Part shown: positions 1-34,228 of the stretch, in pieces | Layout: the number at the start of each line of letters is the position of its first letter | Position numbering within the stretch: position 1 is the first letter of the stretch | Source of the DNA: a virus | IMG/VR virus record: IMGVR_UViG_3300033995_000490 | Coordinates: 1-34,228 of that record | DNA length: 34,228 nt | Direction: 5' to 3' (one strand) | The notes under the pieces: model-generated | What the model was told of the DNA's origin: nothing | The model's input: only the letters and a program-made list of their open reading frames with translations | The model's database searches: none | Position numbers and translations under genes: made by a program

Positions 1-45
1 CAATCAAACCCGACACGCCTCTGACCTAAGCGCACTTTGTCGGGT
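1..45. repeat. 45-bp terminal direct repeat, left copy
   Basis: This segment is identical to 34184-34228. An exact repeat at the two contig ends is the usual sign of a circular or terminally redundant molecule, and it gives a unit length of 34,183 bases. The repeat ends exactly at the 3' side of the first hairpin of small RNA B. That could be chance from assembly overlap, or could mark a real end. Confidence 0.9.
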
Positions 46-100
46 CGTTTCAGCCAGTCGTAAGGTTTGTGGTTATCCTTGCGGCTGGCTTTGTTAATTC
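1..100 (+). ncRNA. Small structured RNA B (second of a tandem pair)
   Basis: This is about 95 nt of non-coding sequence homologous to the element at 34070-34171. Hairpin 1 pairs 8-15 with 38-45 (ACCCGACA/TGTCGGGT, 8 perfect pairs). Hairpin 2 pairs 53-65 with 77-89 (13 pairs, two G-T wobbles) around an 11-nt loop and is followed by CTTTGTTAATT, so it resembles an intrinsic terminator. Bases 60-82 (23 nt) are identical to 34136-34158, while the outer part of the stem differs from the other copy by compensatory changes. Its promoter would lie across the junction at 34173-34180, putting the RNA start near base 1. Function and family are unknown to me. Confidence 0.7.
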
Positions 101-259
101 CTTAAACCGAGTTTGTTAATTCATAGCAAGTCAAACCGCGCTATACTTCAACTACTTAGCCCTGTTCCTGTTAATTGTTCAAAGCGCACCAGTTAGGTAG
201 TGTACTGCACCACCTCCGTTATTTAGAATCATTCTAAATTAGATTTATTTTTCATTGCT
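101..259. other. Non-coding upstream region
   Basis: I see no gene here. TTTGTTAATTC occurs at 90-100 and 112-122, with a related TGTTAATT at 169-176. A hairpin pairs 195-202 with 208-215 with one mismatch and has no T tract. The stretch ends with the palindrome at 222-238 that precedes the first early promoter. Confidence 0.5.
222..238. promoter_or_regulatory. Palindromic operator candidate, copy 1
   Basis: TTTAGAAT-C-ATTCTAAA is a perfect 8+1+8 palindrome ending 24 bases before the TTG of the promoter at 263-291. The same palindrome, with only the centre changed, recurs at 3126-3142 upstream of a second near-identical promoter. These are the only two full copies I found, which suggests one dimeric regulator controls both operons. 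No candidate regulator is obvious. Confidence 0.6.
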
Positions 260-262
260 TTG

Positions 263-291
263 TTGTAGTAACGAAATTACGTGTATATTTG
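263..291 (+). promoter_or_regulatory. Bacteroidota-type promoter, recombination/lysis operon
   Basis: The -7 element is TATATTTG at 284-291. TTG at 263-265 lies 21 bases upstream (start to start), inside GTTGTAGTAACGAA, which is nearly repeated at the 3155-3183 promoter. The predicted RNA starts in CGCACATTAAAACC, just ahead of the ATG at 314. Confidence 0.75.
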
Positions 292-313
292 TCGCACATT
301 AAAACCAAACCAC

Positions 314-568
314 ATGACCTACTCACTCCAACAACTTGAGAACGCTATTCACGTAGCTAATTTCAAAAAAAATGACGACTGGCAAATAATCGTATCAGGC
401 TCGGACATTTTGCACGCCAAATGTTCCGCTATCATTAAAGTCAGCAGCGTTCAGCTTGGCACGTTAGCCCGCGCAATGCAAGTCAACTGCGAAGAAAACG
501 ATGGCGTTTACTCGCTAACCTTTGAACATAACACAAACCAAGTAATCTTTCAAACCATAATCTTATGA
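314..568 (+). CDS. Hypothetical early protein, 84 aa
   Basis: First gene of the early operon. The ATG at 314 was chosen because it follows an A/C-rich leader (AAAACCAAACCAC) also seen before other starts here. An in-frame GTG at 281 would lie on top of the promoter -7 element. The product begins MTYSLQQLENAI and has no signal peptide, membrane segment or motif I recognise. Its stop overlaps the start of the ERF gene (ATGA), so a role with the recombination genes is plausible but unproven. Confidence 0.7.
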   Translation: MTYSLQQLENAIHVANFKKNDDWQIIVSGSDILHAKCSAIIKVSSVQLGTLARAMQVNCEENDGVYSLTFEHNTNQVIFQTIIL

Positions 569-1098
569 AAACCAGCGAATCAATTAAAGAAATAGCCGTT
601 GCCCTACACAAGTTTCACGGCCTAATGGGTAAGGTTGGAAAGGATGCCGTTAACCCACACTTCAAGAACAAGTACGCATCTTTGAGCAATATCATAGAAG
701 CCACCACACCACACTTAAACGCGGTCGGGCTATCTGTTATTCAGTTACCTACAGAAAGCGGCTTAGAAACAATGCTAATGCACACATCGGGCGAATACAT
801 TAGTAGCGTATCACTAACGCCATGTAAAGATGCAAGCAATCCACAGGCATTGGGGTCGGCTTTGACATACGCTAAACGTTACGCATACGCTGGGCTATTG
901 AATCTAAACATAGACGAAGACGATGATGCGCAAAGGGCAACGGTAGCACCAATCAAAGTGAAGCCCGAATTAACGCCATCGCACCCAAAGTGGGAAGCCG
1001 CAAAGAAAGCCGTAAGCGAAGGCAGCACCACCGTAGCCGATATTGAAAAAGCCTATACACTAACCGCAGCGAACGCTGAATTACTTACATCGAAATGA
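565..1098 (+). CDS. erf: ERF-family single-strand annealing protein, 177 aa
   Basis: Annealing proteins of the ERF family (P22 Erf type) bind single-stranded ends and drive phage recombination and genome circularisation. The family pattern is clear: an N-terminal helix, K-x-x-x-NPHFKNKYASL near residues 27-40, P-x-L-x-x-x-GLSVIQ near 50-60, H-T-S-G-E in the middle, then GSALTYAKRYAYAGLLNL followed by the acidic D-E-D-D-D-A. The C-terminal tail (about residues 130-177) is variable, as is usual. It overlaps both neighbours by four bases in a block with Gp157-like and SSB-like genes, a common recombination cassette. Confidence 0.95.
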   Translation: MKTSESIKEIAVALHKFHGLMGKVGKDAVNPHFKNKYASLSNIIEATTPHLNAVGLSVIQLPTESGLETMLMHTSGEYISSVSLTPCKDASNPQALGSALTYAKRYAYAGLLNLNIDEDDDAQRATVAPIKVKPELTPSHPKWEAAKKAVSEGSTTVADIEKAYTLTAANAELLTSK

Positions 1099-1583
1099 GC
1101 AAATCACTTTACCACATCGAACAGGAATATCTTGACCTTGCAAACCAACTGGAGCAAGGCGAACTAACAGCGGAATTAGAAACCGCTTTGGCCATTAACC
1201 AATCGGAGCTGCAAGGTAAGGCCATAGCCTATGCCTACGTTATTAAAGATGCGCTTGCAACCGTAGACATTATAGATGCGGAGATAACCCGTCTAATGGC
1301 ACGTAAGAAAGCGGAGCAAGCCAAATCCGAAAAGCTAAAGGAAACGATAAGCAACGCCATGCAGTTCTACGGGATTACGGAGGTCAAGAGCGAATTGGTT
1401 AAACTATCCTTTCGCAAGTCAAAACAGACCGTTGGAAGTAGCGAAGGACTGGACAAAGAATTTCTAACTGTGAAGCCCGAAAGTTACAGCCCGAATCTAA
1501 CCGCCATCAAAGCGGCTATTGAGGAAGGGCGCGAAGTCAAAGGGTATCAAGTTTTGGAGAAACTTAGTTTGCAAATCAAATGA
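1095..1583 (+). CDS. Siphovirus Gp157-like protein, 162 aa
   Basis: This matches the Gp157 family of phage proteins, which usually sit beside recombination and SSB genes and whose biochemical role is poorly defined. The long, charged alpha-helical N-terminal half (about 1-100, heptad-like, coiled coil likely) contains the family's ITRLMARKKAEQAKSEKLKE region. The C-terminal half carries the conserved K-L-S-F-R-K-S, followed by a KAAIEEG-x-x-VKGYQV closing segment. Length is typical. It overlaps erf by 4 bases. Confidence 0.85.
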   Translation: MSKSLYHIEQEYLDLANQLEQGELTAELETALAINQSELQGKAIAYAYVIKDALATVDIIDAEITRLMARKKAEQAKSEKLKETISNAMQFYGITEVKSELVKLSFRKSKQTVGSSEGLDKEFLTVKPESYSPNLTAIKAAIEEGREVKGYQVLEKLSLQIK

Positions 1584-1711
1584 GTTACTCAACAGAAACC
1601 GTAGGCCGTCCATTTCCTCGTCAATGGATTATTGGCAAGAAATTAGTAGACGAGCAATTTGAAACGAAAAAAATAGTAAATTCGCAAAAACAAAACAAAC
1701 CATGCAAGTAG
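1580..1711 (+). CDS. Small ORF, 43 aa
   Basis: Reads MSYSTETVGRPFPRQW and ends in a lysine- and glutamine-rich tail. The start overlaps the previous stop (ATGA at 1580-1583), the junction style used throughout the genome. The 3' end overlaps the next gene by 10 bases and contains that gene's promoter, so the last codons may be constrained by DNA signals. No family recognised. Confidence 0.55.
   Translation: MSYSTETVGRPFPRQWIIGKKLVDEQFETKKIVNSQKQNKPCK
1658..1684 (+). promoter_or_regulatory. Candidate promoter upstream of the SSB-like gene
   Basis: TTTG at 1658-1661 and TAAATTCG at 1677-1684, a one-base variant of TAnnTTTG, lie just ahead of the ATG at 1702. The 11-mer GTAAATTCGCA is repeated exactly at 25067-25077 in front of another start codon, which supports it being a signal. 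Confidence 0.5.
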
Positions 1712-2049
1712 AAGGTAAAGTGGCTCACATCGGGCAAACAGAAACAGTAGGAGCAAACGGATTCACCAAGCGGCTATTAGTGGTCGACACTGGTGCGCAA
1801 TACGATGCACTAACTCCAATCGAATTTAAGAAAGATAAGGTTGCCTTATTGGACAACTTAAAGGTTGGGCAAACCGTCAAAGTATCAATCAATCTTGGCG
1901 GTCGAGAATATAGCGGCAAGTACTACCCAAGCATTACGGGTTGGAAGATTGACACAATAGCCGCTACGCTTTCTAGGGTTGCAAGTACTCCGATGGCAAC
2001 GCAAGCACCCGTATATGTGGATGACTTAACCGATGAATTACCTTTCTAA
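1702..2049 (+). CDS. ssb: DUF3127-type single-stranded DNA-binding protein, 115 aa
   Basis: Matches the small Bacteroidota DUF3127 family, regarded as OB-fold single-strand-binding proteins of phages and mobile elements. Residues 1-85 form alternating beta strands (GKVAHIG, FTKRLLVVDT, PIEFKKDKVALLD, GQTVKVSINLGGREY), followed by a conserved tryptophan (GWKID). The tail is acidic and ends DDLTDELPF, resembling the C-terminal tip by which SSBs recruit partners. It sits directly after the ERF and Gp157-like genes and may have its own promoter at 1658-1684. Confidence 0.85.
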   Translation: MQVEGKVAHIGQTETVGANGFTKRLLVVDTGAQYDALTPIEFKKDKVALLDNLKVGQTVKVSINLGGREYSGKYYPSITGWKIDTIAATLSRVASTPMATQAPVYVDDLTDELPF

Positions 2050-2456
2050 TGCCAGTACTATCCAACAAAAGCCGCGAACGGCTTGTAGGAATTAAACCCG
2101 TGTTAATCGAGATTATTGAACGGGCGATAATTGACACGCCAATAGACTTCGGCATTCCTCCTGACGGGGGATTGCGTACTGCCTACCGTCAAAACCAACT
2201 ATACGCTAAAGGTCGCACCGAAGCTGGTCAAATCATTACATGGGTTGACGGGATGAAGAAACGCTCACGCCACCAAGACGGAGATGCCTTTGACATTTAC
2301 GCATTTGTAGATGGCAAGGCAAGTTGGGATCCTAAACATTACGAACCAATAGCCCGACATTTACAAGGAATTGCGTGGGTGGAATTTGGCGTGGTACTGG
2401 AGTGGGGCGGTGATTGGACTAAGCGCGATTTACCACATTTCGAAATCAAGAAATGA
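2049..2456 (+). CDS. Endolysin, M15 (VanY/L-Ala-D-Glu) peptidase, 135 aa
   Basis: A zinc peptidase that would cut the peptide stems of host peptidoglycan at lysis. The M15 signature is complete: S73-R-H75-x-x-G-D-A-F-D82 gives two zinc ligands (H75, D82), and D127-L-P-H130-F-E supplies the catalytic acid and third ligand. The GGLRTAYRQNQLYAKGRT segment is the usual substrate-side helix. The length is that of a single catalytic domain with no cell-wall-binding domain or signal peptide, so a holin or other export route is needed. It is followed by two membrane-anchored proteins, which suggests a lysis block inside the early operon. Confidence 0.93.
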   Translation: MPVLSNKSRERLVGIKPVLIEIIERAIIDTPIDFGIPPDGGLRTAYRQNQLYAKGRTEAGQIITWVDGMKKRSRHQDGDAFDIYAFVDGKASWDPKHYEPIARHLQGIAWVEFGVVLEWGGDWTKRDLPHFEIKK

Positions 2457-2755
2457 CACCCGAACGATATTTTACACTCGCCTTAATCATTGCGGTGGCC
2501 ATCCTTAGTTGGATTGCATTCGGTAACCCATCGAATGAAGTGCCAGCAATAGACCCCGAAACGTACAGGATAGAAGAACGGCAACGGATTAGGGATTTGG
2601 AGGTAATACCAGCGCAGATGGCGTTGGATAGCGTGGTGAAATTGTTGGAGTTAAAGCCGACCATTCGCTACGTTAGGGCGAAGAAACAAACGGAACAACG
2701 AGCGGAATTGAGTGATAGTTTGCAGGCGGTTCTACTCCTTAACAGATTGAAATGA
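2453..2755 (+). CDS. Membrane-anchored protein, spanin-like candidate, 100 aa
   Basis: An N-terminal hydrophobic segment (about residues 7-23, FTLALIIAVAILSWIAF) is followed by a charged, mostly helical periplasmic-type domain rich in E, R and K. This N-in, single-anchor topology is that of an inner-membrane spanin (Rz-like). Spanins have no useful sequence signature, so the call rests on topology and on position: overlapping the endolysin by four bases and followed by a second envelope protein. It could also be an unrelated membrane protein. Confidence 0.5.
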   Translation: MTPERYFTLALIIAVAILSWIAFGNPSNEVPAIDPETYRIEERQRIRDLEVIPAQMALDSVVKLLELKPTIRYVRAKKQTEQRAELSDSLQAVLLLNRLK

Positions 2756-3120
2756 AAACCCTTATACTCCTATTCATACCCTTCGCATCCATTGCCCAAG
2801 TTCACTTAAACGCTACACAAGTGCGCTTGGTCAACACGCTACTGGATGAACGGGAGCAGCTAATCGAAGCCAGCACAGAGGTGCAAGAGTGGCGTGATGT
2901 ATACTATGAATGCGACCGATTAAGCGCGATTCAGGATAGCAGCATAGTGGAATTGAAACTACTCGCAGAACTTCACACTAAACGGTCGGCAGCCTTTGAG
3001 AAGCTAAACGCAAAGGAACGAGTTAAGTCACAAAGACGGGCGCGGACGGCTTGGATACTGGGCGCGGTCGTGGTAATTGAAACGGTCATCATTACCGTAG
3101 TAGCCGCAACCTTTCGCTAA
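2752..3120 (+). CDS. Secreted or membrane coiled-coil protein, lysis-cassette candidate, 122 aa
   Basis: Begins with a short cleavable-looking signal peptide (MKTLILLFIPFASIAQ) with no lipobox cysteine. A long helical region follows, with coiled-coil character (about residues 20-95). A C-terminal hydrophobic segment near 101-120 (AWILGAVVVIETVIITVVAA) ends the protein. It is the last gene of the operon, directly after the endolysin and the single-anchor protein. A spanin-type or holin-assisting envelope role is inferred from this context only. Confidence 0.5.
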   Translation: MKTLILLFIPFASIAQVHLNATQVRLVNTLLDEREQLIEASTEVQEWRDVYYECDRLSAIQDSSIVELKLLAELHTKRSAAFEKLNAKERVKSQRRARTAWILGAVVVIETVIITVVAATFR

Positions 3121-3125
3121 CCTTA

Positions 3126-3142
3126 TTTAGAATCGTTCTAAA
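3126..3142. promoter_or_regulatory. Palindromic operator candidate, copy 2
   Basis: TTTAGAAT-C-GTTCTAAA matches the palindrome at 222-238 except at one centre-proximal base. It ends 12 bases before the TTG of the next promoter, against 24 bases in copy 1. The 12-base difference is close to one helical turn. Confidence 0.6.
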
Positions 3143-3154
3143 TTACGTTTGGCG

Positions 3155-3183
3155 TTGTGGTAACGAATAAAAGTATATATTTG
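3155..3183 (+). promoter_or_regulatory. Bacteroidota-type promoter, accessory early operon
   Basis: TTG at 3155-3157 in GTTGTGGTAACGAA and TATATTTG at 3176-3183, the same 21-base offset as the promoter at 263-291. The transcribed leader (GCACATTAAACCAC) also closely matches the one there, so the two promoters are sisters. Confidence 0.75.
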
Positions 3184-3205
3184 CAGCACATTAAACCACA
3201 TCAAA

Positions 3206-3397
3206 ATGAGAACATCACACGTCCTTTCGCTACTTCGTTCGGGTAGTTATTCCAAGCAATCAATTGCGTTGCTTGTAGGTCAGCAAATGGGTCGCAAATG
3301 GAGTATATCAGTTATTGAATCCGACCTTAAATACCTAAAGAAAATCTACCACGTTGAACAGGATGGTAATTTGTACACGATAATTAACCAAGACTAA
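3206..3397 (+). CDS. Small protein with possible winged-helix fold, 63 aa
   Basis: Reads as three short helices and a hairpin: SHVLSLLRSGSYSKQSIALL, then SVIESDLKYLKKIY, then VEQDGNLYTIIN. This pattern resembles a minimal winged-helix DNA-binding domain. First gene after the operator-linked promoter, so a regulatory role is possible, but I cannot place it in a named family. Confidence 0.6.
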   Translation: MRTSHVLSLLRSGSYSKQSIALLVGQQMGRKWSISVIESDLKYLKKIYHVEQDGNLYTIINQD

Positions 3398-3409
3398 AAC
3401 CAAACCACA

Positions 3410-3739
3410 ATGGAAACCAAAATGAAAGATTGCCCTGATTGCGAAGAAGGAAAGTATTATGTTGATACAAGCAGACAATGTACTAAGACCCCGTGGCAAG
3501 AATGCTGCGGAGGTTGCGGCTACGAGGTAACGTGCGAAACTTGCAACGGCACGGGTGAAATTGAAGATGAAGATGACATATTCAGCGTTGGTAACAAGTT
3601 CAAGTACTTAGGGCTGGATGCAATAGTGACCAATGTAGAATTTAGTATATACAGCGGCATCACATACACAATCCTTGTGGAATGCAGCGGTGTTGAATTA
3701 AAAGTAAATGCATTAAGTGAAACCCTTAAAAACCGCTAA
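3410..3739 (+). CDS. Zinc-ribbon protein with DnaJ-like CxxCxG repeats, 109 aa
   Basis: The N-terminal half contains C-P-D-C-E-E-G, then C-C-G-G-C-G, then C-E-T-C-N-G-T-G, a pattern of paired cysteines like the zinc domain of DnaJ. The C-terminal half (about 55-109) is a small beta-rich domain without recognised motifs. The start follows the leader AAAACCAAACCACA. No enzymatic residues are visible. It may bind a partner protein or nucleic acid through the zinc domain. Confidence 0.7.
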   Translation: METKMKDCPDCEEGKYYVDTSRQCTKTPWQECCGGCGYEVTCETCNGTGEIEDEDDIFSVGNKFKYLGLDAIVTNVEFSIYSGITYTILVECSGVELKVNALSETLKNR

Positions 3740-3741
3740 TT

Positions 3742-3951
3742 ATGACATTCGAGAAAACAGTACAAGTCTGGGGCATCACGTTACAGGTGCAAGGCAATTA
3801 TGAAAGCGAGAAAGCAACACGCGACACACCGTCATACTTTGAGTGCGAAGTTTACAGCGTACATTCGGAGGACGGCCAAGATATAACCGACATCGTTTCA
3901 GATAGGGCTATGTCGATAATTGAAAACCGATTAGCCGAAATACTGCCATGA
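3742..3951 (+). CDS. Hypothetical protein, 69 aa
   Basis: Short acidic protein beginning MTFEKTVQVWGITLQV, with beta-strand-like first half and a helical C-terminus (DRAMSIIENRLAEIL). Lies two bases after the zinc-ribbon gene and overlaps the next small gene by four bases. No family recognised. Confidence 0.65.
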   Translation: MTFEKTVQVWGITLQVQGNYESEKATRDTPSYFECEVYSVHSEDGQDITDIVSDRAMSIIENRLAEILP

Positions 3952-4106
3952 GGTCGCTATTCCTAACTTATTACCTTGCTTGCCTTCTATGCCCAATAAT
4001 AGCATACGAGCCGCACGTATGCAAGGAAACGCATGAGATACCAATGCACGTTAAATTGTTCACCGTTGGGCAGCAAAGAATGTTCTATAACGACATAATG
4101 AAATGA
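3948..4106 (+). CDS. Small protein with hydrophobic N-terminus, 52 aa
   Basis: Reads MRSLFLTYYLACLLCPIIAY and then a polar tail with several histidines and methionines. The N-terminus looks like a signal peptide or membrane anchor. ATGA overlaps join it to both neighbours, which favours a real gene. Function unknown. Confidence 0.55.
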   Translation: MRSLFLTYYLACLLCPIIAYEPHVCKETHEIPMHVKLFTVGQQRMFYNDIMK

Positions 4107-4165
4107 CTCAAACCGAACGATTGAAAGAAGCCCTTGCATTTAGTTGTGAGGGCTTGCATAATTGA
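4103..4165 (+). CDS. Very short ORF overlapping a hairpin, 20 aa
   Basis: Reads MTQTERLKEALAFSCEGLHN, starting at an ATGA overlap. Its codons include a stem pairing 4128-4134 (AAGCCCT) with 4149-4155 (AGGGCTT), and it contains CCCTTGCA (4131-4138), a sequence repeated at 4305-4312 in the primase leader. It may be a leader peptide or simply the place where the operon ends. There is no T tract after the stem. Confidence 0.35.
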   Translation: MTQTERLKEALAFSCEGLHN

Positions 4166-4184
4166 AAACTATTTACTACATTTG
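4154..4184 (+). promoter_or_regulatory. Promoter for the replication operon
   Basis: TACATTTG at 4177-4184 is a perfect TAnnTTTG element followed by C. The upstream TTG at 4154-4156 is 23 bases away and another at 4162-4164 is 15 bases away, both off the best spacing. Transcription would start near 4190 and produce the structured leader that follows. Confidence 0.6.
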
Positions 4185-4185
4185 C

Positions 4186-4327
4186 ACCGTTCGGAGTTAG
4201 ACGCCCGAATGTAAAACGATATGATTCACACATTAAACATCTTGCAAGGGTAAAAACATTACGGGCGGCCATGTCGCGTCTGTAATTACTGTGCGTCTAC
4301 ACAGCCCTTGCATCTTTGTTATCTCAA
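4186..4327 (+). ncRNA. Structured leader RNA before the primase-helicase gene
   Basis: About 140 nt between the promoter and the ATG at 4328, with competing pairings. A local hairpin pairs 4189-4194 with 4205-4210. A stronger stem pairs 4202-4212 with 4256-4267 (11 pairs, one bulged A at 4261). TAGACGC at 4198-4204 can instead pair with GCGTCTA at 4293-4299. In the loop of the 11-pair stem, TGCAAGGG (4243-4250) is complementary to CCCTTGCA (4305-4312), 15 bases before the start codon, giving a pseudoknot or a switch. It could be a cis-regulatory leader or a separate small RNA. No tRNA-like features. Confidence 0.55.
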
Positions 4328-6526
4328 ATGAGTAAAATTAGCCTATTCAAAAAGCTACCGTTAAAAGGTCAGCCGCATATCTGCGATGAACTAATGACAA
4401 TGTTTGATTTTTTTAGTGCCGTTAAGTATGGCCAATGGAAAGACCAAGTTATTGCAATTCGTGGAATTGAAGATAAAAATACTCGCGATAGGGCTAAGTT
4501 AAACCTTCCATCTGTTACCATCGCTGGCACGTTTCGAGAAAGGAAAGGCGAATTACTTATTGAGCATAGCGGTTTTTTAGCGGTGGACATCGATAAGTTT
4601 AGCGACAAAACTGAATTGCTGGCCGATGCCTATACTCATGCGTTATTCTATTCTGCAAGTGGAAAAGGTCTTGTTTGCGTAGTAAAAGTAAACCCCGAAA
4701 AGCACAAAGAAAGCTATGCGTGGTTATCTAATTACTACTTTACAACTTACGGGATTGTAGTTGATGAAGCACCTAAGAACGTAGCATCATTGCGTTTTGT
4801 TTCATACGACCCCGAAATTTTTATAAACGAAAAGAGTAAAAAGTCAGGAGTAAAAGCCGAAAGCCGCGCCAAAATTCAAAGTATTCCAGTTGTTTGTCCT
4901 CCGTCAGTTGCTGGTGAAATGTGTCAAGAGGTCAAATCATTGGGTATTGATATTGCACCTGACTACGAAAGCTACTTGCGATTAGGGTTATCGGTTGCGG
5001 CTGGCTTTGGTGAGGACGGGCGTTCCATGTTTCATGCGTTGTGTTTTGCTTCGCCAAAATATGATTCAAGTCAGGCCGACCGCAAATATACCGAATGCCT
5101 AAAGACCGCGCCCCGTTCAAAGGTTGGTGTTGGTACGTTCTATTGGATGTTAAAGCAAGTTGGCATCCATGCCCCAAAAACCAATAGCCGTTCGGTGCAA
5201 GTTGCCGCGATGGGTAAACGTGCTGGCCGACAAATTGAAGGGGTTGTGCAGCAACTTGTAGAAATTGACGGGCTAAGTCAGGAACAGGCCATGTCGGTTG
5301 CCAAAGAGGTTTATAGCCGCGATGACATAGACCTTCGCAAAGTTTCGAGCGACCCCGAAAACTTAATTGAAGGGGTTATGGAATGGATACGTCAAAACCA
5401 TCCAATCCGTAAAAATGCCATCACTCAAAAGCTGGAAGAAAACGGGCAAGAGGTAAGCAAAGAAAGGCTAAACAGTATCTATTTGCGTGGCCGCCTAATG
5501 TTTAACACTAAGGATGTAACATTTGATTTAATTGAACGGGTTATATTTTCAGATTTTACGCACGAATTTAATCCCATAAACGAATATATTGACCATAACC
5601 GATACCGAAATGGGAAAGGTCAACTGGACGCACTATGCAAAACGATTGCAACGGATAGCCCACACTCCGAAATCTTTATTCGCAAATGGTGTTTAGGATG
5701 GATTGCAGCATTAAACGGCCATCCTGTTAGGTCGGTTTTGACTTTAGTAGGTGGGCAAAATACAGGAAAGACCGAATGGTTTAGACGGTTACCACCTTCG
5801 CCACTTCGCAAGTATTATGCAGAATCAAAGTTGGATGCTGGCAAGGATGATGATATTCTAATGTGTCAAAAGCTATGGGTTATGGATGATGAAATGGGGG
5901 GCAAGTCTAAACAGGATGAAAAGCGTTTCAAAGAACTTACATCCAAGTCGACTTTTAGCCTTCGCGCACCTTATGGCCGACATAATGAAGATTACAAGCG
6001 TTTAGCGATACTTTGCGGAACTTCAAATGAAGAAGATGTAATTAACGACCCGACAGGAAACACGCGAATACTGCCTGTGAGGGTGCAAAGTATAAACCAT
6101 GAAGCGTACAATTCAATTGATAAGGACGAACTATTTATGGAATGTGTACGTGCTTATGAAAGTGGTGAAAGCTGGCAGTTAAGTCGCGAAGAACTTGCGC
6201 TATTGGATGCGGTAGGTAGCGAATTTGAAACAACACCATACGAACGTGAATTGATTTTGTCAAACATTTCACTACCAAGAGCGGGGGCTTATACGTCTTT
6301 TTGTACGGCAACCGAAATAAAAGACCTTATCGAAAGCAGAACAAAGCAAAAGATTTTTAGCATGAAGCGGTTTGGCATGGAGTTAAAAAAGGTGTTTGGT
6401 AAGCCTGTTGCAAAGCGTATAAACGGTTTTCCATGTAAGGTTTACGAAATATTAAAGATGGATGATAATCATCCTACTACACGTGAAAGCCGTGCTACCA
6501 TTGAGATTGACGATGAACCGTTCTAA
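4328..6526 (+). CDS. Primase-helicase, BT4734/VirE-like N-terminus plus VirE-type ATPase, 732 aa
   Basis: Likely the main replication protein, making primers and unwinding DNA. Residues about 15-165 resemble the BT4734-like/VirE N-terminal primase domain. D87-I-D89 in the strand FLAVDID and the SASGKGLVCVV loop (109-118) fit the metal and nucleotide sites of the archaeo-eukaryotic primase fold. A PriCT-2-like helical domain follows (about 195-290, LGIDIAPDYESYLRLGLSV to GVGTFYWMLKQ). The C-terminal half is a VirE-type P-loop ATPase with Walker A G475-GQNTGKT482 and Walker B VMDDE518-522. I chose ATG 4328; an in-frame TTG at 4316 sits inside the leader structure. A cluster of iterons begins within its last codons. 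Confidence 0.9.
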   Translation: MSKISLFKKLPLKGQPHICDELMTMFDFFSAVKYGQWKDQVIAIRGIEDKNTRDRAKLNLPSVTIAGTFRERKGELLIEHSGFLAVDIDKFSDKTELLADAYTHALFYSASGKGLVCVVKVNPEKHKESYAWLSNYYFTTYGIVVDEAPKNVASLRFVSYDPEIFINEKSKKSGVKAESRAKIQSIPVVCPPSVAGEMCQEVKSLGIDIAPDYESYLRLGLSVAAGFGEDGRSMFHALCFASPKYDSSQADRKYTECLKTAPRSKVGVGTFYWMLKQVGIHAPKTNSRSVQVAAMGKRAGRQIEGVVQQLVEIDGLSQEQAMSVAKEVYSRDDIDLRKVSSDPENLIEGVMEWIRQNHPIRKNAITQKLEENGQEVSKERLNSIYLRGRLMFNTKDVTFDLIERVIFSDFTHEFNPINEYIDHNRYRNGKGQLDALCKTIATDSPHSEIFIRKWCLGWIAALNGHPVRSVLTLVGGQNTGKTEWFRRLPPSPLRKYYAESKLDAGKDDDILMCQKLWVMDDEMGGKSKQDEKRFKELTSKSTFSLRAPYGRHNEDYKRLAILCGTSNEEDVINDPTGNTRILPVRVQSINHEAYNSIDKDELFMECVRAYESGESWQLSREELALLDAVGSEFETTPYERELILSNISLPRAGAYTSFCTATEIKDLIESRTKQKIFSMKRFGMELKKVFGKPVAKRINGFPCKVYEILKMDDNHPTTRESRATIEIDDEPF

Positions 6527-6735
6527 ATGTAGTAGGAAGAAACCAATAATAAAGCGATGTTCTAGAAAAACGAAAAAAAATAATTTCAAAAAAATAATTT
6601 CATCACTCATTATAATATATACACTTTCTTCCTACTACATCCTACTACAAGTGCTGAAAGCCACAGCCACACTAAGAAAAAGTGTAGTAGGAAGAAAAAA
6701 TTTTACCCTACTACATCCTACTACATCCTACTACA
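6472..6735. other. ori: Candidate replication origin: eight iterons and an AT-rich segment
   Basis: The decamer TCCTACTACA occurs on the + strand at 6472, 6630, 6640, 6716 and 6726, with a one-base variant (CCCTACTACA) at 6706. It occurs inverted at 6528-6537 and 6683-6692. ATGTAGTAGGAAGAAA at 6527-6542 and its exact complement at 6625-6640 form a 16-bp inverted repeat around a very AT-rich stretch (about 6552-6624) that could melt easily. The cluster fills the only gap (6527-6738) between primase-helicase and helicase genes. Iterons plus an AT-rich unwinding region beside initiator genes are the classic layout of a phage or plasmid origin. Confidence 0.7.
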
Positions 6736-6738
6736 CGC

Positions 6739-8190
6739 ATGATAAACCTAAGACCATACCAACACGAATCAATTAAACAACTCCGCGAAGGGTTCAAGTC
6801 AGCACGTAGGCAAGTTTTATGCTTGCCAACTGGCGCGGGCAAAACGGTTGTGTTTTCCGAAATGGCTCGACTTGCTGCATCTAAGGGGACTCAAACGCTG
6901 GTCTTAACTGATAGGCTTGAACTATTTGACCAAACATTTAAGAGCCTTTCGAGGGTAGGCATAATTTGCCAACGTATCGAAGCAAAGGGTAATAAGCGAT
7001 TTGATACCCGAGCGATGGTAAGCGTTGGAATGGTTGAAACCGTTAAGCGAAGATTTGCGAAAGGAATAATGGAGGGGTTTGAGCCTAAGTTAATCGTTAT
7101 TGATGAAGCGCATAAGGGCAACTTTAACGCAATACTTGAAGCGTGGCCGAATGCTATGGTAATTGGTGCAACGGCAACCCCAGTAGGCAAACACTTTTAC
7201 AAGTACTATTCGAGCATTGTTCAAAACATCGACATACCCGAACTAATTGAACAAGGGTTTTTGATGCCTTGCAAACCTTACCAAATGCAAGATGATTTAA
7301 GTGACCTCAAAACAGTAGCGGGGGAATATACCGATGACAGTCTTTATAGTCACTTTAACTCACAACGTTTATTCGATGGCGTTATTTCAGAATGGCAAAA
7401 GCTGGCCAAAGGAAAAAAGACGTTAGTGTTTAACGTTAACATCCAACACGCAAATAATATGACAAAGGCGTTTAACGATGCTGGCATATTTTCGGAGTGC
7501 GTTACAAGCGAAACATCAAAGGAAGATAGATCGCGTATTTTGAGGGCGTTTTCGATGGGGTTAATTCCTGTTCTAAACAATTGCGGAATACTTACAACGG
7601 GCTACGATGAACCAAGCATCGAATGTATAATTATGAATCGGGCAACTAAAAGCCTACCGTTGTGGCTGCAATGTTGCGGACGAGGTTCGAGGTTATGCGA
7701 TGAAATTGGTAAGGAGCAGTTTATCGTTTTGGATTTTGGGCTAAACCATAACGAGCATGGAATGTGGAGCGAAGCCCGAAAGTGGCAAATTGCACCACCA
7801 AAGAAAAAAAAGAAGATGGAAGCCGCACCCGTAAAAGAATGCCCAAAGTGTAACGCCTTGGTGTTTGCATCTGCTCGAACTTGCCGCTATTGTGAACACG
7901 TTTTTCCATTTGAAGCTAAGGAATTAAGTCAGGGCAGTATGGTTGAAATCGGGGTGCGTGTTCCTGTTCAATTGGAAGGCCGAAAGATTAGCAGCCTTAG
8001 TATAGACGAATTGATTATTTTGGAACACTCAAAGGCTTACAAGGCATCGTTTATATGGCGTGTAATTAGAAGCAAGGGAAAAGAAACGATAAGAGAATAC
8101 GCGGCCAAAAAAAAGCATTCAAGTGGCTGGGCATGGCGGCAAGAAAAGGACATAGATAATTCATCATTCAAAGATTACATACTAAAATGA
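6739..8190 (+). CDS. SF2 DEAH-box helicase with C-terminal zinc finger, 483 aa
   Basis: ATP-dependent DNA helicase of the superfamily 2 type found beside phage replication genes. Motifs run in order: RPYQ at 5-8, Walker A P30-TGAGKT36, DEAH at 122-125, the motif III-type GATATP just after, the C-terminal RecA-like domain with TTGYDEP, and motif VI QCCGRGSR at 311-318 with the arginine finger. A four-cysteine zinc finger follows (C368-x2-C371-x10-C382-x2-C385) and then a basic tail. The ATG is four bases past the last iteron, so ribosome access and origin function may be coupled. Confidence 0.93.
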   Translation: MINLRPYQHESIKQLREGFKSARRQVLCLPTGAGKTVVFSEMARLAASKGTQTLVLTDRLELFDQTFKSLSRVGIICQRIEAKGNKRFDTRAMVSVGMVETVKRRFAKGIMEGFEPKLIVIDEAHKGNFNAILEAWPNAMVIGATATPVGKHFYKYYSSIVQNIDIPELIEQGFLMPCKPYQMQDDLSDLKTVAGEYTDDSLYSHFNSQRLFDGVISEWQKLAKGKKTLVFNVNIQHANNMTKAFNDAGIFSECVTSETSKEDRSRILRAFSMGLIPVLNNCGILTTGYDEPSIECIIMNRATKSLPLWLQCCGRGSRLCDEIGKEQFIVLDFGLNHNEHGMWSEARKWQIAPPKKKKKMEAAPVKECPKCNALVFASARTCRYCEHVFPFEAKELSQGSMVEIGVRVPVQLEGRKISSLSIDELIILEHSKAYKASFIWRVIRSKGKETIREYAAKKKHSSGWAWRQEKDIDNSSFKDYILK

Positions 8191-8525
8191 AAACAGAATC
8201 CTACATTCAATCGGAATGCGTACGCTGGCTATGGAACGAACGACCAGAAACAAGGGGTAAACTTTTCGAGGTCAACAATAATCCACTAAACAAAATAGAC
8301 GGGGCGCGAAGAAAAGCGATGGGTATGGTAGCTGGCGTGTCAGATTTGATTTACCTCCGTGATGGGTTGCCGCCTTTGTGCATAGAGATGAAAGATGAAA
8401 CAGGCAAGCAATCACAGGCGCAAAAGGACTGGCAAGCAATAGCCGAATCAACAGGCGCAGAATACGTTATCATTCGCAGCCTTGAAGAGTTTCAAACTTT
8501 ATTTTCACTTTTGTCACATTCATGA
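8187..8525 (+). CDS. VRR-NUC domain nuclease, 112 aa
   Basis: A small restriction-endonuclease-fold nuclease of the kind that resolves branched DNA or trims ends during phage replication. The active-site pattern is intact: E10 in the first helix, G50-V-S-D53, then E67-M-K69 and a following Q in the helix KQSQAQKDW. Length fits a stand-alone VRR-NUC domain. Start overlaps the helicase stop (ATGA), and this pairing with an SF2 helicase is common in phages. Confidence 0.92.
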   Translation: MKTESYIQSECVRWLWNERPETRGKLFEVNNNPLNKIDGARRKAMGMVAGVSDLIYLRDGLPPLCIEMKDETGKQSQAQKDWQAIAESTGAEYVIIRSLEEFQTLFSLLSHS

Positions 8526-8547
8526 TAACTACCAACTAATTTACCCG

Positions 8548-8555
8548 TATATTTG
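8548..8555 (+). promoter_or_regulatory. Candidate promoter -7 element
   Basis: TATATTTG followed by TC, 43 bases before the ATG at 8599 and beyond the nuclease stop. No TTG lies at the usual distance upstream, so it may be weak or need an activator. Confidence 0.45.
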
Positions 8556-8598
8556 TCAGGTCAAAAGGAACAAACCTAAGACGTTAAAAACCGCTAAG

Positions 8599-8862
8599 AT
8601 GAATTTACAATTTGAAATCGGAAAAACTTACAGAGGAGGAAGTGGATGTGGAGAGTGTGCAATAACAATAGTTAAAAGAACCGAGCAGACGGTTTGGGTT
8701 AAAACTTCAATGCACGAAAGCAAAGCCTGTAGAGTAAATACAAAATGGCATCACAAAGGTGCTGAAATGATTAAATACATGAGCTGGTATGCTGACCCGA
8801 TTGACGAATATACAGAGGAGCAGCAGATTAAAGATTTGTATTATGCCGCCTACAATCGGTAA
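8599..8862 (+). CDS. Hypothetical protein, 87 aa
   Basis: Starts MNLQFEIGKTYRGGSGCGEC. The ATG at 8599 was preferred over upstream alternative starts because they would overlap the nuclease and the promoter. The sequence is beta-rich in the first half, with three cysteines (the last in ACRV), and ends in an acidic helix (YTEEQQIKDLYYAAY). No recognised family. The gene is flanked by its own candidate promoter and a terminator-like hairpin, so it may be a separate unit. Confidence 0.65.
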   Translation: MNLQFEIGKTYRGGSGCGECAITIVKRTEQTVWVKTSMHESKACRVNTKWHHKGAEMIKYMSWYADPIDEYTEEQQIKDLYYAAYNR

Positions 8863-8870
8863 ATAAAACA

Positions 8871-8894
8871 GGGGAGGGTGTAAAAGCCCTTCCC
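8871..8894 (+). terminator. Hairpin, weak terminator candidate
   Basis: GGGGAGGG (8871-8878) pairs with CCCTTCCC (8887-8894) with one G-T wobble around an 8-nt loop. The tail ATTTAATTA is only moderately T-rich, so it may be a weak terminator or an RNA-processing barrier. Confidence 0.45.
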
Positions 8895-8902
8895 ATTTAA
8901 TT

Positions 8903-9088
8903 ATGCAAACACTCAAAGACATTACCGACCCAAAACACGGAAGCTACAAGGTTGGCGTGCCATTCCAACATGGCAACGGCAACGTGTACGAAATACACGG
9001 CTACAACATTAAACATCAATGCCATAGTCTACTGAATGTAGGCACAGGAAAATTTGAAGTAATGAATGATAACGAAATAACCAAATGA
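8903..9088 (+). CDS. Hypothetical protein, 61 aa
   Basis: Small beta-rich protein (MQTLKDITDPKHGSYKVGV, then GNVYEIHGYNIKHQC) with no motif I can name. Joined to the next gene by an ATGA overlap. Confidence 0.6.
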   Translation: MQTLKDITDPKHGSYKVGVPFQHGNGNVYEIHGYNIKHQCHSLLNVGTGKFEVMNDNEITK

Positions 9089-9507
9089 CACCATACCAAC
9101 GCACAGAAATTTATAAGATACTGCAAGCCCACCACGACCTAATCGGAGTGGATAAAGTTTCCGTATCATTGCTAATGAATGCTTTTAACAACTTAACCCG
9201 ATTTAGGAAGGTGGAGGATAAGGTATTTGAAGCGGTAAAGTATATCGCTGGAATAGACAAAGATGAAATTACAAGCTATCAAAAGAAAGCCGATATTATT
9301 ACGGTGAAATTTATAGCCTGTTCAATCCTGCGTGACGAGGGTTATACTTTGCGAGATATTGGATGTGCTATTCATGTAACCCATGCAACGGTAATACACG
9401 CCCTTAAACAAGACGAGTTCAGATACAAAACCTACACAGACTACCGCGAACTAAAAAATGCAATAGTTGCAAGGTATAACCAAATAAATACTAATTTAGC
9501 CAAATGA
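9085..9507 (+). CDS. DnaA domain IV-like DNA-binding protein, 140 aa
   Basis: Residues about 48-110 follow the C-terminal DNA-binding domain of bacterial DnaA: a first helix (VKYIAGIDKDEI), a second with I-T-V-K-F-I-A-C-S-I-L-R where DnaA has the R-Q-I-A-MYL helix, then T88-L-R-D-I-G93 and the recognition helix V98-T-H-A-T-V-I-H-A-L107. There is no AAA+ domain, so it cannot be a full initiator. It may bind origin or promoter DNA, or compete with host DnaA. It lies at the end of the replication block. Confidence 0.75.
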   Translation: MTPYQRTEIYKILQAHHDLIGVDKVSVSLLMNAFNNLTRFRKVEDKVFEAVKYIAGIDKDEITSYQKKADIITVKFIACSILRDEGYTLRDIGCAIHVTHATVIHALKQDEFRYKTYTDYRELKNAIVARYNQINTNLAK

Positions 9508-9719
9508 AAAGAGGACGCAAAAAATACGCCTATGCTGCAACCAAGCATGGACACCAACCAATCCAATTTGAGGGCAGTCTAAAGGACTTTGCACGTATGG
9601 TTGGAGCAACGGCACACGTAACTGCATTTAGGATCTTCCCATGTCAGGTTAACGGATGGGATTGCAGTAGAATTCAGTACGTTCAAAAGTGGGTTAAAAC
9701 AGAAACCGATAACGATTAA
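9504..9719 (+). CDS. Small basic hypothetical protein, 71 aa
   Basis: Begins MKRGRKKYAY and contains a helical stretch (LKDFARMVGATAHVTAFRI) that could be a helix-turn-helix. Ends acidic. The basic start suggests nucleic-acid binding, but no family is recognised. Confidence 0.6.
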   Translation: MKRGRKKYAYAATKHGHQPIQFEGSLKDFARMVGATAHVTAFRIFPCQVNGWDCSRIQYVQKWVKTETDND

Positions 9720-9722
9720 ACC

Positions 9723-10040
9723 ATGCACCCAATAATTCTACTCATTCCAATTTCAGTAGCCGCAATTGCTTCGATTATTGCGGTAGTTCAACGGCTGGAA
9801 ATTGATAGCCTTAAACGGAAACAACACCAATTGAGAAAGGCAAATGATGAATTGACCTTTACCGCAAACGTGGCTAAGTTTGGAAACAGCGAACTAAAGA
9901 AGTTACTCGAATCGTCAAACCTAGCCATCAAATCTTTGGAGTTTAAGTGCAAGGAAAGCAGACAAGACTATAAAGACCTGATTGCAATGCCAAGACGTGA
10001 ACGGGATGCTTTGATTAAGGAATTGAGGGCTAAAAATTAA
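9723..10040 (+). CDS. Membrane-anchored coiled-coil protein, 105 aa
   Basis: An N-terminal hydrophobic anchor (about residues 4-22, IILLIPISVAAIASIIAVV) is followed by about 80 residues of charged helix with coiled-coil character. Topology is like an inner-membrane spanin, but it lies far from the endolysin, at the end of the replication block. It could equally tether replication or modification proteins to the membrane. Function unknown. Confidence 0.6.
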   Translation: MHPIILLIPISVAAIASIIAVVQRLEIDSLKRKQHQLRKANDELTFTANVAKFGNSELKKLLESSNLAIKSLEFKCKESRQDYKDLIAMPRRERDALIKELRAKN

Positions 10041-10049
10041 GTACCTTTG
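10023..10049 (+). promoter_or_regulatory. Promoter for the ParB/ABC-GNAT/formyltransferase cassette
   Basis: TTG at 10023-10025 and TACCTTTG at 10042-10049, a perfect -7 match with a 19-base offset. The ATG at 10056 comes only six bases after the -7 element, so the mRNA would be leaderless or nearly so. This gives the modification cassette its own transcription start. Confidence 0.65.
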
Positions 10050-10055
10050 TAAAAT

Positions 10056-10574
10056 ATGAAAACAGAAACTGTAAAAATATCGGAGGTTAAAAGCAACCCC
10101 AACAACCCAAGAATTATCAAAGACGATAAGTTCAAGAAGCTTGTTGAATCTGTTAAGACGTTTCCTGAAATGCTAAACATTCGCCCTATTGTAGTAAATA
10201 GCGACATGGTGGTGCTTGGTGGTAATATGCGGTTACGTGCTTGTAAAGAAGCTGGTTTGAAGGAAATACCGATAATCAAAGCCGACACGTTAACGCCCGA
10301 ACAGCAAAGCGAGTTTATCATTAAAGACAACGTAAGCGGTGGAGAATGGGATTGGGATATGCTTGCGAATGAATGGAACGCGGAGGAGTTGGATGCGTGG
10401 GGGTTGGATGTGCCTGTTTTCGCTGGCGAGGACGAGGGCAACTTTGATGATGAGGGTATAGACGGAAAAAGCCAGTACGGGGTGATTGTAATGTGCGAAA
10501 GCGAGGGTAACCAAGAAAGCGTTTTTAGGGATTTACAGGGTATGGGTTACGAGTGTAAAGTTGTCGTTACATGA
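10056..10574 (+). CDS. ParB-like N-terminal domain protein, 172 aa
   Basis: Carries the ParB/Srx fold signature: N14-PNNPR19 near the start and G55-GNMRLRA62 with the conserved arginine, followed by IPIIKADTLTPEQQ. This domain can bind CTP, cut DNA or target DNA modification enzymes, depending on the family. Phage versions often sit beside DNA methylases or other base-modifying enzymes. Residues about 140-172 form a small C-terminal alpha/beta domain seen in phage ParB-like proteins (YGVIVMCESEGNQESV). It has no helix-turn-helix centromere-binding region, so plasmid-type partition is unlikely. Overlaps the ABC ATPase gene by four bases. Confidence 0.88.
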   Translation: MKTETVKISEVKSNPNNPRIIKDDKFKKLVESVKTFPEMLNIRPIVVNSDMVVLGGNMRLRACKEAGLKEIPIIKADTLTPEQQSEFIIKDNVSGGEWDWDMLANEWNAEELDAWGLDVPVFAGEDEGNFDDEGIDGKSQYGVIVMCESEGNQESVFRDLQGMGYECKVVVT

Positions 10575-11266
10575 TAATAAAAGTTAGGAATAAAACGGGG
10601 GAGTTTACGGGCTACAGGGCATCCCGAGTAAAAAGCCTATTTAACGCGGAGAGCGGGTCGGAGTTTAACCTCGATGCTAACCTACCAATCGAGGGAATGG
10701 ATTGGCAAATAGGGCTAATTGTGGGCGCAAGCGGAAGCGGTAAAACCTCAATCGGAAAAGCACTTTTTGGGGGCGGTAAAATTGTGGACTTATACGCTGG
10801 CTGGGATAACAACATCCCGATAGTTGAGGCAATAAGCCCCGATGGGGACTTTAACTCGGTTACGGGTTGCCTTGCAAATGTCGGGCTTGGTGACGTACCG
10901 AGTTGGCTTAGGCCGTTCAGCGCGTTAAGCAACGGGCAGCAGTTTAGGGCGGGGCTTGCAAGGCTTATATCCGATGCGCCTGATGAGGTTATCGTGGATG
11001 AGTTCACCTCCGTAATTGATAGGCAAATTGCTAAAATAGGCGCGATGGCTTTTGCTAAGGGGTGGCGAAGGAATAAAGGTAAAAAGGTCGTTTTGCTTGC
11101 GTGTCACTATGATATTATCGAATGGCTACAGCCCGATTGGGTATTTGATACGGGAACGGGCGAACTAAAAAAAGGGAACAGCTCGAGCCAAGACCAAGCT
11201 TCGAGTTGGAAATTCGGAAGGTCAACCAATCTTACTGGCGATATTTTAAGCCGCATTACTATTTAG
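10571..11266 (+). CDS. ABC-type ATPase, zero-frame product (231 aa) of a predicted frameshift fusion
   Basis: A soluble ABC ATPase with all motifs in place: Walker A G52-ASGSGKTS60, signature L119-SNGQQ124, Walker B V140-IVDE144 and the H-loop H179 (LACHYDIIEW). No membrane partner is encoded, so it is not a transporter. In known relatives the ATPase continues into a Mom-like GNAT domain in one chain. Here the zero frame instead ends with about 30 low-complexity residues (from GNSSSQDQASS) after the A7 run at 11167-11173, which look like non-conserved read-on. A -1 slip there would give a 371-residue ATPase-GNAT fusion. Confidence 0.9.
   Translation: MIIKVRNKTGEFTGYRASRVKSLFNAESGSEFNLDANLPIEGMDWQIGLIVGASGSGKTSIGKALFGGGKIVDLYAGWDNNIPIVEAISPDGDFNSVTGCLANVGLGDVPSWLRPFSALSNGQQFRAGLARLISDAPDEVIVDEFTSVIDRQIAKIGAMAFAKGWRRNKGKKVVLLACHYDIIEWLQPDWVFDTGTGELKKGNSSSQDQASSWKFGRSTNLTGDILSRITI
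11167..11208 (+). promoter_or_regulatory. Programmed -1 ribosomal frameshift signal
   Basis: The zero-frame codons are CTA-AAA-AAA-GGG, so 11167-11173 is an in-frame A-AAA-AAA slippery heptamer. Five bases later a stem pairs CAGCTCGAG (11179-11187) with TTCGAGTTG (11200-11208): nine pairs, two of them wobbles, with a 12-nt loop. Heptamer, short spacer and stem-loop form the standard -1 signal. After slipping, translation continues as AGG-GAA-CAG into the GNAT frame, which has no ATG before 11275. Confidence 0.8.
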
Positions 11267-11685
11267 ATTTACCCATGCCCCCAGCGGCAGAGTACTTTAT
11301 CGGTACGGTTGACGGTGAGTTGGTTTGTCATTTAGCGGTTGGTTGTATGTTTCAAAACGATGCCTACAGGGCAACAAGATTGGTGGTTATGCCCGAATGG
11401 CAAGGCGCGGGGGTCGGAACAAGGTTTTTGGAGTACGTGGCCGAATACCATAAAAAAGGCTTAGGCCGATGCGCCAAAAAATTACCGTGCATGTTTCATA
11501 CATCGCATCCACAACTAATCGGATATTTACAAAAATCAAAAAAATGGGTACTAAAAAGCCAGCAATTACACGGTAACAAATCAAGAATTAAAATGCAAAT
11601 CGGTTCGCCATCTGGGGGAACTAAAAAATTTATGGGCGGCCACTTTCGGGCGGTGCAAGGCTTCAAGTACATAGGCGATAAATGA
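11173..11685 (+). CDS. Mom-like GNAT acyltransferase domain, reached by -1 frameshift
   Basis: The frame contributes 170 residues after the slip, beginning REQLEPRPSFELEIRKV and continuing with a tryptophan and the FKPHYYL motif. This is the linker and first strand of the GNAT half of ABC-GNAT fusions as I recall them. The acyl-CoA loop is present (VVMPEWQGAGVG), as is the Mom-type HTSHPQLI segment with a following tryptophan. The phage Mu Mom protein, a GNAT relative, modifies adenines in DNA. The only stand-alone starts are a TTG at 11206 or an ATG at 11275 that would delete the conserved N-terminus, so expression as a fusion is much more likely. Confidence 0.82.
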   Translation, partial: REQLEPRPSFELEIRKVNQSYWRYFKPHYYLDLPMPPAAEYFIGTVDGELVCHLAVGCMFQNDAYRATRLVVMPEWQGAGVGTRFLEYVAEYHKKGLGRCAKKLPCMFHTSHPQLIGYLQKSKKWVLKSQQLHGNKSRIKMQIGSPSGGTKKFMGGHFRAVQGFKYIGDK

Positions 11686-12392
11686 CGCACGAATTTTACC
11701 AAGACGAGAAAAAGCTGCGGGTTTTTATTAGCGGTCAAAAGTATTTTGGGGGGCTAATACTCCGAGAGATGCTAAAGAACCCGCTCGTTGACGTGGTAGG
11801 CGTTTGCTGCCCATTAGACGACACGCATATTGGAAAGGCCGCAGTACTTAACGGGATACCAATGGTGGCGGCTGGGTCGCTTAACGTGGATACAATGCCC
11901 GAAAACGTGGACTTGGGTATCACCGCACATTCATTTGATTACATAGGCAAGAAAACGCGTTACAAGGCGAAACTTGGATGGATTGGATACCACCCGAGCC
12001 TATTACCAAGACATAGAGGGCGCTCGTCTATTGAGTGGGCAATAAAGATGCACGACTTTGTAACAGGCGGCACAACCTTTTGGCTTAACTCGGGTATTGA
12101 TAGGGGCGACATAATTGCACAGGAGGTTGTATGGATAGACCCGAAGCTATTTAGCGTGGACGTAAAAAAGGCGGCTAAGGCGTTATGGGAGGGCGAACTT
12201 CAAGACGTAGGCGTTAGGCTTATTAATCAAACGGTGGCCGACATAATCGCTGGGCGTGGCAAAAGAACACCCCAACAAAATAAATTTAGTACCTTTGAGC
12301 CGAGCCTAAAAGTTAACGACATTTACCGCCCAGATGCGCTAATGATTGAACATAGGCCATCGGATAAAACAGCGAACTTACAGCGTGGCTAA
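11682..12392 (+). CDS. Formyltransferase-fold enzyme with altered catalytic triad, 236 aa
   Basis: The Rossmann-like fold of PurN/Fmt-type formyltransferases is recognisable: an initial strand (LRVFISGQKYFGG), the loop H104-PSLLPRHRG, then GGTTFWLNSGI and D140-RGDI. H104 and D140 are 36 residues apart, as for H108 and D144 in PurN. The triad asparagine expected two residues before the histidine is a glycine (G102-Y-H104). So the usual formyl transfer from 10-formyl-THF may be lost, changed or use another residue. The gene overlaps the GNAT frame (ATGA), suggesting it acts in the same pathway, perhaps on a modified base or its precursor. Host tRNA or sugar substrates cannot be excluded. Confidence 0.85.
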   Translation: MTHEFYQDEKKLRVFISGQKYFGGLILREMLKNPLVDVVGVCCPLDDTHIGKAAVLNGIPMVAAGSLNVDTMPENVDLGITAHSFDYIGKKTRYKAKLGWIGYHPSLLPRHRGRSSIEWAIKMHDFVTGGTTFWLNSGIDRGDIIAQEVVWIDPKLFSVDVKKAAKALWEGELQDVGVRLINQTVADIIAGRGKRTPQQNKFSTFEPSLKVNDIYRPDALMIEHRPSDKTANLQRG

Positions 12393-12708
12393 TCCCCAAA
12401 ACATAGAGAAGCATAAATTTCCAAAGGGACAGACGGGAAACCCCAACGGTCGACCTCGTAAGTTGCCCGAGTTGGACAAACTCTTGGCCGATGTATTGGG
12501 CGAAGAAAAGGACGGGATAAGCGCAGCAGAAGCGATATTAAAGGCGTTGAGATTAAAGGCCGCAAAGGGTGACGTGAGGGCTATTGAAGTGATGTTAGAC
12601 CGAGCGTATGGAAAGCCAAAGCAAACAATAAGCGCGGATGTTACGCAATCAATAACTATCCTAAACATCGACCCGTTAGATGATTCAATCGACAACGGCA
12701 CTACGTAA
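12385..12708 (+). CDS. terS: Small terminase subunit candidate, DUF5681-type, 107 aa
   Basis: Begins ANPQNIEKHKFPKGQTGNPN then GRPRK, the hallmark of the DUF5681 family that commonly precedes large terminase genes in Bacteroidota phages. A helical C-terminal part (about 30-85) fits a DNA-recognising, oligomer-forming small subunit. I chose the GTG at 12385 because it places the conserved motif at the N-terminus; a TTG at 12346 would add 13 unrelated residues. Overlaps the formyltransferase by 8 bases and the large terminase by 29. Confidence 0.8.
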   Translation: MANPQNIEKHKFPKGQTGNPNGRPRKLPELDKLLADVLGEEKDGISAAEAILKALRLKAAKGDVRAIEVMLDRAYGKPKQTISADVTQSITILNIDPLDDSIDNGTT

Positions 12709-13870
12709 AATAGCTGGGCTAAAGAAACGCATCAAAGTAATTCGGGGCGGTCAAGGAGCAGGCAAAACAATAAGCGTACTAATCCTGCTGATTAACCATG
12801 CGGCAAGCAAGCCTGACAAAGAGATTCTAATCATAAGCGCGGAGTTGACCAAGATGCGCTTGACTGTGATTAAGGACTTTGTGAAGGTGATGAAGATGGC
12901 AGGCATTTACGATGAAAGGCGGTTTATAGCTGGCACTCTTTACAGATTTGCAAACGGTTCTTTCATCAAATTCATAGGGCTGGATAAGCAGGATGTCGGC
13001 AAGGGATTACGCTCAGACATTGTCTATTTTAATGAGGTTAACAAATGCGACTCAGAAAGTTACAGGCAAGTTGCTACAAGGGCTGGCAAGGTAATTAGCG
13101 ATTACAATCCTGATGCTAAATTCTTTATTGATACAGAGGTAATAGGCCGCGAGGATTGCGACTTTTTGCAGCTAACATTTGAGGATAACGAACTGCTTGG
13201 AATAGATGAGCGTAACGAAATACTCAACTACAAGCGTTTGGGCTATAATGAGGATGGCAGCGTTAAAAATAGCTATTGGGCGAACATTTGGCGTGTGTAT
13301 GGACTGGGCGAAGTTGGGGCATTGCAAGGCGTGGTATTCAGCGACTGGAGCGAAATAGATTCAGTTCCACCTAGCGCAAAAATGGTAGGATTTGGAATGG
13401 ATTTTGGATATACGAACGACCCGACCACCTGCATTGTGGCCTATGAATACAACGGCCAAAGAATATACGATGAGTTGATTTACCAAACAGGGCTGCTAAA
13501 TGGTGACATTGCGGCCTTACTCAAATCAAACGGAATAAGCAAACAGGACAAGGGCTATGCTGACTGCGCAGACCCCAAAAGCATTGATGAAATTAACCGC
13601 TACGGATTCAATCTAAAGCCTGTAACCAAAGGCGCGGATAGTATTGCTTTCGGGATTAGCATCATGCAAGGGCAGCCGTTTCAAGTTACGAAAAGAAGCG
13701 CAAATATCAAAAAGGAATTGAACGCTTATTGCTGGGATACCGATAAGGACGGCAATACAATCAACAAGCCTATTGATGCCCACAACCACGCTATTGATGC
13801 CATGCGATACGTTGAGATGATGCTAACCATCAAACCATCATTCAAGCCATTTAGAGCGATCCAATTTTGA
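12680..13870 (+). CDS. terL: Large terminase subunit, 396 aa
   Basis: The packaging motor and nuclease. Walker A is G23-GQGAGKT30 and Walker B is D113-IVYFNE119 with the catalytic glutamate. The C-terminal RNase H-like nuclease is marked by D241 in GMDFGYTNDPT, D298 in ADCADP and D366/D373 in DAHNHAIDAMRY. This motif set resembles PBSX/Terminase_3-type subunits. The length is slightly short but complete. It is followed by tail genes rather than the portal, which is unusual. Confidence 0.95.
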   Translation: MIQSTTALRKIAGLKKRIKVIRGGQGAGKTISVLILLINHAASKPDKEILIISAELTKMRLTVIKDFVKVMKMAGIYDERRFIAGTLYRFANGSFIKFIGLDKQDVGKGLRSDIVYFNEVNKCDSESYRQVATRAGKVISDYNPDAKFFIDTEVIGREDCDFLQLTFEDNELLGIDERNEILNYKRLGYNEDGSVKNSYWANIWRVYGLGEVGALQGVVFSDWSEIDSVPPSAKMVGFGMDFGYTNDPTTCIVAYEYNGQRIYDELIYQTGLLNGDIAALLKSNGISKQDKGYADCADPKSIDEINRYGFNLKPVTKGADSIAFGISIMQGQPFQVTKRSANIKKELNAYCWDTDKDGNTINKPIDAHNHAIDAMRYVEMMLTIKPSFKPFRAIQF

Positions 13871-14583
13871 AAACAGCAATAACTATAAACGGCCAGCCTG
13901 TTAACATTCCTGCCCAGTGGGAGGACATAACACTAAAGCAAGCGATTCAATTACATTCAGCTAAAACAGATGCCGAAATACTTGCGGCCGTTAGTGGCCT
14001 AGACTTTGAGGTGTGCGAAAACATTAGACCAATGCAACTTGCCGCAATAGTGTGGCCTATTAACGCACTAGGTGAGATGCCTAGCCTAGATGAATGGACA
14101 CTATCACTTCCAAAACCTAAATCATTAGGCAGTATGGAATTTGCACGAAAGGTAAACGTGGAAGGGCTGGCAAGATTGAAGATAATTGATACCGAACTAA
14201 TCGGCCGAACGGTTGCTATTTACTGTGCAAATGATATAGACGACAAAGATATTGAGGACTGCTATTTACGCCTTCTGAATGAGCCGTTTATTGCCGTTGC
14301 CGCTGCTGGTCAATACATATCTAGCCAACTTGCCGAGATGTCAAAGGCTGAGGCTGCAATCAAGCCTGCGGAATACGAAAGCGAAGAATGGCAAGCTGGC
14401 ATTTCTGACTTCAAAAAATATGGTACTTTTGGACTGGTTAGAGGCATATCTTTACGCCACCATTGTAGTGATGAAGATGTATACCGTTGGAGTTATAATA
14501 AGGTGCTTTTGGAGTTGCAATATGCAGCAGATGAAAACGCTTACCAAAGGAAGTTGAACAAGATTTTGAACAAGAAGAAATGA
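13867..14583 (+). CDS. Possible tail-assembly chaperone-like protein, 238 aa
   Basis: Starts with TTG overlapping the terminase stop (TTGA), giving KTAITINGQPVNIPAQWEDI. The N-terminal half resembles phage proteins with a W-x-D-I-T-L opening and helical repeats. The C-terminus (YGTFGLVRGISLRHHCSDED, then a W-S-Y-N-K-V-L-L segment) recalls tail-assembly chaperone C-terminal domains. The similarity is loose and the gene is far from the tape measure (about 4.7 kb), so the assignment is tentative. No frameshift signal noted. Confidence 0.4.
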   Translation: MKTAITINGQPVNIPAQWEDITLKQAIQLHSAKTDAEILAAVSGLDFEVCENIRPMQLAAIVWPINALGEMPSLDEWTLSLPKPKSLGSMEFARKVNVEGLARLKIIDTELIGRTVAIYCANDIDDKDIEDCYLRLLNEPFIAVAAAGQYISSQLAEMSKAEAAIKPAEYESEEWQAGISDFKKYGTFGLVRGISLRHHCSDEDVYRWSYNKVLLELQYAADENAYQRKLNKILNKKK

Positions 14584-15032
14584 GCAGTATTGTCAGCATA
14601 ATTGAAGCGGTAGTTTTGGACTTAACTCCGAAGCCCGATTTCATACACGGGTTCAAATCATGGGCAAATCTAAAGGCAGATGAAAAGAGGTTTCCATGTG
14701 TGATACTTGTTGAGCCGATTACGAGCGATGATAACTTTAGGCAGGGGGGATTGGTAGATAGCACATATCCGTTATTTATGCTATTTCTAGATCGTACAGA
14801 ATTGGCATACACACCTGAGCAGCATCGTGTTACAATAGATGCAATGCGTGATTTACGCAGGCAGTTCGTTCTCAAATTAAAGGCAGCCAAAAATGTGTAT
14901 GGTGAGCATATTTTTAAGTCAATTGACAACGTGAAAACTACCGACACGTTTAACGAATTGGATGCCAACGCATCGGGCATATTTATGACATTCACAGCAA
15001 CACCACTAAACTCAGACAGCGTATGCGTGTAA
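14580..15032 (+). CDS. Tail or head-tail completion protein candidate, 150 aa
   Basis: An alpha/beta protein (SSIVSIIEAVVLDL, FPCVILVEPI, PLFMLFLDRT, then a helix with RDLRRQFVLKLK). Size and secondary-structure pattern resemble siphophage tail-terminator or minor tail proteins. Position between terminase and tape measure agrees with a virion role. No diagnostic motif. Confidence 0.45.
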   Translation: MSSIVSIIEAVVLDLTPKPDFIHGFKSWANLKADEKRFPCVILVEPITSDDNFRQGGLVDSTYPLFMLFLDRTELAYTPEQHRVTIDAMRDLRRQFVLKLKAAKNVYGEHIFKSIDNVKTTDTFNELDANASGIFMTFTATPLNSDSVCV

Positions 15033-15382
15033 CACATTCAAAGCAAGGCGGCAAATCAAATAGCAAAAAGAAGCTAAAGGATTTTGAGGCCGCAAAAGTT
15101 AAGGCCGTTAGTATGGTTATGCGTAACGTGGCAGAAGAAGCGCGAAAAATCGAGATGGAGGCGGTTAGGCAAGTTCTAGAATCATATCTAAACAGGCCGT
15201 TAATCCAAAGCGATGTGCAGAAGATAGGGCGAATTGCTATGCCTAATGGTTACGTGCTGACTTATGGCAATAAACCACTAGGCGAAATTCAACGCGAAAC
15301 GCACAAAGACCCGAAGGCTGAAGAGAATTATCGCATTACCTTTACAGCCTACGAAGATGAGCATACAGAAACCCCTTCTTGA
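15023..15382 (+). CDS. Small virion-region protein, 119 aa
   Basis: Very basic N-terminus (MRVTHSKQGGKSNSKKKLKD), a long helix to about residue 60, then a beta-rich end. Overlaps its neighbours by 10 and 26 bases. Probably structural or assembly-related from context. Family unknown. Confidence 0.5.
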   Translation: MRVTHSKQGGKSNSKKKLKDFEAAKVKAVSMVMRNVAEEARKIEMEAVRQVLESYLNRPLIQSDVQKIGRIAMPNGYVLTYGNKPLGEIQRETHKDPKAEENYRITFTAYEDEHTETPS

Positions 15383-15818
15383 GCAACTAGGCAAGACCTT
15401 AGTAGGGCAATTTCGGGCGAATATAGCACCGATGAAAGCAAGCGGCCGCACTAGCGACAGCATACACTACGTGGCGACCGAAAACACTTTAGAGGTGTTG
15501 GCATTGCGAAGTATTGGGACAGCTGAATATGGAAGGAAGCCAACAAGACAAGGAGCAGAAGCTGGCGACCCGACACTATTTGAAGCCATCAAAGAGTGGG
15601 CTAAAATACGTGGCATAGTTACCAATTTGGACGACAAAGCACAGCTAGGTATTGTTTACGCCATCACTAAGCACATTCATAAGAACGGATGGAAAACCAA
15701 GCTAACCAAGCCGCTTTCATCTGTTACGGATAACCTAGACATTGATGCGTTAATTAAGCCTTTGGTCGTGTATCAAATGACTCAGTTCAAAAGCGGTATA
15801 ATCAAAGAATTACAATGA
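15357..15818 (+). CDS. HK97 gp10-like head-tail connector/tail completion candidate, 153 aa
   Basis: The N-terminal helix leads into FRANIAPMKASGRTSDSIHY and then the I-G-T-A-E-Y-G-R-K-P strand, a pattern seen in HK97 gp10-type proteins. A tryptophan- and lysine-rich loop (HKNGWKTK) and C-terminal helices follow. These proteins join the tail to the head completion ring. Assignment from pattern and context. Confidence 0.5.
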   Translation: MSIQKPLLEQLGKTLVGQFRANIAPMKASGRTSDSIHYVATENTLEVLALRSIGTAEYGRKPTRQGAEAGDPTLFEAIKEWAKIRGIVTNLDDKAQLGIVYAITKHIHKNGWKTKLTKPLSSVTDNLDIDALIKPLVVYQMTQFKSGIIKELQ

Positions 15819-16882
15819 GTTTTCTAATAACACGCAAGCCCGAAAAGCTATTTGCATCATCGGTAAAGTTCTCAAGATGGACAGCCCTTGCGAACCCGTA
15901 TCTTTTTGAATTAACCCGAAAGGATTACGGGGTTAACTCTACAGGAATACGTCCAGCATACCACCCAACTAAGCCAACCGTAAGAACTACAGGCGACCCG
16001 ATTACCGTACCTGTAGTTGTTTTAGCTGGTGACAGGATATACGTTAACAGCGGAGTGTATCAGGGCATTTATACTGTTTTTAGCGTAACGAATGAATACA
16101 TCGTTTTAGATACTCCTTACATTGGCGTAGGTGGCACTGGATGGGTTAACCTAGTGGATAGGCTGCAGAACTTCAAAGCGTATATTAAAATATACGATGG
16201 CGTTACCAATGTGCTGATAGATGAGTTAAGACTTTCGCCCGATAGCACTGGGCTACTAATTGCGGACGTATCGGGCATATTGCGCAAACAGTTGAACACT
16301 ACAGCCGACCCAACTCAGACGACAATCAACAAAGCGAATAAAGGTATTTCGGGGTCGTTTAGAATTGGATATGGAGCATCTTGGCTATACGTAAGCGAAG
16401 AAATAACTACGGATGTCACGTCACCTGAGGTAATTGTTAAAGAAAAGTACTACTGGCTTTCTGCTGCGAAACAGATAGATGGAAACATTGCTCTAGGCAT
16501 GAGTGGAATCGGTCAAAACCTAAAAGAATTTGTGCCTAAAAACTTGGCAAGTTCTGAGGCTAAGTTCTTAACGATGTTTGAGCGGCCTACCTATTTCGAT
16601 GGGTTTCCGTTTTTCCTTTCGTTTATTTACGATGAAGATTTTGACGGTATTACGCTCGAACGCCATCAACAAGATGCCGACATAAACGGTGTTGACGTAG
16701 GTGCGGAAACAGATAATACCTTAATCGTTAGCCAAAAGCATTACGTGAATAACATGATACTTCGCGCCCCGAATGCTGGCACAAAAATCATTAAGGCATG
16801 GCTTGAAGATGGCCCAGCTGAAACAGATGGGTATATTGGAGTGGGAGGCATACCAATCGGAGGGGCATCTAAATACAATTAA
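15815..16882 (+). CDS. Tail-associated structural protein candidate, 355 aa
   Basis: Beta-rich throughout, with many glycine/threonine turns (VRTTGDPITVPVVVLAGDRI, GIYTVFSVTNEY). No catalytic motif or membrane segment. The gene lies between connector-like and hub-like genes and just upstream of the tape measure. With the next gene it appears to form a conserved tail pair. The two could be halves of a single longer protein in other Bacteroidota phages, though that is from memory. Confidence 0.5.
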   Translation: MSFLITRKPEKLFASSVKFSRWTALANPYLFELTRKDYGVNSTGIRPAYHPTKPTVRTTGDPITVPVVVLAGDRIYVNSGVYQGIYTVFSVTNEYIVLDTPYIGVGGTGWVNLVDRLQNFKAYIKIYDGVTNVLIDELRLSPDSTGLLIADVSGILRKQLNTTADPTQTTINKANKGISGSFRIGYGASWLYVSEEITTDVTSPEVIVKEKYYWLSAAKQIDGNIALGMSGIGQNLKEFVPKNLASSEAKFLTMFERPTYFDGFPFFLSFIYDEDFDGITLERHQQDADINGVDVGAETDNTLIVSQKHYVNNMILRAPNAGTKIIKAWLEDGPAETDGYIGVGGIPIGGASKYN

Positions 16883-16883
16883 A

Positions 16884-17321
16884 ATGATAGTTACAGAAAT
16901 CAAAGAAATAGATTACCTAGATTGCATACCTCAGAATCCATTGCAATTAATGTGGCTAAATTCACTCGGTGGCATGGATACTTGGGTATTTTCAAGGCAT
17001 CAAGAGTTCAGCGCGAGCGTTTCAGACGTTGACCAATTCGAGCCTGTTGTAAATTATCTACAAATTGCCAATTCAAACCAAAAAGTACTGAATAAGGAAT
17101 TGCTATACGTTCTCAATTTAGGATATGAGCAACTGAATACGCAGCAAGTTTTTGGAATTAGCCAAATTCTTTCATCGGCATTGGTATACGCTAATTTTGA
17201 AGGCTACTTCGTGCAAGTTATCGTAAAGGCTGGCAGCTACAAGATATTTGACACGGGCGAAAGCAGGCATAAATTAGAATTTGACATTATATTTCCTAAG
17301 CAATATACATCCAGCCTGTGA
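16884..17321 (+). CDS. Tail-associated protein with WLNSLGG motif, 145 aa
   Basis: Begins MIVTEIKEIDYLDCIPQNPL and contains L-M-W-L-N-S-L-G-G-M-D-T-W-V-F, a tryptophan-rich motif that recurs in tail proteins of Bacteroidota phages. The ATG at 16884 lies one base after the previous stop; upstream in-frame starts overlap the previous gene. It ends in a GTGA overlap with the next gene. Probably part of the tail tip or baseplate. Confidence 0.55.
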   Translation: MIVTEIKEIDYLDCIPQNPLQLMWLNSLGGMDTWVFSRHQEFSASVSDVDQFEPVVNYLQIANSNQKVLNKELLYVLNLGYEQLNTQQVFGISQILSSALVYANFEGYFVQVIVKAGSYKIFDTGESRHKLEFDIIFPKQYTSSL

Positions 17322-19312
17322 GCAATTTAATCATAAAGATTGGCGACAGACCGCTAGACTTAAATAGTGGTGAAACTATTGCGCTGACAAGGCAAGCGGC
17401 AAAGGTTGGCGACTTCGTGGCCGTTATGGCCGATGGCACTAACGAGGTGACTATACCTTTGACCGCGAACAACAAGGCGGTGTTGGATAATGCCCACATA
17501 TTCGGGACGGATAGCCTAATCCCGTATCGGAGGACGGATGCAACAATGATTCAAGAGGGTTATGAAACAATCACAAACGGTTATTCAATCGTTAAAAGTT
17601 CGGCTAACAATTTCAGCCTGCAAATTGTGGGAGGTAACGGAGGCTTTTTTGACCTTATACGGAATTTGAATTTAAGGCAATTGGACTTAGTGGAGTATAG
17701 TCACTTTTGGACAAACCTAAATGCCTTTGACAATCGCAATAATACAGATGGATACGTTTACGCGGTCTTTGAGCAGAGTGATTTGGAGGGAGTTGATTCA
17801 ACTATGCGAACGTATGGCACAAATTTATACGCGGTTCAAACAGCTAGGCTGCTGCCATCATTCCACGTTAAAACTTTAATTGGTAAAATCTTTGCGGAGC
17901 AGGGTTATACCTTCGTAACCGACTTAGTTGCTGAGGACATTTACAATAATCTAATTGTGTTTAATGGCAAGCCTGACCGAGGTGAGGATATGAGCCATCA
18001 TTTGTGTACGGTGGTAAATGATGTAGATTTATTCCCTTTATTTTCGGGAAATTGGTTATTTCAATATACATCTGTTATTAACGGAACATTATATACCAGT
18101 GATGCTGAGTTTAATAGTAGGCTGCCTTTATATTCACCAAATGCAAGTGACGCGGGATTTACATTAACCGACCCATGTACTGTTACCGTTGAATTTCAGT
18201 TGATTATAGGTTTTGCATACTATTTACTTAACACCGATTTTACCATAAATGTTGAGGCCACAACCGTTGATGGGATTACTGTTTATAATAGCAACACAAT
18301 TACGGTTAATGCCTACGAGTACACGCCACCATATGATGGCGAAGTAACGTTAAATTTCACCATGACTTTTGACGTTGGCGATTTTAATGGATTGATATTA
18401 TTTAGGCCAGCAGTTTTGTATAATCCAAATACGGGATTTTACATCAAAGCTGGCAGCAGCTACACCGTTACAAATGCGGTTATGCTTGCCAATACAGATA
18501 TAACTACATCGTTTCCAAACAACTATTTTAACGGCCTTGTCCCCGTTCCTGACATGAAACAAGGCGACTTCCTTAAAGACTTGTCAAAGGTATTTCAATG
18601 GATTTACGATGTGAATGAGGTGACTAAGGTGGTAACTGCTAGGCGTTATGATTCGGTGCAGGAAAACATACCAACGGCCATTGATTTGAGCGACCATATT
18701 GACGTCCGAAAGCAAAAGATAACGTACGGGATTGATGGCTTTGCTCAAACCAATTCGCTGGCATACAAGCCCGATGACATTACAAGCTATGATGCTATTG
18801 GTTATATCAATGTAGATGACCAAACATTAAAGGCCGAAAGCAAATATGTCGAGGTTTCATTATTTGCGGCTACTTCTACCCGTCAAAGGTTTGATTCAGT
18901 TGCCGCGCCTTACGTACCGATATTTGATGTCGATGTAATGCCCAATAATGCAATTACTCACAGATTGCTATTGACCAAAAGAGTAGATCCTTTTCCGTAC
19001 AACGTGAATTTTAACAGGGATGCAAGTGATTACCCAACGGACGATTTGACATTTGCATATTTTGCTGAGGCTGGCAATTTAGATAGCTTGGATTTTCCTA
19101 ACCTAATAAACCGCTTTTATCAAACGGTAATGGCGATAACCTATCGGGGCAAAACTCTCGAATGCTTAATGAATCTGAAAATTTCAGACGTTGTAAATTA
19201 TAACCCGTTTATTCCCGTTTACATATCACAGCATGGCAGCTATTTCTACTGGCAAAAGGTGAGCAACTACGTAAAAGATAAATTAACCAAATGCACGTTT
19301 ATACGCTTATAA
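17318..19312 (+). CDS. Large tail-tip/hub-like structural protein, 664 aa
   Basis: Starts at GTG overlapping the previous stop. Beta-rich N-terminal region, with segments typical of virion proteins (GGFFDLIRNLNLRQLDLVEY; then D-M-K-Q-G-D-F-L-K-D-L-S-K-V-F near residue 410). The FLKDLSKVFQW pattern recurs in hub-like tail proteins of Bacteroidota phages. Lies directly before the tape measure gene instead of after it, the reverse of the usual siphophage order. Exact role (distal tail, hub or fibre base) is unresolved. Confidence 0.6.
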   Translation: MSNLIIKIGDRPLDLNSGETIALTRQAAKVGDFVAVMADGTNEVTIPLTANNKAVLDNAHIFGTDSLIPYRRTDATMIQEGYETITNGYSIVKSSANNFSLQIVGGNGGFFDLIRNLNLRQLDLVEYSHFWTNLNAFDNRNNTDGYVYAVFEQSDLEGVDSTMRTYGTNLYAVQTARLLPSFHVKTLIGKIFAEQGYTFVTDLVAEDIYNNLIVFNGKPDRGEDMSHHLCTVVNDVDLFPLFSGNWLFQYTSVINGTLYTSDAEFNSRLPLYSPNASDAGFTLTDPCTVTVEFQLIIGFAYYLLNTDFTINVEATTVDGITVYNSNTITVNAYEYTPPYDGEVTLNFTMTFDVGDFNGLILFRPAVLYNPNTGFYIKAGSSYTVTNAVMLANTDITTSFPNNYFNGLVPVPDMKQGDFLKDLSKVFQWIYDVNEVTKVVTARRYDSVQENIPTAIDLSDHIDVRKQKITYGIDGFAQTNSLAYKPDDITSYDAIGYINVDDQTLKAESKYVEVSLFAATSTRQRFDSVAAPYVPIFDVDVMPNNAITHRLLLTKRVDPFPYNVNFNRDASDYPTDDLTFAYFAEAGNLDSLDFPNLINRFYQTVMAITYRGKTLECLMNLKISDVVNYNPFIPVYISQHGSYFYWQKVSNYVKDKLTKCTFIRL

Positions 19313-19313
19313 G

Positions 19314-21914
19314 ATGGCAACTGAAAAATATGAAGTACTTGTTAGCATTGGCATTGATTCAAAGGTCGTACAAGACAGCATTGCCAATGCGGATAGGCTA
19401 ACTGCTGAAATCACTAAACTTCGCGAAGCACAAAAGGCAAGCGGTGTTCAAGATGCGGAAACTACGGCCGCAATTAAGGCGTTAACCCAAGAACGTAGCC
19501 GTGACCTTCGTGTGGTGCAACAGGCCAACACGCTGGCATCGGAAACGGTCAAAGGGCAAGAAAGACTAAAGGCCGAGTTGTCGCTCCTAACGGTGCAATA
19601 TAACAACCTAACAACAGCAGAGCAAAAGACTACTGAAAGCGGCCAAAAGATGGGTGCGAGGATTCGCGCCCTGAGTGACGAATTGAAGGCAAACGAAAGC
19701 GCGGTAGGCAATAACGCTCGCAATGTGGGCAATTATACCGATTCGATAAAGGAAGCCTTGGTATCAATTACTGGTGCTGTTCCTGGACTGAAAGGATTTA
19801 AGGGCGGACTGGATGGCGTGACTAATGGATTCAAAGCGGCTGGCGGTGGTGTTAAGGGTTTCGGAGCGGCTTTGATGTCATTGGGGTTGCCTTTAATAGT
19901 TGCAGGAGTTACGGCTTTAATCGGAGTATTCAAAGCCTTTAAGCCTGTAGCTGATGCGGTGGAGAATGCGGTTACAGCAGTTAAAGCGGCCTTTGGGGCG
20001 TTAATATCGGGCGGCTCAATTACGGAAGCAGTACGCCAGTCAAGAGAATTACTTGAGGTGCAGCGAGATTTGGAGGACACGCAAAAGGCGTTTGCAATTT
20101 CGGCACAAAAATATGGCAACGAAATCGCAAAGCTAATAGTTGCATCAAAAGACCGTACTAAAACAGACCAAGAGCGGCTTGCAATAGTTGCCAAAGCAAA
20201 CAAATTAGAGGAGGAGTATTTTAACGCATCGGTTGCAAGAATTGACAAGGAATTATCTGCTCGTGAAAGTGAATTTATGCGTAAAAACAAAATCACAAAA
20301 GCGGAACTGCAACTACTTGCAGAGGGTACTTCTAAACAGGCTCTTGCATTGCGTGAACGATTGGAAAAGGGTGCAGAATATAGCGAAGAAGAATTGGCTC
20401 AGGTTCAAGATTTACTTGTTGAACGTGCTAAATTGGAGGGCGAAAGCCTTGTTTTGCAAGAGAAACTTGCAAACCGAACAAACCAACTTGCTGGCGATAT
20501 GGAAAAGGACAGGCAAGCTGAGGCCGACAAAATCGCAGCGGCTACCGAAAAGGCAAATGAGGCAAGGCAAAAAGAATTAGAGAAAAAAGAAGCCATACAG
20601 GCTAAAGAATTAGAGGATGCCAAAAAGCAAGCGGACGAATTAAGGAAAATCGCTGACGACTTTATGCGGTCGCAGATGTCGGAAACGGATAGGCAACTTT
20701 TGGAAATAGGCGAAAAGGCTAATGTACTAAAGGCTGCTGGTGTTGAAGAAGTTGCCATAACCAAATTCATAAACGATGAAGTAAAAAAGATTGAAGACAC
20801 CGCAAGAGCAGAAAAGCTGGCAAAGGATGGCGAGGCGTTTACTAAGCAAATCGAACTGCTAGGGCTACAAGAGCAAATTGAAGTACAAGCGGCTGAAACA
20901 TCCATTAAAAACGAAAAGGAATTAACCGATGCAAAGGCTAAAATAGCACTTGATTATCTATCGAAGAAGCTTGCCATCATGGAACAAATGGCAATGTTGG
21001 ATGGGATTGCAACTGCTGAAGAAATCGCAAACCTTAAACTAGTTGAAGGCGAAATAAAACGCATTACAGAAGGGCTGGCAAATCCTGAGGTTGAACCGCC
21101 TACGTTGGGCAAGATGCTAGGCCTTACGGAACAGGACATAGAAGATATTCAACTTGCTATGGAGGTGGTTAATGGCTTGCTAGCAACAGCAATGGCAGCA
21201 ACTCAGGCATCTGCCGACAATAGGCTTGCTCAAATTGATGCTCAGTCAAATGCTGAAATACAGGCCATAAACAACAGCACGCTTTCGGAGGAAGAAAAGC
21301 AAAAAAAGATAAAAACAATAGAGCAAAAGGCCGCGAGGGATAAATACAAAATTGAATTAGAACAGTTCAAAATTGCTCAGGCATTACAGATAGCAATGGC
21401 AATAGCCAACACGGCTACAGCTGTAATGGCGCAGCTATCCAATCCAACACCTTACGCGGGATTTGTACTTGCTGCGCTTGCTGGTGTCACGGGAGCGGCT
21501 CAAATAGCGATGATTGCAAGCCAACAGCCACCGCCACCGCCTGCATTTGCATCGGGTGGATTTGTGTCGGGCGCTGGTAGTGGAACAAGTGATTCAATTC
21601 CTGCTATGCTTTCAAATGGCGAAAGCGTAAATAATGCGGAAACGACTAGACGGTTTGCTCCGCTACTTTCATCTTTGAATGCGGCTGGTGGTGGTGTTGA
21701 TTGGTATCGTGGCGAAGGCTTTGCATCGGGCGGTTTGGTGCGTAAATTTGCAACGGGTGGCGTTGCAATGTCCAGTTCTTCGATGATTCGGGACAATCAA
21801 CAAGTGGCAATGATGGCAGCCCAAATGAGTATGTCACAGCCTGTTTTAGTGATTGAAGAATTTCAAAGCGTACAGGGTAGGCAAGTTAGAACCGAGCAGA
21901 ATCTACAACTATGA
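19314..21914 (+). CDS. Tape measure protein, 866 aa
   Basis: Sets tail length and is ejected with DNA. Long coiled-coil and helical regions (about 1-140 and 230-620, rich in A, E and K) flank a hydrophobic segment near 184-208 (LPLIVAGVTALIGVFKAF). A second hydrophobic region lies near 690-735, then a PPPPP run, then the Bacteroidota-phage tape-measure ending: FASGGFVSGAGSGTSDSIPA followed by M-L-S-N-G-E-S-V. At roughly 0.15 nm per residue this predicts a tail near 130 nm. No lytic transglycosylase or peptidase motif is evident. Confidence 0.92.
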   Translation: MATEKYEVLVSIGIDSKVVQDSIANADRLTAEITKLREAQKASGVQDAETTAAIKALTQERSRDLRVVQQANTLASETVKGQERLKAELSLLTVQYNNLTTAEQKTTESGQKMGARIRALSDELKANESAVGNNARNVGNYTDSIKEALVSITGAVPGLKGFKGGLDGVTNGFKAAGGGVKGFGAALMSLGLPLIVAGVTALIGVFKAFKPVADAVENAVTAVKAAFGALISGGSITEAVRQSRELLEVQRDLEDTQKAFAISAQKYGNEIAKLIVASKDRTKTDQERLAIVAKANKLEEEYFNASVARIDKELSARESEFMRKNKITKAELQLLAEGTSKQALALRERLEKGAEYSEEELAQVQDLLVERAKLEGESLVLQEKLANRTNQLAGDMEKDRQAEADKIAAATEKANEARQKELEKKEAIQAKELEDAKKQADELRKIADDFMRSQMSETDRQLLEIGEKANVLKAAGVEEVAITKFINDEVKKIEDTARAEKLAKDGEAFTKQIELLGLQEQIEVQAAETSIKNEKELTDAKAKIALDYLSKKLAIMEQMAMLDGIATAEEIANLKLVEGEIKRITEGLANPEVEPPTLGKMLGLTEQDIEDIQLAMEVVNGLLATAMAATQASADNRLAQIDAQSNAEIQAINNSTLSEEEKQKKIKTIEQKAARDKYKIELEQFKIAQALQIAMAIANTATAVMAQLSNPTPYAGFVLAALAGVTGAAQIAMIASQQPPPPPAFASGGFVSGAGSGTSDSIPAMLSNGESVNNAETTRRFAPLLSSLNAAGGGVDWYRGEGFASGGLVRKFATGGVAMSSSSMIRDNQQVAMMAAQMSMSQPVLVIEEFQSVQGRQVRTEQNLQL

Positions 21915-22147
21915 ATGAACTAATTTTAGAACTTGACAAAAGCGGTCAATTGTTTGAACTATTCAAAGGCGGCTTTATATCTTGGACGGTGCTAAGGGAT
22001 AAGGATATTTACCTCACCTATTTAGCCCATCGACAAACTGGATTAAATAAGACGCAAGCGGTCAAAAGAACGGCCGACCAATTTGACTTAAGCGACAACG
22101 TTGTATGGGTGGCTTTGCGTAAAATGAGCGCACCAATAAACGAATAG
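21911..22147 (+). CDS. Small helix-turn-helix protein, 78 aa
   Basis: Residues about 35-72 read as two helices and a recognition helix (YLAHRQTGLNKTQAVKRTAD, then F-D-L-S-D-N-V-V-W-V-A-L-R-K-M). The pattern recalls Mor-type and sigma-like HTH modules. Overlaps the tape measure stop by four bases. Small HTH proteins of this kind recur near Bacteroidota phage structural genes. It could regulate the late head genes downstream, but this is inference. Confidence 0.6.
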   Translation: MNELILELDKSGQLFELFKGGFISWTVLRDKDIYLTYLAHRQTGLNKTQAVKRTADQFDLSDNVVWVALRKMSAPINE

Positions 22148-22184
22148 TAAAAGCCTGTTTTGCCGTGTGGAATTTTGCCGCCAC

Positions 22185-23273
22185 ATGGAAGCGCACATTT
22201 ACATCGAAGGTCAAATTGGTTCATCTTACAAAGAAGATGGAACGGTAGACGTTAGTGGTGTTGAATTGCAAGACGTTATTTCTCAGGTTCGCAGAAATGC
22301 TGATGCCGAAAAGATTACTTGCCATATTACCAGTCAGGGCGGCTCAGTGGACTCAGGTCGCAAAATAGCCCAATACCTCGCATCACTTCCCAATGTGCAT
22401 ACGCTAGCTGAGGTTCAATGCGCTTCTATTGCTACGGAGATTCACTTGGCCGTACCTATTGAACGCAGGAAGGTAGCGGCAGGAACGTCCTACCTTATTC
22501 ACCAGCCTATGTTCTCATTTCAGCGCGGCATCGCATTGAACAAAGACGAATTGGCAAGTATGTCAACTGAAATAGGACATACTCAGGCCGAAATGGTGAG
22601 CAACTACGCAAAGGCTACAGGAATGGATAAGACCGCTCTTGAATTGCTTATGCAACAAGAAACAGCGTTAACCCCTGAGCAATGCGTGGAGTTTGGGTTC
22701 GCTTCTGAAATCGTAACAAATGCAACCGTAGCGGTTGCCCTAATTAAACCAAAACAATCAACTGAAATCATGGCAACATTGAAAGAAGAAATCGCAGCAA
22801 TGCGCATTCAAATCGCTTCGCTAATCGCGGGCAAACCTGTTAAAGCAGTATCATTAGATCTAACCACAATCGAGGGCGTTCCTGTAGTCGTAGTGACTGA
22901 GGAAGATATGCCTAAAGTTGGTGATGCGGTTATTGATGCTGAGGGCAATCCAGTACCCGATGCAACTCATAATTTCGAAGGGTTACAAGTAGTTACCGTT
23001 GATGGTGTTATTACTGAAATCATCGAAGTAGAGGTAGTTGACGTTGAGGCATTAGCTTCTGAATTGGCTACTTTGAAAGCAGAACGCGAAGCAGAACAAA
23101 CTGCATTTGCTGAATTGCAAAAGGAATTTGCTCAAGTGGCAAAATTGCAATCTACTTACAAACCAGCAGCACAACAAGTGGCTTTCAAAAAGCAAGTAGT
23201 TGATTCTGCAAAAGAGGTTTCAAGTTACTCAACAATTAAAGAAGCCCTTGCCGCGCGTAAGGCTAAAAAATAA
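22185..23273 (+). CDS. ClpP-like capsid maturation protease with C-terminal scaffold region, 362 aa
   Basis: Residues 1-190 form a ClpP/S14-type serine protease: oxyanion-loop G52-G53-S54, nucleophile S81 (QCAS81IA) and H106 (YLIH106QP). By alignment from the conserved E-F-G the third triad residue would be a glutamate (MQQETAL), not aspartate. Residues about 196-362 are acidic and helical at both ends and resemble a scaffolding domain. ATG 22185 gives MEAHIYIEG, a normal ClpP-like start; a GTG at 22167 is possible. It would process head proteins during maturation and lies just upstream of the capsid gene. Confidence 0.85.
   Translation: MEAHIYIEGQIGSSYKEDGTVDVSGVELQDVISQVRRNADAEKITCHITSQGGSVDSGRKIAQYLASLPNVHTLAEVQCASIATEIHLAVPIERRKVAAGTSYLIHQPMFSFQRGIALNKDELASMSTEIGHTQAEMVSNYAKATGMDKTALELLMQQETALTPEQCVEFGFASEIVTNATVAVALIKPKQSTEIMATLKEEIAAMRIQIASLIAGKPVKAVSLDLTTIEGVPVVVVTEEDMPKVGDAVIDAEGNPVPDATHNFEGLQVVTVDGVITEIIEVEVVDVEALASELATLKAEREAEQTAFAELQKEFAQVAKLQSTYKPAAQQVAFKKQVVDSAKEVSSYSTIKEALAARKAKK
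22770..23273 (+). CDS. Nested scaffold protein from internal start, 167 aa
   Basis: In-frame ATG at 22770 separates the protease from its C-terminal tail. It is preceded by AACTGAAATC, and GAAATCATGNCAA recurs almost exactly at the 24431 start (AAAGAAATC-ATG-CCAA). The product begins MATLKEEIAAMRIQI and ends in a helical, lysine-rich tail. This is the layout of lambda C/Nu3, where an internal start makes free scaffold. Predicted, not proven. Confidence 0.5.
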   Translation: MATLKEEIAAMRIQIASLIAGKPVKAVSLDLTTIEGVPVVVVTEEDMPKVGDAVIDAEGNPVPDATHNFEGLQVVTVDGVITEIIEVEVVDVEALASELATLKAEREAEQTAFAELQKEFAQVAKLQSTYKPAAQQVAFKKQVVDSAKEVSSYSTIKEALAARKAKK

Positions 23274-23302
23274 TAACTAACCAATCAAACAAATCAAATC
23301 AA

Positions 23303-24406
23303 ATGGCAATCCTTAACCCAGCAGACTTAGCCTTTAATGGCGAAGAAATAAAAGCCCTTTCTGAGGGTATCATGGAGGACGTGTACGCGAAACCCGCGAT
23401 GACCGAATTCCTTACTATCTACACAGGCATCAAAGCAAAGAAGCAAATCGCTTTTCTTGGAATTTTGTCAGGTTTGGTAGGACAAAAACACGATACTTCT
23501 AGCTGTTCTCCAATAGAGAATGATGCGGCTATCGAAAACACAGAAAAGTTTTGGGAGCCTGCTTACATCGATGACCGTTTTAGCGAGTGTTTTGATAACC
23601 TACTTGAAACCTTCTTTGTTTACGGTTTGAAAAATGGTGTTCAAAAGGGAGACCTTACCAATACTGACTTCGCTCTTTTCTTTGTTGAGCGTTACCAAGA
23701 TGCTATTGCTGAAATGTTCCACCGTCTTGTATGGTTTGGTGACACAGCAGCAGATGACACCGCTGGTGGTGGTATATTTGTAACGGCTGGTTTCGTTGCC
23801 AAGCGTTGGGATGCTTTCGATGGTATTTGGAAACAATTGTTTGCAATCGTTACCGCTACTCCAGCACGTAGAACTAGCGACTTGACTACCAAAAATGCAC
23901 AGTCTACTTTTGCATTGCAAGCGTTCAATTCAACGGATACAACTAACCGAGTTGTAACCAATACGCTTCAAAACTTGGTATTCAATTCTGATTTCCGTCT
24001 ACGCGACAAGGCTGATAAAATCATCATCGTTACTCAGTCAGTAGCTGACCAATATGTACGCGAATTGGAAGCTGGTGCAAACAACGGTCTTTCTGTAGCA
24101 TTCGAGTACATTCAAGACGGGGTGATGGTAATTAAGCGCATGGGTGTTACTATCTACGCTTATAGCTTTTGGGATCGCATGATTCAAGGCTACCAACGTA
24201 ATGCTGCAAGTGAGTTGAACTACTACCTTCCACACCGCGCTTTGTTGACTACTAAAGCTAACATTGCTTTCGGAACAGAAGAAGAAGGTACGCTTTCAGA
24301 AGTAGACGTTTTTGTTGACAAAAAAGACAAGAAAACATACTTTGACTTTGGTGCTAACTTAGACGCAAAAGTGTTGCAAGACTACTTGGTTCAAGTTGCT
24401 TATTAG
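23303..24406 (+). CDS. Major capsid protein, 367 aa
   Basis: Mostly assigned from context: it directly follows the protease/scaffold and precedes the tail-tube candidate. It has a long unstructured A-rich leader (23274-23302) and ends just upstream of the tail-tube gene. Size fits an HK97-fold capsid protein. Sequence features fit too: a helical opening (MAILNPADLAFNGEEIKALS), a central segment (FWEPAYIDDRFSECFDNLLE), many beta strands and no membrane or catalytic motif. Codon choice shifts here to GCT, CGT and GGT, as expected for a very highly expressed protein. Confidence 0.8.
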   Translation: MAILNPADLAFNGEEIKALSEGIMEDVYAKPAMTEFLTIYTGIKAKKQIAFLGILSGLVGQKHDTSSCSPIENDAAIENTEKFWEPAYIDDRFSECFDNLLETFFVYGLKNGVQKGDLTNTDFALFFVERYQDAIAEMFHRLVWFGDTAADDTAGGGIFVTAGFVAKRWDAFDGIWKQLFAIVTATPARRTSDLTTKNAQSTFALQAFNSTDTTNRVVTNTLQNLVFNSDFRLRDKADKIIIVTQSVADQYVRELEAGANNGLSVAFEYIQDGVMVIKRMGVTIYAYSFWDRMIQGYQRNAASELNYYLPHRALLTTKANIAFGTEEEGTLSEVDVFVDKKDKKTYFDFGANLDAKVLQDYLVQVAY

Positions 24407-24430
24407 TATTAACCTTTAACAAAAGAAATC

Positions 24431-25006
24431 ATGCCAATTTGCGATAATATCACAGCAGGAATAGCCTATGATTGCGCATATCCTCCGACAGGGGGTGTGA
24501 ACGATAGGCTTATCCTTTTGAACTATGCCGATATTGACGGTAATGTTACTTATGATAACACTAACCCGATAATTGTTACCAACATCACGCTCACAGCCCC
24601 AGCAGTTGGGTATGAGTACGAAGGTGTAAACAACTCAAATGAGCCACGTTCGGCAATGGTTAAAGGCCGTTACGTTAACGGATATGACCATGAGGTGAGA
24701 TTCAAATGCTTTGACAATAGCCCAGATGCAAAATTGCAACTAGGCAAATTAGACGGGGCGTTGGTAGTGGCAATAGTTCAGAATAACAGGAAGGGACTAG
24801 ACGGTAATTCAGCTTTTGAAATCTACGGTCTTGAAACAGGACTTCGGTTACAGGAATTGGAGCGTATTTTAGCCGATGCTGAAACACAAGGTGCATATAA
24901 CCTTTTGATTCGCAACGATGAAATTAGCCGCCCTTCAAGTTTGCCGCACACATTGTGGGATACCGATTATGCTACTACTCTTGCGCTGGTAAACGGCCTA
25001 GTGTAA
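24431..25006 (+). CDS. Major tail tube protein candidate, 191 aa
   Basis: Beta-rich protein starting MPICDNITAGIAYDCAYPPT. Directly after the capsid gene and immediately followed by a strong terminator, so it is likely co-expressed with capsid at high level. Size and strand content (RLILLNYADIDG, IVTNITLTAP, FKCFDNSP) fit a tail tube subunit. A capsid decoration or head protein is the main alternative. Confidence 0.6.
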   Translation: MPICDNITAGIAYDCAYPPTGGVNDRLILLNYADIDGNVTYDNTNPIIVTNITLTAPAVGYEYEGVNNSNEPRSAMVKGRYVNGYDHEVRFKCFDNSPDAKLQLGKLDGALVVAIVQNNRKGLDGNSAFEIYGLETGLRLQELERILADAETQGAYNLLIRNDEISRPSSLPHTLWDTDYATTLALVNGLV

Positions 25007-25022
25007 TCTAATCAATTGAAAT

Positions 25023-25065
25023 AAAAAAAGGCGGTGCGCGTGGAAACATGACACCGCTTTTTTTT
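25023..25065. terminator. Strong, symmetric intrinsic terminator
   Basis: A7-G-GCGGTG (25023-25036) pairs with CACCGC-T8 (25052-25065), 14 pairs including one G-T wobble, around a 15-nt loop. A and T runs on both sides make it work in either direction. It closes the capsid/tail-tube unit. Confidence 0.88.
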
Positions 25066-25067
25066 TG

Positions 25068-25075
25068 TAAATTCG
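25068..25075 (+). promoter_or_regulatory. Candidate promoter immediately after the terminator
   Basis: TAAATTCG, a one-base variant of TAnnTTTG, lies just before the ATG at 25080, implying a leaderless mRNA. The 11-mer GTAAATTCGCA is shared with 1676-1686. No clear TTG upstream, because the terminator stem occupies that space. Confidence 0.45.
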
Positions 25076-25079
25076 CAGC

Positions 25080-25619
25080 ATGACACCACTAGAATTAAAA
25101 GCATTACTCGAAGAGGTCAGCCCTTTAGTTGTTGTCCCCAAAGGTCAAATTGATAAGTCGCACCCAGTTGTGGTGAAATTCCTAGCGGTTCACAAAGAAT
25201 TAACGGGAAAAAAGGTAGGGCATGGAACTTGTCAAAGTTGCATATTGGATGCTTTATTTGAATTAAAGGGGCTAACCGAAACACAGTTAAAATTGATGAC
25301 GATGGAACGCAAATACAAACTAAAACCGAATGCGCTGGTTTACTTTAATCACGCTCATTATACGGTCGCAAACATTACTGACGATGTAGCTATAGAGATG
25401 GTAAAAGCCAACTCAGGACATTCACGCTCATTTGTAAATGGCGAGGCTTTGCTTGCCGAATTAGATGGCGTTGAAAAGCCAAAGGGTAAAAGAGGTAGAA
25501 AGGCTAAGGTAGTTGCGCCCGAAATTACCGAAACCGTAACGGAGGAAGTAACGGATGTTAACGCTGATAATCAATCGGGCGAAGTTGCCGAAACTATAAC
25601 TACGAAGGTTACTGAATAA
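25080..25619 (+). CDS. Hypothetical virion-region protein with AT-hook-like motif, 179 aa
   Basis: Two halves: a helical N-terminal part with C-x-x-C (HGTCQSCILDAL) and a histidine (NHAHYTV), and a low-complexity acidic tail after residue 137. Between them lies KPKGKRGRKAK, an AT-hook-like basic motif. First gene after the terminator, before portal. Might bind packaged DNA or help portal assembly, but no family is recognised. Confidence 0.6.
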   Translation: MTPLELKALLEEVSPLVVVPKGQIDKSHPVVVKFLAVHKELTGKKVGHGTCQSCILDALFELKGLTETQLKLMTMERKYKLKPNALVYFNHAHYTVANITDDVAIEMVKANSGHSRSFVNGEALLAELDGVEKPKGKRGRKAKVVAPEITETVTEEVTDVNADNQSGEVAETITTKVTE

Positions 25620-26935
25620 TGAGAATCAACATCGCCAAGATTCAAAAGCGCATAATTCGTAGGGACGACAAGTCTTTAGGCATTATCAACTATGACATTG
25701 ATAACGCATATCCTCAAAGGGTTGTGGACATTGTTAACGGGTCGGGCGTTGCGATCACTTGCATTGACATCTATTTCAAATTCATCAACGGCACAGGCTT
25801 TGCCGATGCTGCTTTAGGCGCAACGGTGGTAGATGGCGACCGATTAACCGCTGACAAGTTGCTTCGCAGATGTGCCTATGATTTCGCGATGCATGGAGGG
25901 TTTGCTATCCATAAAAATTACGACATAACAGGAAAGGAAACAACTTCTAGCCATGTTCCTTTTTCGCATTGTAGAATAGGAATTGATAGGGAAAGAAAGC
26001 CCGATTCAATTGCGGTCTATAATGACTGGGGGCGCGAAATTGACAAGCGAATAGATAAAGCAAAGATTGACTTTATAGAACTTTACAATCCCGACCCCGA
26101 AATAGTCAAAAAGCAAATAGAAACGGCTGGTGGAATTGAATACTACAAAGGTCAAATCTATTATCACGGGGCTGGTGGTGACGTTGCCTATCCGTTGTCG
26201 CATTTTGATAGCGAATTAGAGGACATCGAAACCGACAGCCAAATAAAGCTATTTAAGTATCGCAATATAAGCGGTTCGTTTATGGCTTCGCACATGATGG
26301 TCAGGTACGGCCAAGCTGAGGGCGATAATAACAACTCAGACGGCCTAGTAGAGCAGCTAAAGGAATTCCAAGGCGCGGACAATTTTAACCGCTTAATGCT
26401 TTTGGACATTGACACGCCTGAGCAAAAACCTGAGTTAATCCCGTTTACGCATTCAAATAACGACAAGCTATTTGAGTATCATGAGAAAAGCACGCAGGAC
26501 AATATCCGAAAGGTGTTTGCAATTCCAACGGTGTTTTTAGATGCGGTTGCTGGTTCGCTTGGTTTGTCTGCTCAATTGGATGATGCGGTTTCGTTCTATA
26601 ATCGCATGACTCAGGACGAAAGAGCAATTTTAGAGGAAACATTTGACTGGTTATTATTCGATACTTTTGGAGGCAGTTACAAAATTAAACCTCTGACAAT
26701 GGCCGACATAACAGAAAGGAATTTAGATGCGGAAACGGCCGACAAGGTTGCCAACGCTCAGGCTGAACTTCGTGGATCTGTTGGTGGTGTTACGGCATTG
26801 ATTACATTGCAACAGTCGATAAGCGCAGGACAAACGAGCGTGCCTGCTGGTATTGCTATGCTTCGCGAGATTTATGGCTTTAGTAATGAAATAGCACGCG
26901 AAATGTTAGCAGGCGTAACAGAACAAACGGCATGA
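25619..26935 (+). CDS. Portal protein, 438 aa
   Basis: Forms the dodecameric vertex through which DNA is packaged. Early segments (YPQRVVDIVNGSGVAITCID, then YFKFINGTGF) and the central helical stem resemble siphophage portals. The late region (FAIPTVFLDAV then QLDDAVSFYNRMTQDERAIL) is the portal wing/crown region seen in relatives. Length is typical. It lies downstream of capsid, whereas portals usually precede protease and capsid. Confidence 0.8.
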   Translation: MRINIAKIQKRIIRRDDKSLGIINYDIDNAYPQRVVDIVNGSGVAITCIDIYFKFINGTGFADAALGATVVDGDRLTADKLLRRCAYDFAMHGGFAIHKNYDITGKETTSSHVPFSHCRIGIDRERKPDSIAVYNDWGREIDKRIDKAKIDFIELYNPDPEIVKKQIETAGGIEYYKGQIYYHGAGGDVAYPLSHFDSELEDIETDSQIKLFKYRNISGSFMASHMMVRYGQAEGDNNNSDGLVEQLKEFQGADNFNRLMLLDIDTPEQKPELIPFTHSNNDKLFEYHEKSTQDNIRKVFAIPTVFLDAVAGSLGLSAQLDDAVSFYNRMTQDERAILEETFDWLLFDTFGGSYKIKPLTMADITERNLDAETADKVANAQAELRGSVGGVTALITLQQSISAGQTSVPAGIAMLREIYGFSNEIAREMLAGVTEQTA

Positions 26936-27447
26936 TAAACCTTATCAACATAACGGATTTTACTGAAAACAAGTTTCTGACTCAAAACCTTGACGACCGC
27001 GATATTGACCCCATAATTACGGAGGCTCAGGAGTTTGACATAAAGCCCATAATTGGAGCGGCTATGTACTTGGACATGATGAACAACCTAACGGCAGTGA
27101 AATACGTTGACTTGCTGGATGGCAAGATATACACTCCAAATGGTGAGTCAGATGCCATCTATTTTTCGGGGTTAAAAATGGCGTTGAAATACTATGTCTA
27201 CGCTCGCCTTTTGGTAGTGAATGGAGTTAAGTCTACGAATAGCGGTTTTGTTCAAAAGACGTTAGAAAATAGCGAAAGGATAAGCGGAACGCAGCTAACT
27301 CAAATGATAGCACAAACTCGCAGCGGTGCTAAGGTTTACGAAACGGAGGTAAGGGATTTTCTTTGCAATTACTCAGCGGTTTATCCTCTTTATTGTGAGG
27401 GGGTTCGCAAAAATAATGGTCACGGTTTTAGAATGAAAGCGATATGA
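26932..27447 (+). CDS. Head-tail connector-like protein (DUF6712-type), 171 aa
   Basis: All-helical (DFTENKFLTQNLDDRDIDPI, then ALKYYVYARLLV), resembling the adaptor proteins that follow portal or capsid genes in Bacteroidota phages. Overlaps portal by four bases. Would extend the portal channel toward the tail. Confidence 0.6.
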   Translation: MINLINITDFTENKFLTQNLDDRDIDPIITEAQEFDIKPIIGAAMYLDMMNNLTAVKYVDLLDGKIYTPNGESDAIYFSGLKMALKYYVYARLLVVNGVKSTNSGFVQKTLENSERISGTQLTQMIAQTRSGAKVYETEVRDFLCNYSAVYPLYCEGVRKNNGHGFRMKAI

Positions 27448-28184
27448 GCGCGTTAAATGATTTGGATGGAATGGTGCTACGGCAGGAGGTTTATCCACCT
27501 ATGCCAACCAAGAATGCGGAGTTAACATTCACCGAATGGGACGACCGTGTTATTGATATTTATCGCGTAATTCAAGACGTGGTGAATGGCGACAACGTGG
27601 ATGCGTATAATCCTGCTACCACATACGATGGGACGTCCTCAGATGTATACTTAAAATTCGTGGGCTATAATTCGCGCATTTGGCAAGCGGTTTTCGCTGG
27701 CACATTCTCAGGCGAAACTCCTGCTGAGGGTATTTACTGGACTCAGGTAACTTTGGCTCAAATGCTGCCAAATGTTTTGAAGCTGGCCGAAATTGGTAGC
27801 GGTGCAAGCCAATCGGTTAAAACGGTTAAATTGCATATTCCTACTGCACAAGTATTAACCTTAAACACAACGCCAGTACCCTTTGGAATTACCGTTCCAG
27901 CTGGATATTATGCACAATTATTGAGTGCGCAAATGAAAGCGACTTACGGGGGAACACCTTACGCTACCAACGTCACTCTTGAGATAGGCTTTCCAAGCGT
28001 TAAAGCTATTTTTACTGATAATGTTTTGGGCTTTAATTCAAACGCTTTTGTAAATATGGATTTTGAAAGTTCGGGAGCACAAGTGTCTGCAACGGATGTT
28101 GTAGTTTCCGTTAATGCTGGCAACCCAACAGCTGGCAATAGTGACATAGATTTATACCTTACTTATACGCTTGTTGAATTATGA
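27444..28184 (+). CDS. Tail/appendage protein with carbohydrate-binding-like module, 246 aa
   Basis: After a helical opening, residues about 50-102 read as a compact module (Y-N-P-A-T-T-Y-D-G, then RIWQAVFAGTFSGETPAEGI and YWTQV) resembling CBM5/12-type sugar-binding domains. The C-terminal half is beta-rich. It starts the distal tail gene cluster. Surface-glycan contact is inferred from the module only. Confidence 0.6.
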   Translation: MSALNDLDGMVLRQEVYPPMPTKNAELTFTEWDDRVIDIYRVIQDVVNGDNVDAYNPATTYDGTSSDVYLKFVGYNSRIWQAVFAGTFSGETPAEGIYWTQVTLAQMLPNVLKLAEIGSGASQSVKTVKLHIPTAQVLTLNTTPVPFGITVPAGYYAQLLSAQMKATYGGTPYATNVTLEIGFPSVKAIFTDNVLGFNSNAFVNMDFESSGAQVSATDVVVSVNAGNPTAGNSDIDLYLTYTLVEL

Positions 28185-28546
28185 GCATAGTTAGAAAGTC
28201 CGACAGGGTAATTCAGGTTACGGTTACGGGAGGCAATGGAACGCCCGTAACTATTTCAACGCTTGCCGATTTGGAAATTTTAGCCTACCAATTTCCGAAG
28301 CGTATCATTCAAAGATGGCTGCTTTCAGATAGTGAAATAACAACGGTTAACAATGCTGCTGGTATTGTGAGCGTTAATTTTGACCGAGCAAATACGCAAA
28401 CGCTAAACTTTAAGAACGATCCTTGTTTATTGGAGGTGGTGGCATCATTTACGGATATTGATTTTGAAGGTGGTATTAAGCGCGATGTGGCCACAGGAAT
28501 AGAGTTATCAATAGTTGAGGACAGTCCAACTGCTTATGAGCAATGA
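28181..28546 (+). CDS. Tail appendage protein, 121 aa
   Basis: Beta-rich small protein (RVIQVTVTGGNGTPVTISTL), with no recognised motif. Its strand pattern (L-E-V-V-A-S-F-T-D-I-D) resembles small fibre-base or baseplate-wedge proteins. Overlaps both neighbours by four bases. Confidence 0.5.
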   Translation: MSIVRKSDRVIQVTVTGGNGTPVTISTLADLEILAYQFPKRIIQRWLLSDSEITTVNNAAGIVSVNFDRANTQTLNFKNDPCLLEVVASFTDIDFEGGIKRDVATGIELSIVEDSPTAYEQ

Positions 28547-30174
28547 TAACGGCAACCGCGATACTTACGGAAACGATAGTAGTTACCGCATCTTTAGGCG
28601 GAAACGTATGCCAGCCAGCGACATATACGCTTGTTGATGAAGATGCCAATGTGCTAGACACGGGTTCAATTATTTCGGGCGGTGCAGAAACCATAATTGC
28701 ACCCGATGGTACTGTTTTACGCGATGGGTTACCTTATGGCTCAGTATTAAGCGGAGGCACAATAGACGTATTGAGCGACCCGTGTTTGGATGCGACCGTT
28801 GAAAATTCAGACGTTACCTTTACTCAAGATATTGTTTCGGGTGCAACATACGTTTTATACGATTACGAATTTGAGTTTCAAGACCCTGATGGCGTTGTTA
28901 TTTCTACTGAAATAGTACCAGCTATGTCTGCATCAACGTTTAATTTTCCAACAGGATTTGGTGCTGATGCTATTTTACAACGCAACGGAACGCAAATTAA
29001 AACCATTGCAAGCGGTGCTACGTTTAACCTAATTACCAAATTAGACGGGGCTGCAAACAACGGCACATGGGATGGAGTAGATACCTTAGACTTTACAAGC
29101 GACTGCCCACCAATCCCAAGCGTATCACTCGCAGTAAGCGACACAACGCCTGACGTAGGGCAAGTGATTACACTAACCGCCACACCTACCAATATAACCC
29201 CAACAGGTTACACCTTCTTTACTTATGACGGGGTTACTATTCAGTTAATAATTCAGCAAGCTGGCGCGGTTTATAATTGGACGGTCAACCGTTCGGGTAG
29301 TTACGATGTGTATGTAATGGCAAGCGATGGCACAGATTCAGTAAGTGATTTTGTGCCAATAGTTGCGACCCAAACATACTTAGCCGTTACCACCAACTAC
29401 ATGAATGCGGTAGGTATTCCTGACAATGGTAGTGCAAGTATTTACGGGGTAACTAATAACGCTTGTTGGGTAGCTTGGGAGAATTTCTTTCAAACCCTTA
29501 CCACAAACAGCCTACTTTCAAAGCACTACTATATTAGGGGAATGATGGGAAGCGCGGCAACGGCAGCTAACTACAAATTCAATGCAATAAACCCATTAGA
29601 TACTGATGCAGCATATCGCGCTACCTATTCGGGCGGAGTAACATTTAGCGCATTAGGCACACAAGGTAACGGTTCAAACGGTTACGCTGATTCAAAATTC
29701 AACGATACCGCGGCTGGGGTTACGCGAACTGATTTTGGAATTACGATGTATTCAAGAACGGATAGCACAGCAAGTGGTGTAGATATGGGTATTGCTGGGT
29801 TAAGTTGGGTATGGCTTTGGATTAAGCAAAGTGCGTCCGTAGACTTTGCAGGAATTTATGACGATGCCAATTTTAACGGCAACTATGCGGCTAATTCTAA
29901 AGGTGTGTTTAGTGTAAATCGCGACCCATCGGAAGCTAATAGACAAAGGTTATATCGCAATGGTGCTAACATCGGTACACGTAGTGGCCACGCAGTTCAG
30001 CCATTAAACAACCTTAGCATATTTGAGATGGCAAGAAATATTGGCGTACCCGCTACTTATTCGTCACGTCAATACACTTACTTCGCTGCGCATACAGGTA
30101 TGACAGCCGCACAAACCGCGATATATCACACGGCAATTGAAACACTTCAAACCGCATTAAATAGACAAGCATAA
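28543..30174 (+). CDS. Tail fibre / receptor-binding protein 1, 543 aa
   Basis: Modular adhesin. The N-terminal 140 residues are beta-rich and probably attach to the tail. Residues 144-186 form a short module, 192-264 an Ig-like module (SVSLAVSDTTPDVGQVITLT), and about 275-543 a lectin-like C-terminal domain that ends AIYHTAIETLQTALNRQA. Both internal modules recur in the gene at 30389. This is the likely receptor-binding region. Divergent C-termini behind shared modules suggest domain swapping. Confidence 0.7.
   Translation: MITATAILTETIVVTASLGGNVCQPATYTLVDEDANVLDTGSIISGGAETIIAPDGTVLRDGLPYGSVLSGGTIDVLSDPCLDATVENSDVTFTQDIVSGATYVLYDYEFEFQDPDGVVISTEIVPAMSASTFNFPTGFGADAILQRNGTQIKTIASGATFNLITKLDGAANNGTWDGVDTLDFTSDCPPIPSVSLAVSDTTPDVGQVITLTATPTNITPTGYTFFTYDGVTIQLIIQQAGAVYNWTVNRSGSYDVYVMASDGTDSVSDFVPIVATQTYLAVTTNYMNAVGIPDNGSASIYGVTNNACWVAWENFFQTLTTNSLLSKHYYIRGMMGSAATAANYKFNAINPLDTDAAYRATYSGGVTFSALGTQGNGSNGYADSKFNDTAAGVTRTDFGITMYSRTDSTASGVDMGIAGLSWVWLWIKQSASVDFAGIYDDANFNGNYAANSKGVFSVNRDPSEANRQRLYRNGANIGTRSGHAVQPLNNLSIFEMARNIGVPATYSSRQYTYFAAHTGMTAAQTAIYHTAIETLQTALNRQA
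28972..29100 (+). repeat. Fibre linker module, copy 1 (43 codons)
   Basis: Encodes ILQRNGTQIKTIASGATFNL and then TKLDGA. Homologous and equal in length (129 nt) to 30437-30565, and related to 30590-30715. Confidence 0.85.
29116..29334 (+). repeat. Ig-like module, copy 1 (73 codons)
   Basis: Encodes PSVSLAVSDTTPDVGQVITL onward. Same length as 30731-30949 and highly similar in protein, with many silent differences, so the duplication is old or under selection. Confidence 0.85.
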
Positions 30175-30386
30175 TGGTGATACTTGGAGAATTAACAGAA
30201 TTACAGGCGCAAGAGTTAACGGGTCAATTGTACGCACCCGACTTGTACTTCAACCCTATTCAAGTTGAAGGCGTTTGGTACATTTCGATTGAAGAAATGC
30301 AAGGATGCGTTAACCCTATTTTTGATTGGGTTAAAACGCTGCCTATCAAAATGGTTGAAATACCAATCCCAATTGAAAATAAATAA
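30174..30386 (+). CDS. Small protein between fibre genes, 70 aa
   Basis: Acidic, begins MVILGELTELQAQELTGQLY and contains VEGVWYISIEEM. Position between two fibre genes suggests a fibre chaperone or minor tail part. No family recognised. Confidence 0.55.
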   Translation: MVILGELTELQAQELTGQLYAPDLYFNPIQVEGVWYISIEEMQGCVNPIFDWVKTLPIKMVEIPIPIENK

Positions 30387-30388
30387 AA

Positions 30389-31765
30389 ATGGCGAATGTT
30401 AAAGTAATAGTAAAAGCGAACGGTTGTTTGGATTCTGTGCTTCAACGTAATGGAACACAGATTAAAACTATACCATCTGCCGCCACGTTCGATTTAATAA
30501 CCAAACTAGATGGTGTTGTTGAAGATGGTACTTGGGACGGAGTAGACACTTTAGACTTTACCTCCGCTGCCTGTTCACCCGTCACCTTTCAGATTAACGC
30601 AGTCAACAAGGAATCCATTACAAGTGGTTCTACATTTAACCTAATCACAAAATTAGACGGGGCGGTTAATTCGGGTAGCTACGATGCGCCTACGGATACG
30701 CTTAGTTTCACGAGTGCATCAACACCAGTGCCATCGGTATCACTTGCAGTAAGCGATACAACGCCTACAACTGGCCAAATAGTTACACTAACCGCGACTC
30801 CAACAAATATAACGCCAACCTCATATGTATTCTTTACTTATGATGGAGCGACTATTGAGTTCATAATTGAGCAAGCTGGAGCGGTGTATAACTGGACTGT
30901 TAACAGGGCAGGAGCTTATGATGTTTACGTACTTGCGACAGATGGAACACTTGAAGTATACGGAACTGTTGGAATGATTAGTACCAGTGGTTATGTTCTT
31001 GACTTGATAACACCACAACCCGTTTGGGCTGTAAGTCTTAGAAGATTAAGAGCTGGATATACTGGGGATGCCGCAGTAGTTAGGCGGTCAAGTGATAACG
31101 CTGTATTGTCTATTGGATTTGTTGGTGAAAATTTAGACTCCGCAGCCCTTACAGCATTTGTGGGCGTTGGCAATGGCTTTACGGCCACTCTTTACAATCA
31201 AATGAATACTGGCAACAATGCAACACAATCTACAGCTGGAAACCAACCAACGCAAGTTGTTAGCGGTACGATTCAAATACTTGGTGGTAAACCAACAATG
31301 GTGTTTGACGGTACTTCAAGCCAAATGTCTATGGTATCTGATATTACATTTGCGCATGGATTTGTAGTTGCTCGAAAAGCGTTAAATAATAATGTTGTGC
31401 AATTTGTATTAGGTGGTACTGCGCAGGGATTAGTTTTTGGCGGTTTAGTATCTCCGCAATTTCAAAACATAACTATTTCAACGCCTGGGGGATTCTTGCA
31501 TAGCACGGTGGACAATAACGTTAGACATCAAGTTTCATTTAAAATGGGTGTTGCTGGTGCAGGTAGATTAAGAGTGGACGGCACAACTCAAGCCACAGGT
31601 ACAACTTCGGCATCAATGGTAATAAGTAGAATTGGAACACGACCAGATGCTACTGTGTTGGCTCATATTGGGGATTTTTCGGAATCCATACTTTACGCCT
31701 CGGTATTATCGGATGCCAATGAATTAATAATAGAAAACAACCAAATAGCATATTATTCGATATGA
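30389..31765 (+). CDS. Tail fibre / receptor-binding protein 2, 458 aa
   Basis: Begins with two copies of the linker module (residues 17-59 and 68-109), then an Ig-like module (115-187). The C-terminal domain (about 210-458) starts VWAVSLRRLRAGYTGDAAVV followed by R-R-S-S-D-N-A and NGFTATLYNQ. This resembles the arabinofuranosidase B/LamG-like jelly-roll domain often found in Bacteroidota phage adhesins. No catalytic residues were identified, so glycan binding rather than cleavage is assumed. Confidence 0.72.
   Translation: MANVKVIVKANGCLDSVLQRNGTQIKTIPSAATFDLITKLDGVVEDGTWDGVDTLDFTSAACSPVTFQINAVNKESITSGSTFNLITKLDGAVNSGSYDAPTDTLSFTSASTPVPSVSLAVSDTTPTTGQIVTLTATPTNITPTSYVFFTYDGATIEFIIEQAGAVYNWTVNRAGAYDVYVLATDGTLEVYGTVGMISTSGYVLDLITPQPVWAVSLRRLRAGYTGDAAVVRRSSDNAVLSIGFVGENLDSAALTAFVGVGNGFTATLYNQMNTGNNATQSTAGNQPTQVVSGTIQILGGKPTMVFDGTSSQMSMVSDITFAHGFVVARKALNNNVVQFVLGGTAQGLVFGGLVSPQFQNITISTPGGFLHSTVDNNVRHQVSFKMGVAGAGRLRVDGTTQATGTTSASMVISRIGTRPDATVLAHIGDFSESILYASVLSDANELIIENNQIAYYSI
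30437..30565 (+). repeat. Fibre linker module, copy 2 (43 codons)
   Basis: Encodes VLQRNGTQIKTIPSAATFDL. Matches 28972-29100 codon for codon in length. Confidence 0.85.
30590..30715 (+). repeat. Fibre linker module, copy 3 (42 codons, diverged)
   Basis: Encodes QINAVNKESITSGSTFNLIT and then KLDGA. Same core as copies 1 and 2 with a changed beginning. Confidence 0.7.
30731..30949 (+). repeat. Ig-like module, copy 2 (73 codons)
   Basis: Encodes PSVSLAVSDTTPTTGQIVTL onward. Paralogous to 29116-29334. Confidence 0.85.
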
Positions 31766-31962
31766 GTTTTTTAAGATATACAACCGAGCAACAAGCGGTA
31801 GAGCGAAACATAGTTGAAGCTATCCGTAGGGGTTGCGACATGGTTACTACGCGCTATTGGTGGCCTATGGTTCAAGATGGTAGCGATTATCTATTAATGG
31901 TTGGTGATGGCGATGGACTTAGTGATATTGAATTAACGCAAATGGAAGATGAAATTCAGTAG
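31762..31962 (+). CDS. Small hypothetical protein after fibre 2, 66 aa
   Basis: Helical start (EQQAVERNIVEAIRRGCDMV), then a W-W-rich strand and an acidic end. Overlaps fibre 2 by four bases and the holin-like gene by 14. Possibly a fibre-associated protein. Confidence 0.5.
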   Translation: MSFLRYTTEQQAVERNIVEAIRRGCDMVTTRYWWPMVQDGSDYLLMVGDGDGLSDIELTQMEDEIQ

Positions 31963-32179
31963 CCACTACATTCGTTTCACACTTGCATTTATCGTCTACA
32001 TTAGCGCGATGGGTTACGTGTTCGCAGCTTCATTTTTGACCATACCAACGGAGAACCAACGCACTATTGATACGGCCATCGGGTTTGCGTTTGGTATCGT
32101 GACATCGGTTGCATCATATTATTTCGGCAGCTCACAGGGTTCTGCCGACAAAGACAAACGAAACAATGGCACACTTTAA
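31949..32179 (+). CDS. Holin-like membrane protein, 76 aa
   Basis: Two predicted membrane segments (about 9-30, FTLAFIVYISAMGYVFAASF; and 42-59, AIGFAFGIVTSVASYYFG) joined by a short polar turn, with a charged tail (SSQGSADKDKR). The D-T-x-x-G-F-x-x-G-x-x-T...Y-x-x-G-S-S-x-G-S ending is common in small holin-like proteins of Bacteroidota phages. It could supply the membrane hole needed by the endolysin at 2049, although that gene lies in the early operon. Confidence 0.6.
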   Translation: MKFSSHYIRFTLAFIVYISAMGYVFAASFLTIPTENQRTIDTAIGFAFGIVTSVASYYFGSSQGSADKDKRNNGTL

Positions 32180-32492
32180 GGCAATGGAAGCAGAGGGAAT
32201 AGGCGCAATTATTACGGCAATCGGAGGACTTGCCGGCGGTGCGTGGGGCGGTATTCGATTGGGTAAGAACCAGCAACTCGAAGAAGTCAAAGGGCTTATT
32301 ACGCAATATAAGGAAGCTAACGAATTTACCAAAGGCGAGATGGCCGACATTAAAGAAAGTCTAAGCGAAACAAGGCAACTGCACAGGGAATGTGAGGAAG
32401 GTCGTAAGGGCTTGGAGGTAAAAGTAGACGGACTTCAGAACGAAATGAGACGAATGGAGACGATTATACTCAAACACATTAAAGCAGACTAA
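32166..32492 (+). CDS. Membrane/coiled-coil protein, possible lysis or tail accessory, 108 aa
   Basis: After MAHFKAMEAEG comes a glycine-rich hydrophobic segment (about 12-30, IGAIITAIGGLAGGAWGGI), then about 75 residues of coiled coil. Chosen start ATG 32166 overlaps the holin-like gene by 14 bases. Looks like a membrane-anchored helper of lysis. Confidence 0.55.
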   Translation: MAHFKAMEAEGIGAIITAIGGLAGGAWGGIRLGKNQQLEEVKGLITQYKEANEFTKGEMADIKESLSETRQLHRECEEGRKGLEVKVDGLQNEMRRMETIILKHIKAD

Positions 32493-32605
32493 TGGCTAAA
32501 ATCATCGTAGGGGGCAAATTCAAGCCCCGTGTTAAGCGCAAATTGAGAAGGCATAGTAAGTATCGGGCGAAGGGATTTAAGGCGTACAGGGGGCAAGGAA
32601 GATAA
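32492..32605 (+). CDS. Very basic 37-residue protein
   Basis: MAKIIVGGKFKPRVKRKLRR then a further K/R-rich stretch ending YRGQGR. About 14 of 37 residues are K or R. Starts in the previous stop (TAATG). Similar tiny basic proteins occur, as I recall, in other Bacteroidota phages, which suggests conservation. It could bind DNA or RNA. Confidence 0.6.
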   Translation: MAKIIVGGKFKPRVKRKLRRHSKYRAKGFKAYRGQGR

Positions 32606-32608
32606 TAC

Positions 32609-32616
32609 TATATTTG
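32609..32616 (+). promoter_or_regulatory. Candidate leaderless promoter
   Basis: TATATTTG followed by TCGC and then ATG at 32621. The close spacing predicts a leaderless mRNA for the phosphoesterase gene. No TTG at the usual distance upstream. Confidence 0.5.
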
Positions 32617-32620
32617 TCGC

Positions 32621-33628
32621 ATGGCATTATCGGGCGAAGTCGTAAAGGAAGCATTAGCCAAATGGCCTGACTTGCCATCGCTTACATTAGCCCGTAAGTT
32701 GCATGAAGATAACCCCGAAGTATTTACAAGCGTTGGGGCTGCAAGGTGTTCAATTCGCTACTATCGCGGCACACATGGCAAAGTAAGCAGAAAGCAAAGG
32801 AAACTCGAAAAACCACAACCAGCAATGCAAGCAACCGCAATGGGAATACCGAATCCTTTCTACTTACCCGAAAGCGATGAAGTAGAATGGGAACCGTACA
32901 TCATACCGCCATCGGTAACGCGGTTACTTATCCTTTCAGATATACACATCCCATACCACAACGTTAACGCGATTACGTTAGCCCTTCAATACGGCAAGGA
33001 TAGGAACGTGAACGGCATAATGTTAAACGGGGATATTCTCGATTTTTACGGGCTGTCTACATTTGAGAAAGACCCAAGAAAAAGACGGTTTTCTGCAGAG
33101 TTAGAAATGGGTAGGCAGTTCCTTTCAATACTCCGTAAAGAGTTTGACGGTGTGCCAATCTATTACAAGCTTGGCAACCATGAGGAAAGATACGAACGCT
33201 ATTTGCGAATCAAAGCGCCCGAACTTTTGGACGTTGCCGAATTTAGGATGGACGTTCTTTTGAAGTTTGGCGAAATTGGAGTTGAGTTAATAGACGACAA
33301 ACGCATTATCAAATTTGGCAATTTAAACATTATGCACGGCCACGAATTTGGCAAGTCGGTATTTAGCCCTGTTAACCCAGCACGTGGGCTATACATGAGG
33401 GGCAAAGAGAATTGCATAGCTGGGCATAATCACCAAACAAGCAGCCACGTTGAACCAAGCATGAACGGCTATGTGGTCAACACGTGGTCTACAGGATGCC
33501 TTTGTGAGCTGCACCCTTCCTATATGCCCATCAACAAATGGAATCTTGGATTTGCCTATGCCGAACGCGAACAAGATAACGGGTTTACAGTTCACAATCA
33601 TACCATCATTAAGGGCAAAATTCGATGA
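32621..33628 (+). CDS. Calcineurin-like metallophosphoesterase, 335 aa
   Basis: All five motifs are present: D107-I-H109, GD138 (LNGDILDFYG), G-N186-H187-E, H239-G-H241 and G-H269-N-H271. Residues 1-75 form a separate basic helical domain with a possible helix-turn-helix (ALAKWPDLPSLTLARKL), so it may act on DNA, RNA or a nucleotide. Similar fusions occur in phages. Substrate unknown. Likely transcribed from its own promoter. Confidence 0.9.
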   Translation: MALSGEVVKEALAKWPDLPSLTLARKLHEDNPEVFTSVGAARCSIRYYRGTHGKVSRKQRKLEKPQPAMQATAMGIPNPFYLPESDEVEWEPYIIPPSVTRLLILSDIHIPYHNVNAITLALQYGKDRNVNGIMLNGDILDFYGLSTFEKDPRKRRFSAELEMGRQFLSILRKEFDGVPIYYKLGNHEERYERYLRIKAPELLDVAEFRMDVLLKFGEIGVELIDDKRIIKFGNLNIMHGHEFGKSVFSPVNPARGLYMRGKENCIAGHNHQTSSHVEPSMNGYVVNTWSTGCLCELHPSYMPINKWNLGFAYAEREQDNGFTVHNHTIIKGKIR

Positions 33629-33825
33629 GCCTACGCTTTGAGCAGCAAGCATCTTTGCTAATCACACGGGAGTTTTTGCTCGACCTACTGAATACCAGCA
33701 CACGACCAAAGACCGTTAAGGACTTAAAGGAACGGGCGCGAAGGTGTCTAAGGCACTACCCACCATTGGATGTGGATGGCAGTCCTATCTTTTCCAGGGA
33801 CGGATTTGGGCGCGATGCGAAATAA
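33625..33825 (+). CDS. Small conserved-looking protein, 66 aa
   Basis: MSLRFEQQASLLITREFLLD, followed by RPKTVKDLKERARRCLRHYP and an SPIFSRDGFG ending. The R-P-K-T-V-K...C-L-R-H-Y-P pattern recurs in small Bacteroidota phage proteins as I recall. Overlaps the phosphoesterase stop. Role unknown. Confidence 0.65.
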   Translation: MSLRFEQQASLLITREFLLDLLNTSTRPKTVKDLKERARRCLRHYPPLDVDGSPIFSRDGFGRDAK

Positions 33826-33843
33826 ATAGGCGCGAAGTCAGGG

Positions 33844-33861
33844 TATAGGCTTACTTTTTAG
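33844..33861. repeat. 18-bp direct repeat, copy 1
   Basis: TATAGGCTTACTTTTTAG, repeated exactly 33 bases further at 33877-33894. Possible protein-binding sites. Confidence 0.85.
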
Positions 33862-33876
33862 CGGTAAAAGTCAACT

Positions 33877-33894
33877 TATAGGCTTACTTTTTAG
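33877..33894. repeat. 18-bp direct repeat, copy 2
   Basis: Exact copy of 33844-33861. Confidence 0.85.
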
Positions 33895-34044
33895 GTTGCA
33901 AATTGAAACCCTTTCAAATGTCCGCTAATTTCGGACGGTTAATCATACCTTAACGGGTATACAAGCGGCTAATGTAGCGGATTTCATGCGGTTTATGACG
34001 TTATCGGGTATAAATATGCGTTCATTATTTATGCGTGTTCATAT

Positions 34045-34067
34045 TTTGTGAACGCTTAGTATATTTG
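34045..34067 (+). promoter_or_regulatory. Promoter of small RNA A
   Basis: TATATTTG at 34060-34067. The TTTG at 34045-34048 is only 15 bases upstream and lies within the inverted repeat GCGTTCA/TGAACGC (34018-34055), so this promoter may be regulated by a protein bound there. Confidence 0.55.
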
Positions 34068-34069
34068 TG

Positions 34070-34171
34070 GCAACAGTACCCGAACGCATACCGTCAGAAC
34101 TGCGTACCAGTCATGGGTCGTTTACTTAGCCCGTTGTAAGGTTTGTGGTTATCCTTGCAACGGGTTTCTTT
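34070..34171 (+). ncRNA. Small structured RNA A (first of a tandem pair)
   Basis: Homologue of the element that runs across the junction into 1-100. Hairpin 1 begins ACCCGA at 34078 and closes at TGGGT (34114-34118), with an inner ACGCA/TGCGT stem. Hairpin 2 pairs 34130-34141 with 34153-34164 (12 pairs, one wobble) around an 11-nt loop and is followed by TTTCTTTTT, so it is a convincing intrinsic terminator. Compared with copy B, pair 34132-34162 is C-G against A-T and pair 34135-34159 is T-A against C-G, both compensatory. No open reading frame. Confidence 0.72.
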
Positions 34172-34180
34172 TTATCTTTG
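34155..34180 (+). promoter_or_regulatory. Promoter of small RNA B
   Basis: TATCTTTG at 34173-34180 followed by CG, with TTG at 34155-34157 (18 bases upstream). The -33 element sits in the 3' arm of RNA A's terminator and the spacer in its T tract, so the two units are packed with no spare bases. Confidence 0.6.
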
Positions 34181-34183
34181 CGC

Positions 34184-34228
34184 CAATCAAACCCGACACG
34201 CCTCTGACCTAAGCGCACTTTGTCGGGT
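34184..34228. repeat. 45-bp terminal direct repeat, right copy
   Basis: Identical to 1-45. See the left copy for interpretation. Confidence 0.9.

Follow-up and report, generated by a model that had tools for sequence, protein, structure and literature searches.

What is the function of a phage cassette in which a ParB-like protein, an ABC ATPase, a GNAT acyltransferase domain and a formyltransferase-fold protein (FT) are encoded end to end, and how is the acyltransferase made when it lies out of frame with the ATPase? The question is raised by the 34,228-nt viral sequence analyzed here (the window; IMG/VR record IMGVR_UViG_3300033995_000490), in which an initial annotation had proposed these genes as a DNA-modification system. 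The locus has the following features.

10042..10049, + strand: TACCTTTG octamer, weak -7 box candidate, 6 nt 5' of the ParB ATG (motif match)
10056..10574, + strand: ParB_N-domain protein, 172 aa, ending in a C-terminal small module (ORF; Pfam ParB_N 2.3e-8)
10467..10571, + strand: small module, residues 138-172 of the ParB-like protein (KSQYGVIVMCESEGNQESVFRDLQGMGYECKVVVT); most relatives encode it as a separate protein
10571..11266, + strand: ABC ATPase alone, the zero-frame product, 231 aa, TAG stop at 11264-11266 (Pfam ABC_tran 1e-6)
11167..11173, + strand: slippery heptamer A_AAA_AAA (CTA AAA AAA GGG, 11165-11176; in-register conservation among relatives)
11173..11685, + strand: -1 frame extension with the GNAT domain; predicted slip product ABC-GNAT, 371 aa (Pfam, PHROG, fold model of a relative)
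11179..11208, + strand: 8-bp hairpin (11179-11186 with 11201-11208), 5 nt past the slippery run (covariation)
11206..11685, + strand: GNAT-domain ORF, -1 frame relative to ABC (Pfam Acetyltransf_7 9e-7)
11682..12392, + strand: FT, 236 aa, FDH-hydrolase-like, with H104, S106, D140 and Gly102 in place of Asn (Pfam Formyl_trans_N 8e-17)
12385..12708, + strand: DUF5681 protein, probable terminase small subunit, GTG start (DUF5681 1.2e-16)
12680..13870, + strand: terminase large subunit (Pfam, PHROG)

All four of the reading frames initially described as overlapping are real, with 4-nt overlaps in the ParB/ABC and GNAT/FT pairs. Since no convincing start was found for the GNAT frame itself, it is more aptly regarded as the second half of the ABC gene, set in a shifted frame. 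As had also been described, the cassette lies directly before the terminase, with the DUF5681-type small subunit (12385) followed by the large subunit (12680-13870). The proposed leaderless-type promoter is harder to sustain. It comes down to a single TACCTTTG 6 nt before the ATG, which we take to resemble the -7 box of Bacteroidota promoters. Octamers of this type occur 4 times in the window against 1.25 expected, and because no TTTG (-33) box was found upstream of this one at the tested spacing, we treat it as a weak candidate.

The loci of relatives were picked by similarity scans, including a genome scan for ABC-GNAT relatives with an in-frame alignment as query, and near-identical loci were merged on the identity of one 300-nt stretch only, leaving 172 distinct loci, with that of the window as L001. 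Among these, the GNAT frame is fused in frame to ABC in 121 and shifted by -1 in 50, a ratio that is not a natural frequency, since each scan kept its best 80 matches; the one locus in neither class (L086) is poorly aligned. A single family, PHROG 11143, spans both ABC and GNAT, which are thus one protein in relatives. At the level of sequence, the view that the two act as one protein is supported.

The junction itself points to how the two halves are joined. A slippery run is present in all 50 of the -1 loci, as at least 7 A in 49 and as A_AAA_AAG in one (L172), while a run of at least 7 A lies at the junction in 2 of the 121 in-frame loci. The heptamer A_AAA_AAA is in register in all 47 readable loci with a run of A7-11, two -1 loci being unreadable; the phase count left out L019 and L023, in which the ABC frame is closed by an earlier stop. 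Slippery site and frame are accordingly associated (48/48 -1 loci versus 2/121 in-frame loci; Fisher p 3e-40). In the A7 subgroup to which the window belongs, the downstream hairpin is paired in 72 of 72 cells across 9 distinct sequences, compared with 8-51% in slid controls, and compensatory changes occur at 3 pairs. Taken by itself, the window's own hairpin is unexceptional (z -1.2), and an Rfam search of the window returned no match.

An argument can be made that such a break reflects an error in sequencing or phase variation of the tract rather than programmed recoding. Runs of A9-11 are slippery for polymerases, and two in-frame loci, L027 (A11) and L204 (A10), fall within the frameshift group in a locus tree of 159 of the 172 rows and could be ON variants. 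Yet the 50 clear out-of-frame loci are all -1 and none is +1, the tract of the window is only A7 and recurs unchanged in two further IMG records (L001, L002), and a covarying hairpin lies 5 nt downstream in its subgroup. The frame break in the window exceeds chance or sequencing error; we consider the error or phase-variation reading very improbable and programmed frameshifting at this site highly probable. Slippage could also be transcriptional, through stuttering of RNA polymerase on the A tract. Tracts of A9-A11 make up 38 of the 47 readable -1 loci and lack a common hairpin (mean z of -0.9 and -0.6 versus -0.7 in the in-frame control), so transcriptional slippage may serve in that subgroup. 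In the window, however, the tract is only A7 and is accompanied by a hairpin, and the A_AAA_AAG of L172 is a classical ribosomal frameshift site. A transcriptional mechanism therefore seems quite improbable for the window, where we judge with good confidence that slippage is ribosomal.

The frameshift-controlled fusion is the best-supported part of the initial annotation, borne out by the 50 -1 loci and their slippery runs. Because ABC and GNAT are joined only via the slippery site in these loci, most product would be ABC alone, with ABC-GNAT made by a fraction of ribosomes. The predicted arrangement resembles -1 programmed frameshifting of the dnaX type, where an A_AAA_AAR site and a downstream hairpin give rise to short and long forms of an ATPase; it differs in that the extension in the window adds an acyltransferase. 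The frameshift may have been gained once, or gained and then lost, since both histories are compatible with an approximately unbiased (AU) test in a later tree of 93 rows. Specifically, a single origin of the frameshift loci was not rejected (AU p 0.646), and an unconstrained search left them ungrouped. We also considered a dual-coding constraint on the tail found only in the ABC product. Codon entropy is reduced in the overlap, but the same drop is seen in in-frame relatives (identical-codon fraction difference of 0.28-0.36 in the frameshift groups versus 0.32 in near in-frame relatives). With synonymous constraint no stronger than in those relatives, we do not claim selection on this tail.

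The ATPase half carries intact Walker A, signature (LSxGQ), Walker B, D-loop and H-loop motifs, all kept in relatives, and the H-loop originally quoted for it is both present and conserved. An identity as an ABC transporter is not supported, given that no membrane partner is encoded next door. As the initial annotation had it, no permease-family match was found when 10 proteins encoded around the gene in the window were compared with Pfam and PHROG, a result that concerns the neighborhood and not distant genes. Complete ABC motifs and a GNAT joined to the ATPase, both found in the window, are features of a predicted class that has a name in the literature, contrary to the claim that the combination could not be named. 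According to PMC7824862, which cites the work for Tenacibaculum phage pT24, Iyer et al. 2013 predicted an ABC ATPase plus GNAT to be a system for acyl modification of DNA bases. The ABC gene of pT24 (32477-33238) is a tblastn relative of the window ABC (42%). The window type differs from the pT24 system by its frameshift join, FT and small module; no gene annotated as a formyltransferase was seen within the 6.5 kb of pT24 that we read. Our literature search returned no recognized account of a frameshifted ABC-GNAT or of bases formylated in this way, although Iyer 2013 may cover more of the cassette.

Upstream of ABC, a module of 35 to 45 aa is present in 158 of 168 loci, after setting aside 4 loci with less than 150 nt of upstream sequence. 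The module is free-standing in 114 of 153 loci, which is the form in Mu-like phages, and otherwise forms the C-terminus of a ParB-domain protein. In the window, residues 1-121 of the ParB-like protein match PHROG 498 "DNA methyltransferase" (7e-28) and residues 137-171 match PHROG 28816. Given how often the module stands alone, a necessary targeting role for the ParB domain is not supported; where present, the domain probably helps with loading or site choice.

The GNAT has the standard acyl-CoA loop, and the model of a relative matches the fold of acetyl-CoA GNATs (1y9k, Z 14.9; 6ao7, Z 14.0). We found little to sustain the initial comparison with Mom of phage Mu and rejected homology: BLASTP gave an E of 1.2, the Mom family (PHROG 1384) had no match at E<=1, and a Mom gene was found in 0 of 36 cassette records, that of the window included, with a profile that does find Mom in Mu. 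The likeness is one of position. In a Mu-like Porphyromonas phage, taken as an annotated example, the stretch 33155-34883 of 35050 encodes the module together with ABC-GNAT and FT, at the same end as com-mom in Mu (35768-36602 of 36717). In both arrangements the right end of a transposable phage carries a small gene that overlaps one for an acyltransferase fold, a position found in relatives and not in the window, and both involve translational control, Com being annotated as a translational activator. They differ in that ABC and FT have no counterpart in com-mom, and in that Com matches PHROG 13819 whereas the cassette module matches PHROG 28816. A transposase related to a Mu-like protein query was found in 23 of 28 free-module records and 0 of 8 ParB-type records; since this query misses the transposases of Mu and Komp_PAO1_1, the 5 misses among the 28 are uninformative. 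The window had no match to it, and Pfam PF02914 (Mu transposase) matched no record, controls included. The window cassette adjoins the terminase rather than a Mu-type right end, which we count against our best explanation.

Of the 142 loci whose sequence extends far enough downstream, 123 have FT after ABC-GNAT (37/37 frameshift and 86/104 in-frame loci), and ABC-GNAT lies directly upstream of all 25 FT relatives listed by an FT-only scan, so the genes do travel together. Furthermore, FT and ABC-GNAT distances are correlated (r 0.60 over 135 loci; the highest value among 500 shuffles was 0.07). Amine formyltransferases such as Fmt, GART and ArnA have an Asn-His-Asp active site. FT departs from this site: all 141 relatives read (142 pieces, one gapped at the motif) keep His, Ser and Asp, and none has the Asn, which is replaced by Gly, Ile or Val. 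The best sequence match is to the hydrolase domain of 10-formyl-THF dehydrogenase (FDH; 6.5e-13, compared with 6.7e-8 for Fmt). A fold search also placed FDH first (Z 27.1, rmsd 1.3 over 187), in a tie with Fmt (Z 26.5). The FDH domain passes formyl to a pantetheine thiol, and the non-Asn position and His-Ser-Asp triad of such thiol-formylating enzymes are both present in FT. FT shares with the ALDH1L1 hydrolase domain its fold, the YHPSLLPRHRG motif, the triad and the lack of Asn; it differs in being shorter and stand-alone, with neither carrier domain nor dehydrogenase, and in the residue that stands in for Asn (Gly, Ile or Val). FDH itself has Ile there, and I104N leaves <10% activity (PMC4388273). 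HypX, proposed to formylate CoA (PMC6802093), has an N-terminal domain of the same formyl-THF fold (Z 19.9 to FT, below FDH), with Asp80 instead of Ser and a second, enoyl-CoA-hydratase-like domain. In many in-frame relatives FT is short and lacks part of the N-terminal half, the first Met lying 60-odd residues before HPSLLP (45 loci). From the missing Asn and the resemblance to the FDH hydrolase domain, we propose that FT is a formyl-CoA maker. It would then more likely supply an acyl donor than tailor the product, the role first assigned to it.

How firmly does this point to DNA? One alternative is that the GNAT acylates a host protein (e.g., RNA polymerase) or RNA while FT drains 10-formyl-THF. 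Phage GNATs that act on host proteins are known, the example given in PMC7824862 being Rac of phiKMV-like phages. The com-mom position of the cassette in Mu-like relatives, a ParB domain common to DNA methyltransferases, and the siting of the cassette ahead of the terminase or, alternatively, in the late right end all speak against this reading, which we regard as improbable. Alternatively, and closer to the scheme of the initial annotation, the GNAT could draw on host CoA thioesters to put an acetyl or other acyl group on DNA, after which FT would formylate or trim the attached group. The GNAT fold fits acetyl-CoA enzymes, and with FT absent from 18 of 104 in-frame loci, the GNAT can act with another donor. 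This order of events is nevertheless rather unlikely, because the amine-formylating Asn is missing from every FT read, and the residue at this position is important in FDH (PMC4388273). Modification of DNA, as initially suggested, is still the best guess, owing to the com-mom position, the ParB domain of phage DNA methyltransferases and the published ABC-GNAT prediction (PMC7824862), now without likeness to Mom. The cassette probably performs DNA acyl-modification, formyl as the transferred group is a tentative choice, and we lean slightly toward the full explanation of the window cassette as a phage DNA-modification system.

In that explanation, the core would be the small module, the ABC ATPase and the GNAT. 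ABC domains would form an ATP-gated dimer on DNA, while frameshifting would cap the number of dimers carrying a GNAT, so that ribosomal slippage would set GNAT dose and play the role that Com plays for Mom in Mu. FT would move formyl from 10-formyl-THF to CoA, and late in infection the GNAT would pass it to the exocyclic amine of a DNA base, rendering phage DNA resistant to host nucleases. It is conceivable, if doubtful, that phages thus N-formylate their own DNA with formyl-CoA made by an FDH-like enzyme at a dose set by programmed ribosomal frameshifting. We hold it equally speculative that this is a DNA modification, and a control over it, not described before and present in phages and prophages from several bacterial phyla. 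If true, phages would have in frameshifting a novel means of holding a modification enzyme in check, and relatives would deploy it at the genomic place that Com and Mom take in Mu. A one-line prediction that ABC-coupled GNATs acylate phage DNA becomes a system open to testing: its parts are defined, formyl-CoA is its candidate donor, and changing two codons would mutate its control point. Among named phages with the system that can be cultured are Gordonia phage BiggityBass, where it occupies genes 1-3, Pseudomonas phage Komp_PAO1_1, which grows on PAO1, and Leptospira phage LE3, for which the search gave no FT.

The ABC ATPase and the GNAT acyltransferase domain of this cassette are, judging from their sequences, one protein. 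In PHROG 11143, a family annotated as having unknown function, the ABC occupies the first 197 positions and the GNAT positions 205-351. As the initial annotation had described, four reading frames precede the terminase genes of the window, a virus record of 34,228 bases, and the GNAT is not in the frame of the ATPase:

10056-12392: cassette, in the order ParB_N-domain protein, ABC ATPase, GNAT (-1 frame of the ATPase) and formyltransferase-fold protein (FT), with the terminase genes directly 3'
11165-11176: slippery site, CTA AAA AAA GGG
Context genes of the record: ERF protein, Gp157 protein, VapE-type primase, tape measure, protease and portal

Just 5' of the cassette, at 9085-9507, lies a gene for a 140-aa protein that matches the DnaA C-terminal helix-turn-helix (Pfam 4e-8).

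Three viral-contig scans, one genome scan and annotated phage records, with the best 80 matches kept per similarity scan, gave 261 loci, and the 172 that were distinct and carried both domains were used to count frames. The GNAT was in frame with the ABC in 121 and in the -1 frame in 50; the remaining locus, L086, fitted neither but is poorly aligned, and apart from it none of the 172 had a +1 GNAT. Random sequencing errors or phase-variable tracts would be expected in both frames, and the 50 loci in -1 with no clear +1 therefore argue against either source. Furthermore, an A run of at least seven was found at the junction of 49/50 loci of the -1 class vs 2/121 in-frame loci. A_AAA_AAA was in register in all 47 runs with a readable phase, a count outside which L019 and L023 fall, their phase not being readable; the junction of L172 is A_AAA_AAG. 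The two in-frame loci with long runs, L027 (A11) and L204 (A10), both sit within the frameshift group on the tree and look like natural one-base frame restorations. These results uphold the frameshift-controlled fusion proposed from the window, where the slippery site is the predicted join: a -1 slip would yield an ABC-GNAT of 371 residues, and without it the ABC stops after 231.

The recoding signal includes a hairpin in the window's own subgroup. Specifically, an 8-bp stem starts 5 nt 3' of the run in all nine distinct A7 loci. Across these loci, which are 65-91% alike, 72/72 cells were paired, with compensatory changes at three pairs, vs 8-51% in slid controls. Mean folding z was -2.1 for A7 loci (with L172), compared with -0.7 for in-frame controls, -0.9 for A9 loci and -0.6 for A10-11 loci. 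The longer A tracts may act alone or via transcriptional slippage.

That the genes travel together, as first suggested, was supported by their neighborhoods. The FT lay 3' of the GNAT in 123 of 142 loci with at least 700 nt downstream (frameshift, 37/37; in frame, 86/104; other, 0/1), and in each of the 25 loci that a scan for the FT by itself returned, ABC-GNAT immediately preceded the FT. Distances of the FT and ABC-GNAT were correlated over 135 loci (r 0.60; maximum 0.07 in 500 shuffles). Upstream of the ABC, a small module of 35-45 residues was present in 158/168 loci with at least 150 nt of sequence there; in distant loci without a match to its HMM, the C-terminus mostly looked similar by eye. 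Among 153 module loci with at least 600 nt upstream, the module was the C-terminus of a ParB-domain protein in 39 and not in 114. The ParB half, initially assigned a targeting role, is therefore optional. If the ABC match is taken to start at the start codon, the module's reading frame runs 4 nt into the ABC gene in 112 of these 153 loci.

This module swap accompanies a change of genomic home. Records with the free module had a Mu-like transposase match in 23/28 and ParB_N in 0/28, vs 0/8 and 7/8, respectively, for ParB-type records. ParB-type loci adjoin terminase or portal genes (the window, L207 and L213). Porphyromonas phage007a also carries genes resembling MuA, MuB and Gam, and its genome ends with the module, ABC-GNAT and FT (33155-34883 of 35050), much as that of Mu ends with com and mom (35768-36602 of 36717). 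In the five records whose coordinates were compared (L013, L023, L035, L046 and L049), the transposase is at the end opposite the cassette, on the same strand. In the bacterial genomes L245 and L248, baseplate genes precede the cassette, which in L248 is followed on the opposite strand by a host-type gene for a molybdopterin-binding protein. A profile that detects Mom in Mu found no Mom gene in 36 cassette records and four further cassette phages.

Nor is the GNAT related by sequence to Mom, with which it was first compared, and we rejected this homology. In a model of the in-frame relative L027 (pLDDT 86.7), the ABC part resembled the nucleotide-binding domains of ABC proteins at Z near 15, and the GNAT part matched the acetyl-CoA GNATs 1y9k (Z 14.9) and 6ao7 (Z 14.0). 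A GNAT loop, R-L-V-V-M-P-E-W-Q-G-x-G-V-G, is conserved and fits acyl-CoA binding. A relative of the window, L003 (4507-5007), has 98% identity in ABC, 97% in FT and 99% in TerL; its GNAT has just 74% and its small terminase 86%, which suggests either a mosaic breakpoint within the GNAT or its rapid evolution.

The active-site make-up of the FT resembles that of the hydrolase of 10-formyl-THF dehydrogenase (FDH). Three residues were invariant in 141/141 FTs read, namely the catalytic His, a Ser two positions further on, and the Asp. In 142 FT pieces, the position two before the His held Gly in 91, Ile in 40, Val in 9 and Ser in 1, with one gap, and never Asn. The closest solved sequences were FDH hydrolase domains (6.5e-13; best Fmt, an amine formyltransferase, 6.7e-8). 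FDH was also the top fold match of the window FT model (pLDDT 88.4; Z 27.1, rmsd 1.3 over 187 residues), with Fmt tied at 26.5 and HypX at 19.9. One FDH study places Ile104 where amine formyltransferases have a crucial Asn, puts I104N activity below 10%, and describes participation of a thiol, 2-mercaptoethanol or 4'-phosphopantetheine (PMC4388273). FDH and FT are alike in lacking Asn at this position, with Ile104 in the former and Gly, Ile, Val or Ser in the latter. Other studies describe a carrier arm that transports the formyl group in ALDH1L1 (PMC8748788) and propose formyl transfer to CoA by HypX (PMC6802093). Taken with the Asn-free site, these accounts lead us to infer that the FT passes formyl to a thiol, CoA being the simplest candidate. 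In many in-frame loci of Bacteroidota (e.g., L049 and L181), the FT is about 160 aa long, its N-terminal half shortened and the His-Ser-Asp site unchanged.

The substrate is probably DNA, given the com-mom-like position, a ParB domain also present in phage DNA methyltransferases (PHROG 498), and a published prediction that ABC-coupled GNATs are DNA base acylators (PMC7824862). The FT would make formyl-CoA, from which the GNAT would move the formyl onto an amine of a base. The reaction would be gated by DNA-bound dimers of the ABC, most of which would carry zero or one GNAT as a result of frameshifting, and the ParB half would help loading. By sequence, the cassette appears to be a variant of this already predicted kind, with a frameshift, an FDH-like FT and a small module; in literature searches that did not extend to the prediction's 2013 source, we recognized no paper on any of the three in this setting.

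Some relatives carry other labels. Gene 3 of Gordonia phage BiggityBass (L082, 1823-2473), annotated as "tRNA-methyltransferase," matches the FT family PHROG 9240 at 7e-38. The 42-aa module gene of phage007a (L084, 7876-8004) is annotated as "acr candidate protein"; this anti-CRISPR label is doubtful, since the gene matches PHROG 28816 and is a conserved partner of ABC-GNAT.

Follow-up and report, generated by a model that had tools for sequence, protein, structure and literature searches.

The window analysed here is a stretch of 34,228 nucleotides from a virus (IMG/VR record IMGVR_UViG_3300033995_000490). It contains, in this order, genes for a ParB-N protein, an ATPase/GNAT pair and a formyltransferase-like protein, followed by the terminase (Table 1). 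The ATPase has the Walker A motif, the signature LSNGQ, the motif DEFTS and the H-loop CHYD, and carries a tail of 30 amino acids beyond a putative slip site. At this site a run of seven As (A7) is read in the ATPase frame as CTA AAA AAA GGG, with A_AAA_AAA in phase for a -1 shift. It is followed by a spacer and a stem of nine base pairs; a tenth pair (11188-11199) is formed in some relatives and is unpaired in the window. A -1 slip would yield a fusion protein of 371 amino acids (KKREQLEPRPSFELEIRKV...) that ends at 11685. The stop codon of the short product is made from the Leu codon of the HYYL motif of the GNAT domain together with the next base. The position and phase of the A7, the 5-nt spacer and the stem had been given exactly in the initial annotation, and recomputing the lengths of the two products gave the same values. 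The observation that the GNAT frame has no ATG upstream of 11275 was likewise correct; a TTG at 11206, in principle a possible GNAT start, had been overlooked.

Table 1. Position of the genes and signals at the ATPase/GNAT locus of the window
Feature	Position	Strand	Basis or remark
ParB-N domain protein	10056..10574	+	4-base overlap (ATGA) with ATPase start
Short product, 231-aa ABC ATPase	10571..11266	+	ATG 10571; stop TAG 11264-11266
GNAT reading frame (-1)	11149..11685	+	open from stop at 11146 (TGA); fusion part from about 11173
Putative slippery heptamer A_AAA_AAA (A7)	11167..11173	+	A6-A11 at the same place in 75/82 -1-class relatives
Spacer GGGAA, 5 nt	11174..11178	+	sequence
5' arm of the putative stimulatory stem	11179..11187	+	fold; covariation
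3' arm of the putative stimulatory stem	11200..11208	+	fold; covariation
TTG, sole standard start in the GNAT frame upstream of ATG 11275	11206..11208	+	unconserved
HYYL motif (CAT TAC TAT TTA)	11254..11266	+	conserved in almost the whole family
Formyltransferase-like protein	11682..12392	+	4-base overlap (ATGA) with GNAT stop

The second domain belongs to the GNAT superfamily, since the profiles PF13508 (Acetyltransf_7, 29.6 bits, cut-off 27) and PF00583 (Acetyltransf_1, 23.6 bits, cut-off 20.7) match above their curated cut-offs. In addition, the unnamed phrog_11143 (357 positions) covers the ATPase (3-197) and the GNAT domain (199-351) in this order in one profile. The GNAT assignment of the initial annotation is thereby supported, but its label "Mom-like" has to be dropped: the domain matched neither the Pfam Mom family PF25680 nor phrog_1384, both of which are matched by Mu Mom, and hhalign against Mu Mom gave a probability of 0.7%, ruling out membership in the Mom family. 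Searching PDB sequences with the GNAT profile returned nothing. In the predicted structure of an in-frame relative (L005), the slip site is located in the linker that connects two well-folded domains, and a fold search with this model listed ordinary ABC nucleotide-binding domains and no ABC-GNAT structure among its best 50 matches. The prediction made for ABC-GNAT proteins probably goes back to Iyer et al. 2013. ATP-dependent acyl modification of a DNA base has been proposed by others for these proteins (PMC7824862), and this is likely to be the role of the enzyme encoded in the window.

Relatives with the GNAT domain in the -1 frame

Relatives were collected from viral contigs (using the joined protein as query and a GNAT alignment) and from bacterial genomes (using an ATPase alignment), resulting in 165 distinct junctions at first pass and 168 once reference phages were included. 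The -1 class was scored with 83 loci and contains 82 after removal of L159, a mis-scored in-frame locus. A run of A6-A11 is present in the linker of 75 of them, in phase where checked, and the other seven are Bacillota phages, several of which have U-runs. The A-run loci are found in genomes of Flavobacterium, Tenacibaculum, Chryseobacterium (one complete chromosome), Paenimyroides and Capnocytophaga and in environmental phages related to the window; the Chryseobacterium prophages in the data set have A9. Since several A-runs of at least seven are present in the 34-kb window, an A7 by itself is unremarkable and proves nothing; it is the conservation of its position that is remarkable. Further A8 runs (6573-6580, 7804-7811 and 8107-8114) are located within or close to coding sequence in the replication region. 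In streptococcal, lactococcal and related phages (L083, L085, L091, L226-L231, L233) the -1 relation occurs with U5-U9 runs, and GTTTTTCAA members among these U-run phages show an inverted repeat CCCCAC...GTGGGG across the overlap.

A search of related phages for a conserved A7 with a stem, as proposed in the initial annotation, was successful for ten close loci, in which the hairpin starts about 5 nt downstream of the A7. In these ten, 93% of the stem cells are paired, compared to 11-53% if one arm is slid, and six cells are changed on both sides compared to 1.9 in shuffles; for this sample of ten related sequences, the number of stem pairs with double changes was not above shuffles. Strong downstream structures are likewise present at the remaining A6-A7 loci, whereas the A9-A11 loci are mostly without a hairpin (median energy -12.6 kcal/mol for A6-7 versus -7.3 kcal/mol for A9-11, p=1.5e-7). 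With cassettes of another gene in E. coli, A11 gave a fusion fraction of 63%, A9 of 40% and A7 of 10%, and runs of 8 or more As are typical slippage sites (PMC3711429). These fractions fit a requirement for a stimulator at A7 and polymerase slippage at A9-A11. Thus, with strong hairpins at A6-7 and mostly none at A9-11, the A7 looks like a site of ribosomal frameshifting and A9-A11 like sites of transcriptional slippage.

The features by which -1 frameshifting is recognised are found together in the window: an in-phase X_XXY_YYZ heptamer, a potentially stimulatory structure at a distance of 5-8 nt downstream, and conservation of the site together with a conserved trans-frame product. The conserved A-run, the covarying stem and the unconserved GNAT start argue for the programmed -1 frameshift between ABC ATPase and GNAT domain that the initial annotation had put forward. 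Most ribosomes would reach the TAG at 11264 and release the short ATPase. Some would pause at the hairpin (11179-11208), the two tRNA-Lys on A_AAA_AAA would slip back by one base, and subsequent translation of the GNAT frame would generate the ATPase-acyltransferase of 371 amino acids.

It might also be that the fusion in this phage is generated by transcriptional slippage at the A7 instead of ribosomal frameshifting. This would be in line with the close A9-A11 relatives, which mostly lack hairpins and have runs in the range typical of slippage sites, and with dnaX, for which both routes are used (PMC3711429). However, seven As are few for slippage, the covarying hairpin about 5 nt downstream is retained in the ten close A7 relatives, and the efficiency of only 10% reported for A7 in the E. 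coli cassettes fits the need for a stimulator (PMC3711429), making this explanation unlikely. Five loci (L001, L076, L170, L190, L278) have odd A-run tracts that give another frame relation, representing either real tract variation or sequencing; for the A8, A11 and A12 runs of L001, L170, L190 and L278, sequencing error, decay and phase variation are options. Phase variation, in which changes of the A-run length during replication toggle between short and fused form, could be seen in L001, which has A11 in frame beside A10 relatives, and in the A8 of L190 and the A12 of L278. It is nevertheless very unlikely, since the vast majority of loci from A7 to A11 share one frame relation and since neither the stems nor the prfB-like class described below would be explained.

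Likewise highly improbable is the production of two separate proteins, with the GNAT domain started internally at TTG 11206 by coupled translation. The TTG does exist and a free GNAT domain might be made at a low level; an ATG occupies the corresponding position in Enterococcus phage 9184, and the GNATs of streptococcal phages are annotated separately by gene callers. But in most -1 relatives neither ATG nor GTG nor TTG occurs in the GNAT frame ahead of the conserved motifs, and the TTG is absent from five close A7 relatives (L029, L032, L033, L035, L037). Initiation there would remove the conserved RPxFE, and the ten A7-type relatives share an invariant RPxFELEIRKV at or upstream of any start. 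The missing starts and the conserved upstream residues rule out internal initiation as the rule of the family, and it would leave A-run and stem unexplained. An artefact of sequencing or a fusion gene that broke recently, with a true count of six or eight As, has a negligible probability: homopolymer errors are common and five relatives have odd tract lengths, but the count of seven, which the initial annotation had wanted checked, is shared by L022 and L023 (contigs identical at the protein level), L025 and seven more diverged relatives, making an isolated homopolymer error very unlikely, the A-run recurs in related -1 lineages including isolate genomes and the complete Chryseobacterium chromosome, and both frames are constrained, so that error and pseudogene are ruled out by independent contigs and lineages.

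In-frame relatives and the putative +1 site

In the initial annotation, in-frame ABC-GNAT proteins were taken as yardstick for a plain fusion. This view does not hold, since nearly all of them have a +1 signal predicted to yield a short ATPase as well. For 79 in-frame loci, a stop in the +1 frame relative to the fusion falls within HYYL, at exactly the position of the -1-class stop, and is preceded by at least 26-28 open codons. Most of these open stretches begin at a prfB/Ty1-like site composed of SD-like purines, three bases, CTT (CCC or CAT in some members), CGG/AGG/TGG/CAA and a C, with forms such as [A/C]GGAGG-NNN-CTT-TGG-C and CTT-AGG-C. Counting representatives below 80-85% identity as independent, the +1 frame was open to the conserved stop in 39 of 39 in-frame representatives, compared to 8.0 expected from synonymous shuffles. 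A separate clade, fetched later with the protein of Pasteurella phage Pmp13, served as independent test set and gave 29 of 29 compared to 4.2 expected. Here, 23 of the 29 members have [A/C]GGAGG-NNN-CTT followed by a TGG/TGT/CGG/CGA/CAA/AGG codon and a C, and four have U10 instead of the prfB-like site. The run of ten Ts that replaces this site at the junction of the in-frame Pmp13 relatives L266, L268, L271 and L272 suggests that their short form is made by transcriptional slippage.

The HYYL column contains a +1 stop in all 54 in-frame representatives, and none is present in the 26 columns upstream. The frequency of +1 stops in these representatives is at most 0.56 in other internal columns and 0.96 at the gene start, a value most likely resulting from the stop of the upstream gene in the ATGA overlap. 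The P-site Leu is encoded by CTT in 31 of 32 cases (background about 26%), and the base following the A-site codon is a C in 53 of the 54 representatives. Codon identity is higher in the overlap than in the rest of the gene in both frame classes (0.57 and 0.71 versus 0.31-0.37, p=0.014 and 4e-5), and both frames are under selection. Slippage itself is predicted from this conserved architecture. As is typical of the prfB/Ty1 type, the site motif occurs together with a +1 frame open to a conserved stop. Simple single-product fusions are ruled out for the in-frame relatives by the open +1 frame, the conserved stop, the codon bias and the codon constraint. Pseudoalteromonas phage SL25 (L216) contains an ABC-GNAT gene (1201-2151) with AGGGGG-AGT-CTT-AGG-C that is unannotated in its record.

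Two probable products and the exchange of the putative recoding device

The stop of the short ATPase is found at the identical place inside the HYYL motif in 167 of 168 loci and is kept in distant phages of Leptospira, Arthrobacter, Vibrio, Nonlabens, Pasteurella, Pseudoalteromonas, Gordonia and Tenacibaculum. Aeromonas phage PX29 (L217, about 1789-1801) is the sole member found without this stop and also lacks the +1 site, so that the short form is not needed everywhere; as a natural constitutive fusion it is a useful control. With an open +1 frame and a conserved stop in the in-frame class, both products appear to be made throughout nearly the entire family, and each of them can be the default. 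We consider it very likely that one start gives two proteins in the window, the 231-aa ATPase and by a -1 slip the 371-aa fusion, and that this dual output is a conserved trait of the family. A set ratio between the two, as proposed in the initial annotation, is plausible, and a fixed ratio might serve ABC dimers that mix short and long chains.

The routes to these products would differ between lineages. The -1 lineages would use A7 with a hairpin (ribosomal), A9-A11 without a hairpin (probably RNA polymerase slippage) or U-runs, and in the in-frame lineages a prfB/Ty1-like +1 site would send some ribosomes into the short-ATPase frame with its conserved stop. Six changes of the in-frame/+1 label have to be assumed on the tree, of which at least four are forced by well-supported branches, the exact number being uncertain with such long branches; the recoding device has thus been exchanged repeatedly. 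Outside the Bacteroidota clade, 72% of the in-frame members have an SD-like element (score of at least 4), compared to none of the 18 inside. This matches the occlusion of the anti-SD in ribosomes of Bacteroidia, and the prfB frameshift is absent in Weeksellaceae (PMC8710568). The device appears to follow the biology of the host ribosome, lacking SD-like elements where the anti-SD is occluded. It is likely that the pair of products has stayed fixed while the device (+1 prfB/Ty1, A7 with hairpin, A9-A11, U7-U10) was replaced repeatedly in step with the host ribosome, changing direction and flipping the default product. In Tenacibaculum phage pT24 (L219), the GNAT frame contains an in-frame TGA (about 1925) where relatives have a sense codon; the gene is annotated in two pieces, and the TGA may be recoded or the gene broken.

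Comparison with known recoding systems

Recoding is known from release factors, dnaX, transposases and phage structural genes; here, it would govern an enzyme predicted to modify DNA bases. For the ABC-GNAT family no report of recoding was found in the open-access literature covered by the search, in agreement with the initial annotation, which knew of no such description. This recoding appears to be present, but unrecognised, in hundreds of phage and prophage genomes, and annotation presents in-frame members as one protein and shifted members as two truncated proteins. Biochemical work on ABC-GNAT proteins should therefore take in the short form. The family can be viewed as a natural experiment: two products with fixed ends are retained as its output, and the mechanism changes. 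It permits direct tests of why polymerase slippage, hairpin-driven -1 and SD-driven +1 frameshifting replace each other and of how anti-SD occlusion in Bacteroidia reshapes recoding.

A close parallel to the gene in the window is dnaX (tau/gamma), a single ATPase gene that gives a short and a long form with an A-rich slippery site and a hairpin, by a ribosomal route in E. coli and by polymerase slippage in Thermus (PMC3711429). Unlike dnaX, the gene described here is from a phage and adds a GNAT acyltransferase; +1 versions also exist in the family, and the unshifted product varies among lineages. The in-frame relatives resemble prfB (release factor 2) in having an SD-like sequence, a gap of 3 nt, CTT and a slow codon: CGGAGG-NNN-CTT-TGG-C compares with AGGAGG-TAT-CTT-TGA-C in F. 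johnsoniae prfB (PMC8710568). In contrast to prfB, they have a sense codon (CGG, AGG, TGG, CAA) in the A-site and would obtain the shorter product by the shift, whereas in prfB the longer one is rescued. The heptamer CUU_AGG_C of Ty1 is identical in L005, L107, VmeM32 and SL25, with GGC as the +1 codon; unlike Ty1, these are bacterial phages, and many members have an SD-like stimulator.

Genes of magnesium chelatase also show a -1 relation with A7, A9 or A11 and in-frame fusions elsewhere (PMC3711429), but neither a +1 counterpart nor a hairpin rule, as in the ABC-GNAT family, was found described for them. In the Ig-like extensions of phage coat proteins, +1 and -1 shifts are interchangeable between related phages (PMC5009743), as they seem to be here. 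Those extensions are structural decoration, whereas the ABC-GNAT protein is an enzyme, for which the default product appears to flip as well.

Follow-up and report, generated by a model that had tools for sequence, protein, structure and literature searches.

Tandem orphan RNAs resembling AbiF antitoxins at the genome junction of a phage: candidate RNA counter-defence

Known antitoxin RNAs and the phage locus

The abiF RNA is both the leader RNA and the antitoxin of AbiF, a widespread HEPN RNase toxin that has been proposed as an ancestor of Cas13 (PMC12373285, PMC12737573). The AbiF antitoxin RNA of C. difficile acts in trans by protein binding, and stem mutations that preserve pairing keep its function, so that the structure of the stem matters and not its sequence (PMC12373285). 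Phages are known to encode RNAs that imitate the RNA component of a host defence, both for type III antitoxins and for CRISPR repeats. Pseudo-ToxI of phage PhiTE is a phage-borne mimic of a type III-like antitoxin that occurs without the toxin (PMC3475682), and Racrs are small RNAs by which phages reproduce, away from the native locus of a host defence nuclease, the RNA that this nuclease works with (PMC10651486). In the lytic cyanophage S-CREM1 an orphan abiF sRNA is annotated between tRNA genes; it was reported only as an Rfam hit with no function proposed (PMC9964418).

Here we describe a phage locus with two RNAs of this kind. The window, i.e. the whole stretch of DNA that was analysed, comprises 34,228 nucleotides. 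Its last 45 bp perfectly repeat its first 45, as expected for the overlap of a circular assembly, which implies that the genome is a circle of 34,183 bp. The original prediction placed two tandem units of about 100 nt here, the second running through the junction, and both were located as claimed, 107 nt apart and with predicted Bacteroidota-type promoters. They lie between the late genes, which end with a metallophosphoesterase and a small ORF, and an early operon, whose genes downstream of unit 2 are a 95-aa ORF, ERF and Gp157. A megablast search of positions 20000-34228 against the INPHARED phages gave no match. The features are:

34060..34067, + strand: predicted -7 promoter element TATATTTG of unit 1, from the sequence, with a TAnnTTTG-like counterpart at the same place in related phages
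34078..34118, + strand: 5' hairpin of unit 1, a class-2 AbiF antitoxin-like RNA by model R1 matches, viral prevalence and a covarying outer stem
34130..34164, + strand: A-type 3' hairpin of unit 1 with loop UUUGUGGUUAU, followed by a T-rich tract at 34165-34173; terminator-like
34173..34180, + strand: predicted -7 element TATCTTTG in the promoter of unit 2; shares sequence with the unit-1 T tract
34184..34228, no strand: 45-bp terminal repeat, identical to 1-45
34192..34228 (= 9..45 at the other contig end), + strand: 5' hairpin of unit 2, class-1 abiF RNA homologue by its RF03085 match and pair counts
52..90, + strand: A-type 3' hairpin of unit 2, followed by a weak T tract
284..291, + strand: -7 promoter-like element TATATTTG of the early operon, separate from the RNA units

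Both units follow one plan, in which a TAnnTTTG element is followed by a 5' hairpin closed by ACCC...GGGT, by GGGTCGTTT and by a terminator-like 3' hairpin. TAnnTTTG-like sequences correspond to the Bacteroidota-type -7 promoter consensus. Single-strand folding gave z values of -1.9 for unit 1 and -3.1 for unit 2. The inner motif of the 3' hairpin, a 23-mer shared by the two units, occurs exactly twice in the window and in none of 100 shuffles, and is present in 6 viral contigs. Related loci, fetched via two neighbouring proteins, provided 13 distinct unit-1 and 10 unit-2 stretches, partial copies of the window's own region counted. Most related contigs carry both units in tandem, and four (L011, L018, L022 and L274) carry unit 1 only.

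The original prediction had centred on the 3' hairpin with its identical loop and had taken covariation within one genome as strong evidence for a selected RNA structure. The reported outer-stem changes (C-G to A-T, T-A to C-G and T-A to T-G) are correct and all keep pairing, and the compensation extends to relatives: across 11 related 3' hairpins every cell pairs (100%), and in three pairs both sides have changed. The structure stood, while two copies per genome are weak evidence for it; the strong covariation comes from relatives, chiefly in the 5' hairpins, which are the informative part of the units.

Two classes of AbiF antitoxin-like RNA

The 5' hairpin of unit 2 (9-45) aligned with the Rfam abiF RNA model RF03085 over 37 of 37 positions with every pair kept and scored 32.7 bits, a match obtained at a relaxed threshold, as the gathering cut-off of the family is 37 bits. 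Several relatives scored 23.8-31.2 bits and others gave no match. The hairpin has the consensus structure of the family, with an outer stem of 6 bp, a bulged A, an inner stem of 3 bp, a loop of 11 nt and a 3' bulge of 6 nt. In an alignment of 15 class-1 sequences from unit 2, hosts and other phages, 97.8% of cells pair, compared with 19-39% in slid versions, and 17 cells are changed on both sides with pairing kept. Bacteroidota class-1 leaders carry TTTGCACCAAYAGAACC...GGGTCGTTT, the same plan as the phage units; such RNAs were found in 8 of 395 Bacteroidota genomes, six of them with AbiF downstream. Unit 2 itself is not upstream of an abiF gene, as Abi_2 is absent from the whole window. Taken together, alignment and pairing strongly indicate that unit 2 is a class-1 abiF RNA homologue and, since its score stays below the gathering cut-off, a diverged relative rather than a curated member. 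The earlier statement that no Rfam-like family is recognisable was thus wrong for unit 2, which matches abiF RNA end to end. Further Rfam matches (SNORD127, MIR478, anti-hemB etc.) were below cut-off and were judged to be chance.

Unit 1 was recognised by no model in the Rfam search. Its 5' hairpin consists of an outer stem, a CGC/GCG inner stem and a 3' bulge UACCAG. A covariance model, R1, was built from ten phage unit-1 hairpins only and run on the 395 Bacteroidota genomes, which makes the search a blind test, because no information on AbiF entered the model. It returned 11 strong matches at 29-39 bits, and in 10 of these AbiF lies directly downstream, within about 80 nt. Two of the AbiFs behind class-2 RNA matched the Pfam model Abi_2 at 1e-53 and 6e-56; in L247 the AbiF has an internal deletion, and in L239 the contig ends just past the AbiF start. 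The eleventh match (L248) belongs to a tandem pair of class-2 and class-1 RNA that precedes a type I restriction gene. Host and phage class-2 copies agree in the inner stem (CGC/GCG), in the AGAAC of the loop and in the UACCAG of the 3' bulge. Their outer stems vary in sequence and pair nonetheless. We regard unit 1, on strong comparative grounds, as a probable member of a second AbiF-antitoxin-like class that has no Rfam model.

The AbiFs behind class-2 RNA form one fully supported clade apart from the class-1 AbiFs, which suggests that units 1 and 2 would each be directed at a different toxin clade; the class-2 AbiFs sampled are close relatives of each other, so that this reading is based on a limited range of sequences. 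The outer stem of unit 1 is not an uninterrupted 7-bp stem, as window-type phages have a bulge of 1-2 nt on its 3' side that other phages and hosts do not have, and the named fold lies 0.6 kcal/mol above the predicted minimum. Due to the bulge and the suboptimal fold, unit 1 may be a weak antitoxin or may fit an AbiF that was not sampled.

Compared with the described RNAs RF03085, RCd22 and AbiFr, unit 2 shows the same full-length alignment, the same pairs, the bulged A and the conserved letters of loop and 3' bulge, and unit 1 shows the same architecture. RCd22 likewise has two motifs and acts in trans (PMC12373285). The phage RNAs differ from them in that no AbiF gene was found in the phage, in the score of unit 2 below the gathering cut-off, in the invisibility of unit 1 to Rfam and in the terminator-like hairpin that each phage RNA has of its own.

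Orphan RNAs in phages and their possible role

The core abiF RNA pattern matched in 32 viral contigs and 31 bacterial genomes. The bacterial genomes with class-1 RNA encode Abi_2 (PF07751) in 25 of 31 cases, often starting just downstream of the RNA. In contrast, Abi_2 was found neither in the window together with 49 phage records (43 with class-1 or class-2 RNA) nor in 50 class-2-bearing phage records of up to 326 kb; among all 95 phage records other than the window that were searched, 89 of them with these RNAs, there was none, whereby many records are fragmentary and the gene could lie outside them, and the profile could miss a too diverged AbiF. As Abi_2 was detected in bacteria, the search is able to find AbiF, which argues that phages carry the RNA without the toxin. 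Isolated phages, lytic ones included, also have class-1 RNA in unannotated gaps, among them T7-like Aeromonas phages and Salicola phage CGphi29.

The class-2 pattern occurs in at least 119 viral stretches, two or three of which (e.g. L307 and L365) look like chance matches. Among the class-2 matches listed, 112 were readable and represent 70 distinct sequences. The search pattern left the outer stem out; in the matches listed, a mean of 6.37 of 7 outer-stem positions pair in the phage RNAs, compared with 4.28 with shuffled partners, and in 61 class-2 sequences from beyond the window family, 3-5 standard pair types occur at every one of the first five positions. Such covarying outer stems point to selection in phages without a toxin in cis. 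Many class-2 RNAs adjoin tRNA genes of large phages. Where they lie beside tRNA genes (L272, L277, L293 and L332; L282, L304 and L336) they are perhaps released by tRNA processing, as may be compared with S-CREM1.

Orphan RNAs were also found at two bacterial loci, L394 and L397, and thus roles without AbiF are possible. In L394 (G133:C23:108000-127500), near position 16484, a class-2 and then a class-1 RNA, in the tandem order of the phage units, immediately precede the HsdR gene of a type I restriction system, and AbiF was not found in the 19.5 kb. At Halomonadaceae loci such as L208, L212, L219 and L222 the ORFs that come after an abiF RNA look like HsdS. Near position 3547 of L397 an orphan class-1 RNA resembling unit 2 lies beside a MuA/MuB-like transposition pair and serine-recombinase-like ORFs, so that non-phage mobile elements may carry class-1 RNA as well.

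We propose that both units are free-standing orphan RNA antitoxins that neutralise two host AbiF clades in trans, and we consider this reading quite likely. While the identity of the 5' hairpins as homologues of AbiF antitoxin RNAs is strongly indicated, their anti-defence function is inferred. The host RNA sits in the leader of the AbiF gene, whereas in the phage, which has no toxin gene, each RNA comes with a host-type promoter and a terminator-like hairpin to itself. AbiF acts as a suicide enzyme in bacterial defence against viruses; as the phage has no AbiF gene, the RNAs are probably made to keep the host enzyme off. The host polymerase would transcribe both RNAs from the gap between the late and early operons, and the RNAs would accumulate and bind AbiF in trans. 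The RNase would then be held inactive at a time when infection would otherwise free AbiF, and abortive infection would fail. Expression in infection, binding to AbiF and benefit to the phage are accordingly presumed steps of this proposal. In the original prediction, the selected RNA structure and, among the roles listed, the nuclease decoy come near to it, the 5' hairpins being homologous to AbiF-restraining RNAs; the results lent no support to a host regulator, an RNA for packaging or replication, or an RNA anti-CRISPR.

Other explanations have to be weighed against this. The site between late and early operons and the terminator-like hairpins would suit tandem promoter-terminator elements that insulate the two operons or act by attenuation, their AbiF-like fold being incidental ancestry, and the host RNA also attenuates its own operon (PMC12373285). 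However, the conserved part consists of AbiF-specific loop and bulge letters that a terminator does not need, the RNAs have quite different locations in other phages, and the early operon has a promoter-like element of its own; we consider transcription punctuation unlikely. It is quite unlikely that the RNAs are functionless leaders left behind by a lineage that once had full AbiF modules and lost the toxins. Prophages can carry AbiF with its RNA (PMC12373285) and orphan RNAs occur in bacteria too, but the orphans are spread over more than 100 viral stretches of different lineages, in gaps at tRNA and capsid genes, and covary strongly, whereas decayed leaders would lose pairing. The window family moreover retains both classes with promoters and swaps the terminator hairpins.

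An RNA anti-CRISPR, in which the 3' hairpins mimic CRISPR repeats, has a precedent in the Racrs (PMC10651486), and the A-type hairpin of unit 1 has Cas13b-like GUUG...CAAC ends. Since unit 2 and other relatives do not keep these ends, we rejected a Cas13b-repeat mimic; models of the A- and B-type hairpins gave no repeat-like host match in 296-395 Bacteroidota genomes, and in hosts the 5' hairpins matched AbiF leaders instead of CRISPR arrays. We consider anti-CRISPR very unlikely. Rather than silencing AbiF of the host, the RNAs might enlist or direct it, or a different HEPN RNase, to attack RNA of the host or of rival phages. This would be in line with the proposed ancestry of RNA-guided Cas13 (PMC12737573), with the variable 3' hairpins as possible cargo. 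Characterised AbiF RNAs inhibit and do not guide (PMC12373285), though, and no guide-like variable single strand was seen in the units, which makes steering extremely unlikely.

If the units are orphan AbiF antitoxins as proposed, they would be a natural counterpart of pseudo-ToxI. The latter has another RNA fold, concerns the toxin ToxN and arose in escape mutants, whereas the RNAs described here are fixed in many natural phages; the function of pseudo-ToxI has been shown, while that of the phage AbiF-type RNAs is deduced. Racrs differ in being mimics of CRISPR repeats rather than matches to an AbiF leader RNA, and S-CREM1 has the class-1 RNA alone, with no class-2 RNA and no tandem pair. Within the openly accessible journal literature, no paper was found that proposes orphan phage abiF RNAs as anti-AbiF agents. 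On our best reading, the new elements would be natural and widespread phage RNA antitoxins against AbiF and a second antitoxin class absent from Rfam. Should orphan AbiF antitoxins be widespread in phages, natural phages would be under real selection from AbiF, mimicry by RNA would be a common counter-defence and not a rarity, and the orphan RNAs would be a sequence signature that tells the AbiF clade a given phage encounters. Class 2 supplies ready toxin-RNA pairs for tests of binding and structure.

Exchangeable 3' hairpins

The 3' hairpins are swapped between lineages. They are either of A-type, with the loop UUUGUGGUUAU and the compensatory stem changes described above, or of B-type, with an asymmetric internal loop, or an extra hairpin is present, which is then inserted between the 5' domain and the terminator. 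No convincing host counterpart was found with the A-type model R2 in 296 Bacteroidota genomes or with the B-type model R3 in 395, the top match of R3 lying in an apparent protein-coding stretch. The units might be modular RNA counter-defence cassettes built by shuffling, with two classes of AbiF antitoxin decoy and with A- and B-type 3' hairpins as decoys for further RNA-regulated nucleases; we put this forward tentatively and regard it as possible but doubtful.

An antisense role of the A-type loop UUUGUGGUUA against early leaders (TAACCACAAA in L010, L018 and L022) was considered and not adopted, because the window offers no more than 7 nt of complementarity, which the relatives do not conserve. 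AACCA or ACCAC, which are complementary to the A-type loop UGUGGUU, lie upstream of 10 of 45 starts in the window (e.g. 314 and 3410), compared with 4.9% of background 27-mers; this may be a habit of translation starts or may reflect antisense pairing.

The B-type layout consists of an outer stem, UUUAG/AUUG, a 7-bp hairpin, a single G and the other side of the outer stem. It is found in L002, L003, L010, L013, L015, L018, L023 and L028-L030, the exact pattern being present in 8 viral contigs, and it turns up as a terminator, as an insert and, in a separate small-RNA gene, as the 5' hairpin. In an unrelated group of phages (L282, L304 and L336), class-2 RNA is followed by hairpins similar to the B-type.
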